Source: Diphasiastrum complanatum (lineage: Eukaryota; Streptophyta; Lycopodiopsida; Lycopodiales; Lycopodiaceae). From it: DNA of 64,000 nucleotides. The stretch covers positions 61,224,385-61,288,384 of the forward strand of contig CM055097.1 of the NCBI GenBank assembly GCA_029204225.1, given 5' to 3'. Below the pieces are notes generated by a model. It was not told the DNA's origin. It worked only from the letters and a program-made list of their open reading frames with translations, and made no database searches. A program made the position numbers and the translations under genes. Positions 1 to 64,000 of this stretch are shown here, piece by piece. Within the stretch, counting starts at the first letter, position 1. Each line of letters opens with the position of its first letter.

Positions 1-959
1 TGAGGAGTTTGGGGTTGAAACAATTCTCAACCTTAGGGTACTGGAAAATTGTCTGTATTAGCCACATTACAATGCCTAGTTGGGATTAGAAGTGCAGCAG
101 GACTGTCATGAGTGCATTTCAAGAGCTGCTCTACTTGATTCCTTGGTGCTTTATTGTGAAGGGAAAATTTAAATTTTACTTGTATGTTAGGGACATGGAG
201 AGACTCTTCCATATGAGAGACTTGTTTATTGAAGTTAGACATATGCAGACTTTAGTTGAAGAGAAGGGTATCATGATGAATAACAAACGTGACTGGGACA
301 ATATTGCAGCTGACACCACAGCCTACGTGAAGCTAGAATTAGGATGTCCAAACATTCTGCCCAATTATATTCTTGTTCAAACACTAGATATCCTAAGGGA
401 AACTGGAGTAGATCCAAAACAGATTCATGGAATCAAGGAACAAAAATTTTCACCAATAGGTTAGACTACTTAGCAACAAAATATATGTTGAGGCCTATGA
501 TAGAAAAACATCTTGCCCTTGAAAGGTGAGGATGATGCAATATAGAGATGTGGTTGGATGAAAGAGAGCTGGAGGCAAGTGTGAGAGCATATGATGAATG
601 ACAAAATCTAGGTTGGCCAAACTTAATCTGCAAGGCATGTCAAAACAATGGTTTGCTGATTTAGCAGAAAGATCAAACACTTGGAAGATTTCAAGAAAGA
701 GGGTTGATGAATGAATTTGGAAATCTGAATAGTGAGATGTTGAGGGAATAAATAGAAGTCAGTCAGTCAGGAACAACAGCCAAACTACTACTGCAAACTA
801 CCACCACTATTCACCAAGGCTGGGATGGAGAAAAGAAAAAGGATCAGATGACAAGGGGACTAGGTAAGTTGTGGAATTTGTTTGCATGTAGGTCAAAGAC
901 TTCAAATGAATCAGAGCTTGCCTTATAGGTGGAAAACCACACTGGCTGATAAGGAACTC

Positions 960-1165
960 CTGCTGATAACAAGGTGAATGAAGTGAAAAATCAGAGGCTA
1001 AAGGGTTTGACTAAAGGAATTAGCATTAGATGTAGGGACAGAATGAGAAACCCAATAATGAGAATGCCCACACCGGCTTTCAATATGAGGAAAATGGACA
1101 TGTCCAAGCTAGGTGCCCTCAAAGACCTCAAGGGCATGCACGACGGACAGAGTAGGACAATATAG
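960..1165 (+). pseudogene. Decayed retrotransposon gag with zinc-knuckle relic
   Basis: Codons 1075-1116 read GFQYEENGHVQARC followed by PQRPQGH. This is the shape of a gag CX2CX4HX4C knuckle with both first cysteines changed (to G and Y) but His and last Cys kept. Flanking frames are broken. With the integrase relic at 3.5-4.4 kb on the same strand it probably belongs to one old Ty3/gypsy-like copy. Confidence 0.4.
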
Positions 1166-3533
1166 AAAGTGTGGGCTGAGGTAAGGTGTAGGGCATATGG
1201 CCAGATAGAGCATATAATGGAAGATTACAGGATGGTACCACAGGGAAATGTGAATGCCGCCCAATTTTGTTAAGGGGTTAGAGCCAGAGTAGGAATCAAG
1301 TACAGCATCACACCCCCTTAATGCACAACAGAAGCTCTAGGCAAGATGCCCTCGAACACGGAAGCAATTTGTCACAACTAGTACGCCTAAAACAGGGCAG
1401 CCAAGTACGTCTAGATCTAGCACAAGTGAGTACAATGCACATTTTGCACAAGCAGAACGTTGTCGGTTATATCTATGGTTGATATGAGACTTGACCCCAT
1501 TGCTTCTATAAGTGTACTTGTTTTCTATACTTTATATGTACATTTAATTTGATGAAGTGTAAGGCCATGATGAGACCAACAGAACTGCTAATCAAAGTGC
1601 TTGGAGAGCTGGAAGCAATGAGAAAAATACTTGACAAGATAGATCAAAGGGAAGTTAGACAGGTGCATAGGGCTGATAGCATGGATTCTGTGCAACTGAG
1701 TGCAAATGTGCATGTCACCATCAGCTTCAAGGAGGTAGAAGCTCAAATGCCAGTACGTCAAACTCAAAAGTGCCCAATCTTTGATTCTTAAATTAATTAA
1801 TTATTGGGCAAAACCATGCCCGAAGGTACCATTGGATATGGTAGTACTGCATCGGGCGAAGTAAGGAAGAGTGAGGGGAGCATGTATGTTAGTGATGCCA
1901 TTAGAAACTGTCAGAGAATAACTACTGCTACCATGTGTTATCGATAAATCATAGCATAGCACCATGTCAGGAGAAATAACAAACAGTGATGGGAGAATTT
2001 AAGGAGAAAGAGTGGTACAATTTAAGCCCCAAATTGGGTTCATGGTTGTTAATCCAAGTGGATATATCTTGCTTTGGGATTCGGTTTCTTGTTCAAAGTT
2101 GGAACCTCAATAGACCTGGAAAAGGGACATACAAATTAGGCTTGGTTCAGGCGATTGGTTTGAATATATACCAATGTTAGAGGCAGAACAGAGTGAAGTC
2201 ATGGCTGTGTTGCAATCTATGGATCACAACATAGAGATGGAGGTGACGAAAAGTTTACCAAAAGATCCTAATGCTAGCATTTGGGCTAAGATATTGACTG
2301 TGACATCACATGGTAATAACATGGTTCCACTAGTGGAAGAGGCTGTGATAGAGAGCGGCACAGTGCTCCGAGTGTAACAACTCAATCAACACAGATTACG
2401 AATTTCTAGATTGGGTTCAATGGAAAGCAGCAAGTCAGCAAGCTAATAAATCTGACATGGAGAACATGCATCAATTCAGTGTCTAGACAATGAGATGAAG
2501 TAAAGGGCCTGACTACAAAACAAAACAAAACAAAAACCAAAAAAAAAAAACTATTACAGCAATCATGGGCTTGCACAAAAAATTGCATGGAACAAGATGG
2601 ACCTAAGGTTGACCAGCATAATATAGCATTCTATTGATAAGGCAAACATCGTCCTTGTAGACAGGCAGACCTATGCCGATGAGAGGGAGGTAGATCCCCA
2701 AAAGCAGATCTGAGTGCTGCAAATCATATGCGGAAGTCATTCTGAGTTTGCTTGCTCAATAACATTACAAAGGAAGAACTAAACGTTTATGATGTGATTT
2801 TAGGCTTTTGAACAAGATCATTAATAATTAATTCAATAAGTTCTAAATGGCTAGGTAAGTCAAAGTGATTCTGTGCTAAACTTGTAAAGTGGATTCTACT
2901 AAGTTTGTATGAAAGAGTGTGACATCCACAAGACAACAATCATCACAATCAACCTTCGTTTTGGACAAACTGGCAGCCAGGGGAAATAGAGACACTTTTT
3001 CCTCAAAGACAGTCTAGCAAAGAGACCTTCATTGCTATGCAAGTGAAGCTTTGAGAAAATCGCAAGGTGTACACCAACATCGATAGAAAATGATATGCCC
3101 CAGTTTGGGGCATTATCTTAAAAACTAACTGCATCAAAAAGCTTCACTCTACACACCAATCATCGGCCATTAGAGTGGCTACCCACATTCAAATATAGTA
3201 CATGAGCTGCCACATTGCTAGTTAATGTTGTTGAAAGGCTATGGATTCATAGATCCTTTAAGAGGCAGGTCCATGTAGATGCACTGACCAGAATGGTTGT
3301 CACCGGTCCCAATAGAATTGCCTACTGTAGTCATATTAGAATGTTAATTGCAACTTTTTGACGAGTTCAATGGTCATATTAAAGTAGTGCTACCTTGGAA
3401 GTACAGGAACAACCCATCAAGGCCCTGCAGGACCTATAAGGTGAAAAGGTAAGAGAAGCATTCAGTTTGCTCATTCGTTGAATTTAAACAAATGTCACTA
3501 TGATGTCATAGGCTACTAAAAGGGTATGGCTAT
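1166..3533. other. No recognisable gene; probably decayed retroelement interior
   Basis: Only short frames interrupted by stops. It lies between gag-like and integrase-like relics on the plus strand, so a rotted protease/RT region is likely, but I see no diagnostic RT or protease motif. An A-rich run is at 2538-2550. Confidence 0.3.
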
Positions 3534-4430
3534 ATGGATAACAAGATATGGCATGTAGAAAATGGAATGAAGAAGGTAGTGCTAAAACATCAGCATGGGA
3601 GACAGATTGTGTGGTCTTTACATGAAGAAGCACATGATTACAAAGAATTGCTCAAGTATTCATGCATAGGCACTATTGGCATAATACAGCAGAATCACAG
3701 ATATGGTCAGAGAGGTTTTGAAGTCTTGTCAAGCATGTTGCCAAATTTTCATGAATGGAAAGGTCTATATGCATCTGATCCAGATTATGGGAAGATCTAT
3801 GAGGTGAATTTTTATGCTCCTCTTCATAACAAAGAACAATTGATTGGCTTCGTATCAGAAAGGGTGTTCTCTACAATTTGCAACAAATCTGTATACCTCA
3901 AGGATTATGGAGGATGCCACTAATTACGGTAAACTATTCATCACTTCTTGCAGAAGAGTGAAGGGGGTGCATTAAAAAGAAAAGAGGACAGTGAGCTCCA
4001 TAGTATCCCAATAAGAGCAATAATCTACCGCATGTCAGTAGATATAACAGGACCTTCCCCCCTACTGAGAAGGGAACACTGTACGTTATATGCACCATAG
4101 TACTTGGAATAAGAGCACTGATACGTCTCTGTTTCTATGTGATCAGGTGTAGGGCTTGGGATGTCCAGTTGTGTTTACCAACAATGGACTAGAATAGAGT
4201 GGCAATTTCAACAAGTTGTGTGCGGATTCAGTATAAGACATGAGCATACTAGCTCATACTGGCTGCACTACTTCAAATGCACCTGGCCCGAGTTTAGTCA
4301 GAATTTGCACTGGAACAATCGTTTATCAAAGAATTCTTATTTGCATTTTGCACTGCACTCACATCGAGATCTTCATGCATGTCTTGGCATGCAGTGTTCA
4401 CAAGTATTCGAACAAAACTATGCTAGTTGA
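3534..4430 (+). pseudogene. Ty3/gypsy-like integrase relic
   Basis: The frame at 3534-3923 resembles the stretch before and through the integrase zinc domain (SSMLPNFHEWKGLYASDPDY then a KSVYLKD strand). After a stop, codons near 4156-4240 read GCPVVFTNNGLE, SGNFNKLCAD and, one frame over, IRHEHTSSYW. This is the integrase core pattern around the second catalytic Asp, here changed to Asn (TNNG instead of TDNG). Several stops and frameshifts show it is dead. It ends about 450 bp before RidA exon 6, on the opposite strand. Confidence 0.5.
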
Positions 4431-4884
4431 ATTGAATGAATGAAGTTTATATCCACTTGCCAGAAGAATACTCAATCTTTGCATGTTGGCAGATATTGGA
4501 AACTTGTGCAGAGAGGTCAGTGAAATCTGTTCTATAAAGTTCTCGTCGATTTAACAATTTACATTTTCAGTTTGATACTGAACTCTTCTTTGTTCACAAA
4601 GTGTTACTCATTCATCATTATATGAAATTAAATCAGCAGACTGTAACGTGGAACAGTTTTTCCCAGGTGCATCCTTAAGCAAGAAACCTTAGCTGAGTCA
4701 AAAAATGTGATACACGAGAAAATTTGATGTCCCTCGGACCTTACAACAATAATTAAAGACAATGATGATTGGACCTATTAGTCTCCTCACCCTTTTGACT
4801 CCTCTTTGCTTTGTGTAAGGTCAAATATGAAACTCATTTCTCCTCAAGAATAGCTAGATCTTATGAGCAATTTGAATGAAGCAG

Positions 4885-4982
4885 TTAGGTCAAAGTGGCA
4901 ATGCATTCTATTTCAATCCGCGCATTTAAAGGTAATGCAGCAACTTGGTAAGTTGAACGAGCTGGTGCAGGAGCGGGAAAAT
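4885..4982 (-). CDS. RIDA: RidA exon 6 and stop
   Basis: Encodes FPAPAPARSTYQVAALPLN followed by ARIEIECIATLT and TAA at 4887-4885. Acceptor TTTTGACAG ends at 4983. It is 11.3 kb from exon 5 but completes the protein at the family's usual C-terminus. Confidence 0.93.
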
Positions 4983-5193
4983 CTGTCAAAAACCTCAGAC
5001 TTAATGCTCACTGATGACAAATACAGAGCTTTTCACTTCCATAGAGCATCTTTTGATGGCAGTCACTTTACATAAATCTTGATCATTAGAGTGCTTCAAA
5101 AGACCATTAACAGAGGAGCAACCCATTCAAATTTAAAAGCATTTCCTTTGAAACAGAGGGAAAACCAATCAGTGCACATGACGAGGATGACAA

Positions 5194-5272
<79 letters not shown>

Positions 5273-8200
5273 GTCCCAACCATCCCACTAAGTATAAAAT
5301 TCTTGACTATAATGGGATATACTCTTCAGCAATAACCTACGACCTACAAGATTTCGTTGATGATGGAGATATTTGGTTTTCTCCTGAAGCCACACGAGAA
5401 GTTCACGACTTTTTCTGGGTTTTACTTGAGAATCTGTATGCCGTGATGAGATACGTTCAGCAGGAGGCAGAGGTTCGTCAGCTGGATTCGCTTGTCTTTT
5501 TAGGGATCACTTATGTTCAGTTCTATGAATGGTTGGCCAAGATGAGATGGCAAAGTTTATTTAAACAACTTGGTTGGACATTGTACTAGCTAGTTAGGAA
5601 TCAGGAAATCTTCAGCTGACAGGACTGGTCCAATTACTACTTACGGGAAATATTGCATCTAGAGGAGTCTCATGAATTGGTCATATACAATGGCCTTTCC
5701 CAATGGTCTTCTTTAGGTGACTCAACATGTCATCCATGGGTTCACTATCTTTCATCCCACATATCTCAGATTTCACCTTCTCCCCCACCACTGCCTAACC
5801 ATTCCTCCCTCTGTTTCGACTTGGTTTGACATGTACCTCCACCCACAAGTAGCCTCCATCTTGATCATATGCCACGATATCCTTTTGGTTCTTCTTATGC
5901 TCCCTTATACCGAAATTCACTCCACTCCCTCCTATCTCATATGCCATATGATAACACATTAGACACACATGCCATTTACACCACTGCCTCCATTGCTTGC
6001 CCTACGAAACATAACGGTGCTCGAGATATTGAAGATCTTCAGCCCGAGCTTCTCATAAATGCAACTAATATCCTATCACCTATCATTGCCACTCCCCGTA
6101 ACATTGCAGTCACTATTGGCTTTCCTTCCTCTTGGTGCATCAACACCATAAACCCCATTCACAAAAATGGTGACCTCATGAGGCTGGAAAACTATCGCAC
6201 CATCATAATTGGACATGTTATGGCTAAGCTTTATGATTCTATTCTTTAGGCAAGAGTGAGCAAAGAGGCAGAGTCTCATCGGTTGCGTGCTATTGGACAA
6301 GCTGGGTTTCACAAGCATATCACTCCACCTTAGACCATATTCTTACCCCAAGTCACTCATTGAGAAGGTTCTATTTTAATAGAGGGGCTATATTCAATAT
6401 TGCTCCTTCATGGACTTCAAACGGGCAATTGATTCCATCCCTTGACATATGATGAGCCAGAGATTACAAGATCTTCTTTTTCTCAAGATATCATCTTAGC
6501 GGTCATGACACTTTATGAATGTGTCATTGGATGCTTTACCTCTAATGAGGGCACACTTGAGCAGACCATCAGCACGGTTGGGGTGAAGCAGGGCTGCTCA
6601 CTCTCACCTACACTCTTTGACCTTTACATTGGTGACCTGAGGGGTTCATTGTGTAGCATGGTGGCTACTGAAATTGTAGACTTGGGGACAATCTTATTTC
6701 TAATTTACTATACGCGGATGATGTGGTCCTCGTTTCTGTAACTCGAGAAGGATTGCAACATTGTATTGATGACTTACATAACTTTTGGCGAGACAGAGGT
6801 CTGGAAGTGAATGTAGTGCAGTCCAAGACCATGGTCTTCAATATATCTTCCAAATTAATGGAGCGCCAGATTCTTACCCTAGATGATCAACCTTTAGAGA
6901 TCATATTAGCGTATACAAACTGGGGAGTCTTGTTCTATAGTCCCATCTTTAGCCTGAGGTCAGCTACCACTTGTCGGCTTGGGAAGGGCCCTAGTAGTAG
7001 AATAGAGTACTTACTACTAGCTACAGATGTAACAGTGAAAAATGACAATTCTATTTCTTGAGGGGCTCTTGTAAGTCATCAATGAAGCTGTACTAGAAGT
7101 TGCTGAGTAGGCATATCACTTAATCCATTTGACCAACTCCAAAACTTTTGTATAAACTATCAGGCTAAAACTCAAGGCAATGATGCATCTGCCAAGCAAG
7201 ATCAACCAAGGGAAAAAAAAAATCCTTTCTCAAAGGTAAACCACTGAAGAGATAGGGCAGCTTCATCTGTAAGGACACACTGCTCTCTTCCTTTCTTTTT
7301 ATCAAGAGTAAGACCATGCATGTAGGTAATGGAATTTTCTCAAAACCATCATTAATGTGAGTCGTGATTTAATAATCAACATTGTCTCATTTACAAAGTT
7401 ACACTTGTTGTTATAAAGAACGTTCATATGAGACTTCTGAAGGGAAGCGCCTTATTGATCTTCTTTACAACTCCTCTTCTGATGCTTTCTAGCCTGAGTT
7501 TATCCCCCGAGCCCCACCTCCATTATTGAGAGATTTGTGTCGTTGGACTGAATATACCACATCACTCTACACCTTTTCCACAAATCCAATTGTGATATCT
7601 CCTCGTCCCTCTACCTTCTCCTTTTTCACCCCAGAGATGGTGTCTCTTGCCACGAAGAAGTTGAAAACCCATGGAGCGCAGGATAGTGATGACTTAGATG
7701 TCGAACTCCTGATTCATGCCACTGATATACTTGCACCCATTTTGGCCTCACTCCTTAATCAAGCTGTCATTTCTAGTTTTCCTTTGTCTTGGTGCACCAA
7801 TTGCACCATCCTTCAGACAACGTTTAGCAATGAGGCAAAGACATAGAGTTTATATGCCTTGGGTCATGGTGGTTTCTGTAGGAAATAGAAGCCTAAGGAT
7901 CCAGGATCTTAACTATTCAATCACACAAAGCATTCTCAAAAGAAAGAGAGAGATGGCTAGAAACCCTCTTGTAGAAACTCGTGGACAGCCAAGGAGAATG
8001 GTCAGTATTGCTTACAAAAGTGTCATATACAAATGGGATGCACACATATATATAGTCCAAGATGACTATCTAACTTCATGACTATTGGCTATCCAACTAC
8101 TTGACTATTGGCTTTCCAACTACTTGACTATTGACTATCCAACTTCCTATAAGTTACATAGAAAGAATGGTACCTCCAATATGTCAAGTTGGGGTACTTA

Positions 8201-11200
8201 ATGTCACAATTAGGCCTAGTGGACCCATGAGTCCCTACCAAGTTAATTTCATACTAACTTAGCTAACTCTAAGTTTAGTAGGCCTAATATAATAAATGAC
8301 CATGGTTACACAACTCTCGACCTTTTGGGTCAAAGTAACATATGGTAATGAAAGCAATTCCATTTACATTCCAACAGTTTCAAGACAGAATTTCGCTACA
8401 TTGTTCACACTTCGTGCTATCATTGAGGCGGCCAGGTCCAGACATGAGTTTACAACTGTTTTGTGGATTTCCGAAAAGCTTTTGACTCAGTCCCATGACA
8501 CATGCTCATCCAGAGATTGAGGGATCTTAGATTTTCTACTGATACCATATTGGCTGTCATGGCACTATACGAGCAGGTTTTGGGGATGTTTCAAATTGGA
8601 GGGTCACTCTAAGAGAGTTAGCAGTACCATTGAGGTGAACACTTTGTAATTGATGAGCTTGAGAAAGCCATCAACCCTGTCTTTTGGCATTACAAGAAAG
8701 TAATGAAGCTCTATGGAGATACACAAGAAGCTTATAGGGGTTTTGAATATGCTTTAAAAGACCTCAAAATTTGCATAAATTGCTCCTAAGCCTTTTAGCT
8801 ATGATGTGCAAAGCAATGTAACCGAAATTACAAGGTGAAGTATAATGGCACTTGTAATCCGACTCAACTCAACTTTTCCCACTACCAGCGACATTGTTCT
8901 CAAGTTAGGTTGATTATGAAATAAATCTGAATCTGACACGGGTATTTGCAAGCATATTAAGGACATACAAGGGCACCTAGCAGCTGGGCGCACTATTTCC
9001 CTTCGAAAGTGATGCTTCCTAATTAATTAAATTATGCATTAGGATTTCCTAATTGGGGACACATTTGATAGCTTCTTATGATGGAGATGTTTGGGCCATT
9101 TGCAGGAGAACTTAACTACATTGCTTTAAGGGCTTTGTCTATGATTGTATTTGGTGATCTTTGGTAAACTTTGAAGAAAATTGTTCGATGTTCACAATTA
9201 TAGTCTTTCTATGCTTAATGTGATGAAATATCTATGAATCTATTCATCACTTGGTGTTAGAGCACTTTTTTGAGTAGTTGAAAGGGTGCTAATTTTTTCT
9301 ACTTCTTTTTTTAGTCATTTATGCTCTCTATCAATTCTCTCTCTAGATAATTTTTTTCTCTTTGGCCACTTTTCCCTCTAGTCATTTTCTCTCTAGACCT
9401 AAATAAGACTTCTTATTCACGTAACAAAGTGTTTGTCACTTGATTGCATCTTAGCAGTGACCGGATTCAATGATCGCATCTTGGTAACAAAGCATTAGTC
9501 AACTAATTGTGTCTTAGCAGTGACCGGATTCAACGATGGGGTCTCTAAAATTTGGTATCAAAGCCATCGATCATTGTGTATAAGGTGCAATCGTTTCAAC
9601 TTAAATTTGGTTGGTTTAAACTTCTTGTTGGTGTGCTAGGACAGCTTAGTATTCAAGGTTTAATCGCTATGAACAACCTTGCTTTTCGTTCCGTTGAGAT
9701 CCGACATCGTTTGGATAGGTTTTGGGCCTTGTATACATGCTAAGGGGCTTGTTTTTTACCGTTTTTCTAGTTTTCTGGTAGTCATTAAAGCTGCAAAAGT
9801 TTTTAAAGCCATATAATAAAACTAGAAAGTTGGAACTAGCACTAAGAACTATCAAAAAACCTCTATTTTTTGACAGAAGTGAAAAACTGGCCATAAAGGC
9901 TATTTTTCGACCTTTTTTGAAGTTGGAATGCAAATTTTTTGGCAGTTTTTGAACCCCTTCCATCCTCCTTTCCTCAAGCCACCTACAAAACACAAAAAAA
10001 TTTACATCTAATTGACTCTCACAACCTCAACAAAGGAAAATTGAAATTTTCCTTCCACCTCTTCTCTCATGAACGTACAACTGTACCTACTCCCTCGTGA
10101 AGCCTAAGGATAAGCTTTAGGGGAGTTCTAGGAACTTCTTGGGGCCATAAAGGCTATGGGACTAAAGGAGGTGACTAGAGGTGATTGTGGCACTGACCCA
10201 AGTGACCCTTGGGTGAGAGGCATAGGGAGGGTGTTGGCCATGTGATTTGAGGGTAAGGTGGTGCCCATAAGGGTTGCCACTTGTCTTAGGGGCCATATGC
10301 TTACTAGGTGGCACCCATAAGGCCCACCACCTAGTAAGGCCAAAAGGGAAGGAAAATGGTGTGGGTGGGGGGGGGGGTGGTAAAGGCTCCACTCTCATCA
10401 TTGAGGAGCTTGTTTTGGCCTAGCTTTCTTGAGTAAAGCTCTCAAGCCTCCTAAATCATTTTATTACCAAGCTCTTGCTAGTTTTTCCTTCGACTTTACC
10501 TTAGTGCGCTACCATCTCCTCGGTTATCTCAGCCACCATTTCGGAAGAGAAATCTCGAGACCAAAAAGCGCACAGCATTAGAGTTCGCGGGATCCCGGAT
10601 ACACAGGATGCCTTGGCTGAAGCCAAACGCTTTCTCAACACCACAGATGGGTTAGATACCACATGGAGGACCACTAGAGATGCAGCCACACTCATCATCC
10701 GCTTCACTTCCCTAGAGAGTCGCCGAGATGCTTTGCGGTGCAGAGCTAAGCTATGTGGTACCACTGTCTACATGGATGACGACCTCACAGATATCCAAGT
10801 AGAGGAGAGTCGTAATGCCTTTCAGGCAGCCCGTGAGCCTGGCAGACGAGTCATTTATCGAGATGGACGAGTGCACTTTCTTGATAGCGCTCCTAGCAGC
10901 TCCCAGTGCTAGGGATTTGGGGTGCCTGGGGTTGGGAGCACCCCGGCGCCCCATCCACACCACTTTTAGGTTAGAGTGTGGAATTGTGTTGGCATACATT
11001 CATCTTCCACGGCAAGGGACCTTGTTGATTTTATCACAGAAAGAGATATATTATTCCTCATGGAGACACACGAGAGCCCGAAGCGAGGACTTCCTTCCTT
11101 TCCTGGATATAGATGGGACTCAGTATTCCGACGAGAGACTAGATCTGCCAGTGACCGAGGTTCAGGTGGGGTCGCCTGCTTGTACAGAGAGACTCTCCAT

Positions 11201-14200
11201 TCGGGTATTGACTTCATCCAACATGACGAGCAGGCCCGCTACATATGGACTCGCATCGTGGGTCAGGATATTGGTTTGGATAGAGATCTTTTTATTGCAG
11301 CATGTTACTTTCCACCAGAGTCCTCGTCTTTTGCGGAGGGTATTGGGTCTCCATATCAGGACCTCTCACCATATATTATGCGATTCTCAGAGCAAGGGCA
11401 TATTCTCCTCACAGGGGAATTTAATGCCCGGACATCTTCGAGACAGACAGAGCTCTTCAAAGCCTCTGATCAGCTGCGTGTTCGTGCCCTTGACAATGAT
11501 ATGCTTGGGGTTACCAAGACCTCCGCGGACAGTTTGGGACTTACTACTTCATACGGTGAGCACTTACTATAGTTTGGAGAGGCACATGAGCTAGCCATTT
11601 ATAATGGCTTACCCTGCTGGCCACATTCAGACAATTATACATGCCACCCTCATAGTGGAGGACTATCTCATGGGGTCACCATCCTTTGTACCCATAGTCT
11701 CTGACTTCCACGTTTCCCCCACCACCCTTTCTGATCACTCATTTCTCTCCTTCGATATCGGCCACCTCCCACCCACTCATTCATCTACACAACCCATGAT
11801 TACCCGAGCACCCACGTACACATTTGATCCCATTTACATGCCACTGTACCGGCAGTCCTTCGTTTCACTTTTACACTCCTTTCCTCATGACAATCCAGTC
11901 GACACCCAGGCTGCTTTTCTCACCACCTCTCTCCACACGGCTGCATCACTAACTCTCCCCATGAAACCCCATCCCAAAAAGACTCGACGCACACCTCAAC
12001 CATTGCACCCTCCATGGTACGATACCGAGTGTCGTTCACCAATCAGTAACCTATTCACGTATCCACACTCCACATCTACTTCGATCTTCCCGATGCTCCT
12101 ACCATCGTGTTCTCCGCCGTAATAAGCGTTCCTATGATGATTTTGAAGGGAAATGTCTTATTGACCTTCTTTTTAGTTTTTCTTCGGGCGCTTTTTGGCG
12201 TGAGTTCATTCCTCGCTCTCTACCACCCCTCCTGGAGGACCTCCGCATTTGGTCCCTACCGACTCACCTATCTCTATATCTCCACGACCATCTGAGTTCT
12301 CCTTCTTCACATCTGACATGGTACTTGCAGCCATTAAGAAGATGAAGTCCCACAAGGCTAGAGATATTGAAGACCTTGAGTCTGAACTCCTTTCCCATGC
12401 CTCGGACTTACTCGCTCCTACTATAGCCACCCTTCTTAATTCCGTAGTTGTTTCCGGTTTCCCATCATCCTAGCACTAACATTATCCACCCCATCCATAA
12501 GAATGGTGACCCCATGATTCCGAGTAACTACCGCACCGTCATGATTGGGCATGTCCTCACGAAACATTATGGTACCATTCTTCAGTCTGTTGTGAGCTCA
12601 GAGGCAGAGACTAGGAGACTACATACATGCTATGGGTCAGCAGGCAGGTTTTCGAGCCCATTATTCTACCACAGATCACATCTTCACATTGTGGGCCTTG
12701 ATTGAGGATATATATATATATATATATTTGTGAAATTAGAATATATCCAATTTCACAAATTTATATAGAGAAGGCTAAGCACAGGAGAGAGAGAGAGGGT
12801 TTACCGTTGTTTTGTGGACTTCAGGAAAGCCTTTGATTGAGGAGGCTAAGCACGGGAGAGAGAGAGAGAGAGAGTTTACTGTTGTTTTGTGGACTTCAGG
12901 AAAGCCTTTGATTATGTTCCTTGCTCATTGCTCATCCAGAGACTCCGCGACCTCGGCTTCTCCACCGACATCGTTCTTGCTGTGATGGCACTTTATGAGC
13001 ATGTCCTGGGATGTTTCCGGCATAGCAATGGCATATCCGATCACATTTGGAGCACTATTGGGGTGAAACAGGGTTGCTCCCTCTCACCAATCCTCTTTGG
13101 CTTGTATATTGATGAGTTGGAGAGAGTCATTACACAGTATGGTGGTGCTGGTTGCAGGCTTGGGGACATCTTGATTGCTATCCTCCTTTATGCTGATGAT
13201 GTGGTATTGGTCTCACCGACCAGAGAGGGTCTACAGCGACAGTTGGATTGCTTGCATGAGTTTTGACCAGATGGGGCCTAGGGGTGAACATTGGGAAGAC
13301 TAAGGTTATGGTCTTCAACACTTCTCGAGCATTCATGCAACAACAGGAGCTTACTTTGGGTGGATAGGTTCTAGAGGTGGTCCCTTCCTACACATACCTG
13401 GGGATACTTTTCTCAGGTCCTACTTTTAGCATGAGACAGGCCGCTACCACTTGATTGGGGAAGGGACATGCCTCCCTTGTTCAGCTAGAGAGATTTTGTT
13501 TCCGAAAGTCCATCCAGGATGCTCGCAGTAAGTGTCACCTCTTTGATACCATTGTCACCCCCACGGCTCTATATGCGGCAGAGGCATGGTGTACAGGTCT
13601 TCCCTCTTCACACTGGGCCAGTCGTTCACGACTATAGACCACTATGCTAGCTCAATTGATCCGTGCGAAGCCTTCTGTTCCACATGAGATTCTTCGGGCC
13701 GAGTTTGCAATTCCACCTATCCAGATCGAGGCAGCTCTTCAGCTCATTACCTATACACAAAGGATACAGGCGTTACCAGAGATAGACAGACGATACATAT
13801 AGACTGCACTATCCTCCTCACAACACTTCATGATTAGGGCTACAGATTATCATGGTTCTCTCACGCATCCCACCTCCTACTTGAGTCATTTGGTATCTCC
13901 ATCACAGAGCTTCCCTCAGACACCCATCAGTATATCAAATGATTCCTCTATCACGCATATCTAGAGCGGACTTGGCGTAACCAATTAGGGGTTAAGCCAA
14001 CTTTCTATCGGACACATTTCTTGGAGCTGGATGCATCAGGGACCCCGGTCATGCCACGCTACTTGGAGTCGGGACTATCACATTGCCTCATATTCACACT
14101 GGGACAGCTCAAGGTGTCTTCTCATCACTAGCTATTGAGACGGGGAGGTTCCATGGTATTCCGAGAGAGGAGCGGATTTGCCAGTTATGCTCTCTAGGTG

Positions 14201-14891
14201 AGGTGGAGTTTGAGGAGCACTATATTTTTAGATGCCCGATATACTATGAGATCAGAGGGCGATATCGTTGCCTGTTTCGAGACATGCCTACCAGTCTACG
14301 CTCCCTCACAGCCTATGAGGACCCATGATGTGTCGCTTTGTTGGTACGCGAGATGTTCATACTACAGAGAGATTTATACGGGACACCCCAGCATTTTACC
14401 TCACAACCACTAATTACTTCATTCTTCACTAGGCAGAGATCGCGTGATTTAGTGCCTGAGGATGAGGATTATGACGACGACGAGGATGATAGCCGCTCAC
14501 ATGCTCATAGAGATCAGAGATAGTGTACCTCCCACCATCACGTTACTACCAGGATCACCAGACATCCTACGCAGAGACATACTACTACACATGCTCATGC
14601 ACACAGACGACGCCGGCAGGCTCAAATGCTTACGATGTGGCTCGCATTACATCTTTTTACAGCATCAGCACAGCAGCGGCATCAGCATCATAGCCTTGAC
14701 ATCTTGACATAGATACAGATGATTATTATGCACACACACTCTCGCATACGTGTCTATTTTAGTTTTAGTTTGTCCTAGATGTTTTCTTTATTACAGTTTT
14801 GGAGACGTTTTATACGCTCCCATGGTTACCACATACTTGACATGTACTTCATTAGTCTTATATGCCTTTTAGCATGGAAAAGACATTAATA

Positions 14892-14979
<88 letters not shown>

Positions 14980-15159
14980 GGTACTGATAGGCTTCTCGTT
15001 TATTGCGCACATCTGGCATGACTATCTCAAAGCTACCTGAGGGATCTCATCAGTACATTCGAGGCTTTATTTATCGTGGCTATCTACAACACACATGTTT
15101 TCTATGCTCTCACATAGAGTATTTGGTCTTATATGCTTTTTAACATTCAAGGGCAATAA

Positions 15160-15226
<67 letters not shown>

Positions 15227-16222
15227 GACAATCGGCCATTGGAGATTGTTTCATCCTACACTTACTTAGGCATACTCTTTTCTAGTCCTATATTTAATAT
15301 GAGACAGGCAGCTTCTGGTATGCTTGGGAAGGGTCATGCTTACCTTGCTCAGCTAGAGAGATTCTGTTTCCGTAAGCTTATTCAAGATGCCTCGAGTAAG
15401 TGTCGTTTTTGACATCCTTGTTTCCCTCACTATGCTTTCACGTATGATATTAGCTAAGCCCTCAGTTTCGCACCTTTGAGCAGAGATATACACAGGCTGC
15501 TCTCATCTCATCCCAACGCTTACATAGTCAAGGCTATAAGTTAGCTTGGTTCTCTCAGGCCTCTCGCCTCCTAGACACACTTGGCATCTCTGTCACTGCC
15601 CTTCCCTCAAGTACCCATGATTACATCAGACCATTTACCTACAGAGCTTATCCTGATATGCTACCTATACGGATCCATGCTATACCACTTATGATACAAG
15701 AGATGCTTCTATTATGACGAGATCTCTTGCCTTCGCACTAGAGTACTCCAGACACAGCTTCATATCACCTCCTTTTTCTCCAAACGACAATCACGAGCCC
15801 CAGATTCAAGGATGATAACTCGACTTCCCACACAGCTCATAGTTGTGCGCCTCCCTGTGCTATCCTACAGTTAGACCTACTCGTCCTAACACAAAGGGAG
15901 GTCCCGCTCATATTCGATATCGGCCGCATATCCCAGTTATATTTCCTACTGCAGCTCGTACTACATCCTTCTTCAATAGCAATAGCAGCAGCATCCTCAT
16001 CACCACCACCTCCAGGACATGATCTGAGGCTTCTTACCATCATTCATAGCTAGTTCATGATTCATACCTATGTAGTTTCTTTATCATTGGTATTTGTACC
16101 TGGATTTACATTACACGCATTTTTCTTTTACGTACTCGGGGTCGTTTCCATACGCTCCCATTTGATCCACACATCTAATATGTACTTATTCATCTTATTT
16201 GCCTTTTGGCATGGAAAATACA

Positions 16223-16281
<59 letters not shown>

Positions 16282-16382
16282 AACCAGAAAAATATACGTA
16301 CATTTGCCATAAATTTCATTGACTTTCTTAAAGTCAGCAAGATCTGCTAACCTGCCACATTTTACCGTCAAATGTTAATAGC

Positions 16383-16415
<33 letters not shown>

Positions 16416-19400
16416 CATATTGCAAAAAAAAAAAACAAAGCTTCTCATGAGACTTTATAGCGTAGAATAGAGATGGAGAAAAAGCTTCTCCAAATGTTTC
16501 AAAATAAAACAGGGATAACAGTTACATGATCGTTGTTTTCACGACTGAGCTATAGCTTGCACCACCAGCTTTCAGGATTTCACCAATGTTCTTTAAAATC
16601 TGCATACACAACTTTCACGGACACCCATGGGGTCAAAAGCCACAGTTGAAAAAGTTTAGATGAACAAGAAGATGCTGAAGAACTATCCACATTGCTTACA
16701 GATGTGGCTACTTGTAAAAACTACAAAGAATTGAACCAAAGATAAACACGAACCTGCTCAGTCTGTTCTTCCACAGTCTCTGAAACAAATTGTCCAGTCT
16801 GAAAAAAATCATCTTTAGGTGTACAATTGATGGTAAGATATAGAATAAAAACTGATGAACTTTTCAGTTCTTCGTGCGTTTGTATAGGTGAGCGCTAAAA
16901 AAAGGTTTAAAACAAAGGCAGGCAAAAAAATTTTACAAGAAGTACATTTGCTATAATAAATAGAAACAAGCTGCATAGCAATTTATCCACTTGCCTCCGG
17001 AACAAGGCCCAAAACACCTGACACAAAAAGCAGGTTGTTCGCTTTGATCGCCTGTGAGTATGGCCCCAAGGCTGCTGGTGCTTTGTCTGTCACAACTGCA
17101 TCTTTCTCTACAAAGATTCAGCACAACAGAACAAGTCAATGACATTTGAAGCCAACAAAGAGATTAGTACTTCTTGCAACTTTATAGGAATCAAAGATGT
17201 TAAGCCATGTACATTTTTTATTGCAGAACCCCTGGAATGTGGTAAACAAACATTGGTACCAATGCCTGGTTCATTAATTCTTCTCCATAAAGCTCACAAC
17301 TGAAACTGCTAAAAGCACAAAATCAAATGAAGGATGTCCCACTGTACTAACAGATGAGATCAAGACAGATTTACTTCCAATATGAGCACAAAGTAGACCA
17401 ATTTCAAGACCTAAATGTATTTTGAAGTAAACTTGCAATAACAAAGGCGCAAGGCAATCACGATCACTAGTACTACATACCTACAGTCTACACTTGCAAA
17501 CTATTTATCGAGTTACATAAAGGTATTTGGGACCTTAGATGCCAACAATCTAAAAACATCAAAAATGTTTCATGGACCTTTTTGAAACGCCTTTTTGAAA
17601 AGGGTTTGAAACAGCAAAGAATCGACGAAACAGTTTCAAGCTTTTTTTTTTAGGGACTTTTTTTCTAGCATTCTATTCTAGCAAAAACAAGTGCTTTTTT
17701 AGTGTTTCAAATTTAAATTGCAATGTACATTATAATCAATCAACGATCAATCTTGAACCCAACTCCCGAGTCCCACCTATTGTCATGATTCATATCATAC
17801 TTGCAAGGTCCATTCCGGAACGCGTCCCGGGAATGCGTTCCAGGATTTTGGCCCGGACGTTTTTTTTTTCGATATGGGTGTCAAAGAACAGCTCTTCTGA
17901 TGGGGAATTTCATGGTAAATTTTTTTTTGTGCTATAGGAGCCTATAGATCCCCGATAATTCCTAGGTATTGCTGGTTCACTGATCATGATGCATGGATTC
18001 AATGATTCACGGATTCACTGATTCACGGGACTTGGAAGATAAAAGATATCAAAAGATTTTTGCATCTTGTCTCCTTTATGGTAGCCAACCCTTTGAAATG
18101 GGGTTAAGTTAGACTTTTATGGCTCACATTTCCTGGAGTCAGATGTTATTGGTGTACCGGTATTACCTCGGTACCTAGATAGTGGTCGCTCACATTGCTT
18201 GCGATTCGCATTGGGTCAGCTTCGTGTTTCGTCACATCAGCTATATGAAGAGACAGGACATTTTCAGGGCATTCCATATGAGAGTAGGATCTACCAGTTA
18301 TATACTTTAGACAAGGTGGAGTCTGAAAAGCACTTTGTCTTTAGGTGTCTTGTTTACTATGAGATCAGGATGGTACCATTGTCTATTCCCTGATTCCCTA
18401 GTCACACTACATTCTCTTACTTCCTATTATGATCCACATTGTGTGGCTGGGAAAGTTCCTACAACATAAGTTGTATTCTAGTTCAAAATGTATGTTTCTA
18501 TGCTTGGTTAGGGTTGCCTTTAGAAGTTCATGAAGTTCGAGTGGCACACTTACATTTAGGCAAAAAACAGTCCCGTTTCGAAACAGTTCAAACCTGCCTT
18601 CTTTTTTTTCCATTTCAAAAAAAAATCTGATTCGAACGGTCCATCCGAATCGGACCGCTTGGAAACGGCGATTCTTTGAGCGAATCGCAATTCGAAGAAA
18701 CTACGCTTGTAGTAGTGTGACCCCTACTATTGACTAGCTTGCCATGCAGAGAAGGTTCGTGGACATACTCTAGGTCCCTTGGGTGCAAAAGGCATTTGTC
18801 CCTCTACTCTGTATGTCTCTCTGGTTGAACAACTCCCTCTCTCTCATAAGCAATTGTTTCTTTTGCCCTGGAAGTCCCTACACCCGAAGCATCTAACGCA
18901 GGCCTACAGAGCTCTACACCTAATGGAGAAGCTTTAGAGGGGCCCGCTACTTCTGAAATAGGCCCAAAAGGCCCTGCCTATGATGGTGACGGTTCTAATG
19001 GTCTAGAGAGCCCCACGAACATACTTGTGACAAGTGATACATTGGCGAAATGTCATGAACCACTGCAGAACAGTTTGTCAAGCCACGCATAGGAGGTTTG
19101 TGCGCCTACCTGCCTGCACATAGCAACTAAAATCGCCAAGGTTGCTTTATAGCCTTCACAAGATGCAAAAAAATTACCAGCCTATAAATTTATCAGTGAT
19201 TGTTCTTCCCTCTCTCTGCAACCACCAAAGTGGTCATTAAGAGCCCCCAATCTCTTTCTCCCTGTCACTACCTTTTGTGTCGAGCCCTCATACATCAAAA
19301 TTGGACCTCTATAGGTTGTTTTCCAACAACATTAGTAAAAGTGCATAGGAGAAGTGGGCCCTGATCAAGCCCCTTCCAAAAAAATCCAATTTTTTGAGCA

Positions 19401-22400
19401 TTCTAGAATCTATAATATGAAACCATCTCATTCCCAAAAAGTTGATGGTCTGGAACATATTCTGAAGCAACTAAGATAGATACTTATAAGGTGCTAACTT
19501 ATAAGAGTGGACCAAGATCCAAGTTAGGGAGCTTCGAGACCTCCCTCAACACCAAAGATGGCAAATGAGACTACTTGATTTTGTAATCAAAGCAATGGCC
19601 CCATAAGTTCAAGAGTAATGCTCTTGTCTACCAACTCTTGAGCCTATTAATTCCTCCTCTCGAGTTTATTTGAAATTCTTCATTCCCTATTTTTCATCCT
19701 TTAGACCCTTCTAAAAAAATTTGATTGGTATAAAAGGGGTTGAAGACTCTCATTAGTTAGTTGATCGACCTTTGAATCTTAAACTCTTTCTAGGGGAGTT
19801 CCATTTTTGGATGTCTTACTAGAAGATTTGTCTCATTGACTTTTACTATTTAAAGATTACTTTATGATTGTTATTTGTTGCTTTCATACTTCATTTCATA
19901 GCTACATGTTCCAAATGTTTTGGCTCTAAATATTATGTTTTGTACATATGGACATGAATGTGATTTTTTTTTCTTATTGATTAAAAACCTAAATCTACTA
20001 GATATTAAAGATGAACACTCATCTTATCAAATGGCCACCAATGAAGGGAGAAGGGTTATTCACAAATATTTCATTTGTTGTTAACGACTTTGCAACCAAT
20101 GCTAGATCATCGTGCCAAGGGTGGTTTCACACTACCAGTGAGTCCCTTTGCTAGATCCTTTCACTTGCCACCCATTTTTTGAATTTTGGCAAGTGAGTTA
20201 ACGAGCAATGGACCACCCCTCTTTCACATTTGGTTCGTGAGTGTCAATGTTTCAGGGTCCCATTTCGTACGTCGTTTGAAACGTGTTTGAAACGGGAGGT
20301 CCAGGTTTGAAATGGGAAAAATATTCTGGGTTTAGACATGTCATAGAAAGACTAGTACTAAGTAGATACATCCAATTTCATTTTCTATTTCCAACTTAGT
20401 GGCTTTAGTGCTTTTGTAATTTGTGATCACTGATAAGTCAAAAATTAAGAAGTCTAAAACTCATGGAGCTCTAAGAGTGAGAAATTGTTCTGAAACAAGA
20501 TAGCAGGTACATGATTAATGAAAGCGAGACACCTAGTATTCGAACCTTAGAATTTGGATTTTTTTCCAAGGCATTATGAAGGAAAGAAATGCAATTCGAA
20601 ACGGGTCTGTTTCGAATGAGACGTTTCAAATGCGTTGCTATGTTCGAAACGCATTTCGATGAAACATTGGTAAGTGTTAAATGAAGGGCCACAATATGAT
20701 TGGCCCATTTGAATCTTGACATACGATTGGTCCATTTTATTTAAGTTCTTGTGTTTTGAAAGGCAAGTATGAAGCTTTTCATGTTAAAAGGTTGAAGGGT
20801 GCTATAAGGTTTTTTTTCAAGCAATCACCTTTCAACTGGAAAGGTCAAAATTGAAATGCATTTCATTGAAAGGAATATTGGTAGTGAAGGGTTGAGAAGA
20901 CTTAAAATGCAGGCCAACATGCCAGGGGCAACTCAATGTGCCAGGCAACATTGCCTAGCCCAAAAAATGGTTTTGAGTTGCCCCTTTGTGGCAGTGGGTC
21001 CCTGCCATGTCATCTGCCACATAGTGGCAAGAGCATGTTAAATTGAAAGAGTGGGAGGCCACCAATGGGAGAGCTCTATTTTAAATTTTGGACTTGCCAG
21101 GCATGTAGTGTGAAATGGGCCCAAGAATGACTATATGTTCAACCTTTGCCATTACCTTCCATTTTGTGTTCTTTTTTTGTTTGGTAGCATTCTATGGTTT
21201 TTGCTAGTTTTTCAAAAAGTGTTGATGCAAATACCTGTGCGGGTTTTTTTGGGCAGCACACATCATTCATTACCTACCCATCAATGATAGTACGTCCGTT
21301 TTATGTTTAGAGCCATTCTTCATTCATCTCATTTGTGCTCGCATTAGGTTGTGTTTTTAGAGTTTTTAGGCCACAAGGTCATGTGCTACACTAGCATTAA
21401 GAGTTTAGGGTGGATTAGTGACAATTTATGACCAATTTAGACACCATGGTTGTACTTGGCTTTAAGGTCTAGGAATTGATGGCTTCTAGACTATCTTTTA
21501 GTGTTTTAGGGTAATATAGGCCTATTCTTTAAGGTCATTGCCTCTTTCGAGTTGGTAGGGCTTGTAGATAAGGGGTTTTTCAGCTCCTCTATTTCAATAT
21601 TGTTGGAGACTTGTGCCAAGGGACAAATTTAGGCTCTAGGAGGAGGTGAAGTTGATTGACACCAAGTTCAGCCACTATGGCAACTTGGGTGCTAGTAGGC
21701 GCTGACATTGTCACTTTTGCGGCCAGGAATTTTCTAGCACTTTAAATGGACCTGATGTAATTAATCAATAGCTTGGGAGTCTAAATCGAATAATGAGGCC
21801 CCAAGTACCAAAGGATATCAATAATGGCCTAATTACACGTCCATAACTAACTTTTTTGGTCATCTTCCAAGGATGTTCAGGAAAAACATATCACTAAGGG
21901 TCATTAATATCATGTATTGAATAACATTGAAAAGGTCTTCTCTTGAATAACCATATGCTTAGGGGCCAATGTACGTGCAATCCTTTTCAAATCAAAGACT
22001 TTTTTTTGTTGTTGCAACTGTGTGTGAAGACAACTACCATGACATGATAACGAAGTGGGTATCAGCTGTAGCTAGACCAAATTCAATCCACAGATTGTAC
22101 AAAGCACAATATATGGCCACCTTTCAAGGTCGCACTTGTTCATGGAAGCAATATTAAAACCAAGTGTGTTCGCAGAGACGATCAAGACCCTCTACCACTC
22201 TTTCCGTAACTTTTGTTTTCACGCATTTAAATCAGAGCTGTAGATTTCATACGCTTCAATCGGCTGATTGTCACATTGTGTTATATTCATCTCAAATGCA
22301 TATCCTCATATTACAAAGAATTCGTGCACCTATATGATTCATTTCTGGCTTCTATCACAGTTGATCGAATGGTAGGAATGTTATCATCTGCAGATGTTTA

Positions 22401-22756
22401 CATACCGCAAAACATTCAATCAACAAACGCAGCAAAAGAGACGAAACATATGTGCAAGCCCATTGTAAAATCACAGCCTAGCATTGCAATGTGAAACAAT
22501 ATTATCATAGCAACTCACTTGCTGCCTCTACCACACCCTGTGATAAAGATCTCGAAGCAAACAGAAGTCTATGCCCTCCTTTCCCCGATCCCTTCAAAAT
22601 TGCATTTCCAAGGCTCATACAGCAAAACCCAGCTCCACAAGAAAGCAACAGGCCTTGAGACATGCCACATATATCCCTGAAAGATGAAGAAGACCCAGCT
22701 ATAGCTCGTGCCATCGCTGCGGATGCCCCCGTCATCATGAGATGGGCAGCTGTCAT
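4885..22756 (-). CDS. RIDA: RidA family deaminase, plastid-type, six exons
   Basis: RidA hydrolyses reactive enamine/imine intermediates released by PLP enzymes such as threonine dehydratase; the plant enzyme acts in plastids. Exons on the minus strand: 22756-22519, 17107-16995, 16798-16754, 16599-16526, 16351-16302, 4982-4885 (238+113+45+74+50+98 = 618 nt, 205 aa plus TAA). All joins keep frame, and the joined protein follows plant RidA without gaps: KAPAALGPYSQAIKANN (exon 2), VEEQTEQ (exon 3), LKNIGEILKAGG and VVKTTIM (exon 4), LADLADFKKVNEIY (exon 5), PARSTYQVAALPLNARIEIE (exon 6, with the conserved Arg used for substrate carboxylate binding in the family). About 80 N-terminal residues are Ser/Ala-rich and poor in acidic residues, fitting a transit peptide. 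Introns are 5411, 196, 154, 174 and 11319 bp; intron 2 is GC-AG, the rest GT-AG. No disabling change is seen. Family and exon calls are firm; expression and localisation are inferred. Confidence 0.93.
5197..5270. repeat. (TC)37 microsatellite
   Basis: Pure TC dinucleotide tract of 74 bp in RidA intron 5. Unlike the tracts at 14.9-16.3 kb I cannot see a LINE 3' end before it. Confidence 0.98.
5272..5589 (+). other. ATG-less open frame, unknown
   Basis: An uninterrupted frame follows the TC tract and stops at TAG 5587-5589. It includes KYKILDYNGIYSS, DLQDFVDDGDIWFSPEA and LGITYVQFYEWLAKMRWQSL. There is no start codon and it is antisense to RidA. About 100 codons without a stop and with protein-like composition suggest a fragment of a coding exon or a LINE ORF; I do not recognise the family. 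Confidence 0.3.
5640..6990 (+). mobile_element. LINE fragment A (L1-like, endonuclease end to RT)
   Basis: Aligns in order with the longer LINE at 10.5-15.0 kb. It runs from the end of the endonuclease (5650-5800), through RT N-terminal text ARDIEDLQPELLINATNIL and IHKNGD..LENYRTIIIGH, then GVKQGCSLSPTLFDLYIGDL (6580-6640), YADDVVLV near 6713-6736 one frame over, and the thumb region to about 6990. Several frameshifts, stops and deletions. Antisense to RidA within intron 5. No 3' UTR or tail is present. Confidence 0.75.
6991..7419. other. Intergenic/intronic DNA, nothing recognised
   Basis: Part of RidA intron 5 between two LINE fragments. No long frame, repeat or known motif seen apart from a short A run near 7216. 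Confidence 0.4.
7420..7876 (+). mobile_element. LINE fragment B, left part (RT N-terminus)
   Basis: Frame 7526-7846 matches the start of the LINE RT region: FSFFTPEMVSLATKKLKTHG, DLDVELLIHATDILAPILAS, then FPLSWCTN. It is interrupted at 7876 by a solo LTR and resumes at 8377 at the homologous LINE position. Antisense to RidA. Confidence 0.7.
7877..8376. mobile_element. Solo LTR, 500 bp, with GTTTC target duplication
   Basis: Starts TGTAGGAAAT and ends ATTCCAACA, with the same 5-bp word GTTTC at 7872-7876 and 8377-8381. Removing it joins the LINE reading on each side at the homologous point of the full LINE (12.63 kb). It contains a TATATATA run at 8048 and three near copies of a 27-bp unit (TTGACTATTGGCTATCCAAC) at 8065-8147. 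The 5-bp duplication and TG...CA ends are typical of LTR retrotransposons; no internal region remains. Confidence 0.85.
8377..8650 (+). mobile_element. LINE fragment B, right part (RT core)
   Basis: Continues LINE fragment B after the solo LTR. Across frames it reads TLRAIIEAARSRHEFTT, then the equivalents of FRKAFDSVPHD, LIQRLRDLRFSTDTILAVMA and LYEQVLG. It then decays before the GVKQGCS motif. Confidence 0.7.
8651..10502. other. RidA intron 5 DNA with a possible LTR/primer-site relic
   Basis: No gene recognised. At 9553-9565 the plus strand reads TGGTATCAAAGCC, close to the primer site complementary to initiator-Met tRNA. Before it is a 26-bp duplicated word (CTTAGCAGTGACCGGATTCA, about 9451 and 9511), suggesting the end of an old LTR, but I cannot find matching ends. 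A hairpin with 12-bp arms (CTTACTAGGTGG / CCACCTAGTAAG) is at 10300-10311 and 10327-10338. A G-run lies at 10366-10377. Confidence 0.35.
10503..10912 (+). pseudogene. LINE-1-like ORF1 fragment
   Basis: Open frame after a stop at 10500-10502, with no ATG near its left edge, ending at TAG 10910-10912. It reads SIRVRGIPDTQDALAEAKRF, LIIRFTSLESRRDALRCRAK and TTVYMDDDLTDIQVEESRNA. The order RVRGIP, then RF..RRDALR, then YMDDDLT resembles the RRM-containing ORF1 protein of L1-type LINEs, an RNA-binding chaperone. The N-terminal coiled-coil part is missing. It directly precedes the endonuclease of the same element. Confidence 0.6.
12710..12915. repeat. Palindromic AT insertion plus 71-bp tandem duplication in LINE RT
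   Basis: A (TA)n run (12710-12726) is followed by perfect 11-bp arms TTTGTGAAATT (12727-12737) and AATTTCACAAA (12749-12759). Next, a block of about 71 bp carrying the FRKAFD codons is present twice (about 12771-12841 and 12842-12915). The other LINE copies have neither feature. Confidence 0.75.
14895..14977. repeat. (CT)n tract, 83 bp, LINE 3' tail
   Basis: Starts directly after the LINE 3' UTR text ATATGCCTTTTAGCATGGAA...AATAAAG, which recurs before two other CT tracts. Confidence 0.95.
14978..15224 (+). mobile_element. LINE 3' fragment C with (TC)n tail
   Basis: A short LINE C-terminal piece (14978-15060, similar to 15540-15630) is joined to a 3' UTR with TCTTATATGCTTTTTAACATT near 15128, ending in (TC)31 at 15163-15224. 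Plus strand, antisense to RidA. Confidence 0.65.
15225..16277 (+). mobile_element. LINE fragment D (RT thumb to (TC)n tail)
   Basis: Begins in the RT thumb (LEIVSSYTYLGILFSSPIFN, LGKGHAYLAQLERFCFRK), matching 13370-13540 of the full LINE. It continues through a broken C-terminal region and 3' UTR (ACGCTCCCAT then TTTGCCTTTTGGCATGG) and ends in (TC)n at 16226-16277. The tail stops 24 bp before the RidA exon 5 donor. Confidence 0.75.
16302..16351 (-). CDS. RIDA: RidA exon 5
   Basis: Encodes LADLADFKKVNEIYGK and starts with the G that completes the split Met codon. Acceptor GTGGCAG, donor GTACGT at 16301. Only 24 bp separate this exon from a LINE (TC)n tail. Confidence 0.93.
16383..16411. repeat. 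(CT)14 tract in RidA intron 4
   Basis: Short CT run inside the 174-bp intron 4, read as GA in the RidA direction, between donor and acceptor. Confidence 0.95.
16526..16599 (-). CDS. RIDA: RidA exon 4
   Basis: Encodes ILKNIGEILKAGGASYSS and VVKTTIM. Acceptor TATGCAG, donor GTAACT. The final ATG codon is split AT|G across intron 4. Confidence 0.93.
16754..16798 (-). CDS. RIDA: RidA exon 3
   Basis: Fifteen codons (TGQFVSETVEEQTEQ) between a TTTTTTTCAG acceptor and a GTTCGT donor. Too short for ORF scanning, but matches the RidA core in order and frame. Confidence 0.93.
16995..17107 (-). CDS. RIDA: RidA exon 2
   Basis: Encodes the family signature around GPYSQAIKANN and LLFVSGVLGLVPE. The acceptor is TTTGTAG ending at 17108. 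The donor is GCAAGT at 16994-16989; a GT donor three bases further in would break the frame with exon 3. Confidence 0.93.
17108..22518. other. RidA intron 1
   Basis: 5.4-kb intron bounded by GTGAGT and TTTGTAG on the minus strand. It holds a LINE 3' fragment (18085-18450) and several GTTTCGAAAC / TTTGAAACG-rich patches (17570-17640, 17810-17850, 18570-18710, 20255-20320, 20590-20665). Otherwise no gene or repeat is recognised. Confidence 0.6.
18085..18450 (+). mobile_element. LINE C-terminal fragment E
   Basis: Matches the C-terminal part of the 10.9-15.0 kb LINE: GQLRVSSHQLYEETGHFQGI, then the knuckle region with both first Cys replaced (IYQLYTLDKVESEKHFVFRC). Lies in RidA intron 1, again antisense to the gene, with no tail preserved. 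Confidence 0.7.
22519..22756 (-). CDS. RIDA: RidA exon 1 (transit peptide)
   Basis: Begins MTAAHLMMTGASAAMARAIA and ends after one base of codon 80, with donor GTGAGT at 22518. The open frame runs a few codons past the donor to a stop in the intron; those last residues are not protein. The content is Ser/Ala/Gly-rich with few acidic residues, as in plastid-targeting sequences. Confidence 0.88.
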
Positions 22757-22765
22757 GGAAAATCT

Positions 22766-22975
22766 CTCTCTCTCTCTCCTTGCCTTCAGATTCTCCTTAG
22801 GTTTTCATTCTAGTGTGAATAGGGTTTTAGTATAATAAGGGTTTCTCTCTCTAAGACTTCATTAATATGAAGAGGGTTTATCTCCAAAAAGCTATAGGGT
22901 TTTAGTATAATTAGGGTTTCTCTCCCTAAGACTTCATTTTAGTATGAATAGGGTTTATCTCCAAAAAGCTTATAT
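22766..22975 (-). promoter_or_regulatory. Telo-box-rich upstream region of RidA
   Basis: Upstream of the RidA start codon the plus strand shows four exact TAGGGTTT motifs (22820, 22895, 22912, 22949), i.e. AAACCCTA telo-boxes read in the gene direction, plus two near matches. They fall in two tandem copies of a 76-78 bp block (22821-22896 and 22897-22974). A short CT run (22765-22780) is next to the ATG. Telo-boxes are known plant promoter/5' leader motifs; a role here is inferred. Confidence 0.6.
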
Positions 22976-24879
22976 TGAACCACATCTCCTTTTCTATCCT
23001 TTTCACATTGTAAAGGCCAAACATCAAGTTCTTGGGCATATTTTGGGTTTTCTCTCTCTTTTTTTGTTATGGATTATACGAAGATTACTCCATACGCTTA
23101 CTAGTGTGATTACCATTGCTTTAAAGCCACTTTCCACCCCTAACCTAGCTCCCTTTACACGAGGAAGCAATTCAAACTACTCTTCCGATTGTGAGGCCCC
23201 GTCAACCCAGATTGTGAGGCCCTGTCAACCCAACTTACACTCTCATTCTTCAAACAGTTAGGGCTCACCCTATGGAGAAACGAGGAGGTTGAGGACATGT
23301 CCAAACTCCATGAGGCCTTGAGGCTCAAGCATGTAATGGTACGTGGGGACCCTCAAAGCTGATAGACTCCCACATAAGATTTCAACTATGGGCAGTGAGT
23401 GGTATGTCTGGTTGAGATTTGTGCATATTTAAAATTATGATTCTTCCTTTTCAGACTACACCTAACTACGTGGCATGTGAGGTGGCTATCGCTCTTTGGC
23501 AACTCAAGCACAGTTTTGGGACCGAGCCCCACTACCTAGCAAGTTGAGATGTGAGTGGCAACTCAAGATCAAGTGACCAATCACAAGCAACTCACCTTGC
23601 AAGTCAACCAATCATGAAGCTTAAGTCGATTGCACACGTCGAGAGTAGTTTGTGCATATCAAGTCCTACGAGATGTCTCTAGGATTGAAATAGCATGTAA
23701 CTAATGTCAAACTCTTTTCAATGGCTTAATTTCTTCAAATGCCTAGCCTATAGTCATGTTCAATATTTTGAACGAACTCAAACCTTTTTCCCTTGTGGAG
23801 GCTTGTACAAGACCTAACCAAACAAAATATTAGACCTGGTCAAGATGTCTTCAAATGTTTAACATTATATATACTATGGTTTTTGTAGTCTTTAATATAC
23901 AATACACATTGGCGTCATTGCACTAAAAATGTCGCAATGTAGTACCCTCCTCATTTGAGAATAGATTATCCACTTTTTAATACCATGAATAATTTTTAAC
24001 ATATAAAACATATTGGAATGTTGTGACACCAATCTAGAAGTGTTTGAAGAGCCCATAGGTCCTTGTGTCACGTGAGTGCCAACTTGTCATGGAAAACTTT
24101 CATAACTAACCTACAAATTCTATGCAAACCTCCAAGATGTGAACTGTTGGCATATTTGATTGGTTTAATTGAGCTTTGTTTTTGTTCATGAGTTAGCTAT
24201 TAGGTTTCAAAAGTCTATCTAGCTCTAGAGCTCGAGTAATCTCTTGAAACTTAACATGCTCAAGTGCCTAGACCAAACGACCATGTGCATTGCCAAAATA
24301 TGGCCTCACAAGATGACACAACAAAGTACCCAAACCATGTGGCAAAAATGAGTGCTCATGGGCCACAATCTCCTTGTCAACTGGTTGTCGATGATATCAC
24401 ATTGTTCGGATTATTGCTATGTTAGTACCCTAGACCTTTGGATTCCTTGTCAAATATTGTCAACAAAGCTAAGCAAGAGTGTTCAATCACTCCTCTCTAT
24501 TTCTCTCGTATTTGGGTGGCTATCTTAGGTTTTATTATTGTCTTCCATGCAAAAAATTGAACTCCTAGGGGTTCTCTTTGGCTCTCTTTGACCAAAAAGT
24601 TGAAAACAAGTTGGTCTTTGGAAGTTTCTCTTAAAGTTGGATAGGCACCTCAATTTTATAGCCATTTCTTTATCATCAGACATCTTATCATGTTTCTTTC
24701 TTTCTTCTTTCATATCCTCCAAGAAAACCATGTATTTCATAAGAAAAGAGCTTTGTTTTTTTGGTTGACAATATATTTCTATCTTGGGACTTCTATTGTG
24801 CATATATGGATACTGCTTCTTGGTATTATCAACCCATGGTGCAATGATAACTTGGGTGGGCACGCCAAACTTAAGCACA
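22975..24879. other. No gene recognised upstream of RidA
   Basis: Short interrupted frames only. A 21-22 bp direct repeat (GATTGTGAGGCCCCGTCAACC, one mismatch) lies at about 23188-23231. No promoter is assigned for the plus strand. Confidence 0.4.
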
Positions 24880-24984
24880 ATACACCAACTCACCATGTGT
24901 GGGAAGATGCATACATGAATATAGTTTTTTGCCATTACCTACCCTTGTGACATATATGTATAATGCATCTTAGTTTCCAAGGGG

Positions 24985-25108
24985 GGGCTTGAATGGTATA
25001 TGGATAATGCTTCTTGGTTTCCAAGGGGAGGAGCGAACCTAGGACCATTATCCAAACAAACTTTGATGTCAAGCTAACCAATTGAACCAATCCCATTGGG
25101 CTCGTATA
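24985..25108 (-). mobile_element. tRNA-derived SINE candidate
   Basis: On the minus strand the head shows an A-box-like TGGTTCAATTGGTTAGC (25089-25073) and, after about 32 nt, a B-box-like AGGTTCGCTCC (25040-25030). These are the two internal RNA polymerase III promoter elements of tRNA genes at typical spacing. The body does not fold as a tRNA. Downstream a 30-bp word (CTTGGAAACCAAGAAGCATT and a variant) occurs twice. No target duplication was found. Confidence 0.45.
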
Positions 25109-25165
25109 TGGATAATGGCACAAGGTGGATGGGGATTCTTTAATCGAAAAATCTCAAAAAAAAAA

Positions 25166-25465
25166 AAATACAGACAAGTAATAGTTCTTCTACTCAATGT
25201 ATGTAATCTTTGAATGTTTTGTGTTGCTTACTTAATTCAATGGTAGACATACTTCCGTTGTCATCTGACATTATCTACTATTCATAATTTTAGCATCAGA
25301 TTAGCAGTAGCTATCCATAGCTCAGAATATCTCTGATCGCGAAATGAAGTAGTAGCTTCCTCGGACAGATCGGCTCCATATGAACTCATATCAGTGAATC
25401 ACAACCAGCTCCAACTTTGAAGTGTTCTAAGTCTCTAACTTCGTCGACTTCCTAGATCCGCAACT
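25166..25465 (+). repeat. Inverted LTR arm (left)
   Basis: About 300 bp whose reverse complement matches 25716-26020 closely (shared words include TAGCTACTGCTAATCTGATG and GAATAGTAGATAATGTCAGA). It is a partial LTR of the same family as 25716-26441 and 40729-41278, in opposite orientation. Confidence 0.8.
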
Positions 25466-25715
25466 GCATAAAAGCAGCCCAGAGATCCGAAGTTGTCGCA
25501 GTCGACATCAGATTCACAATAGTGATATCAAAGCTTGGAGGTCGAAGGTGTTTCACATCAGAGGTATCAGAGCCACAAGGCTCAATCAGAGCCTCGTCAT
25601 TGAGACTCTGGCTTTCATACACATCATTTAATCGAATATCTGCACAGTGGTTGAAGCAGATGCGTTGAATTTCTGATGTGTGAAGCGCCTTCCTTCGTCC
25701 AAGTTCTGATACCAT
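25466..25715 (-). other. Primer site and leader between inverted LTR arms
   Basis: Read on the minus strand, TGGTATCAGA (25714-25705) follows the LTR end by one base, as expected for an initiator-Met tRNA primer site, and continues into about 240 bp of open frame (ALHTSEIQRICFNHCADIRL). This looks like the 5' leader of a copia element, cut off where the inverted LTR begins. Confidence 0.55.
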
Positions 25716-26441
25716 TGTTGTGGATCCAAGAAGTCGAGGAAGTCGAAGACTTCGAACACTTCGAATTCGGAGCTGGTTGTGTTTCACGTATGTGAGTTCA
25801 GATGGGCCCGATCTGTCCAAGGAAGCTATTGCTTCATTCCACGATCAGAGATCCTCTGAGCTACAGATAGCTACTGCTAATCTGATGCTAAATTATGAAT
25901 AGTAGATAATGTCAGATGACAGCGGAAGTATATCTACCATTGAATTATGTAAGCAACACAAAGCATTCAAAGATTGCATAGATTGAGCAAAAGAATTGTT
26001 ACTTGTCTATATTAACAAAATCAAGTATACAACAAAGACCTTTTTGAGTGTTGTCTGTTTCCCAGATCAGCGCATCGGTGTGAGAGAGGTATTCTCTCTC
26101 ACGAATAGAAGCTAGCTACTGCTAGCACTAAATAGTTGGTCTGATAATATGCGTTTGCTACTGCAAGACTGCATTCATTGACCTTTCTATGATCTCATAG
26201 TCAATTTATCTTCTCAGATTGATTCACACTATATTTTGCAAGTGTAAGTGTGGCGATGTGTGTTTGCTACTACATGACTTCACCATCTTCACATACATGC
26301 ATGCTTTTTTGCTACTTTGCTTTCTTGCTTCTTTTCTTCCTTGCTTCTCTTACCTATATCCGATCTCCAATACATATAGCACGCTTGATCTGATTACAAG
26401 AACTAATCAGCTAAGCATTACAAGATAGTTTAAGTTAAACA
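25716..26441 (-). mobile_element. Ty1/copia LTR, 726 bp
   Basis: Minus-strand ends TGTTTAAC (26441) and ACAACA (25716). Similar to the LTR at 40729-41278 over most of its length (e.g. CAGATCAGCGC, TCTCACGAAT, TAGCTA blocks). It stands between copia pol remains (right) and a primer site (left), so it could be the 3' LTR of one element or the 5' LTR of another. Confidence 0.7.
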
Positions 26442-26880
26442 TCATCTGACTACATGTGTTGGTATGTGGCTTAACGGCTGAGTCGTGACATTCAAACTGT
26501 CACGCTTGTCGAGCTCTAATCGACATCCGACGTGTCTGGATTGACTTTTGGCATTAGCTGGCTCGACTTTTGGTTTTGCTCATAGCTGGGGTTGAGTCCT
26601 CATCAGGGACTCCATCGGGCACTTCGGTCTCTGGTACCTAGGTTTTCCTTCGCTGCCTTTGTTGCCTTTGGGAACTTCGGTCACTTCGGCATCGTCGATG
26701 ACTTGGACTAAGGCTAGTGCCTTGGCAATGCATTGGAGTCGGGGACTTTGGCTGAGTCGGGGAATTCGGCCTCATCGGTGACTTTGGTTGTTGCGTGTGT
26801 AGAAATCTCGTGTATTTCTACAGGTGTGAACTCACAAGCTAAAAGCGCTGTGTGGGTAGAAACACTATGTTTCTTCATGT
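26442..26880. other. Probable retroelement non-coding DNA
   Basis: GC-richer stretch with repeated ACTTCGG / GACTTTGG words (26600-26800) and a duplicated GTAGAAA motif; no frame. Between a copia LTR and copia RNase H remains, so probably 3' UTR or another LTR. Confidence 0.35.
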
Positions 26881-28018
26881 CCCTCTCATAGTGGGATAGC
26901 CTTGTGATTCCCAGGCTAGCTCTCTATCTTTCAAACATTTCCTTATCCAGGCGCTTTGTAAAGATGTTGGCCACCATCTGCTTGGTTGGAATGAAAACTA
27001 TCTGCAACTCATTTCTCTCAACCAGATCCCTGATCAAATGATACTTAATAGCAATGTGTTTTGTTCTTGAGTGAGACACAGGATCCTTGGGCAGATGTAT
27101 TGTAGATATGTTGTCCATGTGTAGGATCAGTGGCCCGTTGGTGCTCTCTCCCAATCCATCTAGGAACTGTCTGAGCCATGTCAGCTTATTGGCCATTTTA
27201 GTTGCAACAACATACTCTGCCTCACATGATGATTAGGTAGTTATGGTTTGCTTTTTGCTGATCCAAATAACAGCTGCATTGGCTGCTATTGTGCATCCTC
27301 CTGAGGCACTTTTGGAATCATCTTTGATTGATGCCCAACTAGCATCACTATAGGACTCTATTTGAAGTCCTACATGTTGAGAGTAGTAGAGTCCATAGTC
27401 CTTTGTGCTATGCAGGTATTGTAGAATTCTCTTTGCAATTTTTCAGTGTGTCAGACCTGGATTAATGTTAAATTGGCTCAATTTGATCACTACATAGGCA
27501 ATGTCAAGCCTTTTATTGTCTGGTAAGTACATCAAAAATCCAATAAGCCTCCTGTAAGGCTTATGATGCATAGCTTCTCTGTCTGCATTGATTGTGGGAC
27601 AGTCTTCACTTGTCAGCGCTGTGCTAGGTACCATAGGAGTGTTTACTCCCTTGCAATCTGTCATGTCAAAATCATCAATAATTTTTTGGATATATCTTGA
27701 CTAGTGTAGATATGATTTACCACCATCAAGATCTTTGTCGATCTGCAAGCCCATGTAGCATTTTGCTTCTCCTAGGTCTGATATTTTAAAGTGCTTTGAA
27801 ATATCCTTCTTCACCTGTCACTCCTCGACAGGATTAGTGTCTCATCTACATAGACACCATTTATGATGATTTCTACATCTATGACTTTCAAATATACATT
27901 AAAATCAATCATCAGAGGCTGGAATCCTAAGGATCTGAGAGCGTGATCCTTTTTCTTGTACCATTGTCGGATTGACTGTTTGAGTCCATAAATGCTTATT
28001 TGCATTTTGCAGGCATAA
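26881..28018 (-). pseudogene. Ty1/copia fragment A (RT to RNase H)
   Basis: Broken pol on the minus strand. RT text CKMQISIYGLKQS, RQWYKKKDHALRSLGFQPLM and GVYVDETLILS (catalytic YVDD altered to YVDE) at 27811-28010; KPYRRLIGFLMYL at 27443-27664; RNase H end RTKHIAIKYHLIRDLVE, FIPTKQMVANIFTKRLDKE at 26924-27196. At about 28018 it joins, head to head, a plus-strand copia of the same family. Confidence 0.8.
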
Positions 28019-28233
28019 TCAAAAAATTCTTGGAGATGGATCAAGACATGAAGTGAGTGCAACTGGAGTGCTATGGCTCAACACCAATGGTAGAGATTGA
28101 AGATTGGACTTTGTACTATATGTGCCTACATTGCAGAAGGATCTACTATCAGTTGCATGGATACCAGATGTAGGCATGCGGGTGGTATTCACCAATAAAG
28201 CATGCAATGTACTTGATGCCAGCACCAGTACAC
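28019..28233 (+). pseudogene. Ty1/copia fragment B, part 1 (pre-integrase)
   Basis: Plus-strand frame ILGDGSRHEVSATGVLWLN, one stop, then DFVLYVPTLQKDLLSVAWIP and VVFTNKACNVLDAST. This is the stretch between copia protease and integrase. It is split at 28233 by the nested element and resumes in frame at 34586. Confidence 0.8.
28229..28233. repeat. Target site duplication TACAC (left)
   Basis: Identical to 34586-34590 on the other side of the nested copia element. Confidence 0.95.
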
Positions 28234-28888
28234 TATGAAAAATACAGATCCTAAGTGGATCTAAACTCCAAAATCATTGGCTTGAATGCTTGCACTCCAA
28301 ACTACATAAGCTAGGAATTGGCAACACATTCTATGCTACCTAGAATGCAAAGAACTTGATCAAAAAGCATTTATCACAAATGGAAACTTCCATAAACATC
28401 AAGTGCGGCCCAAAATAGCATTATACAGTCCATAATACATCAGCCTACCACTTTTGGAAAGCACCTAAGATCATACACAATAGCTTGAAGACAATACACA
28501 CAACAATGCTCTCAATGGAGGAAGAAACAATGACAATGATCTATTGATCTCAATGAAGCATACAAAAGGTTTCTCCAACCTGTTCTCCACGACTTCCCTA
28601 CTATTTATGGATGAGGAAGATGACTCTCTCTCCTCTCTCTAGAAGGTACTTGACCCTAGATATTCCCTATATAGGAAAAATAGCTAAAAATGGCTTATAT
28701 GACCAAAATACATCAAAATGGTCTCATTTTGAAGGGTATGAAGTTTGACACTTCATCATACTGAAAAAATACAGTAAATAAAAACATTGTGGCCTGGTTC
28801 ACACGTGCAAAACTCCAGAACCAAAACTATTTACAATTTTAGCCAATTTAGGCCTCAAACTAGCTAGGAAATGTTGACAATTTTCACA
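28234..28888 (-). repeat. 3' LTR of nested copia
   Basis: 655 bp, matching 33931-34585. Its outer end reads ...TTTCATA on the minus strand instead of TTTCACA, one transition in the conserved terminus. The stop codon of the pol frame lies in its first bases. Confidence 0.95.
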
Positions 28889-31067
28889 CTCCCTCTTCAA
28901 CATTGGATGCTAGTTTCAACATAGTCTTTGAGCACATTCCAAGATTAGATCTATGCATTAAATATAGGTCCTTTCCCAATGGTTTGGTGAAGATATCAGC
29001 CACACACTCCTTTGAAGAGACATGTTGAAGCTCCACCTCTTTGGCAATGACTTGATCTCTCACAAAATGGTGAGCAATCTCAATGTGCTTGCTCCTTGCA
29101 TGAAAAACAGGATTGCTTGCCAAGCTTTGGGCTGAAAGGTTATCACAAAGTATGATTGGAGTCTTCTCTGGTTCCAGCAAGTGAAGATCCAATAACATCC
29201 TCTTGATCCAAAGAATCTCCTTGGTGCATGTTGTTAATGCCTTGTACTCGGCTTCGGTGGAAGATAGAGAGATAGTTGGTTGCTTCTTTGATAGCCATGA
29301 GACCACTCCATCTCCAAGATAGATTGCAAAGGAACTTGTTGACTTCCTATCCATTTGATCACCTGCAAAATCTGAATCTGAAAATCCACAAAGGTTAGGT
29401 GTAGTACCTCCATACAAGATGCCAAAATCTCTAGATCCCGAGATGTATCTAAGTACTCTCTTTCCTAGCTTCCAATGAGCCTCACTAGGATCTTGCATAA
29501 ATTGACTTAGTTTACCAACCACAAAGCTTAGATCAGGTCTTGTGATGGTTAACCATATAAGAGATCCTATTAGCTTTCTATAGAGAGTAATGTCCTTGAA
29601 GGATCTTTCATTACTTCTTGTAGTTAGCTTTACATTTGATTCCATAGGAGTAGAAACAACTTTACAATCTTCCATATGAAACCTTTTTAGAATAGAGTTA
29701 ACATACTTTTCTTGACATATGAATGTAGATTTAGAAGTTCTAATAATCTCTATTCCTAAGATATAATGAAGTTTACCAAGATCTTGAATTTCAAACTCTC
29801 TTTTGAGTGCCATCTTGATTTCATCTATATCTAGATTGTTACCACCACTTAAGATAATGTCATCAACATAGATCAAAAGTAAAGTGATATCATTTTCATT
29901 CAATCTAAAGTAGAGAGAATGATCATACTCACTCATAACAAAGTTTTGAGAAAGTAAGAAGGAATTGAGCTTAGCATACCAACTCCTTGGTGCTTGCTTT
30001 AGCCCATACAAACTCTTTTGGATATAGCACACATGATTAGGCTCATCATGTGAAACATAGCCCTCGGGTTGCTCCATGTAAATATCTTCTTCAAGATCAC
30101 CATTCAAGAAGGCATTAGTAACATCCATTTGCCACATATCCCAATCATAAAGAGTTGCAAGAGAGATTAGGATTCGAATAGTTACCATCTTTGCCACGGG
30201 TGCAAAGGTCTCATCATAGTCAATACCATATTCTTGAGCATACCCCTTTGCCACCAACCTTGCCTTGTACTTGTTGATTGATCCATCTTGATTTGTCTTG
30301 ATCTTGAAGATCCACTTACAACCAATTGCCTTCTTGTCCTTTGGAAGCTTTACCAACCTCCATGTGTTGCTTTTGATGAGTGCTTGATGCTCATGATCCA
30401 TGGCTTGGATCCATTCCTTCTTTTGAATTGCTTCACCTACACAAGTTGGTTCATCAAAAGAGGTAAGAAAAGCAAAGTTAGAGTTGTCCACCACTTGCTT
30501 TCCTTTTTCATCATAGGTTAGCCTTGATGGCTTAGCCCTTTGCCTTTGAGTCTTCCTTGAAGTTTGCTTTGGAGTGGCATCTCCATCTTCATCCAAGACA
30601 TCTTGCACATCATGATGATTAGTAGGCACATCAACATCAACATCAACAACATTGGAAACATTCTCTTCATGAAAGATGACATCCCTACTTATGACAACTT
30701 TCTTTGTAGAAGGAATGTACACTTTGTAAGCCTTGCTTACTTCACTATAGCCAACAAACACACCCTTCTTTGATGAAGGATCTTCTTTAGTTCTATCATC
30801 AAGTGTGATATTGACAAAACATGTACATCCAAAGATCCTACAATGCTTGACACTCGGCCTTCTACCATAAAGAACCTCATGAGGAGTTTTACCATCCAAG
30901 GAAGCACTTGTCCATCTATTACATAGATAGTTAGCACATGCTAAAGCTTCCCCCCAAAAAGACTTAGCAAGATTAGCATGTAGTCTCATTGCCTTGGCAC
31001 ATTCACAAAGGGTTCTATTCTTCTTCTCGGCCACTCCATTCTGTTGTGGAGTCCTAGGACTAGACAT
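28884..31067 (-). CDS. Copia pol: integrase C-terminus, RT, RNase H
   Basis: 727-codon open frame. Residues 1-130 carry the end of the integrase core (TPQQNGVAEKKNRT with catalytic Glu14) and the C-terminal part (GYSEVSKAYKVY). RT spans about 235-480: IGCKWIFKIKTNQDGSINKY, QMDVTNAFLNGDLEEDIYMEQ (QMDV), YGLKQAPRSWY, and catalytic YVDD at 400-403. RNase H spans about 555-700: FSDSDFAGD, SLSSTEAEY, LCDNLSAQ, ARSKHIEIAHHFVRD. The frame ends in VEEGV, with those codons doubling as the purine tract. No stop inside. It is normally fused to the upstream frame; the break is caused by a deletion at 31090-31125. Confidence 0.95.
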   Translation of the reverse strand: MSSPRTPQQNGVAEKKNRTLCECAKAMRLHANLAKSFWGEALACANYLCNRWTSASLDGKTPHEVLYGRRPSVKHCRIFGCTCFVNITLDDRTKEDPSSKKGVFVGYSEVSKAYKVYIPSTKKVVISRDVIFHEENVSNVVDVDVDVPTNHHDVQDVLDEDGDATPKQTSRKTQRQRAKPSRLTYDEKGKQVVDNSNFAFLTSFDEPTCVGEAIQKKEWIQAMDHEHQALIKSNTWRLVKLPKDKKAIGCKWIFKIKTNQDGSINKYKARLVAKGYAQEYGIDYDETFAPVAKMVTIRILISLATLYDWDMWQMDVTNAFLNGDLEEDIYMEQPEGYVSHDEPNHVCYIQKSLYGLKQAPRSWYAKLNSFLLSQNFVMSEYDHSLYFRLNENDITLLLIYVDDIILSGGNNLDIDEIKMALKREFEIQDLGKLHYILGIEIIRTSKSTFICQEKYVNSILKRFHMEDCKVVSTPMESNVKLTTRSNERSFKDITLYRKLIGSLIWLTITRPDLSFVVGKLSQFMQDPSEAHWKLGKRVLRYISGSRDFGILYGGTTPNLCGFSDSDFAGDQMDRKSTSSFAIYLGDGVVSWLSKKQPTISLSSTEAEYKALTTCTKEILWIKRMLLDLHLLEPEKTPIILCDNLSAQSLASNPVFHARSKHIEIAHHFVRDQVIAKEVELQHVSSKECVADIFTKPLGKDLYLMHRSNLGMCSKTMLKLASNVEEGV

Positions 31068-31087
31068 CTCCCTCTTAATCCCATGTG

Positions 31088-32758
31088 CTATACAAAAGTC
31101 TTTGAACCTATTTGAGGTGTATTCCCCTCCACTTCATCCTTACTTTTAAGAAGATAGATCCAAGTATACCTACTAAAGTCATCAATGAAAGTTGCATACA
31201 TCTTTGCCCCACCATTGCTAGTTGTACTAGAAGAATGAATATCAGAATGCACAAGTTGAAAAGCTTCTTTAGATCTAGAAGTAGATCTAGAATAAGCAAG
31301 TCTATGAGATTTGGACAAGGCACAATGTTCACAAACACTATTGTTTGCAACAAGACTTTTAGGGAGACCAAGAACAAGCTCTTTCTTTGCCATTACCTCC
31401 AAAGATTTGAAGTTGGGATGGCCCAACCTCTTGTGCCAAACTTCTTGGTTTGTCAATTGCTCCCTAGCCATACATCCTTCATGATTAGAGATCACACATG
31501 CATCAAGCTTGAAAAGTTTACCATGCCTCCTACCTTGAGCAATCAAGGATCCACATTTACTTATCAAACATGCATCTCCAATGAACTCCACATCAAGTCC
31601 TTTGTCAATCATTTGACTTACACTAAGCAAATTCTTAGTGATTGAAGGAATGTACAAAACATTTTCAAGATTTGCTTTCCTATTTGTTGAAAGGGAAATA
31701 GGAATAGTGCCTATGCCTTTGATGTCACATTGACCATCATTTGCAGTGTAGATGATGTTACCTTCTCCCTCATAAGACAATAAGGATGTAAAGTATTCCT
31801 TATGTCTTGTCATGTGAGATGAGGCTCCACTATCAATCCACCAAGGATCATTATCATCTATGTTGGCTAACAAACTTGAAGTCATAACAAGTGATTCACA
31901 TGTGTTATGTTCTTCCTCATCTATTGTAAGATTTCCTTGCCTCTCTCCTTGCTCTCTTTTCTTCTTATAACATTCATTTGCAAAATGACCTTTTATCCCA
32001 CAATAAAAGCACTTGAACTTTGACTTATTGTTCTTAGTAGAAGAGGAAGAGGAAGAGTGATCATCATGATCAAAGTTACCACCTTTGGACCATTTCCCTT
32101 TGCCTTTACCTTTGCCCTTGAATTTGCCTTTTGTGAAGAAAGCCTCTTCACCTCCACCTTGCAAGGATGCACCATCAAGCTTTGATTGCAACCTATGTTC
32201 TTCAGCCAATAAGATTTCTTGCAAGTCAACCACACTTGGCAAGACTCTTTGAATGGCAAAACTTTGCACAAGGTTAGCATGTTCATTTAGCAAACCATTC
32301 AACATAACTTGGACTATTTCACCATCTTTTATGTTCTCATCAATGCATGCTAAATCATCACTTAGGGACTTAACTCTCAAGATAAATGCATGAGCACTTT
32401 CACCCTCTCTTTGCCTACTAGAAAATATTTGTCTCCTTAGGGTCAATACCCTAGATGTGGACTTTGATTCAAAGAGCTTCTTTAAGGCATTCCATGCCTC
32501 ACTTGCACTTTGACACTTTCCAACTTCCTTGAGAAGTTCATTTGTAACATTCATTTTAATGATATGAAGAGCCCTTTTGGCCTTCTTATCAAACCTTTGT
32601 TGCTCTTGAAGTGTGAGAGGTCTCTCTTCAATTTCTGCAACTATGTCCATGAGTTCATTCAACTCAAGTAAGGACTCCATCCTCACTTTCCAAGTAGAGT
32701 AGTTTGATGAACTCAACCTTTCACTAGACTCTAGCATGATCCCACCATTGGAAGCCAT
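31088..32758 (-). CDS. Copia gag-protease-integrase N-terminus
   Basis: 556-codon frame from ATG 32758. Gag (UBN2-type) residues 1-230, zinc knuckle CFYCGIKGHFANEC at 250-263, aspartic protease DSGASSHM at 309-316, pre-integrase HHCC zinc site (H442, H447, C476, C479), and integrase start with catalytic Asp506 in LVHSDI. After DDFSRYTWIYLLKSKDEV the frame shifts into 14 foreign residues and a stop. The normal continuation (GGEYTSNRFKDFC) is readable in another frame right after, so about 80-90 bp, including the second catalytic Asp, has been lost. Confidence 0.93.
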   Translation of the reverse strand: MASNGGIMLESSERLSSSNYSTWKVRMESLLELNELMDIVAEIEERPLTLQEQQRFDKKAKRALHIIKMNVTNELLKEVGKCQSASEAWNALKKLFESKSTSRVLTLRRQIFSSRQREGESAHAFILRVKSLSDDLACIDENIKDGEIVQVMLNGLLNEHANLVQSFAIQRVLPSVVDLQEILLAEEHRLQSKLDGASLQGGGEEAFFTKGKFKGKGKGKGKWSKGGNFDHDDHSSSSSSTKNNKSKFKCFYCGIKGHFANECYKKKREQGERQGNLTIDEEEHNTCESLVMTSSLLANIDDNDPWWIDSGASSHMTRHKEYFTSLLSYEGEGNIIYTANDGQCDIKGIGTIPISLSTNRKANLENVLYIPSITKNLLSVSQMIDKGLDVEFIGDACLISKCGSLIAQGRRHGKLFKLDACVISNHEGCMAREQLTNQEVWHKRLGHPNFKSLEVMAKKELVLGLPKSLVANNSVCEHCALSKSHRLAYSRSTSRSKEAFQLVHSDIHSSSTTSNGGAKMYATFIDDFSRYTWIYLLKSKDEVEGNTPQIGSKTFV

Positions 32759-33918
32759 GATTCTAATGTTTCTTCAACTTTTAGGTTCTGTCCTAAAGCA
32801 CTTAGCACTCACTTTTCTCTCAACAAATGATAGATAAAGAGATCTATGAAGATTTAGGACCCTAAAACACTTCTATCTTGAACCTAGATGGTTTCCAAGC
32901 ATAGAAAGGAAGATTGAAACACATGCAACACTTTGCACACACTAAGAATGGATTACAAAATCAAACCAACCTGAACACACTCTTGCTTAATCTCTCAAAC
33001 TTTCCAGCAAGTGACCAAATCAAGTTATGGTGTGAAGAGTTACTTGCATTCTTAGAAAATACCCAAAACTAGGATGCCAAGATTACCTAGTAATGAACAA
33101 ACTTGATCAACATATGATCAACACACTAAGATATTGATTCAACCTGTAAAACCACATGTAAACCACACTTCTAAAAGTTTATAAACTCCATCAAGTGATA
33201 AATACAAGATTTAGAGGTGAATGAATGAGCACACTTAGTGAATCACAAGACTAGCTTCACTATCTTGTCAAATCTTGGTGTTTAGATGTAGATCTAAGAT
33301 CACTTCACATGAGAATGTTCCTCAACCTGTTAAGAACCTGAAAACACACTTGCATAATGGTTAACACCTTCCAGCAAATGCTCCAATCAAATTACATAAG
33401 GAGAGTTACTTACATGCTCAACAAAGTACACCAAAATTTATGCCAAAATTGATGACAATCTTTACAATATGCTCTTCACAATGGAGCTTACAATATGTTC
33501 ACCCAAAAAAGGGGATCTTTCATCCAAATGGGAGCTTTGCTCAGCCTTTAGGAGAATTACAACTCACTCAAAAGAGCATTTGTCATCCACTTAAGGAGAA
33601 GTTTCATCCACTTAAGGAGAGTGTTCATCCAAGAATGGAGATTGTCAACAATAGGATTGAAAAGAACATTGTTAGTATTGAATATGCACAAGCCTCACAA
33701 TCACAAATGATTAGGTGTTATGATCTGATCCAAAATAGTTTCTTTTCAGCCTCTGATCTTCAATAGACCTGAAATATGCTTTTGATCCACAAGTTCAACT
33801 CACAAAACAAAGGTTAGTAAGATTTGATCAACAAAGCAATGCAAAATCATGCTAGAACTTGATCAAACATCCAAATATCACCAAAAATGGAATACTTACT
33901 GTAAATAGAAGCCAACCA
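32759..33918 (-). other. Copia 5' leader
   Basis: About 1.16 kb between primer site and gag ATG. Short direct words recur (e.g. CATCCACTTAAGGAGA at 33587 and 33608) but no long frame; normal for an untranslated, packaging-signal region. Confidence 0.7.
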
Positions 33919-33930
33919 GCTCTGATACCA
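33919..33930 (-). other. Primer binding site, initiator-Met tRNA
   Basis: Minus strand reads TGGTATCAGAGC immediately after the 5' LTR, complementary to the 3' end of initiator methionine tRNA, the usual copia primer in plants. Confidence 0.9.
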
Positions 33931-34585
33931 TGTGAAAAATACAGATCCTAAGTGGATCTAAACTCCAAGATCATTGGCTTGAATGCTTGCACTCCAAACT
34001 ACATAAGCTAGGAATTGGCAACACATTCTATGCTACCTAGAATGCAAAGAACTTGATCAAAAAGCATTTATCACAAATGGAAACTTCCATAAACATCAAG
34101 TGTGGCCCAAAATAGCATTATACAGTCCATAATACATCAGCCTACCACTTTTGGAAAGCACCTAAGATCATACACAATAGCTTGAAGACAATACACACAA
34201 CAATGCTCTCAATGGAGGAAGAAACAATGACAATGATCTATTGATCTCAATGAAGCATACAAAAGGTTTCTCCAACCTGTTCTCCACGACTTCCCTACTA
34301 TTTATGGATGAGGAAGATGACTCTCTCTCCTCTCTCTAGAAGGTACTTGACCCTAGATATTCCCTATATAGGAAAAATAGCTAAAAATGGCTTATATGAC
34401 CAAAATACATCAAAATGGTCTCATTTTGAAGGGTATGAAGTTTGACACTTCATCATACTGAAAAAATACAGTAAATAAAAACATTGTGGCCTGGTTCACA
34501 CGTGCAAAACTCCAGAACCAAAACTATTTACAATTTTAGCCAATTTAGGCCTCAAACTAGCTAGGAAATGTTGACAATTTTCACA
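33931..34585 (-). repeat. 5' LTR of nested copia
   Basis: 655 bp, ends TGTGAAAATT...TTTTTCACA on the minus strand. TATA-like CCTATATAGG at about 34363-34372 is a likely promoter of the element. Confidence 0.95.
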
Positions 34586-36446
34586 TACACTAATCAATCA
34601 AGGAAGACGTAAAGACAACCTATATCATCTGAAGGTACGCCTACCGACAGAGCGAGCTCATCAGGTCCATGAGTTGATGGATGTTCTATGGCATAGGATA
34701 TTGTGTCATATAAACCCAATGGCTTTGTACAAAGCAAGCCAGTATGGAGCAATCACATGAGTTAGCATAAAAAATGCAACCAGTTCGACATCTTGTGATG
34801 CATGCATCAAAGGCAAGATGTCACGTACACCTTTCACCAGAGATTCCTTTATTGCAACAGAGCTCTTGGAATTGATACACTCCGACATCTGTGGACCCTT
34901 CGATGTAATCTATGTGGGAGTATCAAGGTACTATATCACCTTCATCGATGATTTCAACAAGTTTGATGTAGTCTACTTCATCCATAACAAGTCTGAAGCT
35001 CTCGACAAGTTCATAAAGTATGTAAACTGGGCTAAGAAGTGGACATGAAGGAAGGTCAAGCATATCAGAACGAGGAGGAGGGTACATCTCCAACCATTTT
35101 GATGACTTTTGTAAAAGTCAAGACATCCTTCACAAGAAGACTGCTACATACACACCACAACGCAATGGTGTAGTTGAGAGGAAAAACAGGACCCTCATGG
35201 AAGCAGCAAGGTGCATGATGGCCTATTCGAAGGCATTAAGCTGAAGCAGTAGCTACAGTTGCCTACCTGCAAAATAGTATAGGCGAATCAGACATTCCTC
35301 ACACAACTCCACATGAAGTGTGGTGGAGTAACAAGCCTAATCTGGCTCATGTACAAGTCTTTGGATGTGTTGCATATGCACACATACCCGACAAACTTCA
35401 AAATAAATTGGATGAGAAAGTCAAGCAGGGATACCTTCTTGTAGGATATGATATTCATTCATCATACTACATGATCTATATGCCAAAGACTAATCAGGTG
35501 AAGACTGTCAGGGATGTCAAATTCAATGAAGCAAGAACAATGGCTAATGAAGATCCAATTAGCTATGAAGTTTCTGGTAAGCAGTAGTATGACCTGCCGA
35601 CATCGACAAAGGGAGTGAATCTAAGCATCCAAATGAGGATGTCCAAATTCCAGAAGGACTGAGTGACAATTCAGAGGACAAAGAGCCCGACATGCAGCCT
35701 ACACCCAGGACACATGCTACACATAGCAACTCTACAGTCAACAAAGGAAAGACACTCGACAAAGGCAAAGCCATCAAAGTGCAAGCTCAATATCCAAGGA
35801 GATTGACGAGAGAAAGAAGAGCACCAGTTAGATTTGTGTCTGACAGCTCAGCTTCGACAATCGAAGAGTTTTGTGGATTCAGTGGTGAACCACAAACTTA
35901 TGAAGAAGCAATCGACAATCCAGACAAGGAAAAATGGATAAAAGCCATGGAGGAAGAGATGGACTCCATGGAGAAGAAGAAGGTCTGGGCTCTTGAACCA
36001 GTACCAACTGAGAGAAATACTGTCAAGTGCAAATGGATCTACAAATATAAGTATGGACCAAATGGCAATGTATCAAGATACAAAGTCAGGCTTGTATCAG
36101 AAGGATTTTCACAGAAGTATGGTATTGATTATACTGAAACTTTTTCTTTTGCAGTCAAGCATACATCCATATGAATTCTATTTGCTTATGCAGCATCCTA
36201 CAATCTGAGAATCCATATTGTAGATGAAAAGACAGCTTTCCTGCATGGTGATCTGAAAGAAGAGGTCTATATGGACCAGCCATCAGGATTTACCTGTGAG
36301 TCATCTCTTGACTAGGCTTGCAAAATGCAAAGAAGCATTTATAGACTCAAACAGTCTGCCAGGCAGTGGTACAAGAAAAAGGATCATGCTCTCAGATCCT
36401 TAGGATTCCAGCCTTTGATGGCTGATTATAATTATGTAACAGTCAT
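34586..36446 (+). pseudogene. Ty1/copia fragment B, part 2 (integrase to RT)
   Basis: Continues fragment B in frame after the nested element: pre-integrase zinc region with CDACIKGKM; integrase LELIHSDICGPF (first Asp) and RNGVVERKNRT (Glu); in between, GGGYISNHF with the usual second Asp position reading Glu and a frameshift. Then QVFGCVAYAHIPDKL, and RT from WIKAMEEEMDSMEKKKVW through CKWIYKYKYGPNGNVSRYK to LKQSARQWYKKKD. At least five stops. Split again at 36446 by a solo LTR. Confidence 0.85.
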
Positions 36447-36696
36447 TGTTAGAAATCAATGATAAACTTCATTGTTACTGTTTACGAGGTACATTAATGT
36501 TGACATTTGTGACCATCTGTCATTAGCCATAGGGTAGTCTATTAGTCTACTCGTAGGTCTTCTCTCTCTATCAGGGGTTCAGGGTTTATTTGTACATTTT
36601 ACATTCAGTATGTTGTAGTGTGATAGCGCGATTATGTGTGTTCTTCTTCCGCCTTCTTGTGGTGAATGCTTGATGTTGCATATCTGATTGTTGACA
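36447..36696. mobile_element. Solo LTR, 250 bp, with GTCAT duplication
   Basis: Ends TGTTAGAAATC and GATTGTTGACA, flanked by GTCAT at 36442-36446 and 36697-36701. Without it, codons on both sides join to the RT text expected from fragment A (VTVIDAKIIII versus LKVIDVEIIIN). Contains no coding sequence. Confidence 0.9.
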
Positions 36697-36701
36697 GTCA
36701 T

Positions 36702-37194
36702 AGATGCAAAAATCATTATAATCAGGTGAAGAAGGATATTTCAAAGCACTTTGAAATATTGGACCTAGGAAAAGCAAAATGCTACCTGGGCTCGCAGATC
36801 AACAAAGATCTTGATGGTGGTAAATTATTCATACACTAGTTAAGATATATCCAGAAAATTATTGATGATTTTGATATGATAGATTCTAAGGGAGTAAACA
36901 CTCCTATGGTACATAGCACAATGCTGACAAGTGGAGATTGTCCAAGAGACAATACAGACCGAGAAGCTATGCAACATAAGCCTTATAGGAGGCTTATTGG
37001 TTCTTTCATGTACTTGGCAGACAATATAAGGCTTGCCTATGCAGTGTTCAGATTGAGCCAATTTAACATTAATCCAGGTCCGACGCACTGGAAAATTGCC
37101 AAGAGAATTCTGCAATACCTGCAGAGCACAAAGGACTATGGACTCTACTACTCTTGACATGCAGGACTTCAAATAGAGTCCTACAGTGATGCTA
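36702..37194 (+). pseudogene. Ty1/copia fragment B, part 3 (RT end, RNase H start)
   Basis: After the solo LTR: a short deletion, then VKKDISKHFEILDLGKAKCY, MIDSKGVNTPMVHSTMLTSG, KPYRRLIGSFMYLADNIRLA, THWKIAKRILQYLQSTKDYG, YSDASG. It is cut at about 37194 within RNase H and followed by a different repeat. Confidence 0.85.
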
Positions 37195-37518
37195 GTGGTG
37201 GTGGTGGATTGTGATAGTTTGAAAAACTTCACGCCCTAGCCAATAGTTCGTCCTCACCTTGGTTTGCACATGGATACTCTGAAGTGTCGGCCTAACCCGA
37301 AGTGTCAGTTTTCTGAGTATGTGGAAAAAAAGCCAAAGGTTGGCTAAAACAAAGTTTTGGGTCATTTTAGACCTACTGTCACATTTAATCAAAATGCGAA
37401 AAACGTGAACTGTGCAAAAAAACAGTTCAAATATGTAGACTGTGCAAAAACTAGTTAGAAATATGCAATATTCTAAAAGGACAAGGAAAAATACTAAGGC
37501 TTTAAAATAGAAACTTAA
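37195..37518. repeat. Dispersed repeat copy 1
   Basis: About 325 bp, roughly 90% identical by eye to 41309-41642 (shared words: GATAGTTTGAAAAACTTCA, GGGTCATTTTAGACCTACTG). In both places it lies next to minus-strand copia debris, suggesting an LTR or 3' region of that family. Confidence 0.75.
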
Positions 37519-38290
37519 TGTTTCTTCAGCTCTCTCTTAAAGCGTGTATTTTCTTGATTCCCATGCTTGCTCTCTGCTTTTCAAACATTACCTTATCCAA
37601 TGCCTTCGTAGAGATATCAGCTACCATCTACTTTGTCAGTATGAAGGCGGGTCTTCAGCTCGTCATTCTCAACCAAATCCTTGAACAAGTGATACTTGAT
37701 GGCGATGTGCTTCGTTTTGGAATGAAACACTGGATATTTTGTTAGATGAATAGTAGAGGTGTTGTCTATGTGCAGGATCAACGATTCTTCAGTGCTCCGT
37801 CCTAGTCCACCTAGGAACTATCTGAGCCAGGTCAACTCATTGGCTATTGTGGCTGCAGCAACATATTCTGTCTCACAGGATGATTGGGTAGTTATTGTCT
37901 GCCTTCTGCTGATCCAGATAACAGCCACATCGGTTGCTATGGTGCATCCTCTTGAGACAATTTTACTATCATCTTTCAAGGATGCCCAGCTTGCAACTGT
38001 AGGATTCAATCTTGAATCTTGCATCTCGACAATAGCATAGGCCATAGTCCTTTGTGTTCTGCAGATATTGCAAGATCCTCTTGGCAATCTTCCGGTGTGT
38101 TGGACCTGGATTGATATTGAATTGGCTCAACTTGAACACTGCGTAAGCAATGTCTGGCCGTGTATTGTCTGCACATCAAAGAACCGATAAGCCTTCTATA
38201 AGACTTGTGCTCCATTGCTTGTCATTCTGCATCGTCTCTGGGACAGTCTTCGTTTGTCATCATTGTGCCAGGAACCATTGGAGTATTGTG
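37519..38290 (-). pseudogene. Ty1/copia fragment C (RT end and RNase H)
   Basis: Minus-strand copia pol debris related to fragment A: WISRRQTITTQSSCETEYVA (RNase H), then KSYRRLIGSLM and equivalents of the RT thumb, all with stops and shifts. Joined at its left to the dispersed repeat. Confidence 0.75.
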
Positions 38291-38637
38291 TAAAAATGCA
38301 GTGTCGCACTTTTCGCCTGTGGCAGTTTACGTTCATTTCTGCAGTGAAAGTTTACGTTCATTTATGCAGACAAACTGTTTACGACCAATTGTCGCCGCTT
38401 ATCAGCAAGCAACTTCTGAGAAGAATTGGATGAATGCCAGCAAACTCCAGCCAACTGGCAATCACATTTGACAACCTAATTACTTAGTATAAATCAGTTG
38501 TTCATACATCTCATTAAAATAATATTGTGAATTGTGAAGGAGTTGAGTGTTATTACATGATGCTTCCTGCGCTCTTATCAAATAGATTGTTCACAACCAT
38601 AAAGTATTGTAGTTAGCTCTCTACCAAGCTTTCAAGC
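38291..38637. other. Probable copia leader/LTR debris
   Basis: Contains a 26-bp direct duplication (AGTTTACGTTCATTT at about 38325 and 38348) and no frame. Precedes a copia gag on the plus strand; LTR ends not identified. Confidence 0.35.
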
Positions 38638-40115
38638 TTGAACTCTCTTGAGCATTCTAGCTCACAGACTAAGTTCCAGATGGATTCTCAAAGTAAAGTT
38701 GGTCTTATCGTAGACAAGCTGAATGGATCCAATTATCATTTGTGGAAATTTAAGATGAAGACCTTGCTAATCGCCAACGAGTTGTGGGATGTTGTTACAG
38801 GTATCGAAGTGAAACTTGAAGATGACACATAAGACTCAAAGTGGAAGTCGAAGGATGGTTAAGCTTTCGCACTTATTATTCTTAATATATCAGATACTCA
38901 AATTGGTCACATAGTTGAAGTTAAAACTTCGAAAGAAGTTTGGGACATCCTCAAGATGTCGAATAATGATTCTCTTCAGATTCATATTAACCAATTTAAG
39001 AATCTCTTGCAACAGATGGCCGCTATCAGATCAGTCATAGACGATCAAGATGCAATCATGACATTGCTTTCAAGCCTGCCCTCTACATATGAGAACTGGG
39101 TGATGATCATCACGACACACTCAGATTTAACTCTTACCAGAGTTATCACTATGTTGCTGCAAGAAGATAATCGAAGAAGTCAAAACACTTTGTCTACCTC
39201 TTTGTCTCATGCTCTATATGTCAACAAGGGCTCAAAATGAAAGAAGCAAAAAGCTCCAAGCAGTCTACATCGAATTAGAAATAGACTCAAAGTCAAGAAC
39301 AATATTCAAATCCACATTCGTCGAAGAAGATGTTTTGCACGTATTGCAAACGCAATAACCATGAGATCCAGGATTGCCGAATTCTCAAAGCGAAGAATGC
39401 AGCCAAGCAACCTAATCAACAAGCAAATACATTTACAGTATCTCTTGAAGTTGAAATGGACGAAGGCGCTTTTATGTTCAAATATGTGAATTCAGATGAT
39501 TCGTGGTTTCTGATTCCGGAGCTACTCAACATATGACCAATCCTATATGCCTTACAACACAAAGAAGTATGTTCATCTTGGTGATGATAGTACTCACACT
39601 ATCGAAGGTGAAGGTACTATAAGATTGAGATTCCAGCATGATCATTTCAAACTACTGTCAAAAGTCTTGTATGTTCCTAAACTCTCTACAAATCTGTTAT
39701 CAAAAATTTAGGTCATAAGGTGGAGTTTGAATCTGATCAATGCAGAATAATCGATAGGAGTAATAAGATCCTTGCACTCGGCAAGAGGCATGGATACTTA
39801 TATAGATTGGCACATTGTTATTTTGATTCTAGTCAAGCCTTGAAAATCTCTGTTCTTGTCAATAAAGCATTACCTTCATATCATCGCTTAGAACACTTGA
39901 ATTATGCATCTGTTTCGAACATGTCCAGACAATCCCTAGCAATTGATCTCGACTATCCTTCTGGCAAAGTCGATCTCCCTGTCTGCCATAACTACATCCT
40001 TGAAAAGTAGACTAGGATTCCTTTTAGATCAATTCATAGGCATGCAACAAAAGGTCTGTTAGATGTTGTTCATACATATATATGTGGACCTATACAAACT
40101 CCTTCATTGTTTGAA
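38638..40115 (+). pseudogene. Ty1/copia fragment D (gag to pre-integrase)
   Basis: Gag: LIVDKLNGSNYHLWKFKMKT, LLSSLPSTYENWVMIITTHS. Zinc knuckle CTYCKRNNHEIQDC at 39332-39373. Protease DSGATQHM (one frame off, about 39508). Pre-integrase RLEHLNYASVSNMSRQSLAI and VDLPVCHNYILEK, then LLDVVHTYICGP at the integrase start. Frameshifts and stops throughout. At about 40115 it abuts a minus-strand gag of another copy. Confidence 0.85.
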
Positions 40116-40695
40116 TCTGATCTAATCTCCTTGTCGACTCCCTCTTAGGTTGAGCCTTCTTCTTCGTCTGGTCTCTGTTGTTGTAGAGAGCTTGATTAGA
40201 CTCGTTCTTGTCATCGTAGTGCTCTCTAGCTTCAACTTCTTCTTTGATGTCGATGACTGTCTTGTCAAAGGTCATAGTAGGATCTTTAGCCAATAATGTC
40301 CAGGTTGTCTGGAACGATCGTGGTAAGGAGCGCAGCAGGTAACTAAGTTGCTTCTCTTGTGAGACTGCGTGTTCTGCTACAGCGTTGTGTAGCGATAGGA
40401 ACATGTTCTTCATCTTCCTGATGAAGCTGGTGAGATCTTTGCCATCCCATCTTAGATAGGTAAGCTGATCTTCTAGATGCATTATTTGATTTTGTGACTT
40501 GGTCTGAAATCTGCTGATGAGTGTATCCCACATCTCTCTAGCATTAGAGATTGATGCGAGGTCAAAGGTAATGTTGTCTTCGATGGAAGAGGAGATGACA
40601 ATGAGCGATGTCTTCACTTTCCAAGCAAGAAAGCTTGATCCCTCTGCTTCAAGTACTGTGCATATCTTTGATTGGATGCTGTGAATGGAAATCAT
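40090..40695 (-). pseudogene. Ty1/copia fragment E gag (UBN2)
   Basis: Open frame of about 200 codons starting best at MISIHSIQSKICTVLEAEGS (ATG 40695); the frame runs back to 40752 but that part is LTR. UBN2-type gag text: AWKVKTSLIVISSSIED, ISNAREMWDTLISRFQTKSQ, LLRSLPRSFQTTWTLLAKDP. Truncated after a Lys-rich linker (KKKAQPKRES), so no zinc knuckle remains. It follows a 5' LTR and degenerate primer site. Confidence 0.8.
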
Positions 40696-40728
40696 AGTCT
40701 CAGTGAGCCTTGAAGGCTTTGATATAAC

Positions 40729-41278
40729 TGTTGGAAATCGTAGGCCGAACAATCGGGTCGTTATGAGGGAATCCGATTATTCTTGATTAGGCAACGTTTT
40801 CAATTGGAACTCAGATGGAGCCAATCTATCAGATAAGGCTACTGCCTCAGGCCATGATCAATCATCCTTCGAGCAGCAGATAGCTGCTGCTAATCTGACA
40901 ATGAACTTATGAACAACAGATAATGTCTGATGACAACGAAAATAGATCTACTGATAAAATTGAACAAGCATCACAAGATTCACAGATTGCACATTGAACA
41001 GAAAAGATGTACTCGTCTATATTATCATAATCGAGTGTACAACAGAAGTTCTTTCTTGAGTGCTGTATGTTTCCTAGATCAGCGCGTCGGCATGAGAGAG
41101 GTGTTCTCTTCTCACGAATGAAACTAGCTATTGCTAGAGGTATCTTTCTTCCTTGATACACACCTCACTGAGTGTTGCGTTCAGGATTCTCTCTATATGT
41201 GTATGTTTATGTCTATGATCCAATACATATCATGCTAGATTAGATTACAAGATTGATTAGCTAAGTTTAATCTAAACA
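40729..41278 (-). mobile_element. Ty1/copia LTR, 550 bp (5' LTR of fragment E)
   Basis: Minus-strand ends TGTTTAGATTAAAC (41278) and TTTCCAACA (40729). Same family as 25716-26441. Followed on the minus strand by TTATATCAAAGCC, a mutated initiator-Met primer site. Confidence 0.75.
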
Positions 41279-41296
41279 TCCGTTTAAGTACGTTTT

Positions 41297-41644
41297 TGTT
41301 AACGTTGCATGGTGGCGGTGGATCGTGATAGTTTGAAAAACTTCATGCCCGAGCCGATAGTTCGCCCTCACCCTGGCTTGCATATGGATACTCTGAAGTG
41401 TTGGCCTAACCCAAAGTGTCAGTTTTCTGAGTATGTGGCAAAAAAGCCGAAGGTTGCCTAAAACAAAGTCCTGGGTCATTTTAGACCTACTGTCGCATTT
41501 TATCAAAATGCGAAAAACACGAACTGTGCGAAAAACAGTTCAAATATGCAGATTGTGCAAAAACTAGTTAGAAATATGCAGCAGTCTAAAAGGACAAGGA
41601 AAAATACTAAGGTTTTAAAGTAGAAACTTAATGTTTCTTCAACA
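41297..41644. repeat. Dispersed repeat copy 2, LTR-like ends
   Basis: Second copy of the 37195-37518 repeat. This copy has TGTTAACG at the left and TTCAACA at the right, like LTR ends, but the flanking 5-bp words differ, so a solo LTR is not proven. Confidence 0.6.
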
Positions 41645-41689
41645 AAAATAGATGCAACATTTTGGGATGTAAAACAGAATGGGCTACCG

Positions 41690-42360
41690 GATGTAGAATG
41701 GAGTGCACTGCCGGTTGTAACTAAATGCGGTGTCTAATGCAATAGCAGAAAACTCTGTCAGATGTAAAAGTGTAAAAACATGTTAACACTGGTCAGATGA
41801 AAATGGGAATGGATGCAAGAAACTTCAGATAGACTGTAGATAATTTGTAAACAAACTATAATGGAAATAAAAACAATATTGAAGTGGCAGATGGAGTAGA
41901 GGTGGAAGTTAGGTTTTTTTGATGGAAAAAGTGAAAATTGTTTAGAAGTCGGCCGTGTGGGTGGATGGCAATGGGATAGCTATGGAGCATAAAATAAATG
42001 ATAGAACGATTGAGGGCGGTCAGTTTGCAAGAAAAATCACCTGAATCGGATCACAGATAGCAAAAATCGCCAGAAATTTATCAATCGGACATGAACTCTC
42101 TCTCGAATTTTGTGAAGTGAAAATGACATGGGCGTCCGACGTATTTATACAAATTTTTTTTAGGTCAGGCATCGAATGCAAAATCGTCGGATGCAAAATT
42201 GTCGGATGCTCGTCGGATGGAATGTCGGATGCAAACTCGTTGGATGTTGTTCATCATGAAAACATCGTCGGACACAAATCATCGAATGTAAACGTGTCGG
42301 ATGAGAATGCATTGAATGTAGGTGTATTCATCATCGGGCAAACTGTCGGATGTAATTGGT
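41690..42360. repeat. Degenerate TCGGATG-motif cluster
   Basis: The motif (G/T)TCGGATG(C/T)AAA and close variants recur irregularly, densest at 42165-42355 (about ten occurrences at 12-25 bp spacing). A TATTTATA box is at 42139. No frame follows. It may be the U3 region of an unidentified LTR. Confidence 0.55.
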
Positions 42361-42371
42361 GATGGCATCGA

Positions 42372-42398
42372 TGTGTTGATTCTAAAAGAATCAACACA
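42372..42398. repeat. Perfect 11-bp hairpin
   Basis: TGTGTTGATTC (42372-42382), loop TAAAA, GAATCAACACA (42388-42398). It sits at the edge of the TCGGATG cluster, so it could mark an element end. Confidence 0.85.
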
Positions 42399-43254
42399 CC
42401 CATGGAGATCAAAACCAACAAAGATCAATACAGATCTAGCCCCCCTGAGCAATGGGGAGAAAGGCAAAACCGATTGATAGAAGTTCTTCCCATTCCGTAG
42501 GACTCTCCATAATTCCCACAGACACTAGTAGGTGTTTATATAGAGTAGAGAGACCACCCTACCTGTCCAAGCTCGAAATCCACAAGGAAGTCATCTATCA
42601 AATCATGTGAATCTCCCATGCTTCTCTACTACATTTGGGAAGACCCTTTACCAATAATAGCTAGGACCCATGCAAAAGCAAAGTATGTGCACTCATCCAC
42701 ACCCAAGGCATGTGTGCAATACTCATGCTAGTACCGCATGCATGTGGTCATCAGTCCACATGGTCCTATTTGGCCATTACCAGAGTTATGTCCATCCCCT
42801 ATATCCAAGTTTCCCTCTACTGGTCCAAATCCAGTTCGGGTCATGACATTCCTCATTTTTTGTAGAGCACCAGAATAGGCCTTACAAGTTTTTCAAAGAA
42901 CTGATGAGCTTTGCCCATTAGTGCTAGCACTACCACTTTTGAAATATCCTCAAAAAACCTGCATTTATAGAATTTCTCAGTTTTTTAAAGACTTTTTACT
43001 CATAGAAGGGTTTATATGTTTGTAGTGTTTACTCTAGCTTAAAACTCCACCTTAAGTCCTGCCCAGGGCGAAGGATATGTGAATAGGCCCACCACCCCTT
43101 TATCCTAATATCCCAACAACCTTCCCAAGCTCCCAATTAATGCCCAATGGTAGGTTATGATGGGTCAATAGGCCAAAAAGTCTAGAGGAAGTATTAAGGC
43201 TCATTCCTCGCTTTGCTCGCCACCCTCTTCTCACGTTTTAGCACGAATAACCAC

Positions 43255-43255
<1 letters not shown>
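42399..43255. other. No gene recognised
   Basis: Non-coding stretch before the host gene at 43.9 kb; could hold its distal promoter or an LTR tail. Nothing definite. Confidence 0.4.

Positions 43256-43320
<65 letters not shown>
43256..43320. repeat. Compound (TC)22(CA)11 microsatellite
   Basis: TC run passing directly into CA run, about 550 bp upstream of the Ser-rich gene's start codon. Confidence 0.97.
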
Positions 43321-43321
<1 letters not shown>

Positions 43322-43865
43322 CCACCGATACACGTAAATTGTTAATTCTCTTTCCAGGTAATGTAGGACTTCTGTTGTTAGTTGTAATGAAAACCCACTT
43401 TTTTGTTTCTTCAATATTGGCTAATTTTTTGGTCTCGCTAGCTCCCCACATATATATATGCTGACTGAGATGACTGCGCAGCTTTGATTTTGCTGTATTG
43501 AAGAAGTTGGTGTGATTTAATCAGTGTGGATGATTGCTGAAACTCGAGGAAGTAGAATCAGCCTGAAATTAATGATAGCAAGCTTTATTGTAGCAGCTAA
43601 TATGGCTAATCTGTCATGCAACTAGTTAGTAATGAGTCTGTGTCGTCACATTGATCCAGGAAAGTTTAGATCCCATACATGGGTAATGTGGTTAGGACTA
43701 TAGGATCCATGGAATGCAGGGAAGATAGTGTCGAAGTCTTAACGGCATGTCATGATCTGCTACACTCTCGATACTGCGCCCTGTGTGTGTTTGCAATTAT
43801 CCAGGAAAAAGGAGCACAAAGTAGTTTGACTATGCTTTCGATTTAAGGACAGAAATTCCAAATCA

Positions 43866-45773
43866 ATGACAAACACGGAGAGTGCATATAATGGAGAATT
43901 CACAAGTCTGTCAGGGAATACGATGCTGCTTCATCCGGAGGGTGCTAGTAGTAGCTTAGGGCTACAGCGTTCTGATCCTGAAGCATCTCGTGATGAAGGA
44001 GCTATACTACCTGTATTCAGCAGATGTACAAGCTCATACAGCGATGCATGCAGCCTTGATCTGAGTAGTGTAGACGCTGGCAGCGGGCCGCTTAGCCAGC
44101 GTTTGCTTGCTCATCTGCAAGAAACGAGTAGTTTTGGAGGAAGAGGTTCTTATAAGGCGAAGGGAGCCATCCCATTTGCAAGGGAGATTCAACAGGGTGT
44201 TCAGAATTCTATAAGCCCCGAGGAGACAGGCAAATTAGAGCCTCCACCTTTGCGCCAATCTCAGAGTATATATTGCAGTCAGGATGCAACGACTAATCTA
44301 CCTTCGAATAAACCACCACGACTTCGCAGAAATGAAAGCAAGCAGATGGTTCGTAGCAGATCGACGGGTATGGATGCCTTGAATCCTCAGTCACCCAGAT
44401 CTTTAAACGCCAAAATGTGGAGTCTCCTTTGCATGAAGGTTTGGACTACGGAAACCTGCAAAGCTTGTCATGGGAAAAACGATGCTCCAGAAATTTGTGT
44501 GACCAGTAAGAATGTAGACAATCGAAACTCTCCTGATAGTGTCCTTAACAATTCAGAGAGTCCGAATTTCTCTCCATCATCTCCTAGATTCTATCGGTCT
44601 CACTCTCTCGTGTACAGGAGACAGCCAAACTCAAACGCTGTAGATACCTCTTCACCAGATCAAGCTGGAGAGATGCTTAAGGACTTGCGATCCTTAAGAA
44701 GAGGTTACCCACAAAGCTGCTCCTTAGTTGAAACCTCTCAAGTAGATGGGGAAGTGACGAGACTCATGACAAGGAGCTATAGCATCCAACAAGAGCAGAA
44801 CTTGGAAAAGAAAAGCCATCATAATTATTCCTTTAGGGAATTGCTGATGTCGATGAAGAGGTGCTGGTGTGAGGGGCAGAGGGCAGATCAAACACAAAAC
44901 TCGTCCCTGGGCACTGTGTCTGATCTGCAACGTCCAACAAACAATTTGAGTGGCGAGCTGGAAAGAATTCGCTACTCATACGAAGATTCATGCTATGTTC
45001 TGAGTTTCAGTGAGCTAGAGGACGAGGAACTCCCAGCCACCAGCTCTCGCCACAGCTTAGCAGAAGAACTAGAGTGCACAAGTGAAACGGAATCTGCCTT
45101 CTCACCAATTTCATCAGTGTTTGTGTTCCGTGGCTCAGCAGCCATCCCCCTCGGGCTACCACCTAGCGCTATGAAGCCCATTGATCAATGCAGCGCCAGG
45201 CCGATGTCCAGCATGAAGCTCACTCGAGAATTTTCAAGGCATGTCCATTTTCTGCTTGATGATAGTTCCAAACCCACTTCAAGCAATTCATCTCTATCTC
45301 CATCTCCACGGAATTACGTGCTTGCCCAAGATGGAAGGCCATATCTGACAAGACAGAGGTCGAGAAGATTTGCATCTACGGAGATGGGCGAGGCAAATGT
45401 GAGAGGCTTCCATTCAAGCAAAATTGAAGGGGATGTGGAAGATGCAAAGAGGCAGGCCGAGAGGTGTGCATTTGTAAGAAGTAGCTGCTGTGCTGCTGTG
45501 CAGGGATCAAACACAAGAGCCCACAATTTCAAATCAGCAATCTTCAGAAGGCACTTGTGCTTGGTATGTATGTATGTGTATTACCGGTCTTAGTTTTCTT
45601 TCTGGATATTAAACATAGCGATCTACTGATATATATGATTAGGAAAGAGATTTAAAACAAGAATGAACAACCATTTTTCGATGACTTTGCTAAGGTTAAA
45701 CCTCTAATTCTATTCCATCCAGGTGAAGATACAAGAGTATATGCAGGTGAAGAAGAAAGAATTATATCCCTAG
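43866..45773 (+). CDS. Ser-rich protein of unknown function, two exons
   Basis: Exon 1 43866-45563 (566 codons), donor GTATGT, 159-bp intron, exon 2 45723-45773 (17 codons incl. TAG), giving about 582 aa; the frame reads 9 further codons into the intron before a stop, so splicing is likely. ATG 43866 is first after an in-frame stop near 43827. I do not recognise the family. The protein is rich in Ser/Pro/Arg with many short phospho-site-like runs (PRLRRNESKQMVRSRSTGMD, SPNFSPSSPRFYRSHSLVYR), likely disordered. More ordered stretches: MWSLLCMKVWTTETCKACHG, YSFRELLMSMKRCWCEG, YEDSCYVLSFSELEDEELP, TREFSRHVHFLLDD. The C-terminus is basic (IFRRHLCL, VKIQEYMQ, VKKKELYP). No TE similarity and a long undamaged frame argue for a host gene. 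Confidence 0.75.
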
Positions 45774-47510
45774 GGTGATTAACTTGATGACATGTGGAAA
45801 CTCTTGAGATAAGAGATCTATCAACAAAAATGATTGAGAAGATGATAGTTGTTCACGTTTGCAATTCCCTTATTCTTTCATATAGTGTATGACCTATCAT
45901 GTGGATGATGTGAATAGCTCTTTCATATTGACATAGCACTTGAAAGCATGAGTAAGTCACAAGGTAGGTGGAGTAAATCTATGGTCTTTTCATAGAGAGA
46001 AATTATTTGTGTGGACTAAAGTCATGAAGAAGGGTTGTGTGTGGTCACCTTAAAGCTCTTCAAATTTTCAATGATCTTAATGGGAAAGTGTAAGCTCCAA
46101 AATAGAACTTCCCTATCAAGATCAACCCAAAGAGGCCTACTTGCCCCCAAGTGGCATGCTTAGGAAATGCCAAGCTTGGGACACTAGGAGCTCATAAAAG
46201 AGTGTTGGCCTTCTTTTTCTAACTACTAGCGTGCCTCCATGATCTCTTCAACTAGATTCTTCAAATGCATATACAAAACTTTGCAATCTTGTGTTAGGAA
46301 TGAGATGTGGATTACACATTGGGGTGAGATAGATAAACACGCATTATTGGGCATAATGTGTGTCGCAATAACCTTATTCTAGAATTATGACGGCCCCAAA
46401 AATGATGTTAGATGCCATAATTTTTAGGTCCCATGCAAGAGGGCTTTGTATTTAGATTCCATCCATCAAGGCTATGTAGATTTAATAAATTCCCTCCATG
46501 CATGGGGGCTCCATTTTTTCAAGACTCCATCCATGAGTATTGCTATTTTTTTTTCCAAAAAGAATGCTTCTTTTAAGGGCTCTAAATTAGTGCCAATCAA
46601 TTTTCAAGAAAGAAGTCAGGTCTCATCATTATGTCCTAAATCATTCATTATGATCACCCATTTATGGAAGATTTGAGGTGACACACATTATGATTGTTCA
46701 TCTAAGGTACTTAGTATAGCCATCATATTTTTGAAACCCCAATTATGACTTTTTTTTTTAATGCTCTTTATAGGAAGGTGTAGAAGAAACAAATTTTACT
46801 TCAGTACATTGGTTGTAAGAGGAGAAAAAATTATGAGTTGCATTTGAGCAAAACTATGATATTTAGTCACTTAAGTAAGAAGTATTAGCCTCCCTGGGTA
46901 TTGTGCCATGTTGGTTTTGTCTCTGCCTAGCCTGATTCTAGTTTTGATTTGAAAGTTGTGCCACTTTTGACTATAAATTTAGGAGTGTTTAAAAGGTTCT
47001 CATCTATTGTCATTCTAAATTAACCCGGCTAAAGTGTTGTGCACATCATATTAGTAAAATTATCAAGCTTAATAAATAAAAGAAAATAACATTTGATCTT
47101 TGAAATGGTTGTGTTTCTAAGTTATTGTTGTGCAGTAGGCAACATGCTTTTATAACATCTCTCTTTGCATTATTTTCAAGCGATAATTGTGATTTTTTTT
47201 AAACAAATAATAGTGTTTGTTATTTCATGTTAATAAAGACATCATGTTTTCTGACAAACTCTTTGTTATTTTTCAGCCACTCATGAGGCCTAACACTGAA
47301 TAATACGTTGGTGTCTTGGAACCATCACACAGATTTGAGCATATACTTTTTTTTATCAGACTTTTATGTCAATATACAAGGTAAATTATGCTCTCCAAAA
47401 TGCTATAAGCTTCTTGTAAGTTAGAAAACATGCTACTCAATTTGAGGTTTTTATTTTTACCTTTTGTGGATTAAGAAACTACGTAGATATGACTCTATTT
47501 TGTGTCTTCC
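45774..47510. other. No gene recognised
   Basis: AT-rich sequence with short frames only. The first part may be the 3' UTR of the Ser-rich gene. Confidence 0.4.
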
Positions 47511-47522
47511 TTGATAAACAGG

Positions 47523-47674
47523 TTTTTTGTATGATATGGATGTGAGAAGAGAATTCACAGATATTGCTTATAATTATGATCCCAAAATTGGCAGCATTGA
47601 ACGACATTTGATGGCATTATTTTTAGATGAACATGAAGTTCATCCTCTTCAACAATGTGTAAGCATATGCAAAG
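47523..47674 (+). other. Possible isolated exon, unknown
   Basis: An open stretch (LYDMDVRREFTDIAYNYDPK, RHLMALFLDEHEVHPLQQC) begins after AAACAG at 47522 and contains a GTAAGC donor at 47659. Both look like splice signals. Composition is protein-like but I recognise no family and found no partner exons nearby; could be a captured gene fragment. Confidence 0.25.
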
Positions 47675-47809
47675 GCAAAGATCATACAACAATGATCACA
47701 GTTGTATGGCAAAAAGCAATGATATTCTTTAATAGAGTCTATGAAAGTAGTTATACTTGGCAATTAATTTACCTATCAATTTTTTTCTTTACTTCACACT
47801 AAAAAATGT

Positions 47810-48970
47810 GAATACATTGTAGTTTTAATTCAAAATTTCCATAGGATCAGGAAGTTATTTAATAAGCTTGTAGACCTCTACAAGTTTATTGCAAATAGCA
47901 TATGATTGAGATGCCAGAGAATAGTGCATGTTGGTGCAAAGAACAATCCATGACTTTGAAATCGATTTCAGTTCAGGGGTGTTTGTTTCTCTAAGCGTCT
48001 TGCATAGATGAGATCGGGCGAGAGACAATCTCAAAGCTAAAGCCAATTTCATACATTAAGAGGCTTATGAAAATTTTAGCATAAATCTCATCATCAAAAT
48101 ATACAACTTTGGTCAATTTTCTGGTTTGACAGTCTTTTTTGGCCAATTAAAAGTTATCATTTGATGTTGTAGTGATTTTACTTGGAAGAAATTGATTTGG
48201 TTTCTCATTCATATTAATGAAGTGCTAAAATCATACTATTAATAATAATGATAAAAGTTTGAAGCTTGGAAATGGAGATTTAAGAGTCTTAAAGAGTGTT
48301 TGCTTTAGCAGTCTTTTTAGTAGGCTAGAGTCAACAAAGTGGGTTTATCACTCATTATAGTCTTTAGTTAATGATATGCTAAAACCATGCCGTTAATCGC
48401 AAAAAATAGGTTGATATATGAAAACATAGATTGAAAAATATCAAAGAGGTGAAAATGAGTACTTAGCATGATGTGCTCTCATTTCATGTGTTGTACTTAA
48501 GATATCTTTTGAGGAAGGGGCTAACCTTGTAGTTTTCACACCTCCTTCTCTTGTTGGCATACTTCACTAATTCCAAGCACAATTGTTGATGTAGTAAGTG
48601 AAGCATTAGTTTAGCATGAGTTGTATTTGACCTGTTTTAATGGGCCAATGCCGAATGGGTCTAAGATCTTTTCCACATTTGAAATCATGTTGTAGAGTGT
48701 GACCATTGATCTACAAGTAAGTAAAGTGTGAGTTTGAGATTTTATTTCTTTTGAAAATGGTGCTTATGGAAAGTTATGTATTAACATTATAATATGTGTG
48801 CGTCTATTGAATGTTAATCCATGCACACCACCCAACTCTTGTGATCTAATATTGTCATGAGAAACAATAGTGACGTACCCCAAGTGTACAATCCTGCTTC
48901 AACAAATGTCTGTGGGCATGTGCAATAGCACCATGTCCACTACATTTGTCTTAGTAGCTATCCATTATAT
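47810..48970. other. No gene recognised
   Basis: AT-rich, no long frame or repeat structure noticed. Confidence 0.4.
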
Positions 48971-48974
48971 AGGG

Positions 48975-49158
48975 ACTACAAGCGTAAATTGCTCACAATA
49001 TCTAGTGTCGTGGTCTTTGGCAAAACACACGTCAAAGTGGGCAACATCTTCTCGTACACTACCTTAACACTACAAGTGTAAATTGCTCACAATATCTAGT
49101 GCCATGGTCTTTGGCAAAACACATGTCAAAGTGGGCAACATCTTCTCGTACACTACCT
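48975..49158. repeat. 94-bp tandem duplication
   Basis: Two copies (48975-49068, 49069-49158) sharing AAATTGCTCACAATATCTAG and CAAAGTGGGCAACATCTTCT. The few differences are C/T or G/A transitions, mostly at CpG sites. Confidence 0.9.
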
Positions 49159-49278
49159 ATCCAAATGAACAGATTCTATGGATCATATTGAACCACAAAC
49201 TAGAAAGAAAGCCCCTGAGAGTAAATCTTACATTTAAATTTTCAAGATGAGCTAGTTGTCAACAATCTACTTTAACTT

Positions 49279-49405
<127 letters not shown>

Positions 49406-49629
49406 GAAATCATCATATTTGTCCATGATCAAAATCAACCACAACATACAATCACATCTCCTCATCTAGGCGTGAACCCTCTAGAATATTGTCAAATCAC
49501 CATGGATTGTTGGCTAGCTCTAACCCCCACCCCCACTTATTGATGTCGTAAAATCCTTGGGAGTAGCCAAAAATTAAATAGCTAGGGTTAACATATATAG
49601 AGAGTTCATTGTAGCTTGATTTTCGTTGT

Positions 49630-50444
49630 TTATAGGAGAGGCAAAATTGATCTATTGATAGACATGGAACAAGGGTTCTTGAATTGTGCAAGATTGTTTG
49701 ATAATTTGAAAGCAAAATGTGAGGGATGATGGTCGGACCAATATGTTTCTGTGGTTTGACATTCGCAAGGACACAATGAAGTGTTTGTCCATATTTGGTC
49801 TATTTGAGTTTGATAGTTGGTTGTTGGTTCAGTGCATGCAATTTGGAATTTATAAGACGACAATAGTTTGTTGAGTGTTTGGAAAGGGGTGGTGTTACTT
49901 AATGCATTTATATTAAAATCACCATGTATTACGGATGGAATATTTGTTGGCAAGTTTTGTAGCAATTGTTGTAAGGTTTCGAAAAAAGTTGAAAGGTTTG
50001 TGTATGGCAGTCTGTAGAGAGCTATGATGTGTATTGCATGTCTTGTGTGATTGTTAAAAGTAGCTATTATGAATTCAGAATTGTTTACGATGATTTCTTT
50101 GTGTGCATTCATGTCAAAGAGGTTTTGTATACCAAGGACGAATGGTGTTTGCCAGGGCAAGTTATGGAATGAAAGTTTGGTTCAAAGAACTTTTCAGGAT
50201 TTCTTACATATGTTTCTTGTAAGTATAGTATGTGAGATGCCACAAGATTGTAATCTGCTATGATGTTTTTGTGATGTGCATGTAATGATCTAGTGTTGAG
50301 TGTTTGTATTATTACATGTGTTTTTGCTTTGTTTTGTATGTTTGGAATAGTATTATACAAATTTGCAATCGTCAATAAACGGTGCATTTCTGCATGTATG
50401 TCATGATGAATGTGAAAATGTTCATTTCTTAGCGGTTGTAACAA
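49630..50444 (-). pseudogene. Helentron AP-type endonuclease
   Basis: Two overlapping frames, 50444-50109 and 50160-49630. Motifs in order: IIQTLNTRSLHAHHKN, LYLQETYV (catalytic Glu), IHGDFNINAL (GDFN), LTETYW-like ETYWSDHHPSHF (SDH). This is the exonuclease-endonuclease-phosphatase fold also used by LINEs; its place after a Pif1 helicase is the Helentron hallmark. One frameshift near 50.13 kb. Confidence 0.8.
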
Positions 50445-50468
50445 ATAAAGGTTATGTTTTTCTTTGAT

Positions 50469-51560
50469 TCAAGACAGTGCAATATATGTTAGCACATGTT
50501 GTTTAATTGTCATCTTGTCAAGAGTGAGTCCTTGTGCTCGGTGTATTGTATGTGTTCTAGCTGGTTGGATTGGAACTTGTTTTCTAGTGAATTTATTGTT
50601 GATGTTTGGTCCGATTTGAATTTCTTTAACAATTTGATATATTGGTGTACATGTATGTTCAATATTTTCTGCATACAAATGTCCGAGCTTGTGTCTTGTG
50701 CGTCTTCCGATTTTCAAGTTCGTAAATTGTACCCATATCACAGGTTCATTACATTGTAGCATTGCATTTTCGAATATGCCTTCTGCTCCGTTCACAAGAC
50801 TGTCTTCAATGTCATAATTTCCAGCACATAATTCAACTATGATCCCTTATTTTATTTTAATTTGCTCATGTAAGCCACTCATGAAAGCAATACCATTTTG
50901 CAATGAGTTTCTTGATTGCAATGCATTAGTTGTGAAGTCTTTTGCAAGAAGGATGTATTCCATTCCTTTGGTTTATTCAAAAACATGATTATTATGTCTA
51001 TTTGTGAATTCATTTTTGAAAAATAGATGTGGTATATTTAGTGAAATTGGATTGTGATGAAAACATTGATAATTAATTTGTTCTATGTCATTGCTTGTGT
51101 GTGTTCCATTCCTAAAACGATTAAGGATGGCAACAAACAAGTGGTCTTTTTGTCGCATCACTTGTTTTAGTTCGTAGCATTGGATTTGATCTCGCCAAAA
51201 GTTGGGTGCAAGAATTTCGATACTATTGTTTTCGTGTTGGAAGACCCATGAGTCACGCACTGGACCTACTTGGTAAAGGTCACCAATAATGATAATTTCT
51301 AAGTTTCTAAAAAATGAGTCATGTCTATGTTTTATTTGTCTTAAGCGTTGATAAGCTTGCAAAAACAATAGGTTTCCAACTAAGGATATCTTGTCAATGA
51401 CAGGCAGTTGTAGATGTTCATATGCTTTTGTCAATTTGTCTAATCTATCACAAGGGGCAATGGTGCCATATGTTTTGTGTTTTTGGTTGTTTCAGATGTT
51501 CGGAATGGTACATATAACATTATTTGTTCTCTATAGTAGTTATCAGAGTCTCTATGTTTG
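50469..51560 (-). pseudogene. Helentron Pif1-like helicase remains
   Basis: Two broken frames. 51434-50973: LPVIDKISLVGNLLFLQAYQ (Walker B, with DE changed to DK), IIIIGDLYQVGPVRDSW (motif III), LKQVMRQKDHLFVAILNRFR (motif IV-like). 50795-50469: MNGAEGIFENAMLQ and HTIHRAQGLTLDKM (motifs V/VI). Walker A (GxxGxGKS) is not present: the Rep linker text YREQIMLYVPFRT at about 51500 is followed within 100 bp by Walker B, so roughly 0.5 kb or more has been deleted. Confidence 0.78.
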
Positions 51561-51567
51561 TTGAACT

Positions 51568-52686
51568 TTAGCGTATGATGGAATCTTTTTTTGTACGAGT
51601 GAATTTGCTATTCATTATCTTGTACTTTGATGCGATATCAGCTAGCCTTAAATTTTCTAAGTTTGTTGGTCTGTTATTGTATTTGTCTATGATAGATGCA
51701 CTTTGTACTTCTGTCGATTCAGGATCCATGGTTTGTATAACATGTTTTGGTCTCAAAACAAATGTGCGATTATCTTCTGTGCATGTATTAATGAATATAA
51801 CTTTTTTAGAGAGGTGTTGCAATGGAATCGATAGTGTAATGAAAGCTGCCAATTGAGCTGACATTTGTTGTGCATTCAAAAATGCATTTCCTAGTTTTCT
51901 TATTCGGTCACAGTCATTCGTAGGATTTTGTATATTATTTTTTATAATTTCATGTAAAGCCGTGGTTATTGTATTATCCATTTTTGTCAAATACGATGTA
52001 CAATAACTTGCAGCAACATATGGTTCTAAGATATATTGTATATCAGTGTTGGCTTGCCAGAGACGTGCAAGTGTTTGATTGAAATTGTTTGTTCTAATGT
52101 CTCGAGGTTCGCATTTTAAAAACAATGTTGGTTGTTGAATTGTTGATCGAATTGCATTTAAATAGGTTTGTTCATTCAATTGAAGCATTGTTAGAAATTC
52201 GTCAAATGACATATCCATTCCTAGTCCCATGTGTTGCAAGTGTTTGTTTATTGAATGTGCTATGTCTTGTAATGCTTTGAATTCTTTTGCGAATTGCTTT
52301 TGCAAAGGCATCAATATAATTGTTCTTCTCATAGGAGGTTTTGGAAAGTGGAATCGACAAATAGAATGACTCTTTTTTTTGCAAGTACTACGATGTTTGT
52401 GTGTTTGTATATCTCGCATGTTTTGAGGTAGGCTTGTTTTGTCACATGTAAAATATGTGTCAATGTAGGTTGTGATTTTATTTACAGAAATTGTGTACAA
52501 GTGAGGACTATCTTTTATCCACAAAAGTGCATGATCGTGCTCACTGCCTCTATGTTGGAATTCAGTTACAAATGCAAAATTTGTTACTGAACCAAGAATG
52601 GAATGATCTTGTCGAATCAACTTTCTGTGGCTGTTCATTCGATGTTGTGATATCTTGCACAAGTTATATAATTTTATGTTTTCCAT
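51568..52686 (-). pseudogene. Helentron Rep (HUH) domain
   Basis: 372-codon frame. VTEFQHRGSEHDHALLWI is the Rep motif 2 region (His-x-His here HDH, preceded by RGSE as in Helitrons). CRFHFPKPPMRRTIILM follows the typical Cys-rich stretch. AASYCTSYLTKMDN gives the two-Tyr motif 3 (Y...Y) that nicks and joins DNA. The frame runs on to the linker ADIASKYKIMNSKF and a stop. The normal N-terminal few hundred residues are absent, so this is a truncated relic although long and open. Confidence 0.82.
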
Positions 52687-52690
52687 GACA

Positions 52691-53280
52691 AGTGATGGCT
52701 ATAGTAGAGTATGAATTATTTAATTTACCACTTATGATTTGTAGATATCTTGTGCATCTATCTATTCAAAAATTAATTTGGTTTATTTACATTTTTTATG
52801 GTCTAGGTCATAAGAGATTGTCGTTGATCAATTAGAAGATGCTCCTATTAGGATCATTGGGAAATTAATTCAGTTTCAATTATTAAGGTATGTAATGGCT
52901 TCTACCTATCTCTCAGAGGAGTTGTCAGATTGATTCACACTTTGATCAATTATGAAAATAGTATATGAAGTTAACACATTTGAGTGATAGAATCAAATGA
53001 CAAGATGTTCAATTGAATAAGAGAGAAGAAAAAGTAGCAATGTTGTTCAAGGATAGTAAATATTTTTTGTTAAATGATGACATGAGAAGATGTCAAATCC
53101 TTTTTAAGTGTCATGGTTCAAGGCACCTAGGCATACACAAAATCCTCAATTTGGTACTAAAAGCCTTCATGGAGTTTTATGTACTCAATTGTAAACAATG
53201 GTAACTCAATAAAGCCATGGGAAATGCCCACTAAGACCATATGGATTTTTTTGTAATTGGTCTTCTATTGTTGAAAAAGA
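52691..53280. other. No gene recognised
   Basis: AT-rich spacer between the Helentron relic and a gypsy integrase relic. Confidence 0.4.
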
Positions 53281-53480
53281 TAAGGATGCAATTCAGATAA
53301 TGGATAATTGCCTAGCCAAAATGGCTAGCTTTACTCGTGTGAAGCTGAAAACTATAGTTTTCTATTTAGCTTCTCTATGTAAAGGAGATATCTAGATTTT
53401 AGGAAGTGCCATATGATGTGGTGAGTGATCATAATGGTTGATTCACGTAGTGACTTTTAGTCATAAGCAAGGTCAATTCT
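53281..53480 (+). pseudogene. Ty3/gypsy integrase relic
   Basis: MDNCLAKMASFTRVKLKT matches the VDRFSKMAHF region with the first catalytic Asp. About 100 bp later EVPYDVVSDHNG then FT matches the SDRD/SDHNG motif with the second Asp. Stops in between; no zinc or chromodomain parts found. Confidence 0.6.
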
Positions 53481-56400
53481 TCTTGGAGATGCCCTACAAT
53501 CGAGTCTTTGCTCTTAAGGCATTCCTAGTACTGAAAGATTTGGAATCGGCTCTCAGCTTCTGAAGTCTTGTAATTTTATTCCCAAGTACCTTTCTCTTGG
53601 CTCATACTATTAGTTCATTCATCCTTCTACTATTGTGATTATTTAACCTTTTGATTTCTTCTTCCACTTTTGCCTCTGAAAGTCCTGATAAAACAGTGAA
53701 ACATTCCTACCTTTGAGAACTTTAAGAAATGAATTCAAAAAAACTTTGTCTCTCCACTCTAATCTTGGCTCATTCTTCCAATAAGAACTTTAGCTAAGTT
53801 GTTGTGTTTTTTTCTTTAAGGGATTATCCTTAGGTGGGTGTGCCTCGTCCACGTTATGTGTTAGAAAAGTGCAAGGTACCATGCATTCAATATCCTATAT
53901 TTCTTCCATATTCCTTGTTTGAAGGCTAATGTTGTAATCAAGATGCAAAAATGTCTAGTGTGCTTAGTATACAAGAAGGCATCACATTAATGTAAACAAA
54001 TCTATATATTAGAGTCCAAAAGGACTCAACAATAATGAGAACTAGAACAGATTATTCAAGATAGTAAAGTGAGTGCACTCTTTGGCTTGCAAGTGAGAAT
54101 ATCCACAAGAAGTTGGAGTGCATGTTGTGTTTCATGTGAAAGGATTTAAGTGAGGTCTACATGAAGGGGATTTGCTTATGAGAACATTTCATCTTCAATA
54201 CCTTTAAAGCCAAAAGAAAGCACTTGATAAGAGGACAAAATAGCCGAGGAATCATTTAGCCTTTGAGCACTTGATTCATTGGAAAGGTTGATTTGAATAC
54301 AATGAAGCCCAAACAAAAGTTTTAAATCCTTGAGAGGAATTTCTTTGAATTCCAATTTTGCCATAGTTTTGAGAACAAAAATCTCTTTAAAGGAGGAAGC
54401 ATGTCATCATGTCTCCTATTTTACTAGTAAGTCAGCTGCTAACATCGATCTGAATAAGATTTGGCAAAGATTAGGGAACTCAAGTTAGCTCTATTATGAC
54501 TTCAGTGAGGCTCGATAATCATGAGTAGATAACTTTAGTGTAGGAGAAGTATGGCTATAATTAGAATTGGCTTTTTGTGGAAAATTAGTATTAGGACATC
54601 AGATGTGGGAATTTATCACTTAGTTGAGACTCGAATTTTTTGTAGTATTGGAGCTATGAATTGGATATAATAGTAAGGTAAATTAAACCATGACCATAGT
54701 GCACCTCCCATGTGCTCACTCTAATTTGTCATGTATGTGGTACGATGCTTAAGTTGAAAAATAGAACAAAAAAAATCTTTTTTCAGTTTTTTGCTATATT
54801 AGTTAACTCTATTAGCAAAATAGTCATCTATGGTAGATTTGGCCAATGTTTTCACTAAGTGCCAGTTTCTATATTACACTATGCAGTGGTTGGTTTCTCA
54901 CTTGTGATTGATTATTTGTTAGTCTTGTTATTTCAATGAAGGATGACAATATCAATTCCAGTAACCTGACTAATATTTGTTGTATGTTGTTTATACTCTA
55001 ATATAGTGTTGATTACTTACAGTATTATATTCGTGTATTGTCACTTGTCATGTTGGTAAAAACCCTTTTGATTATTATGGTTGATTCTCATGTTCCAAAT
55101 AATCGTCCAAATAATTTGTTATTGCTCCATGAGATGCATCAACAGGTGCTTTCTCGGAAAGCAAACAATCAACAACACAATTCTCAGATCCAACAATTGC
55201 TCTATTAGATTTAGTCTTTTTCAAATAGTAATCTGTCATATCAACCTAGAAAGTCAACTCAAAATGGCACCCAAAACATATGTTTATTGCATGAAAACAA
55301 AGGAAAAGAAACCAAGATAAAAAGCCTATTCTTATATGAAAGAAATGAAAAGCAATGAAATTGGCCTCGTTTGTCCAAACACGATAATTAGAAGTGTTAG
55401 CTAATTACGGTCTTACAAACCCAGGCAAGATAGACAGTGATGCATTAGAAGTGCATTAGAAAGTTACATCATAAGCTTGTAGTACAATTAGTGAGAGATA
55501 GATTGTGTATGTTGTACAATGTGTATTTTTGACTCAAGACAGAAAGTGGGATAACCAAGACGAATAATTTAGAAGATAGACAATGTATATTTGCTGCTCA
55601 GGTTAAACAGTCAGCAAGGCAAATAAGTAGGTGAATAGTCTGCAAAACAGACCTGCAGCAATTGTAACACAGTGCATCCTTTTATGAAATAAGACATAAT
55701 GATGCAAGTTACTATGTGGGCCTATCACATGCAAAGTTGTATATTAGAAATGAGTAAAATGGTCAGCTTACATGTAGTAATGGACTGGATAATGACAAAG
55801 GCAGTCGTAGACCTGTAAGCAAGATTTCAGGAGGCCCTTAATGAGTTGCTTGAACAGTCTAAAGTACTTTGAATGTTGCTATGGCTTAAGCTCACGTCTA
55901 GGTAGATTTCAAACTATGATAAGATTTCTAAAAATGTCTAGATTGATGCCAATAAGTGATCCTTGATTTCTACAAATCAGTATATTTGCAAATTTTGACC
56001 TTCCTTGCAAAAATCAGATTATACTAAGGATTGCCTAGCCAAGATCATTTGAGCACTCTAAGACATGAAGTACGAGATGTCAGCAGGATTTTTTGGGTTC
56101 TAGAAGGATTAAAAGAACACACAAAGTCAAATTATGGTCGAAAACTACAAGAGTCACCATTGTACAATGCTTCCGGTTCACCTTTGTACAATGGTTGCAC
56201 ATCCAATTGAAGCTATGACACACACGAATCATTGTAACCACTAGTGATTTGTTGAGAGATTTGAAATCTCCTATTGTGCATCAAACAAATGTGCTGACAT
56301 CACAAAAACTGCAAAATTAGCCCATACATTGCAAGGAGATTACCCATATGCATCATGTCAAATCGCTCAACAATTCGTTGAATAGCCCTTACTATATTTC

Positions 56401-56808
56401 AGCCAGAAAAATGCTTGTAACATGTCATGTATGCATACTTGACCTCTACAGGCTATTTCTTTGGTTCTAATAGCTCAAAATTGGTCTTCCTAAAGCTCTA
56501 GCCTTCAATAGCCCAGAAATGAGGTGATTCAAGCATGAAATGTGTTCTGAAACTGAAACTTGTCAAAAAATTTGTCTACTACAACGAAAATCTTGCGTGA
56601 CAACTTGTATATGATTATTGCAGAGATAGTAGACTATATTGATTAGGTCAAAATATGAGTACAATAAGCTTCGAGCATCAATGTGTTATTGCAGAGATAG
56701 TACACTATTGATTTCATAGGTCAAACTATTAATACAAAATTGTAAAAATTTGCCTATAGAGTATGCCCACTAGTTCAAAATCAATATACTCAATCTAATT
56801 CAACCTAT

Positions 56809-56850
56809 GATAATGATAATAATGATACTGGTAATGATAATGATAATGAT
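56809..56850. repeat. Imperfect (GATAAT)n
   Basis: About seven imperfect GATAAT/TAATGA units. Confidence 0.85.
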
Positions 56851-57783
56851 ACATGCACACATACAACTGAGAATGACTAGAAGATTTTACAAATTTACAT
56901 CTCGTAGAATCACAATACCAAGGAAATTATAGTTTTTTTATGATGTAGAGTACACACAAGCTCTGAATCTGATGTCAAGTCCACCCAAGCTCCCAATTTT
57001 ATCTCATCTGTTTGTTTTGATAAATATGTCATGGGAACTACTTTGATAAGACTATAACAACACCCTCAACCCTCGATCTGTGAATAACAAACACTCAAGA
57101 GCTAGACGTAGGACAAACATTCCAATCAACTATGCTTGGACCCATCACACAAACACCCCTTTCCATGGGATTAGTAAGTCCAGTTTATTGTTAAGCTCTA
57201 GCTATGGCATTCCATACTACCAAAGATGTCTCAAGCTAAGACACAAGCCTAAACTATGACTAGAGAGCAAAAACTCTCACTAGAGCACAAAAAACAATGC
57301 CAATAATGAGTAGTACTAGGAGAGCTACAAGTTCTTAAAGAGAGAAAATTTGCCTCCCTATCTTCGTGTATTACATAATTCAAACCTCATATTTCATATT
57401 CGGAGTTAGAAACTCTAATTCATTCTAATAGTTAGTCAAACCATTGAATACCATATCCAAGTGATATCGGTGTGTAATGACTAATTAGAGTCCACAGGGC
57501 CCCCTAGCAATCTATTGAGGTCCCTTAACTCATATGTGGTCAGAGCTTGTTAACTAGTGTTAACTAGGTCTTAACACAACTAGCCTCCCAAGATGCAAAA
57601 CAAAGCAAAGAAAGGTATTTGTTAGCATTGAAAGACATCAATAACTTTCCATTTGGCCAAGACAAGAGGACCAACCAACCTAGCATTGGCACTTGGCCAA
57701 GAAAGAAAAATGGACCAACCTCGTGTTGGCATGCTAGTCGTAAAGCAAGAATGACACTATTTATGTGGCTATTCACACATGTG

Positions 57784-57821
57784 AGCGCGCGCGCACACGC
57801 ACACACACACACACACACACA
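57784..57821. repeat. Alternating purine-pyrimidine tract (CG)n(CA)n
   Basis: GCGCGCGCGCACACGC then (AC)n to 57820. Strict alternation of about 38 bp, a classical Z-DNA-prone composition. Confidence 0.95.
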
Positions 57822-58079
57822 ATCTAGTCACATGCACACGTGCACAAGAAGCATTTTGTCACACTTGTTGGCAGGTGTTGGCGATGAGGCCTTAGGCTAG
57901 CCCATCATGAAAGATATGCTTATTTTATTGTTTTTATACTTCCACTCAAGAAGCATCTTTTTTTATGTCATTTTACAAGTTGTGTCTAGAAGTATTCAAG
58001 CTTCTTCTTTTATAGGGGTTTTGTGACAATGTCTACAACCTTTCTTTGGTGTTGATAAACTAGATTTCAATCTCAACTT

Positions 58080-58531
58080 CTTCTTGCTTTTGTCAAATAT
58101 AATGATATTGCACATTTATGTGCTTAGATCTCTTGTGAAATTTTGGATTATACACCAAACCGATATATCCTCGATTGTCACAAGGCAAGTTTGCGGTTGC
58201 ACTTTTCTCAAAGCCAACTTTTCCAAGCAATATTCTTAACCAAACTACTTCTTTCACTAATGCACAAGCTACTACATATTTGGCTTTAGCTGTTAATCCT
58301 ATTATAAACTTCTGCAAGCATTTGCTCTGTTGTGAGCAACAAGACATGGCCGCTCCTAGGACTTCGTTTATCCATATCTCCAACATGATTTTCATCACAA
58401 TGACTAATGTGTTTGTTGTTCCCACTTAAGTATAAAGCTAATTTTAATATACCCTTCAGGTACTGTTGCTTACCAATTTGCTCCAAGTGGGTTGTTGCAG
58501 TGCTTTTTAACATTGCTAATTGCATATGCAA
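58080..58531 (-). pseudogene. Ty1/copia RT end/RNase H relic
   Basis: Minus strand: LKGILKLALYLSGNNKHISH (RT-RNase H connection), DENHVGDMDKRSPRSGHV (RNase H start), FIIGLTAKAKYVVACALVKE (Glu of TEAEY replaced), LPCDNRGYIGLVYNPKFHKR and SKHINVQYHYI. Two frames, broken near 58.35 kb. Confidence 0.78.
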
Positions 58532-58764
58532 TGTCTAGTCTAATAATTCCTCTACTAGTAGGGTTCTTGGAAGGAAATTTAGGCAAAAATTCAATGATAT
58601 TTTTCTTAGGCAATAGCCTAAAGGTCTATCCCCTTGCAGGGAATTTTACCGTCAAATACATTTACTCCCTATAGTTTTCTTGTATGATTTTTCCCATACA
58701 TCATGAGCCAAAAAGAAGAGGATAAATTTGTTAAACAATTTCAAGATGATATACAGATCACCTT

Positions 58765-58924
58765 GGGGAGCTCCTATACTAGTAGTTGGAAAGAAAGAAA
58801 CTTCTGCAAGCATTTGCTCTGTTGTGAGCAACAAGACATAGCCGCTCCTGGGACTTCAGTTATCCATATCTCCAACACAATTTTCATCATGGGGATCTCC
58901 TATACTAGTAGTTGGAAAGAAAGA
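58765..58924. repeat. 92-bp copia-derived insert between 34-bp direct repeats
   Basis: Direct repeats 58765-58798 and 58891-58924 (33 of 34 identical; core TCCTATACTAGTAGTTGG) flank 58799-58890, which copies 58307-58396 of the neighbouring copia relic at about 90%. Confidence 0.85.
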
Positions 58925-59210
58925 CAGAGGCTTACGCTCTATGTTGATTATAAAAAGTTAAATGGAAAACCATAAAAAATCATGTATCCAAAATGTATGA
59001 CCTCATGGATTGTCTAAATGATACAAAGTATTTCACTAAGATTGACCTTGGGTTATGATACCATCAGATGAGTAGAGTAAGACATACCCAAATTAGATAA
59101 TGTACTAGATATGACCACTATGAATTATTGGTACTATATTTTGGCCTTAAATGCCCCAACAACCCTACAATAGATGATGAACAATCTTTTTCATCTGCTT
59201 TTGGAAATGG
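58925..59210 (+). pseudogene. Ty3/gypsy reverse transcriptase relic
   Basis: RLTLYVDYKKLNGKP (RM.VDYRALN motif), LTLGYDTIR (DLRSGYHQIR), then LALNAPTTLQ and MMNNLFHLLL (LTNAPATFQ..MN.IF). Stops between. Text is lost before the YLDD motif at about 59.21 kb. Confidence 0.65.
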
Positions 59211-59700
59211 ATGATTATCCTTGGTTGTGGTAATTATATAATTGAGGCCAATTTTTTGTTTGTTCGATTGTGTAGATATCTAGTGAAAGGTGTCCAAAAT
59301 AAAGAGGTTGGCAGAATGCCCAAACATTTTGTGTTGTGGAGGCAAATTTCAGAGAGTGAGAGCTGCATGTACAGTGAGAAGTATCACCTCGGCAAAGGTG
59401 GCTTGACGCCATTGGAAATTGCGAACAATCCATGGTGAATTGATTTCCCAAGTGGCTTTTACCCTGAAGAAGAGCACACTTTGTAGTATTTGTGGCTTGC
59501 TTGTAGTGGAGTGATTTGGATGATGCTTTGGTATATAGTTGAATTCCAAAGAAGCATGAAGGGTATTTCATACTATCTTAGTATTCTATTCGAAAATCCT
59601 ATACTAAAGAATTGTAGTGGAAATGTTTTTTCAAACATAACTTAGATATCTAAGCCATATCATATCTTATTGTGGCATTCAGATTGACTATGATAAGAAG
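59211..59700. other. Unknown insert within gypsy relic
   Basis: Replaces the RT catalytic region. A minus-strand open frame of 118 codons exists (59571-59215) but shows no family motif. Contains AACAATCCATGGTGAATTGA, also found with one change at 49497 (opposite strand). Confidence 0.35.
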
Positions 59701-60060
59701 GTACAAGGTGGCAATCTCATATTAAATTTGCGAGGTGAAATCAGTTTTAGGCTTCACAAAAAATTTCGTCAAAATGGATCCTACTGCCTTATTAGGATGG
59801 AAAACCAGTGCCTTTTGAGAACAAAAAGTTGGACCTAGCTTAATGTAGATATTCTACCTACGAGAAAAAGCTTTTTATGATTATTCACACTTTCAAATTT
59901 TGGAGACATATTCTAAAGGATCCAAATTTACTATAATGACAGATCATTTGTCCCTTAAATATATTTGTGATGCCATAGACCTAAGAGTTCATAAGGCAAG
60001 ATGGTCGGAACTCCATCAATGATGACTTAATCCTGTAATTAATAGAAGCTCCAGGGGAGC
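59701..60060 (+). pseudogene. Ty3/gypsy RNase H relic
   Basis: DGKPVPFENKKLDLA, CRYSTYEKKLFMIIHTFKFW and RHILKDP match the gypsy RNase H consensus (PVAFESRKL..., RYSTYEKELLAIV..., WRHYL). TDH-equivalent and later parts carry several stops. Confidence 0.7.
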
Positions 60061-61240
60061 ATATCCTGCCAAAAAGTATAAGGTTAAGCTTCCATAGTTG
60101 ATGGTCCTTCCAAATAGATTTATTCTAAGTACATATGAGCAGATAAAATTTACATGATGTCCCACCTTCCACAGATACAAGCTCCAAAAGGGACAGTTTC
60201 TCCCACGACAGAGATTATCACAACCCACCTGGATGTTAGCATATGTGATTTTGAACATTAAACATGTGACTACTATTTATGAGCATACAAATACGAGTGA
60301 ATGTATTCTTATCACCAAAAATAGGATTTTGTTTATTTAAAAAAAGAATCTGAAGAGCACTATATGCCATACTTGGTTCAACTCATAAATGTGTCACCAC
60401 CTTCAGGTGTGGTATGATCTCTATCAATCTACTCTCTAAAAGAAGTTATACAAGCTTTCTCATTAAATATGTTCAAAGAGTATTGTTCATATATGCTTTA
60501 TCAAGCTTCTTTCATGGTTTGCATTCCCATCACTTTGATGCTTCAAATCAAAATTCTATAGCTTTTCAGGTTGCTCCTTATGGACCAAGAAAACTCACAA
60601 AGTAGCAGATGATGCTCCTACAGGTGTATAGCCTTGATTTAAACTTCATTATGTGGCTCACTATCATCAGGCTTATCAACTGGTTCACGACGGAAGACGG
60701 TGTCACGGAAGATCATGTCTGGTGCTAAATAGTTTCCCAGCCAAAAAACCACCAGCAGAAAAATACTGAAAAATCAGAAACAACATTAATTAGTAGAGGA
60801 CTTTCTTTGAATGCAATCTCCGTACGTGTGTCACTATAAATCCATGTAGATTCAAACATAGTTATCCATTCTGGAACAGAACGCATTCCAGAACAATACC
60901 AATTTTTTTTTTTTTTAATACGTACTAACAAAGGAAAAAAACATTAAAATCTGGTTTTAGTTTGGGTTTGGGTTTGGGGATTATCAATTTTATGCACTAT
61001 TTTGGGGCTGCCCGGGGAAGGCTTTAAAAACCATAAAGTAGATTCTATGAGCAAAGATACAATAATTTGTACTAGTGACCATTCTCTACATGTACTTGAC
61101 CATAGATTTTCTTTATTTTTGCATTTAGACTCTACATTCCAGAACATACCGTACATTCCGACTGTTTTTGGTCTGAACGGGCTTCTAAGGATTCAAGAAT
61201 AGTTCATCAGTGAGTTCAAGGTCATGTTCTAACATAAATT
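60061..61240. other. No gene recognised
   Basis: Short frames only. A T-run is at 60903-60918 and (TTTGGG)n-like repeats at 60955-60978. Confidence 0.4.
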
Positions 61241-61246
61241 TAAAGA

Positions 61247-61610
61247 GGATGAACTGTTATCATTGTGGTAAGCTTGGTCTCCTGTCTTGGGTATGTATGG
61301 TATGGTGCCCTGCCCTCCACAAACAAAATTGACGGCTGAGAACAACAATGATGGAGGAGAGTCAATGCGGAAAGGTTTCAAAAACAGTCCCAAGATACTG
61401 AAGAAGATTAGGCATCAAACTTTTTGGAAGAAAAGCAAAGGGAACCTTAATATCTTCTTATGGCAAGACAATTCATTGGAGAGGCAAGATCCGTATGGTG
61501 AGCAAAGAGGCAAGAGAAAATGCAGAAATGTCATATGTACTTGATGATGATTTGTGTTTATTGAAAACATTGGTGAAGAAATTGAAGGTGATCACTATTC
61601 CTAAATGAGT
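61247..61610 (+). pseudogene. Copia gag/protease relic
   Basis: MNCYHCGKLGLLSWVC is a CX2CX4HX4C knuckle with His changed to Leu. It is followed by a Lys-rich linker (MRKGFKNSPKILKKIRHQTF). Frames break soon after; no DSGA protease motif is seen. Confidence 0.45.
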
Positions 61611-64000
61611 TATTCGGGAAATATGTACTCCAACCCATAAAAGAAGAATCTGAGACATGTCATAGCGGTGATTCACTAAAAATCAAACGTGCAACAGTAA
61701 AAGAGATATCATGGACAAATCCATACTTTTTTAAAGCGATTCTACGATGTTACATATAATGTATTGGTGAAGAGAGTGGAGTTTTTGTGAACATACACAT
61801 GTGAAGATTATTTAGAAGAGAAGTTCCAAATTGTTTCTTGAGATGTACATAAAGAAGAGAATGATCCTAAAGAGCATGGAAAACCGGATGCAACAAATTA
61901 TGTCTTAAGTTAATCTGTCTTTGAAGATAGTGAGTATAAAAGACTCTCCTTTGAAATAATGCTTTTTGGTATTATCAACACGTGGGATCATAGAAATTCA
62001 AATTAGATTAGTGGAATTCCTCAATAACAACAAATGAAAGATAAAATGAAAATGCAACAACAATCACTTTGCTCATGTTTTGGAATGGTAAAACTCAAAG
62101 TGTGAAAAGTTAGGGAATGCAATGAAGAACTATGAAGCAACAAAGTTGGTTGAGAGTATCTTTGAGGCAGGAAAGCAATGGGCAACAAAAGACAAAGATG
62201 TGGATTTAAACAATGAGCTTCGTTATATACTTGAGATAGTTCCAGTGAAAAAACAAGATTAGATCTAAGAAAAATTAGTCAACAATAAGAAAACCAATAA
62301 TGAATTTTGTTTTGCAGTTTCTATTTTTGCAAGGTACACTTAGAATAGGGATAAGGATAGTCTATTGCAATTGATTTATAAACTTGTCGTTATTAAGAGG
62401 GAGAATTATTGGAATATTGACTAAGTTTGGGTCTCGCACAAGAACGGAAATACACCGCATATGATTTAAGGCTAAAGCCCTACAAACATAAGCAAGAGTT
62501 TTCCTACTTAGAGCTGTAGTTCTACCAAATCCACAAGCAAGAAAATGAATGTCTACAGGCCCTATTTATACCCAATAGGAAGTCTAACATAGAAGCTTCT
62601 AGACATCTAGCCTAAGCTTATCCACAAATAGGGTCACATGGAGGAAAATAGTGTGCCCTCTTGGAGGGCCTGCGCCCTTCCAATAGGACCCCCACTCCAA
62701 TATGAAATAATAATAGATGGGCCATTGGCCAATGCTAAATATAATTGCATGAAATAAGGCTTTTAGGCCTGTACACTAAGGCTCAGGGCCAACAAGTGAA
62801 TATACATTATAAAAGGCCCCATAATGCATGTAGTCTATTGATCCAATAGTCACATCCAGTAGGAATAACAAAGATGTTATCGAATATATTTGATGTTGAA
62901 TCCAACCCACAAAAGGTAAATATGTGCATAAGCAGTCGCATAAAGGAACCATGTGAAACTACAAAGCTGAACAAGAAACCTAAAAGAGGTACATGAAACT
63001 CTACCGAGATACATGGATAGCCCACACGTGCCAAATGAAGGACTCATGTTACATGTCACCGCCGTAGCTGTTACAAACGAAAATATCTCAAGCTAGTCAT
63101 GTGGTGACAGGTCCAAGAAAACCATATAGAGGCACAAGTAGGAACCAAAGATCCCAACTCGACACTATAGGAAAAGGAACACTATTGAGGTGAATAGGTA
63201 ATATTGTTGTATGAAGGAACCAAGTGGCATGTATCATACCAAACAAGAAAAATCGAAATAAAGCACAGTCATAACTGTTGTGACATATAAGAACAACCAA
63301 AGCCAGCCTCATGGAAGCACCAATCAAGGAGATCCCAAGCTATCCAAGTGGACCATGAATGCCTAAGAAAAGTTGCAACATGGGGACATCATGAAGGTAG
63401 ACCCTTGAATACAAAAGGAATCATAGGATGCTAGGTCATGTAGCATAGAAGACGCACCACTACGTTGTCACCACATGAAAAAAAGGTGTACATCAACCAA
63501 GTTAGTGTGAATAATCAGGCAAGACAAGTAGTAGCAAGTAGCACTGGTACGAGAAATGTATCAATGTCCCAAGTGATTTGTCCAGACTAAGTCATTCACC
63601 ATCATAAAGAACATGAGCAAATGCATCTCATGTAAGACATATAGACCAAGAGTTGTTGCAACTAACGTATCAAGAACGCCATGTGGATATGCTCAAACTG
63701 ATAGACATGCCAAAATAAGAGGACTGGCATATACCTCCAACAAGTCCATAGGAAACATCGAAGAATAAACCAAAGGATGTGAAGAAATTATCGGATCCTG
63801 AAACTATTCTGCACATATTGAATATGGCTGATCGAACTCTACATGTGCCTCATCATACGGATCTCAAAGCCCATCTATAGCATCTAGAACAATAGCAGGA
63901 ATACATGAAGACTAATAAAATGATGTATCCAACTACACCTTATCTCGAGCAATAGAACTAACAGGAGACTTGGAATGGGGGTCCTTGGACCCATCTATAC
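61611..64000. other. 2.4 kb without recognisable genes
   Basis: Short frames on both strands with no diagnostic motif. Repeated words such as GGAACCA and CATGTGG at 62.9-63.7 kb hint at old LTR or spacer DNA, not resolved. Confidence 0.35.

What the first reader, a model, noticed from the sequence alone, without database searches (positions are those of the whole stretch)
4885..22756. A complete RidA gene hidden in 18 kb of transposons
Six short exons (45-238 nt) scattered over 17.9 kb join to one intact 205-codon RidA with correct splice sites and phases. Five of the six have no useful long ORF, so ORF-based annotation would label the region repeat only.
Basis: partly seen in the sequence, partly recalled or inferred. 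Interest (0 to 1): 0.72.

Follow-up and report, generated by a model that had tools for sequence, protein, structure and literature searches.

The report
RidA gene that left a circRNA fossil
The window holds an ordinary, intact plant RidA housekeeping gene stretched over 18 kb by long introns rich in transposon remains, and elsewhere in the same genome one retroelement carries a DNA copy of that gene's four middle exons joined in the order that a circular RNA would give.

Summary
One of five introns is GC-AG. Its closest solved relative is Arabidopsis chloroplast RidA (104 of 120 domain residues identical). "18 kb of transposons" is half shown: LINE relics span at least 6.7 kb of intron 5 (11.3 kb); in intron 1 (5.4 kb) I recognised about 0.34 kb. 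A second "copy" 28 Mb away is most likely an unmerged contig overlap. A diverged paralogue on C4 has the same exon phases.

The unexpected result is on C23. A dispersed element there carries exactly 282 nt of RidA, intronless, ordered (exon 2 tail)-3-4-5|2, with exon 5 joined to exon 2 at the splice borders: one lap of a back-spliced circle of exons 2-5, the exons between the two giant introns. Two related element copies lack the insert. Since capture the element copy gained 22 amino-acid-changing substitutions and the gene none in those exons. circRNA-derived pseudogenes are known in mammals; my paper searches surfaced no plant case. Transcripts, the circle itself and the capture route remain unshown.

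The parts
22519..22756 (-). RidA exon 1 (ATG, N-terminal extension, codons 1-79 plus 1 nt), possibly a plastid transit peptide
   Evidence: C4 paralogue exon 1 homologous; in the first 78 aa 2 D+E, 6 K+R, 26 S+T+A
17108..22518 (-). intron 1, 5411 bp, GT-AG; LINE relic recognised only at 18100-18436
16995..17107 (-). RidA exon 2, 113 nt (first exon of the inferred circle)
16799..16994 (-). intron 2, 196 bp, GC-AG (GT-AG in the C4 paralogue)
16754..16798 (-). RidA exon 3, 45 nt
16526..16599 (-). RidA exon 4, 74 nt
16302..16351 (-). RidA exon 5, 50 nt (last exon of the inferred circle; in the C23 copy its end is joined to the start of exon 2)
16302..17107 (-). exons 2-5 cluster: source of the inferred 282-nt back-spliced circle found as DNA on C23
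4983..16301 (-). intron 5, 11319 bp, GT-AG; LINE relics (on the + strand) span at least 6672 bp
4885..4982 (-). RidA exon 6, 98 nt, stop TAA
10970..14976 (+). longest LINE relic in intron 5: Exo_endo_phos (10970-11569), RVT_1 (12850-13263), 3' end GCATGGAAAAGACATTAATAAAG followed by (CT)n at 14895-14976; its 5' limit was not determined

Best explanation
Shown by sequence: the window holds a complete six-exon gene for a plant RidA protein with an N-terminal extension. Exons 2-5 sit within 0.8 kb between a 5.4 kb and an 11.3 kb intron; intron 5 contains LINE insertions. Also shown: another locus (C23, about 41387175-41387468) carries exactly 282 nt closest to this gene, with all introns removed and exon 5 joined to exon 2 exactly at the splice borders, inside a dispersed element. 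Related element copies on C5 lack the insert. Inferred: the pre-mRNA was back-spliced (exon 5 donor to exon 2 acceptor) into a circular RNA of exons 2-5; a reverse transcriptase copied that circle for exactly one lap, entering and leaving at the same place, perhaps guided by a short similarity (RidA GTTCCGGAGAC, target GTATTCGGAGA or GTATCCGGA); the cDNA became part of the element, which later gave at least one further lineage (C58 group). The gene itself kept working under purifying selection. Inferred by homology: the protein is imported into plastids and hydrolyses reactive enamines such as 2-aminoacrylate.
For: Gene. Paralogue with the same six exons and phases. Constraint: pN/pS 0.134 in the domain; of 26 substitutions between gene and C23 insert, 22 non-synonymous + 1 synonymous fall on the insert branch, 0 + 2 on the gene branch, 1 non-synonymous is ambiguous; the insert has 2 TAG stops in its matched frame, one 1-nt deletion and one 1-nt insertion. 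Circle: CDS 342-520 is followed directly by CDS 239-353 on C23; the 282-nt insert aligns as one lap. Of 190,653 possible back-jumps within the CDS, 21 have both ends at exon borders. Empty site: with the 282 nt taken out, the C23 flanks align through the site with both C5 relatives. Uniqueness: of 12 matches to the insert in the genome only C23 carries the exon 5|2 junction; 3 carry exons (2 tail)-3-4; the other 8 are the gene's own exons, 4 in the window and 4 in the overlapping contig. None of the 16 matches is a linear retrocopy running through all exons. Long flanking introns are associated with circRNAs in cotton, without enrichment of inverted complements (PMC13008959, passages); a review says the latter for plants generally (PMC7248317, passages). 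This gene fits: giant flanking introns, no inverted complementarity found.
Against: No RNA data: neither the linear transcript nor the circle was seen. There is only one full-circle copy; three sibling contigs lack the junction. The two empty-site relatives lie 7.3 kb apart on C5 and are 91-97% alike, so they are hardly independent. The similarity at the entry point is short: the longest exact word shared with each C5 relative is 6 nt, and 46 of 278 windows of the circle reach 6 nt, so by itself it is not significant. [quoted passage not shown] The carrier's class rests on nearby gag/RT frames, some on the opposite strand and possibly of other elements, with the C5 gag matches below Pfam's cut-off, and no LTR pair was found within 10 kb. 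Polarity at synonymous sites is weak because C4 is near saturation (pS 0.694 in the domain).
Confidence: 0.82

Rival explanations
1. Only the gene is of note: an ordinary plant RidA with large introns, and the C23 fragment is a DNA-level rearrangement (tandem duplication and truncation) of a normal linear retrocopy.
For: Retrocopies decay, and the C58 group shows that the fragment was later truncated in one lineage.
Against: The jump falls exactly on an exon 3' end and an exon 5' start (21 of 190,653 back-jumps would); the insert length equals the circle exactly (282 nt); exons 1 and 6 are absent; none of the 16 matches is a linear retrocopy.
Confidence: 0.08
2. Scrambled linear RNA (trans-splicing or exon repetition between two RidA pre-mRNAs) was reverse-transcribed instead of a circle.
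For: It would give the same exon 5|exon 2 junction.
Against: It gives no reason why the insert starts and ends at the same point of exon 2 after exactly one lap.
Confidence: 0.08
3. A sub-route of the best explanation: the circle was captured by microhomology-primed repair or target-primed reverse transcription into an already inserted element, not by template switching during the element's own replication.
For: The same one-lap product is expected; most circRFWD2 pseudogenes (39 of 42) lack poly(A) and their route is described as unknown (PMC5345220, passages).
Against: The insert is shared by two element lineages with partly different flanks, so the element spread, or was duplicated, after capture; this does not exclude the route.
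Confidence: 0.4
4. The window gene is a decayed copy and the C4 paralogue is the working RidA.
For: C4 is intact with six exons, five GT-AG introns and 214 aa.
Against: The window gene is intact and closer to Arabidopsis RidA (104 against 93 of 120), with no amino-acid change assigned to it in exons 2-5 since capture.
Confidence: 0.04

Closest known systems
Arabidopsis thaliana chloroplast RidA (PDB 5hp7/5hp8)
   Same: Same family, 104 of 120 domain residues identical
   Different: The Arabidopsis N-terminus, as recalled, gave no tblastn match to exon 1; genomic span 17.9 kb and one GC-AG intron here. Arabidopsis intron positions were not available.
circRNA-derived pseudogenes of mammals (circRFWD2, circSATB1; Dong et al. 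2016, not held, seen only through passages of the review PMC5345220)
   Same: Genomic copy holding a back-splice order of exons (exon 6-exon 2 for circRFWD2; exon 5-exon 2 here); no poly(A) tract at the insert end
   Different: Here it is in a plant, inside a dispersed element, as exactly one lap, with an empty site visible in related element copies
Gene capture by plant LTR retrotransposons through abnormal template switching (review PMC13317346, passages)
   Same: Sequence from another RNA inside a retroelement
   Different: The template here is inferred to be circular; that review's main text holds the word circRNA 0 times

Membership tests
RidA (Rid family, TIGR00004 / PF01042) | Full-length match over the curated cut-off | tested here: met
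   166.7 bits vs 106.25; 139.5 vs 27.3
RidA (Rid family, TIGR00004 / PF01042) | Conserved Arg in PARSTYQ and Glu in IEIEC of the active site (roles recalled, from no call) | tested here: met
   R182, E199 present
RidA (Rid family, TIGR00004 / PF01042) | Imine/enamine deaminase activity | not testable with these tools
   needs enzyme assay
Plastid-targeted plant RidA | N-terminal transit peptide | tested here: inconclusive
   in the first 78 residues 2 D+E, 6 K+R, 26 S+T+A; no targeting predictor available
circRNA-derived pseudogene (C23 insert) | Intronless copy of several exons | tested here: met
   exons 3-4-5 and 2 joined without introns
circRNA-derived pseudogene (C23 insert) | Back-splice junction exactly at exon borders | tested here: met
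   CDS 520|239
circRNA-derived pseudogene (C23 insert) | No poly(A) tract at the 3' end of the insert | tested here: met
   insert passes directly into element sequence
circRNA-derived pseudogene (C23 insert) | Parental gene makes the circRNA | not testable with these tools
   no RNA data
LTR retrotransposon (carrier) | gag/RT open frames next to the carrier sequence | tested here: inconclusive
   RVT_1 E 2.5e-18 and gag below cut-off on C5; RVT_1 and RNase H on C58, gag on C23 opposite strand, gag on C58 opposite strand
LTR retrotransposon (carrier) | Pair of direct LTRs | tested here: inconclusive
   none within the 10 kb of C23 or C58; related segments are repeated in direct orientation about 7.3-7.6 kb apart on C5
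L1-type LINE with poly(A) tail (LINE in intron 5) | Endonuclease and RT domains | tested here: met
   Exo_endo_phos E 3.3e-6, RVT_1 E 5.6e-17
L1-type LINE with poly(A) tail (LINE in intron 5) | Poly(A) 3' tail | tested here: not met
   0 of 20 sampled copies of its 3' end have A8 within 20 nt; 20 of 20 have 16 or more C/T in the first 20 nt

The most novel reading that the evidence does not exclude
Plant retroelements capture host genes from circular RNAs: a reverse transcriptase that strays onto a circRNA can run one full lap and step back at the same place, inserting exactly one circle with no further target duplication and no poly(A). The C23 insert would be a first plant example as far as my searches went, and its one-lap signature would be a way to find past circRNAs in any genome.
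Probability: 0.4. Interest if true: 0.75.

Novelty: new variant of a known kind. Interest (0 to 1): 0.55.

Why it matters
The gene alone is ordinary. The C23 copy matters because circRNA-derived pseudogenes were, in what I could read, described for mouse and human, with an unknown insertion route. Here the empty site, the exact one-lap length and the carrier are visible, which makes a specific capture mechanism testable by scanning plant genomes. The captured copy also serves as an internal yardstick showing that the host gene is constrained. The likely assembly overlap means that this gene could be counted twice in an annotation.

Tried and rejected
Second RidA copy on C6 at 32.89-32.92 Mb: not taken as a real duplication. 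Window 1-25465 matches it with 1 mismatch and 28 gap runs, 23 of which my (loose) script rule marked as lying in simple runs; the block ends at a 10 kb N gap there and begins at a 10 kb N gap here, a dovetail of two contig ends. A real near-identical repeat that broke the assembly is not formally excluded.

Inverted repeats in introns 1 and 5 driving back-splicing: not found. The best inverted match is 24 nt at 83%, E 0.63; there is one direct 272-column repeat at 67%; 5 of 30 and 4 of 30 shuffles reach the duplex energies.

Exon 3 continuing after the second exon 2 in the C23 insert: first suspected, then rejected because those bases match the C5 empty site. The alignment also counted that right-hand stretch; its substitution counts were replaced (only the sites shared by C23 and C58 are taken). 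My first C4 gene model had two off-by-one exon ends and was replaced; no number is used.

Species: not identified. Contig lengths seen run from C1 101.6 Mb through C23 42.5 Mb to C24 10.9 Mb and C25 0.39 Mb. That it is a plant is inferred from the RidA match. Intron positions in other plants: no named plant genome was available.

Paper searches for a plant circRNA-derived pseudogene; none surfaced, but each listing showed only 6-20 papers and many papers are not in that library. Searches returned mostly unrelated papers. Four listed papers that hold both the term circRNA-derived and plant matter were looked into by passage: in three it stands only in a reference to Dong et al. 2016, in one it concerns polypeptides.
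Full report
CHECK. They lie on the minus strand: 22756-22519, 17107-16995, 16798-16754, 16599-16526, 16351-16302 and 4982-4885. The result is 618 nt, 205 codons and one terminal stop. Four introns are GT-AG and intron 2 (196 bp) is GC-AG. The protein passes the cut-offs of PF01042 and TIGR00004, and its best solved relative is Arabidopsis chloroplast RidA (E 4.6e-65), identical at 104 of 120 domain residues.

SURROUNDINGS. Intron 5 (11.3 kb) holds a LINE relic with endonuclease and reverse transcriptase domains (10970-11569, 12850-13263) whose 3' end lies at 14895, and further pieces within 5412-6785, 7391-8594 and 15323-15409, together 6672 of 11319 bp, all on the + strand. LINE-like ends also precede the (CT)n arrays at 15164 and 16227. 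In intron 1 (5.4 kb) only 18100-18436 was recognisable. The phrase "18 kb of transposons" is thus shown for over half of intron 5 and unproven for most of intron 1.

COPIES IN THE GENOME. The window is C6:61224385-61288384 of a 1.74 Gb genome. A protein search gave 16 matches: 4 in the window gene, 4 in a C6 twin at 32.895-32.913 Mb, 4 on C4, 1 on C23, and 1 each on C2009, C58 and C2841. The C6 twin is nearly the same DNA: 25.5 kb with 1 mismatch and 28 gap runs, ending at an N gap there and starting at an N gap here. I read this as two overlapping contig ends placed 28 Mb apart. The C4 locus (66593801-66602116) is a paralogue with six exons, the same phases, five GT-AG introns, 214 aa, an intron 5 of 518 bp and an intron 1 of 6352 bp. 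pN/pS between the two is 0.134 in the domain and 0.42 in the N-terminal part; synonymous sites are near saturation. A family search also found a more distant Rid-type match on C5:58003668-58003889.

THE C23 COPY. At C23 the RidA sequence runs from CDS 342 to 520 and then directly from CDS 239 to 353. CDS 520 is the last base of exon 5 and CDS 239 the first base of exon 2. The insert is 282 nt, the sum of exons 2-5 (113+45+74+50). It aligns with one lap of that circle with 26 substitutions, one 1-nt deletion and one 1-nt insertion. Two related element copies on C5 lack the insert, and the C23 flanks with the insert taken out align through the site with both; the two C5 copies are 91-97% alike and so hardly independent. 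The C58, C2009 and C2841 copies share the left border, and C58 shares three substitutions (CDS 347, 355, 380) with C23, but their RidA match stops at CDS 470, the end of exon 4, and they resume in the element. C5 has the missing flank, so this is a later deletion; because a TAG word follows the border on both sides, its exact breakpoint is uncertain. These three contigs are 97.2-99.8% alike over the long compared stretches and may be one locus. In the genome 1 of 12 matches to the insert carries the exon 5|2 junction.

WHY A CIRCLE. Intron removal shows an RNA source. Of 190,653 possible back-jumps in the CDS, 21 have both ends at exon borders. Entry and exit at the same point after exactly one lap is what a closed template gives. 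Exons 2-5 are also the exons between the two longest introns. [quoted passage not shown] I found no inverted complementarity either. The cotton study also reports fewer repeats in such introns than in random ones, which does not fit intron 5. The short similarity at the entry point is suggestive only (6 nt exact with each relative; 46 of 278 windows do as well).

CONSTRAINT. With C4 as outgroup, the insert branch has 22 non-synonymous and 1 synonymous changes, the gene branch 0 and 2, and 1 non-synonymous site is ambiguous. Random change would be 77% non-synonymous. The captured copy has drifted while the gene has not. The synonymous assignments are weak because C4 is so far away.

CARRIER. 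The stretch 4500-6200 of the C23 locus has at least 55 partial matches in the genome, several per copy (40 of 354 candidates scored). Near related segments lie RT and gag matches, partly weak and partly on the other strand. A TATA-like stretch lies about 0.9 kb upstream of the insert on C23 and C58 (read by eye). I take the carrier to be an LTR retrotransposon with the insert in its transcribed leader; no LTR pair was found, so this is an inference.

KNOWN AND NEW. circRNA-derived pseudogenes are reported for mouse and human, with 39 of 42 circRFWD2-related pseudogenes lacking poly(A) and an unknown insertion route (PMC5345220, passages; the original paper was not held). A 2026 review of gene capture by plant elements describes abnormal template switching and contains the word circRNA 0 times (PMC13317346, passages). 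My searches surfaced no plant case in the listings shown; passages of four candidates held none. I file the gene as an ordinary RidA and the C23 insert as a new variant of a known kind.

SIDE RESULT. The LINE's 3' end motif occurs 6602 times in the genome with at most one mismatch (3234 forward, 3368 reverse; reversed control 0). Of the first 20 listed copies, all on C1 and fetched with 60 bases downstream, 20 have at least 16 C/T in the next 20 bases, 16 hold (CT)5 within 60 bases, 11 hold TCTCTCTC and 0 hold A8 within 20 bases. This LINE family thus appears to carry a pyrimidine microsatellite tail instead of poly(A); a count over all copies did not complete.

Noticed in passing
window 14862-14976; also before the arrays at 15164 and 16227, and L028:3024: LINE family whose 3' end runs into (CT)n, (CTTT)n or (CTT)n instead of poly(A); 6602 genomic copies of the 23-nt end motif at up to 1 mismatch, 20 of 20 sampled copies with pyrimidine-rich tails. 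A possible seeder of CT microsatellites in this genome.
   Followed up: partly
C6:32890334-32915803 versus window 1-25465: 25.5 kb identical but for 1 mismatch and 28 small gap runs, each side abutting a 10 kb N gap: probably a contig overlap left unmerged and placed 28 Mb apart in the scaffold.
   Followed up: yes
C58, C2009, C2841 (L038, L037, L039): The captured RidA piece ends at the exon 4 3' border (CDS 470) before a deletion; whether that is coincidence is unclear.
   Followed up: partly
C5:58003668-58003889 (L001): A more distant Rid-family (PF01042) match, E 2.4e-8.
   Followed up: no
window about 28236-34585, minus strand: Copia-type element (RVT_2 E 4.5e-78, gag and integrase-type domains); 99.2-99.7% identical pieces lie upstream of the C4 RidA paralogue.
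   Followed up: no
window 50976-52698, minus strand: Weak Helitron-like and PIF1 helicase matches, possible Helitron relic.
   Followed up: no
window 43830-45590, plus strand: 587-aa stop-to-stop frame with no Pfam match at E 0.01.
   Followed up: no
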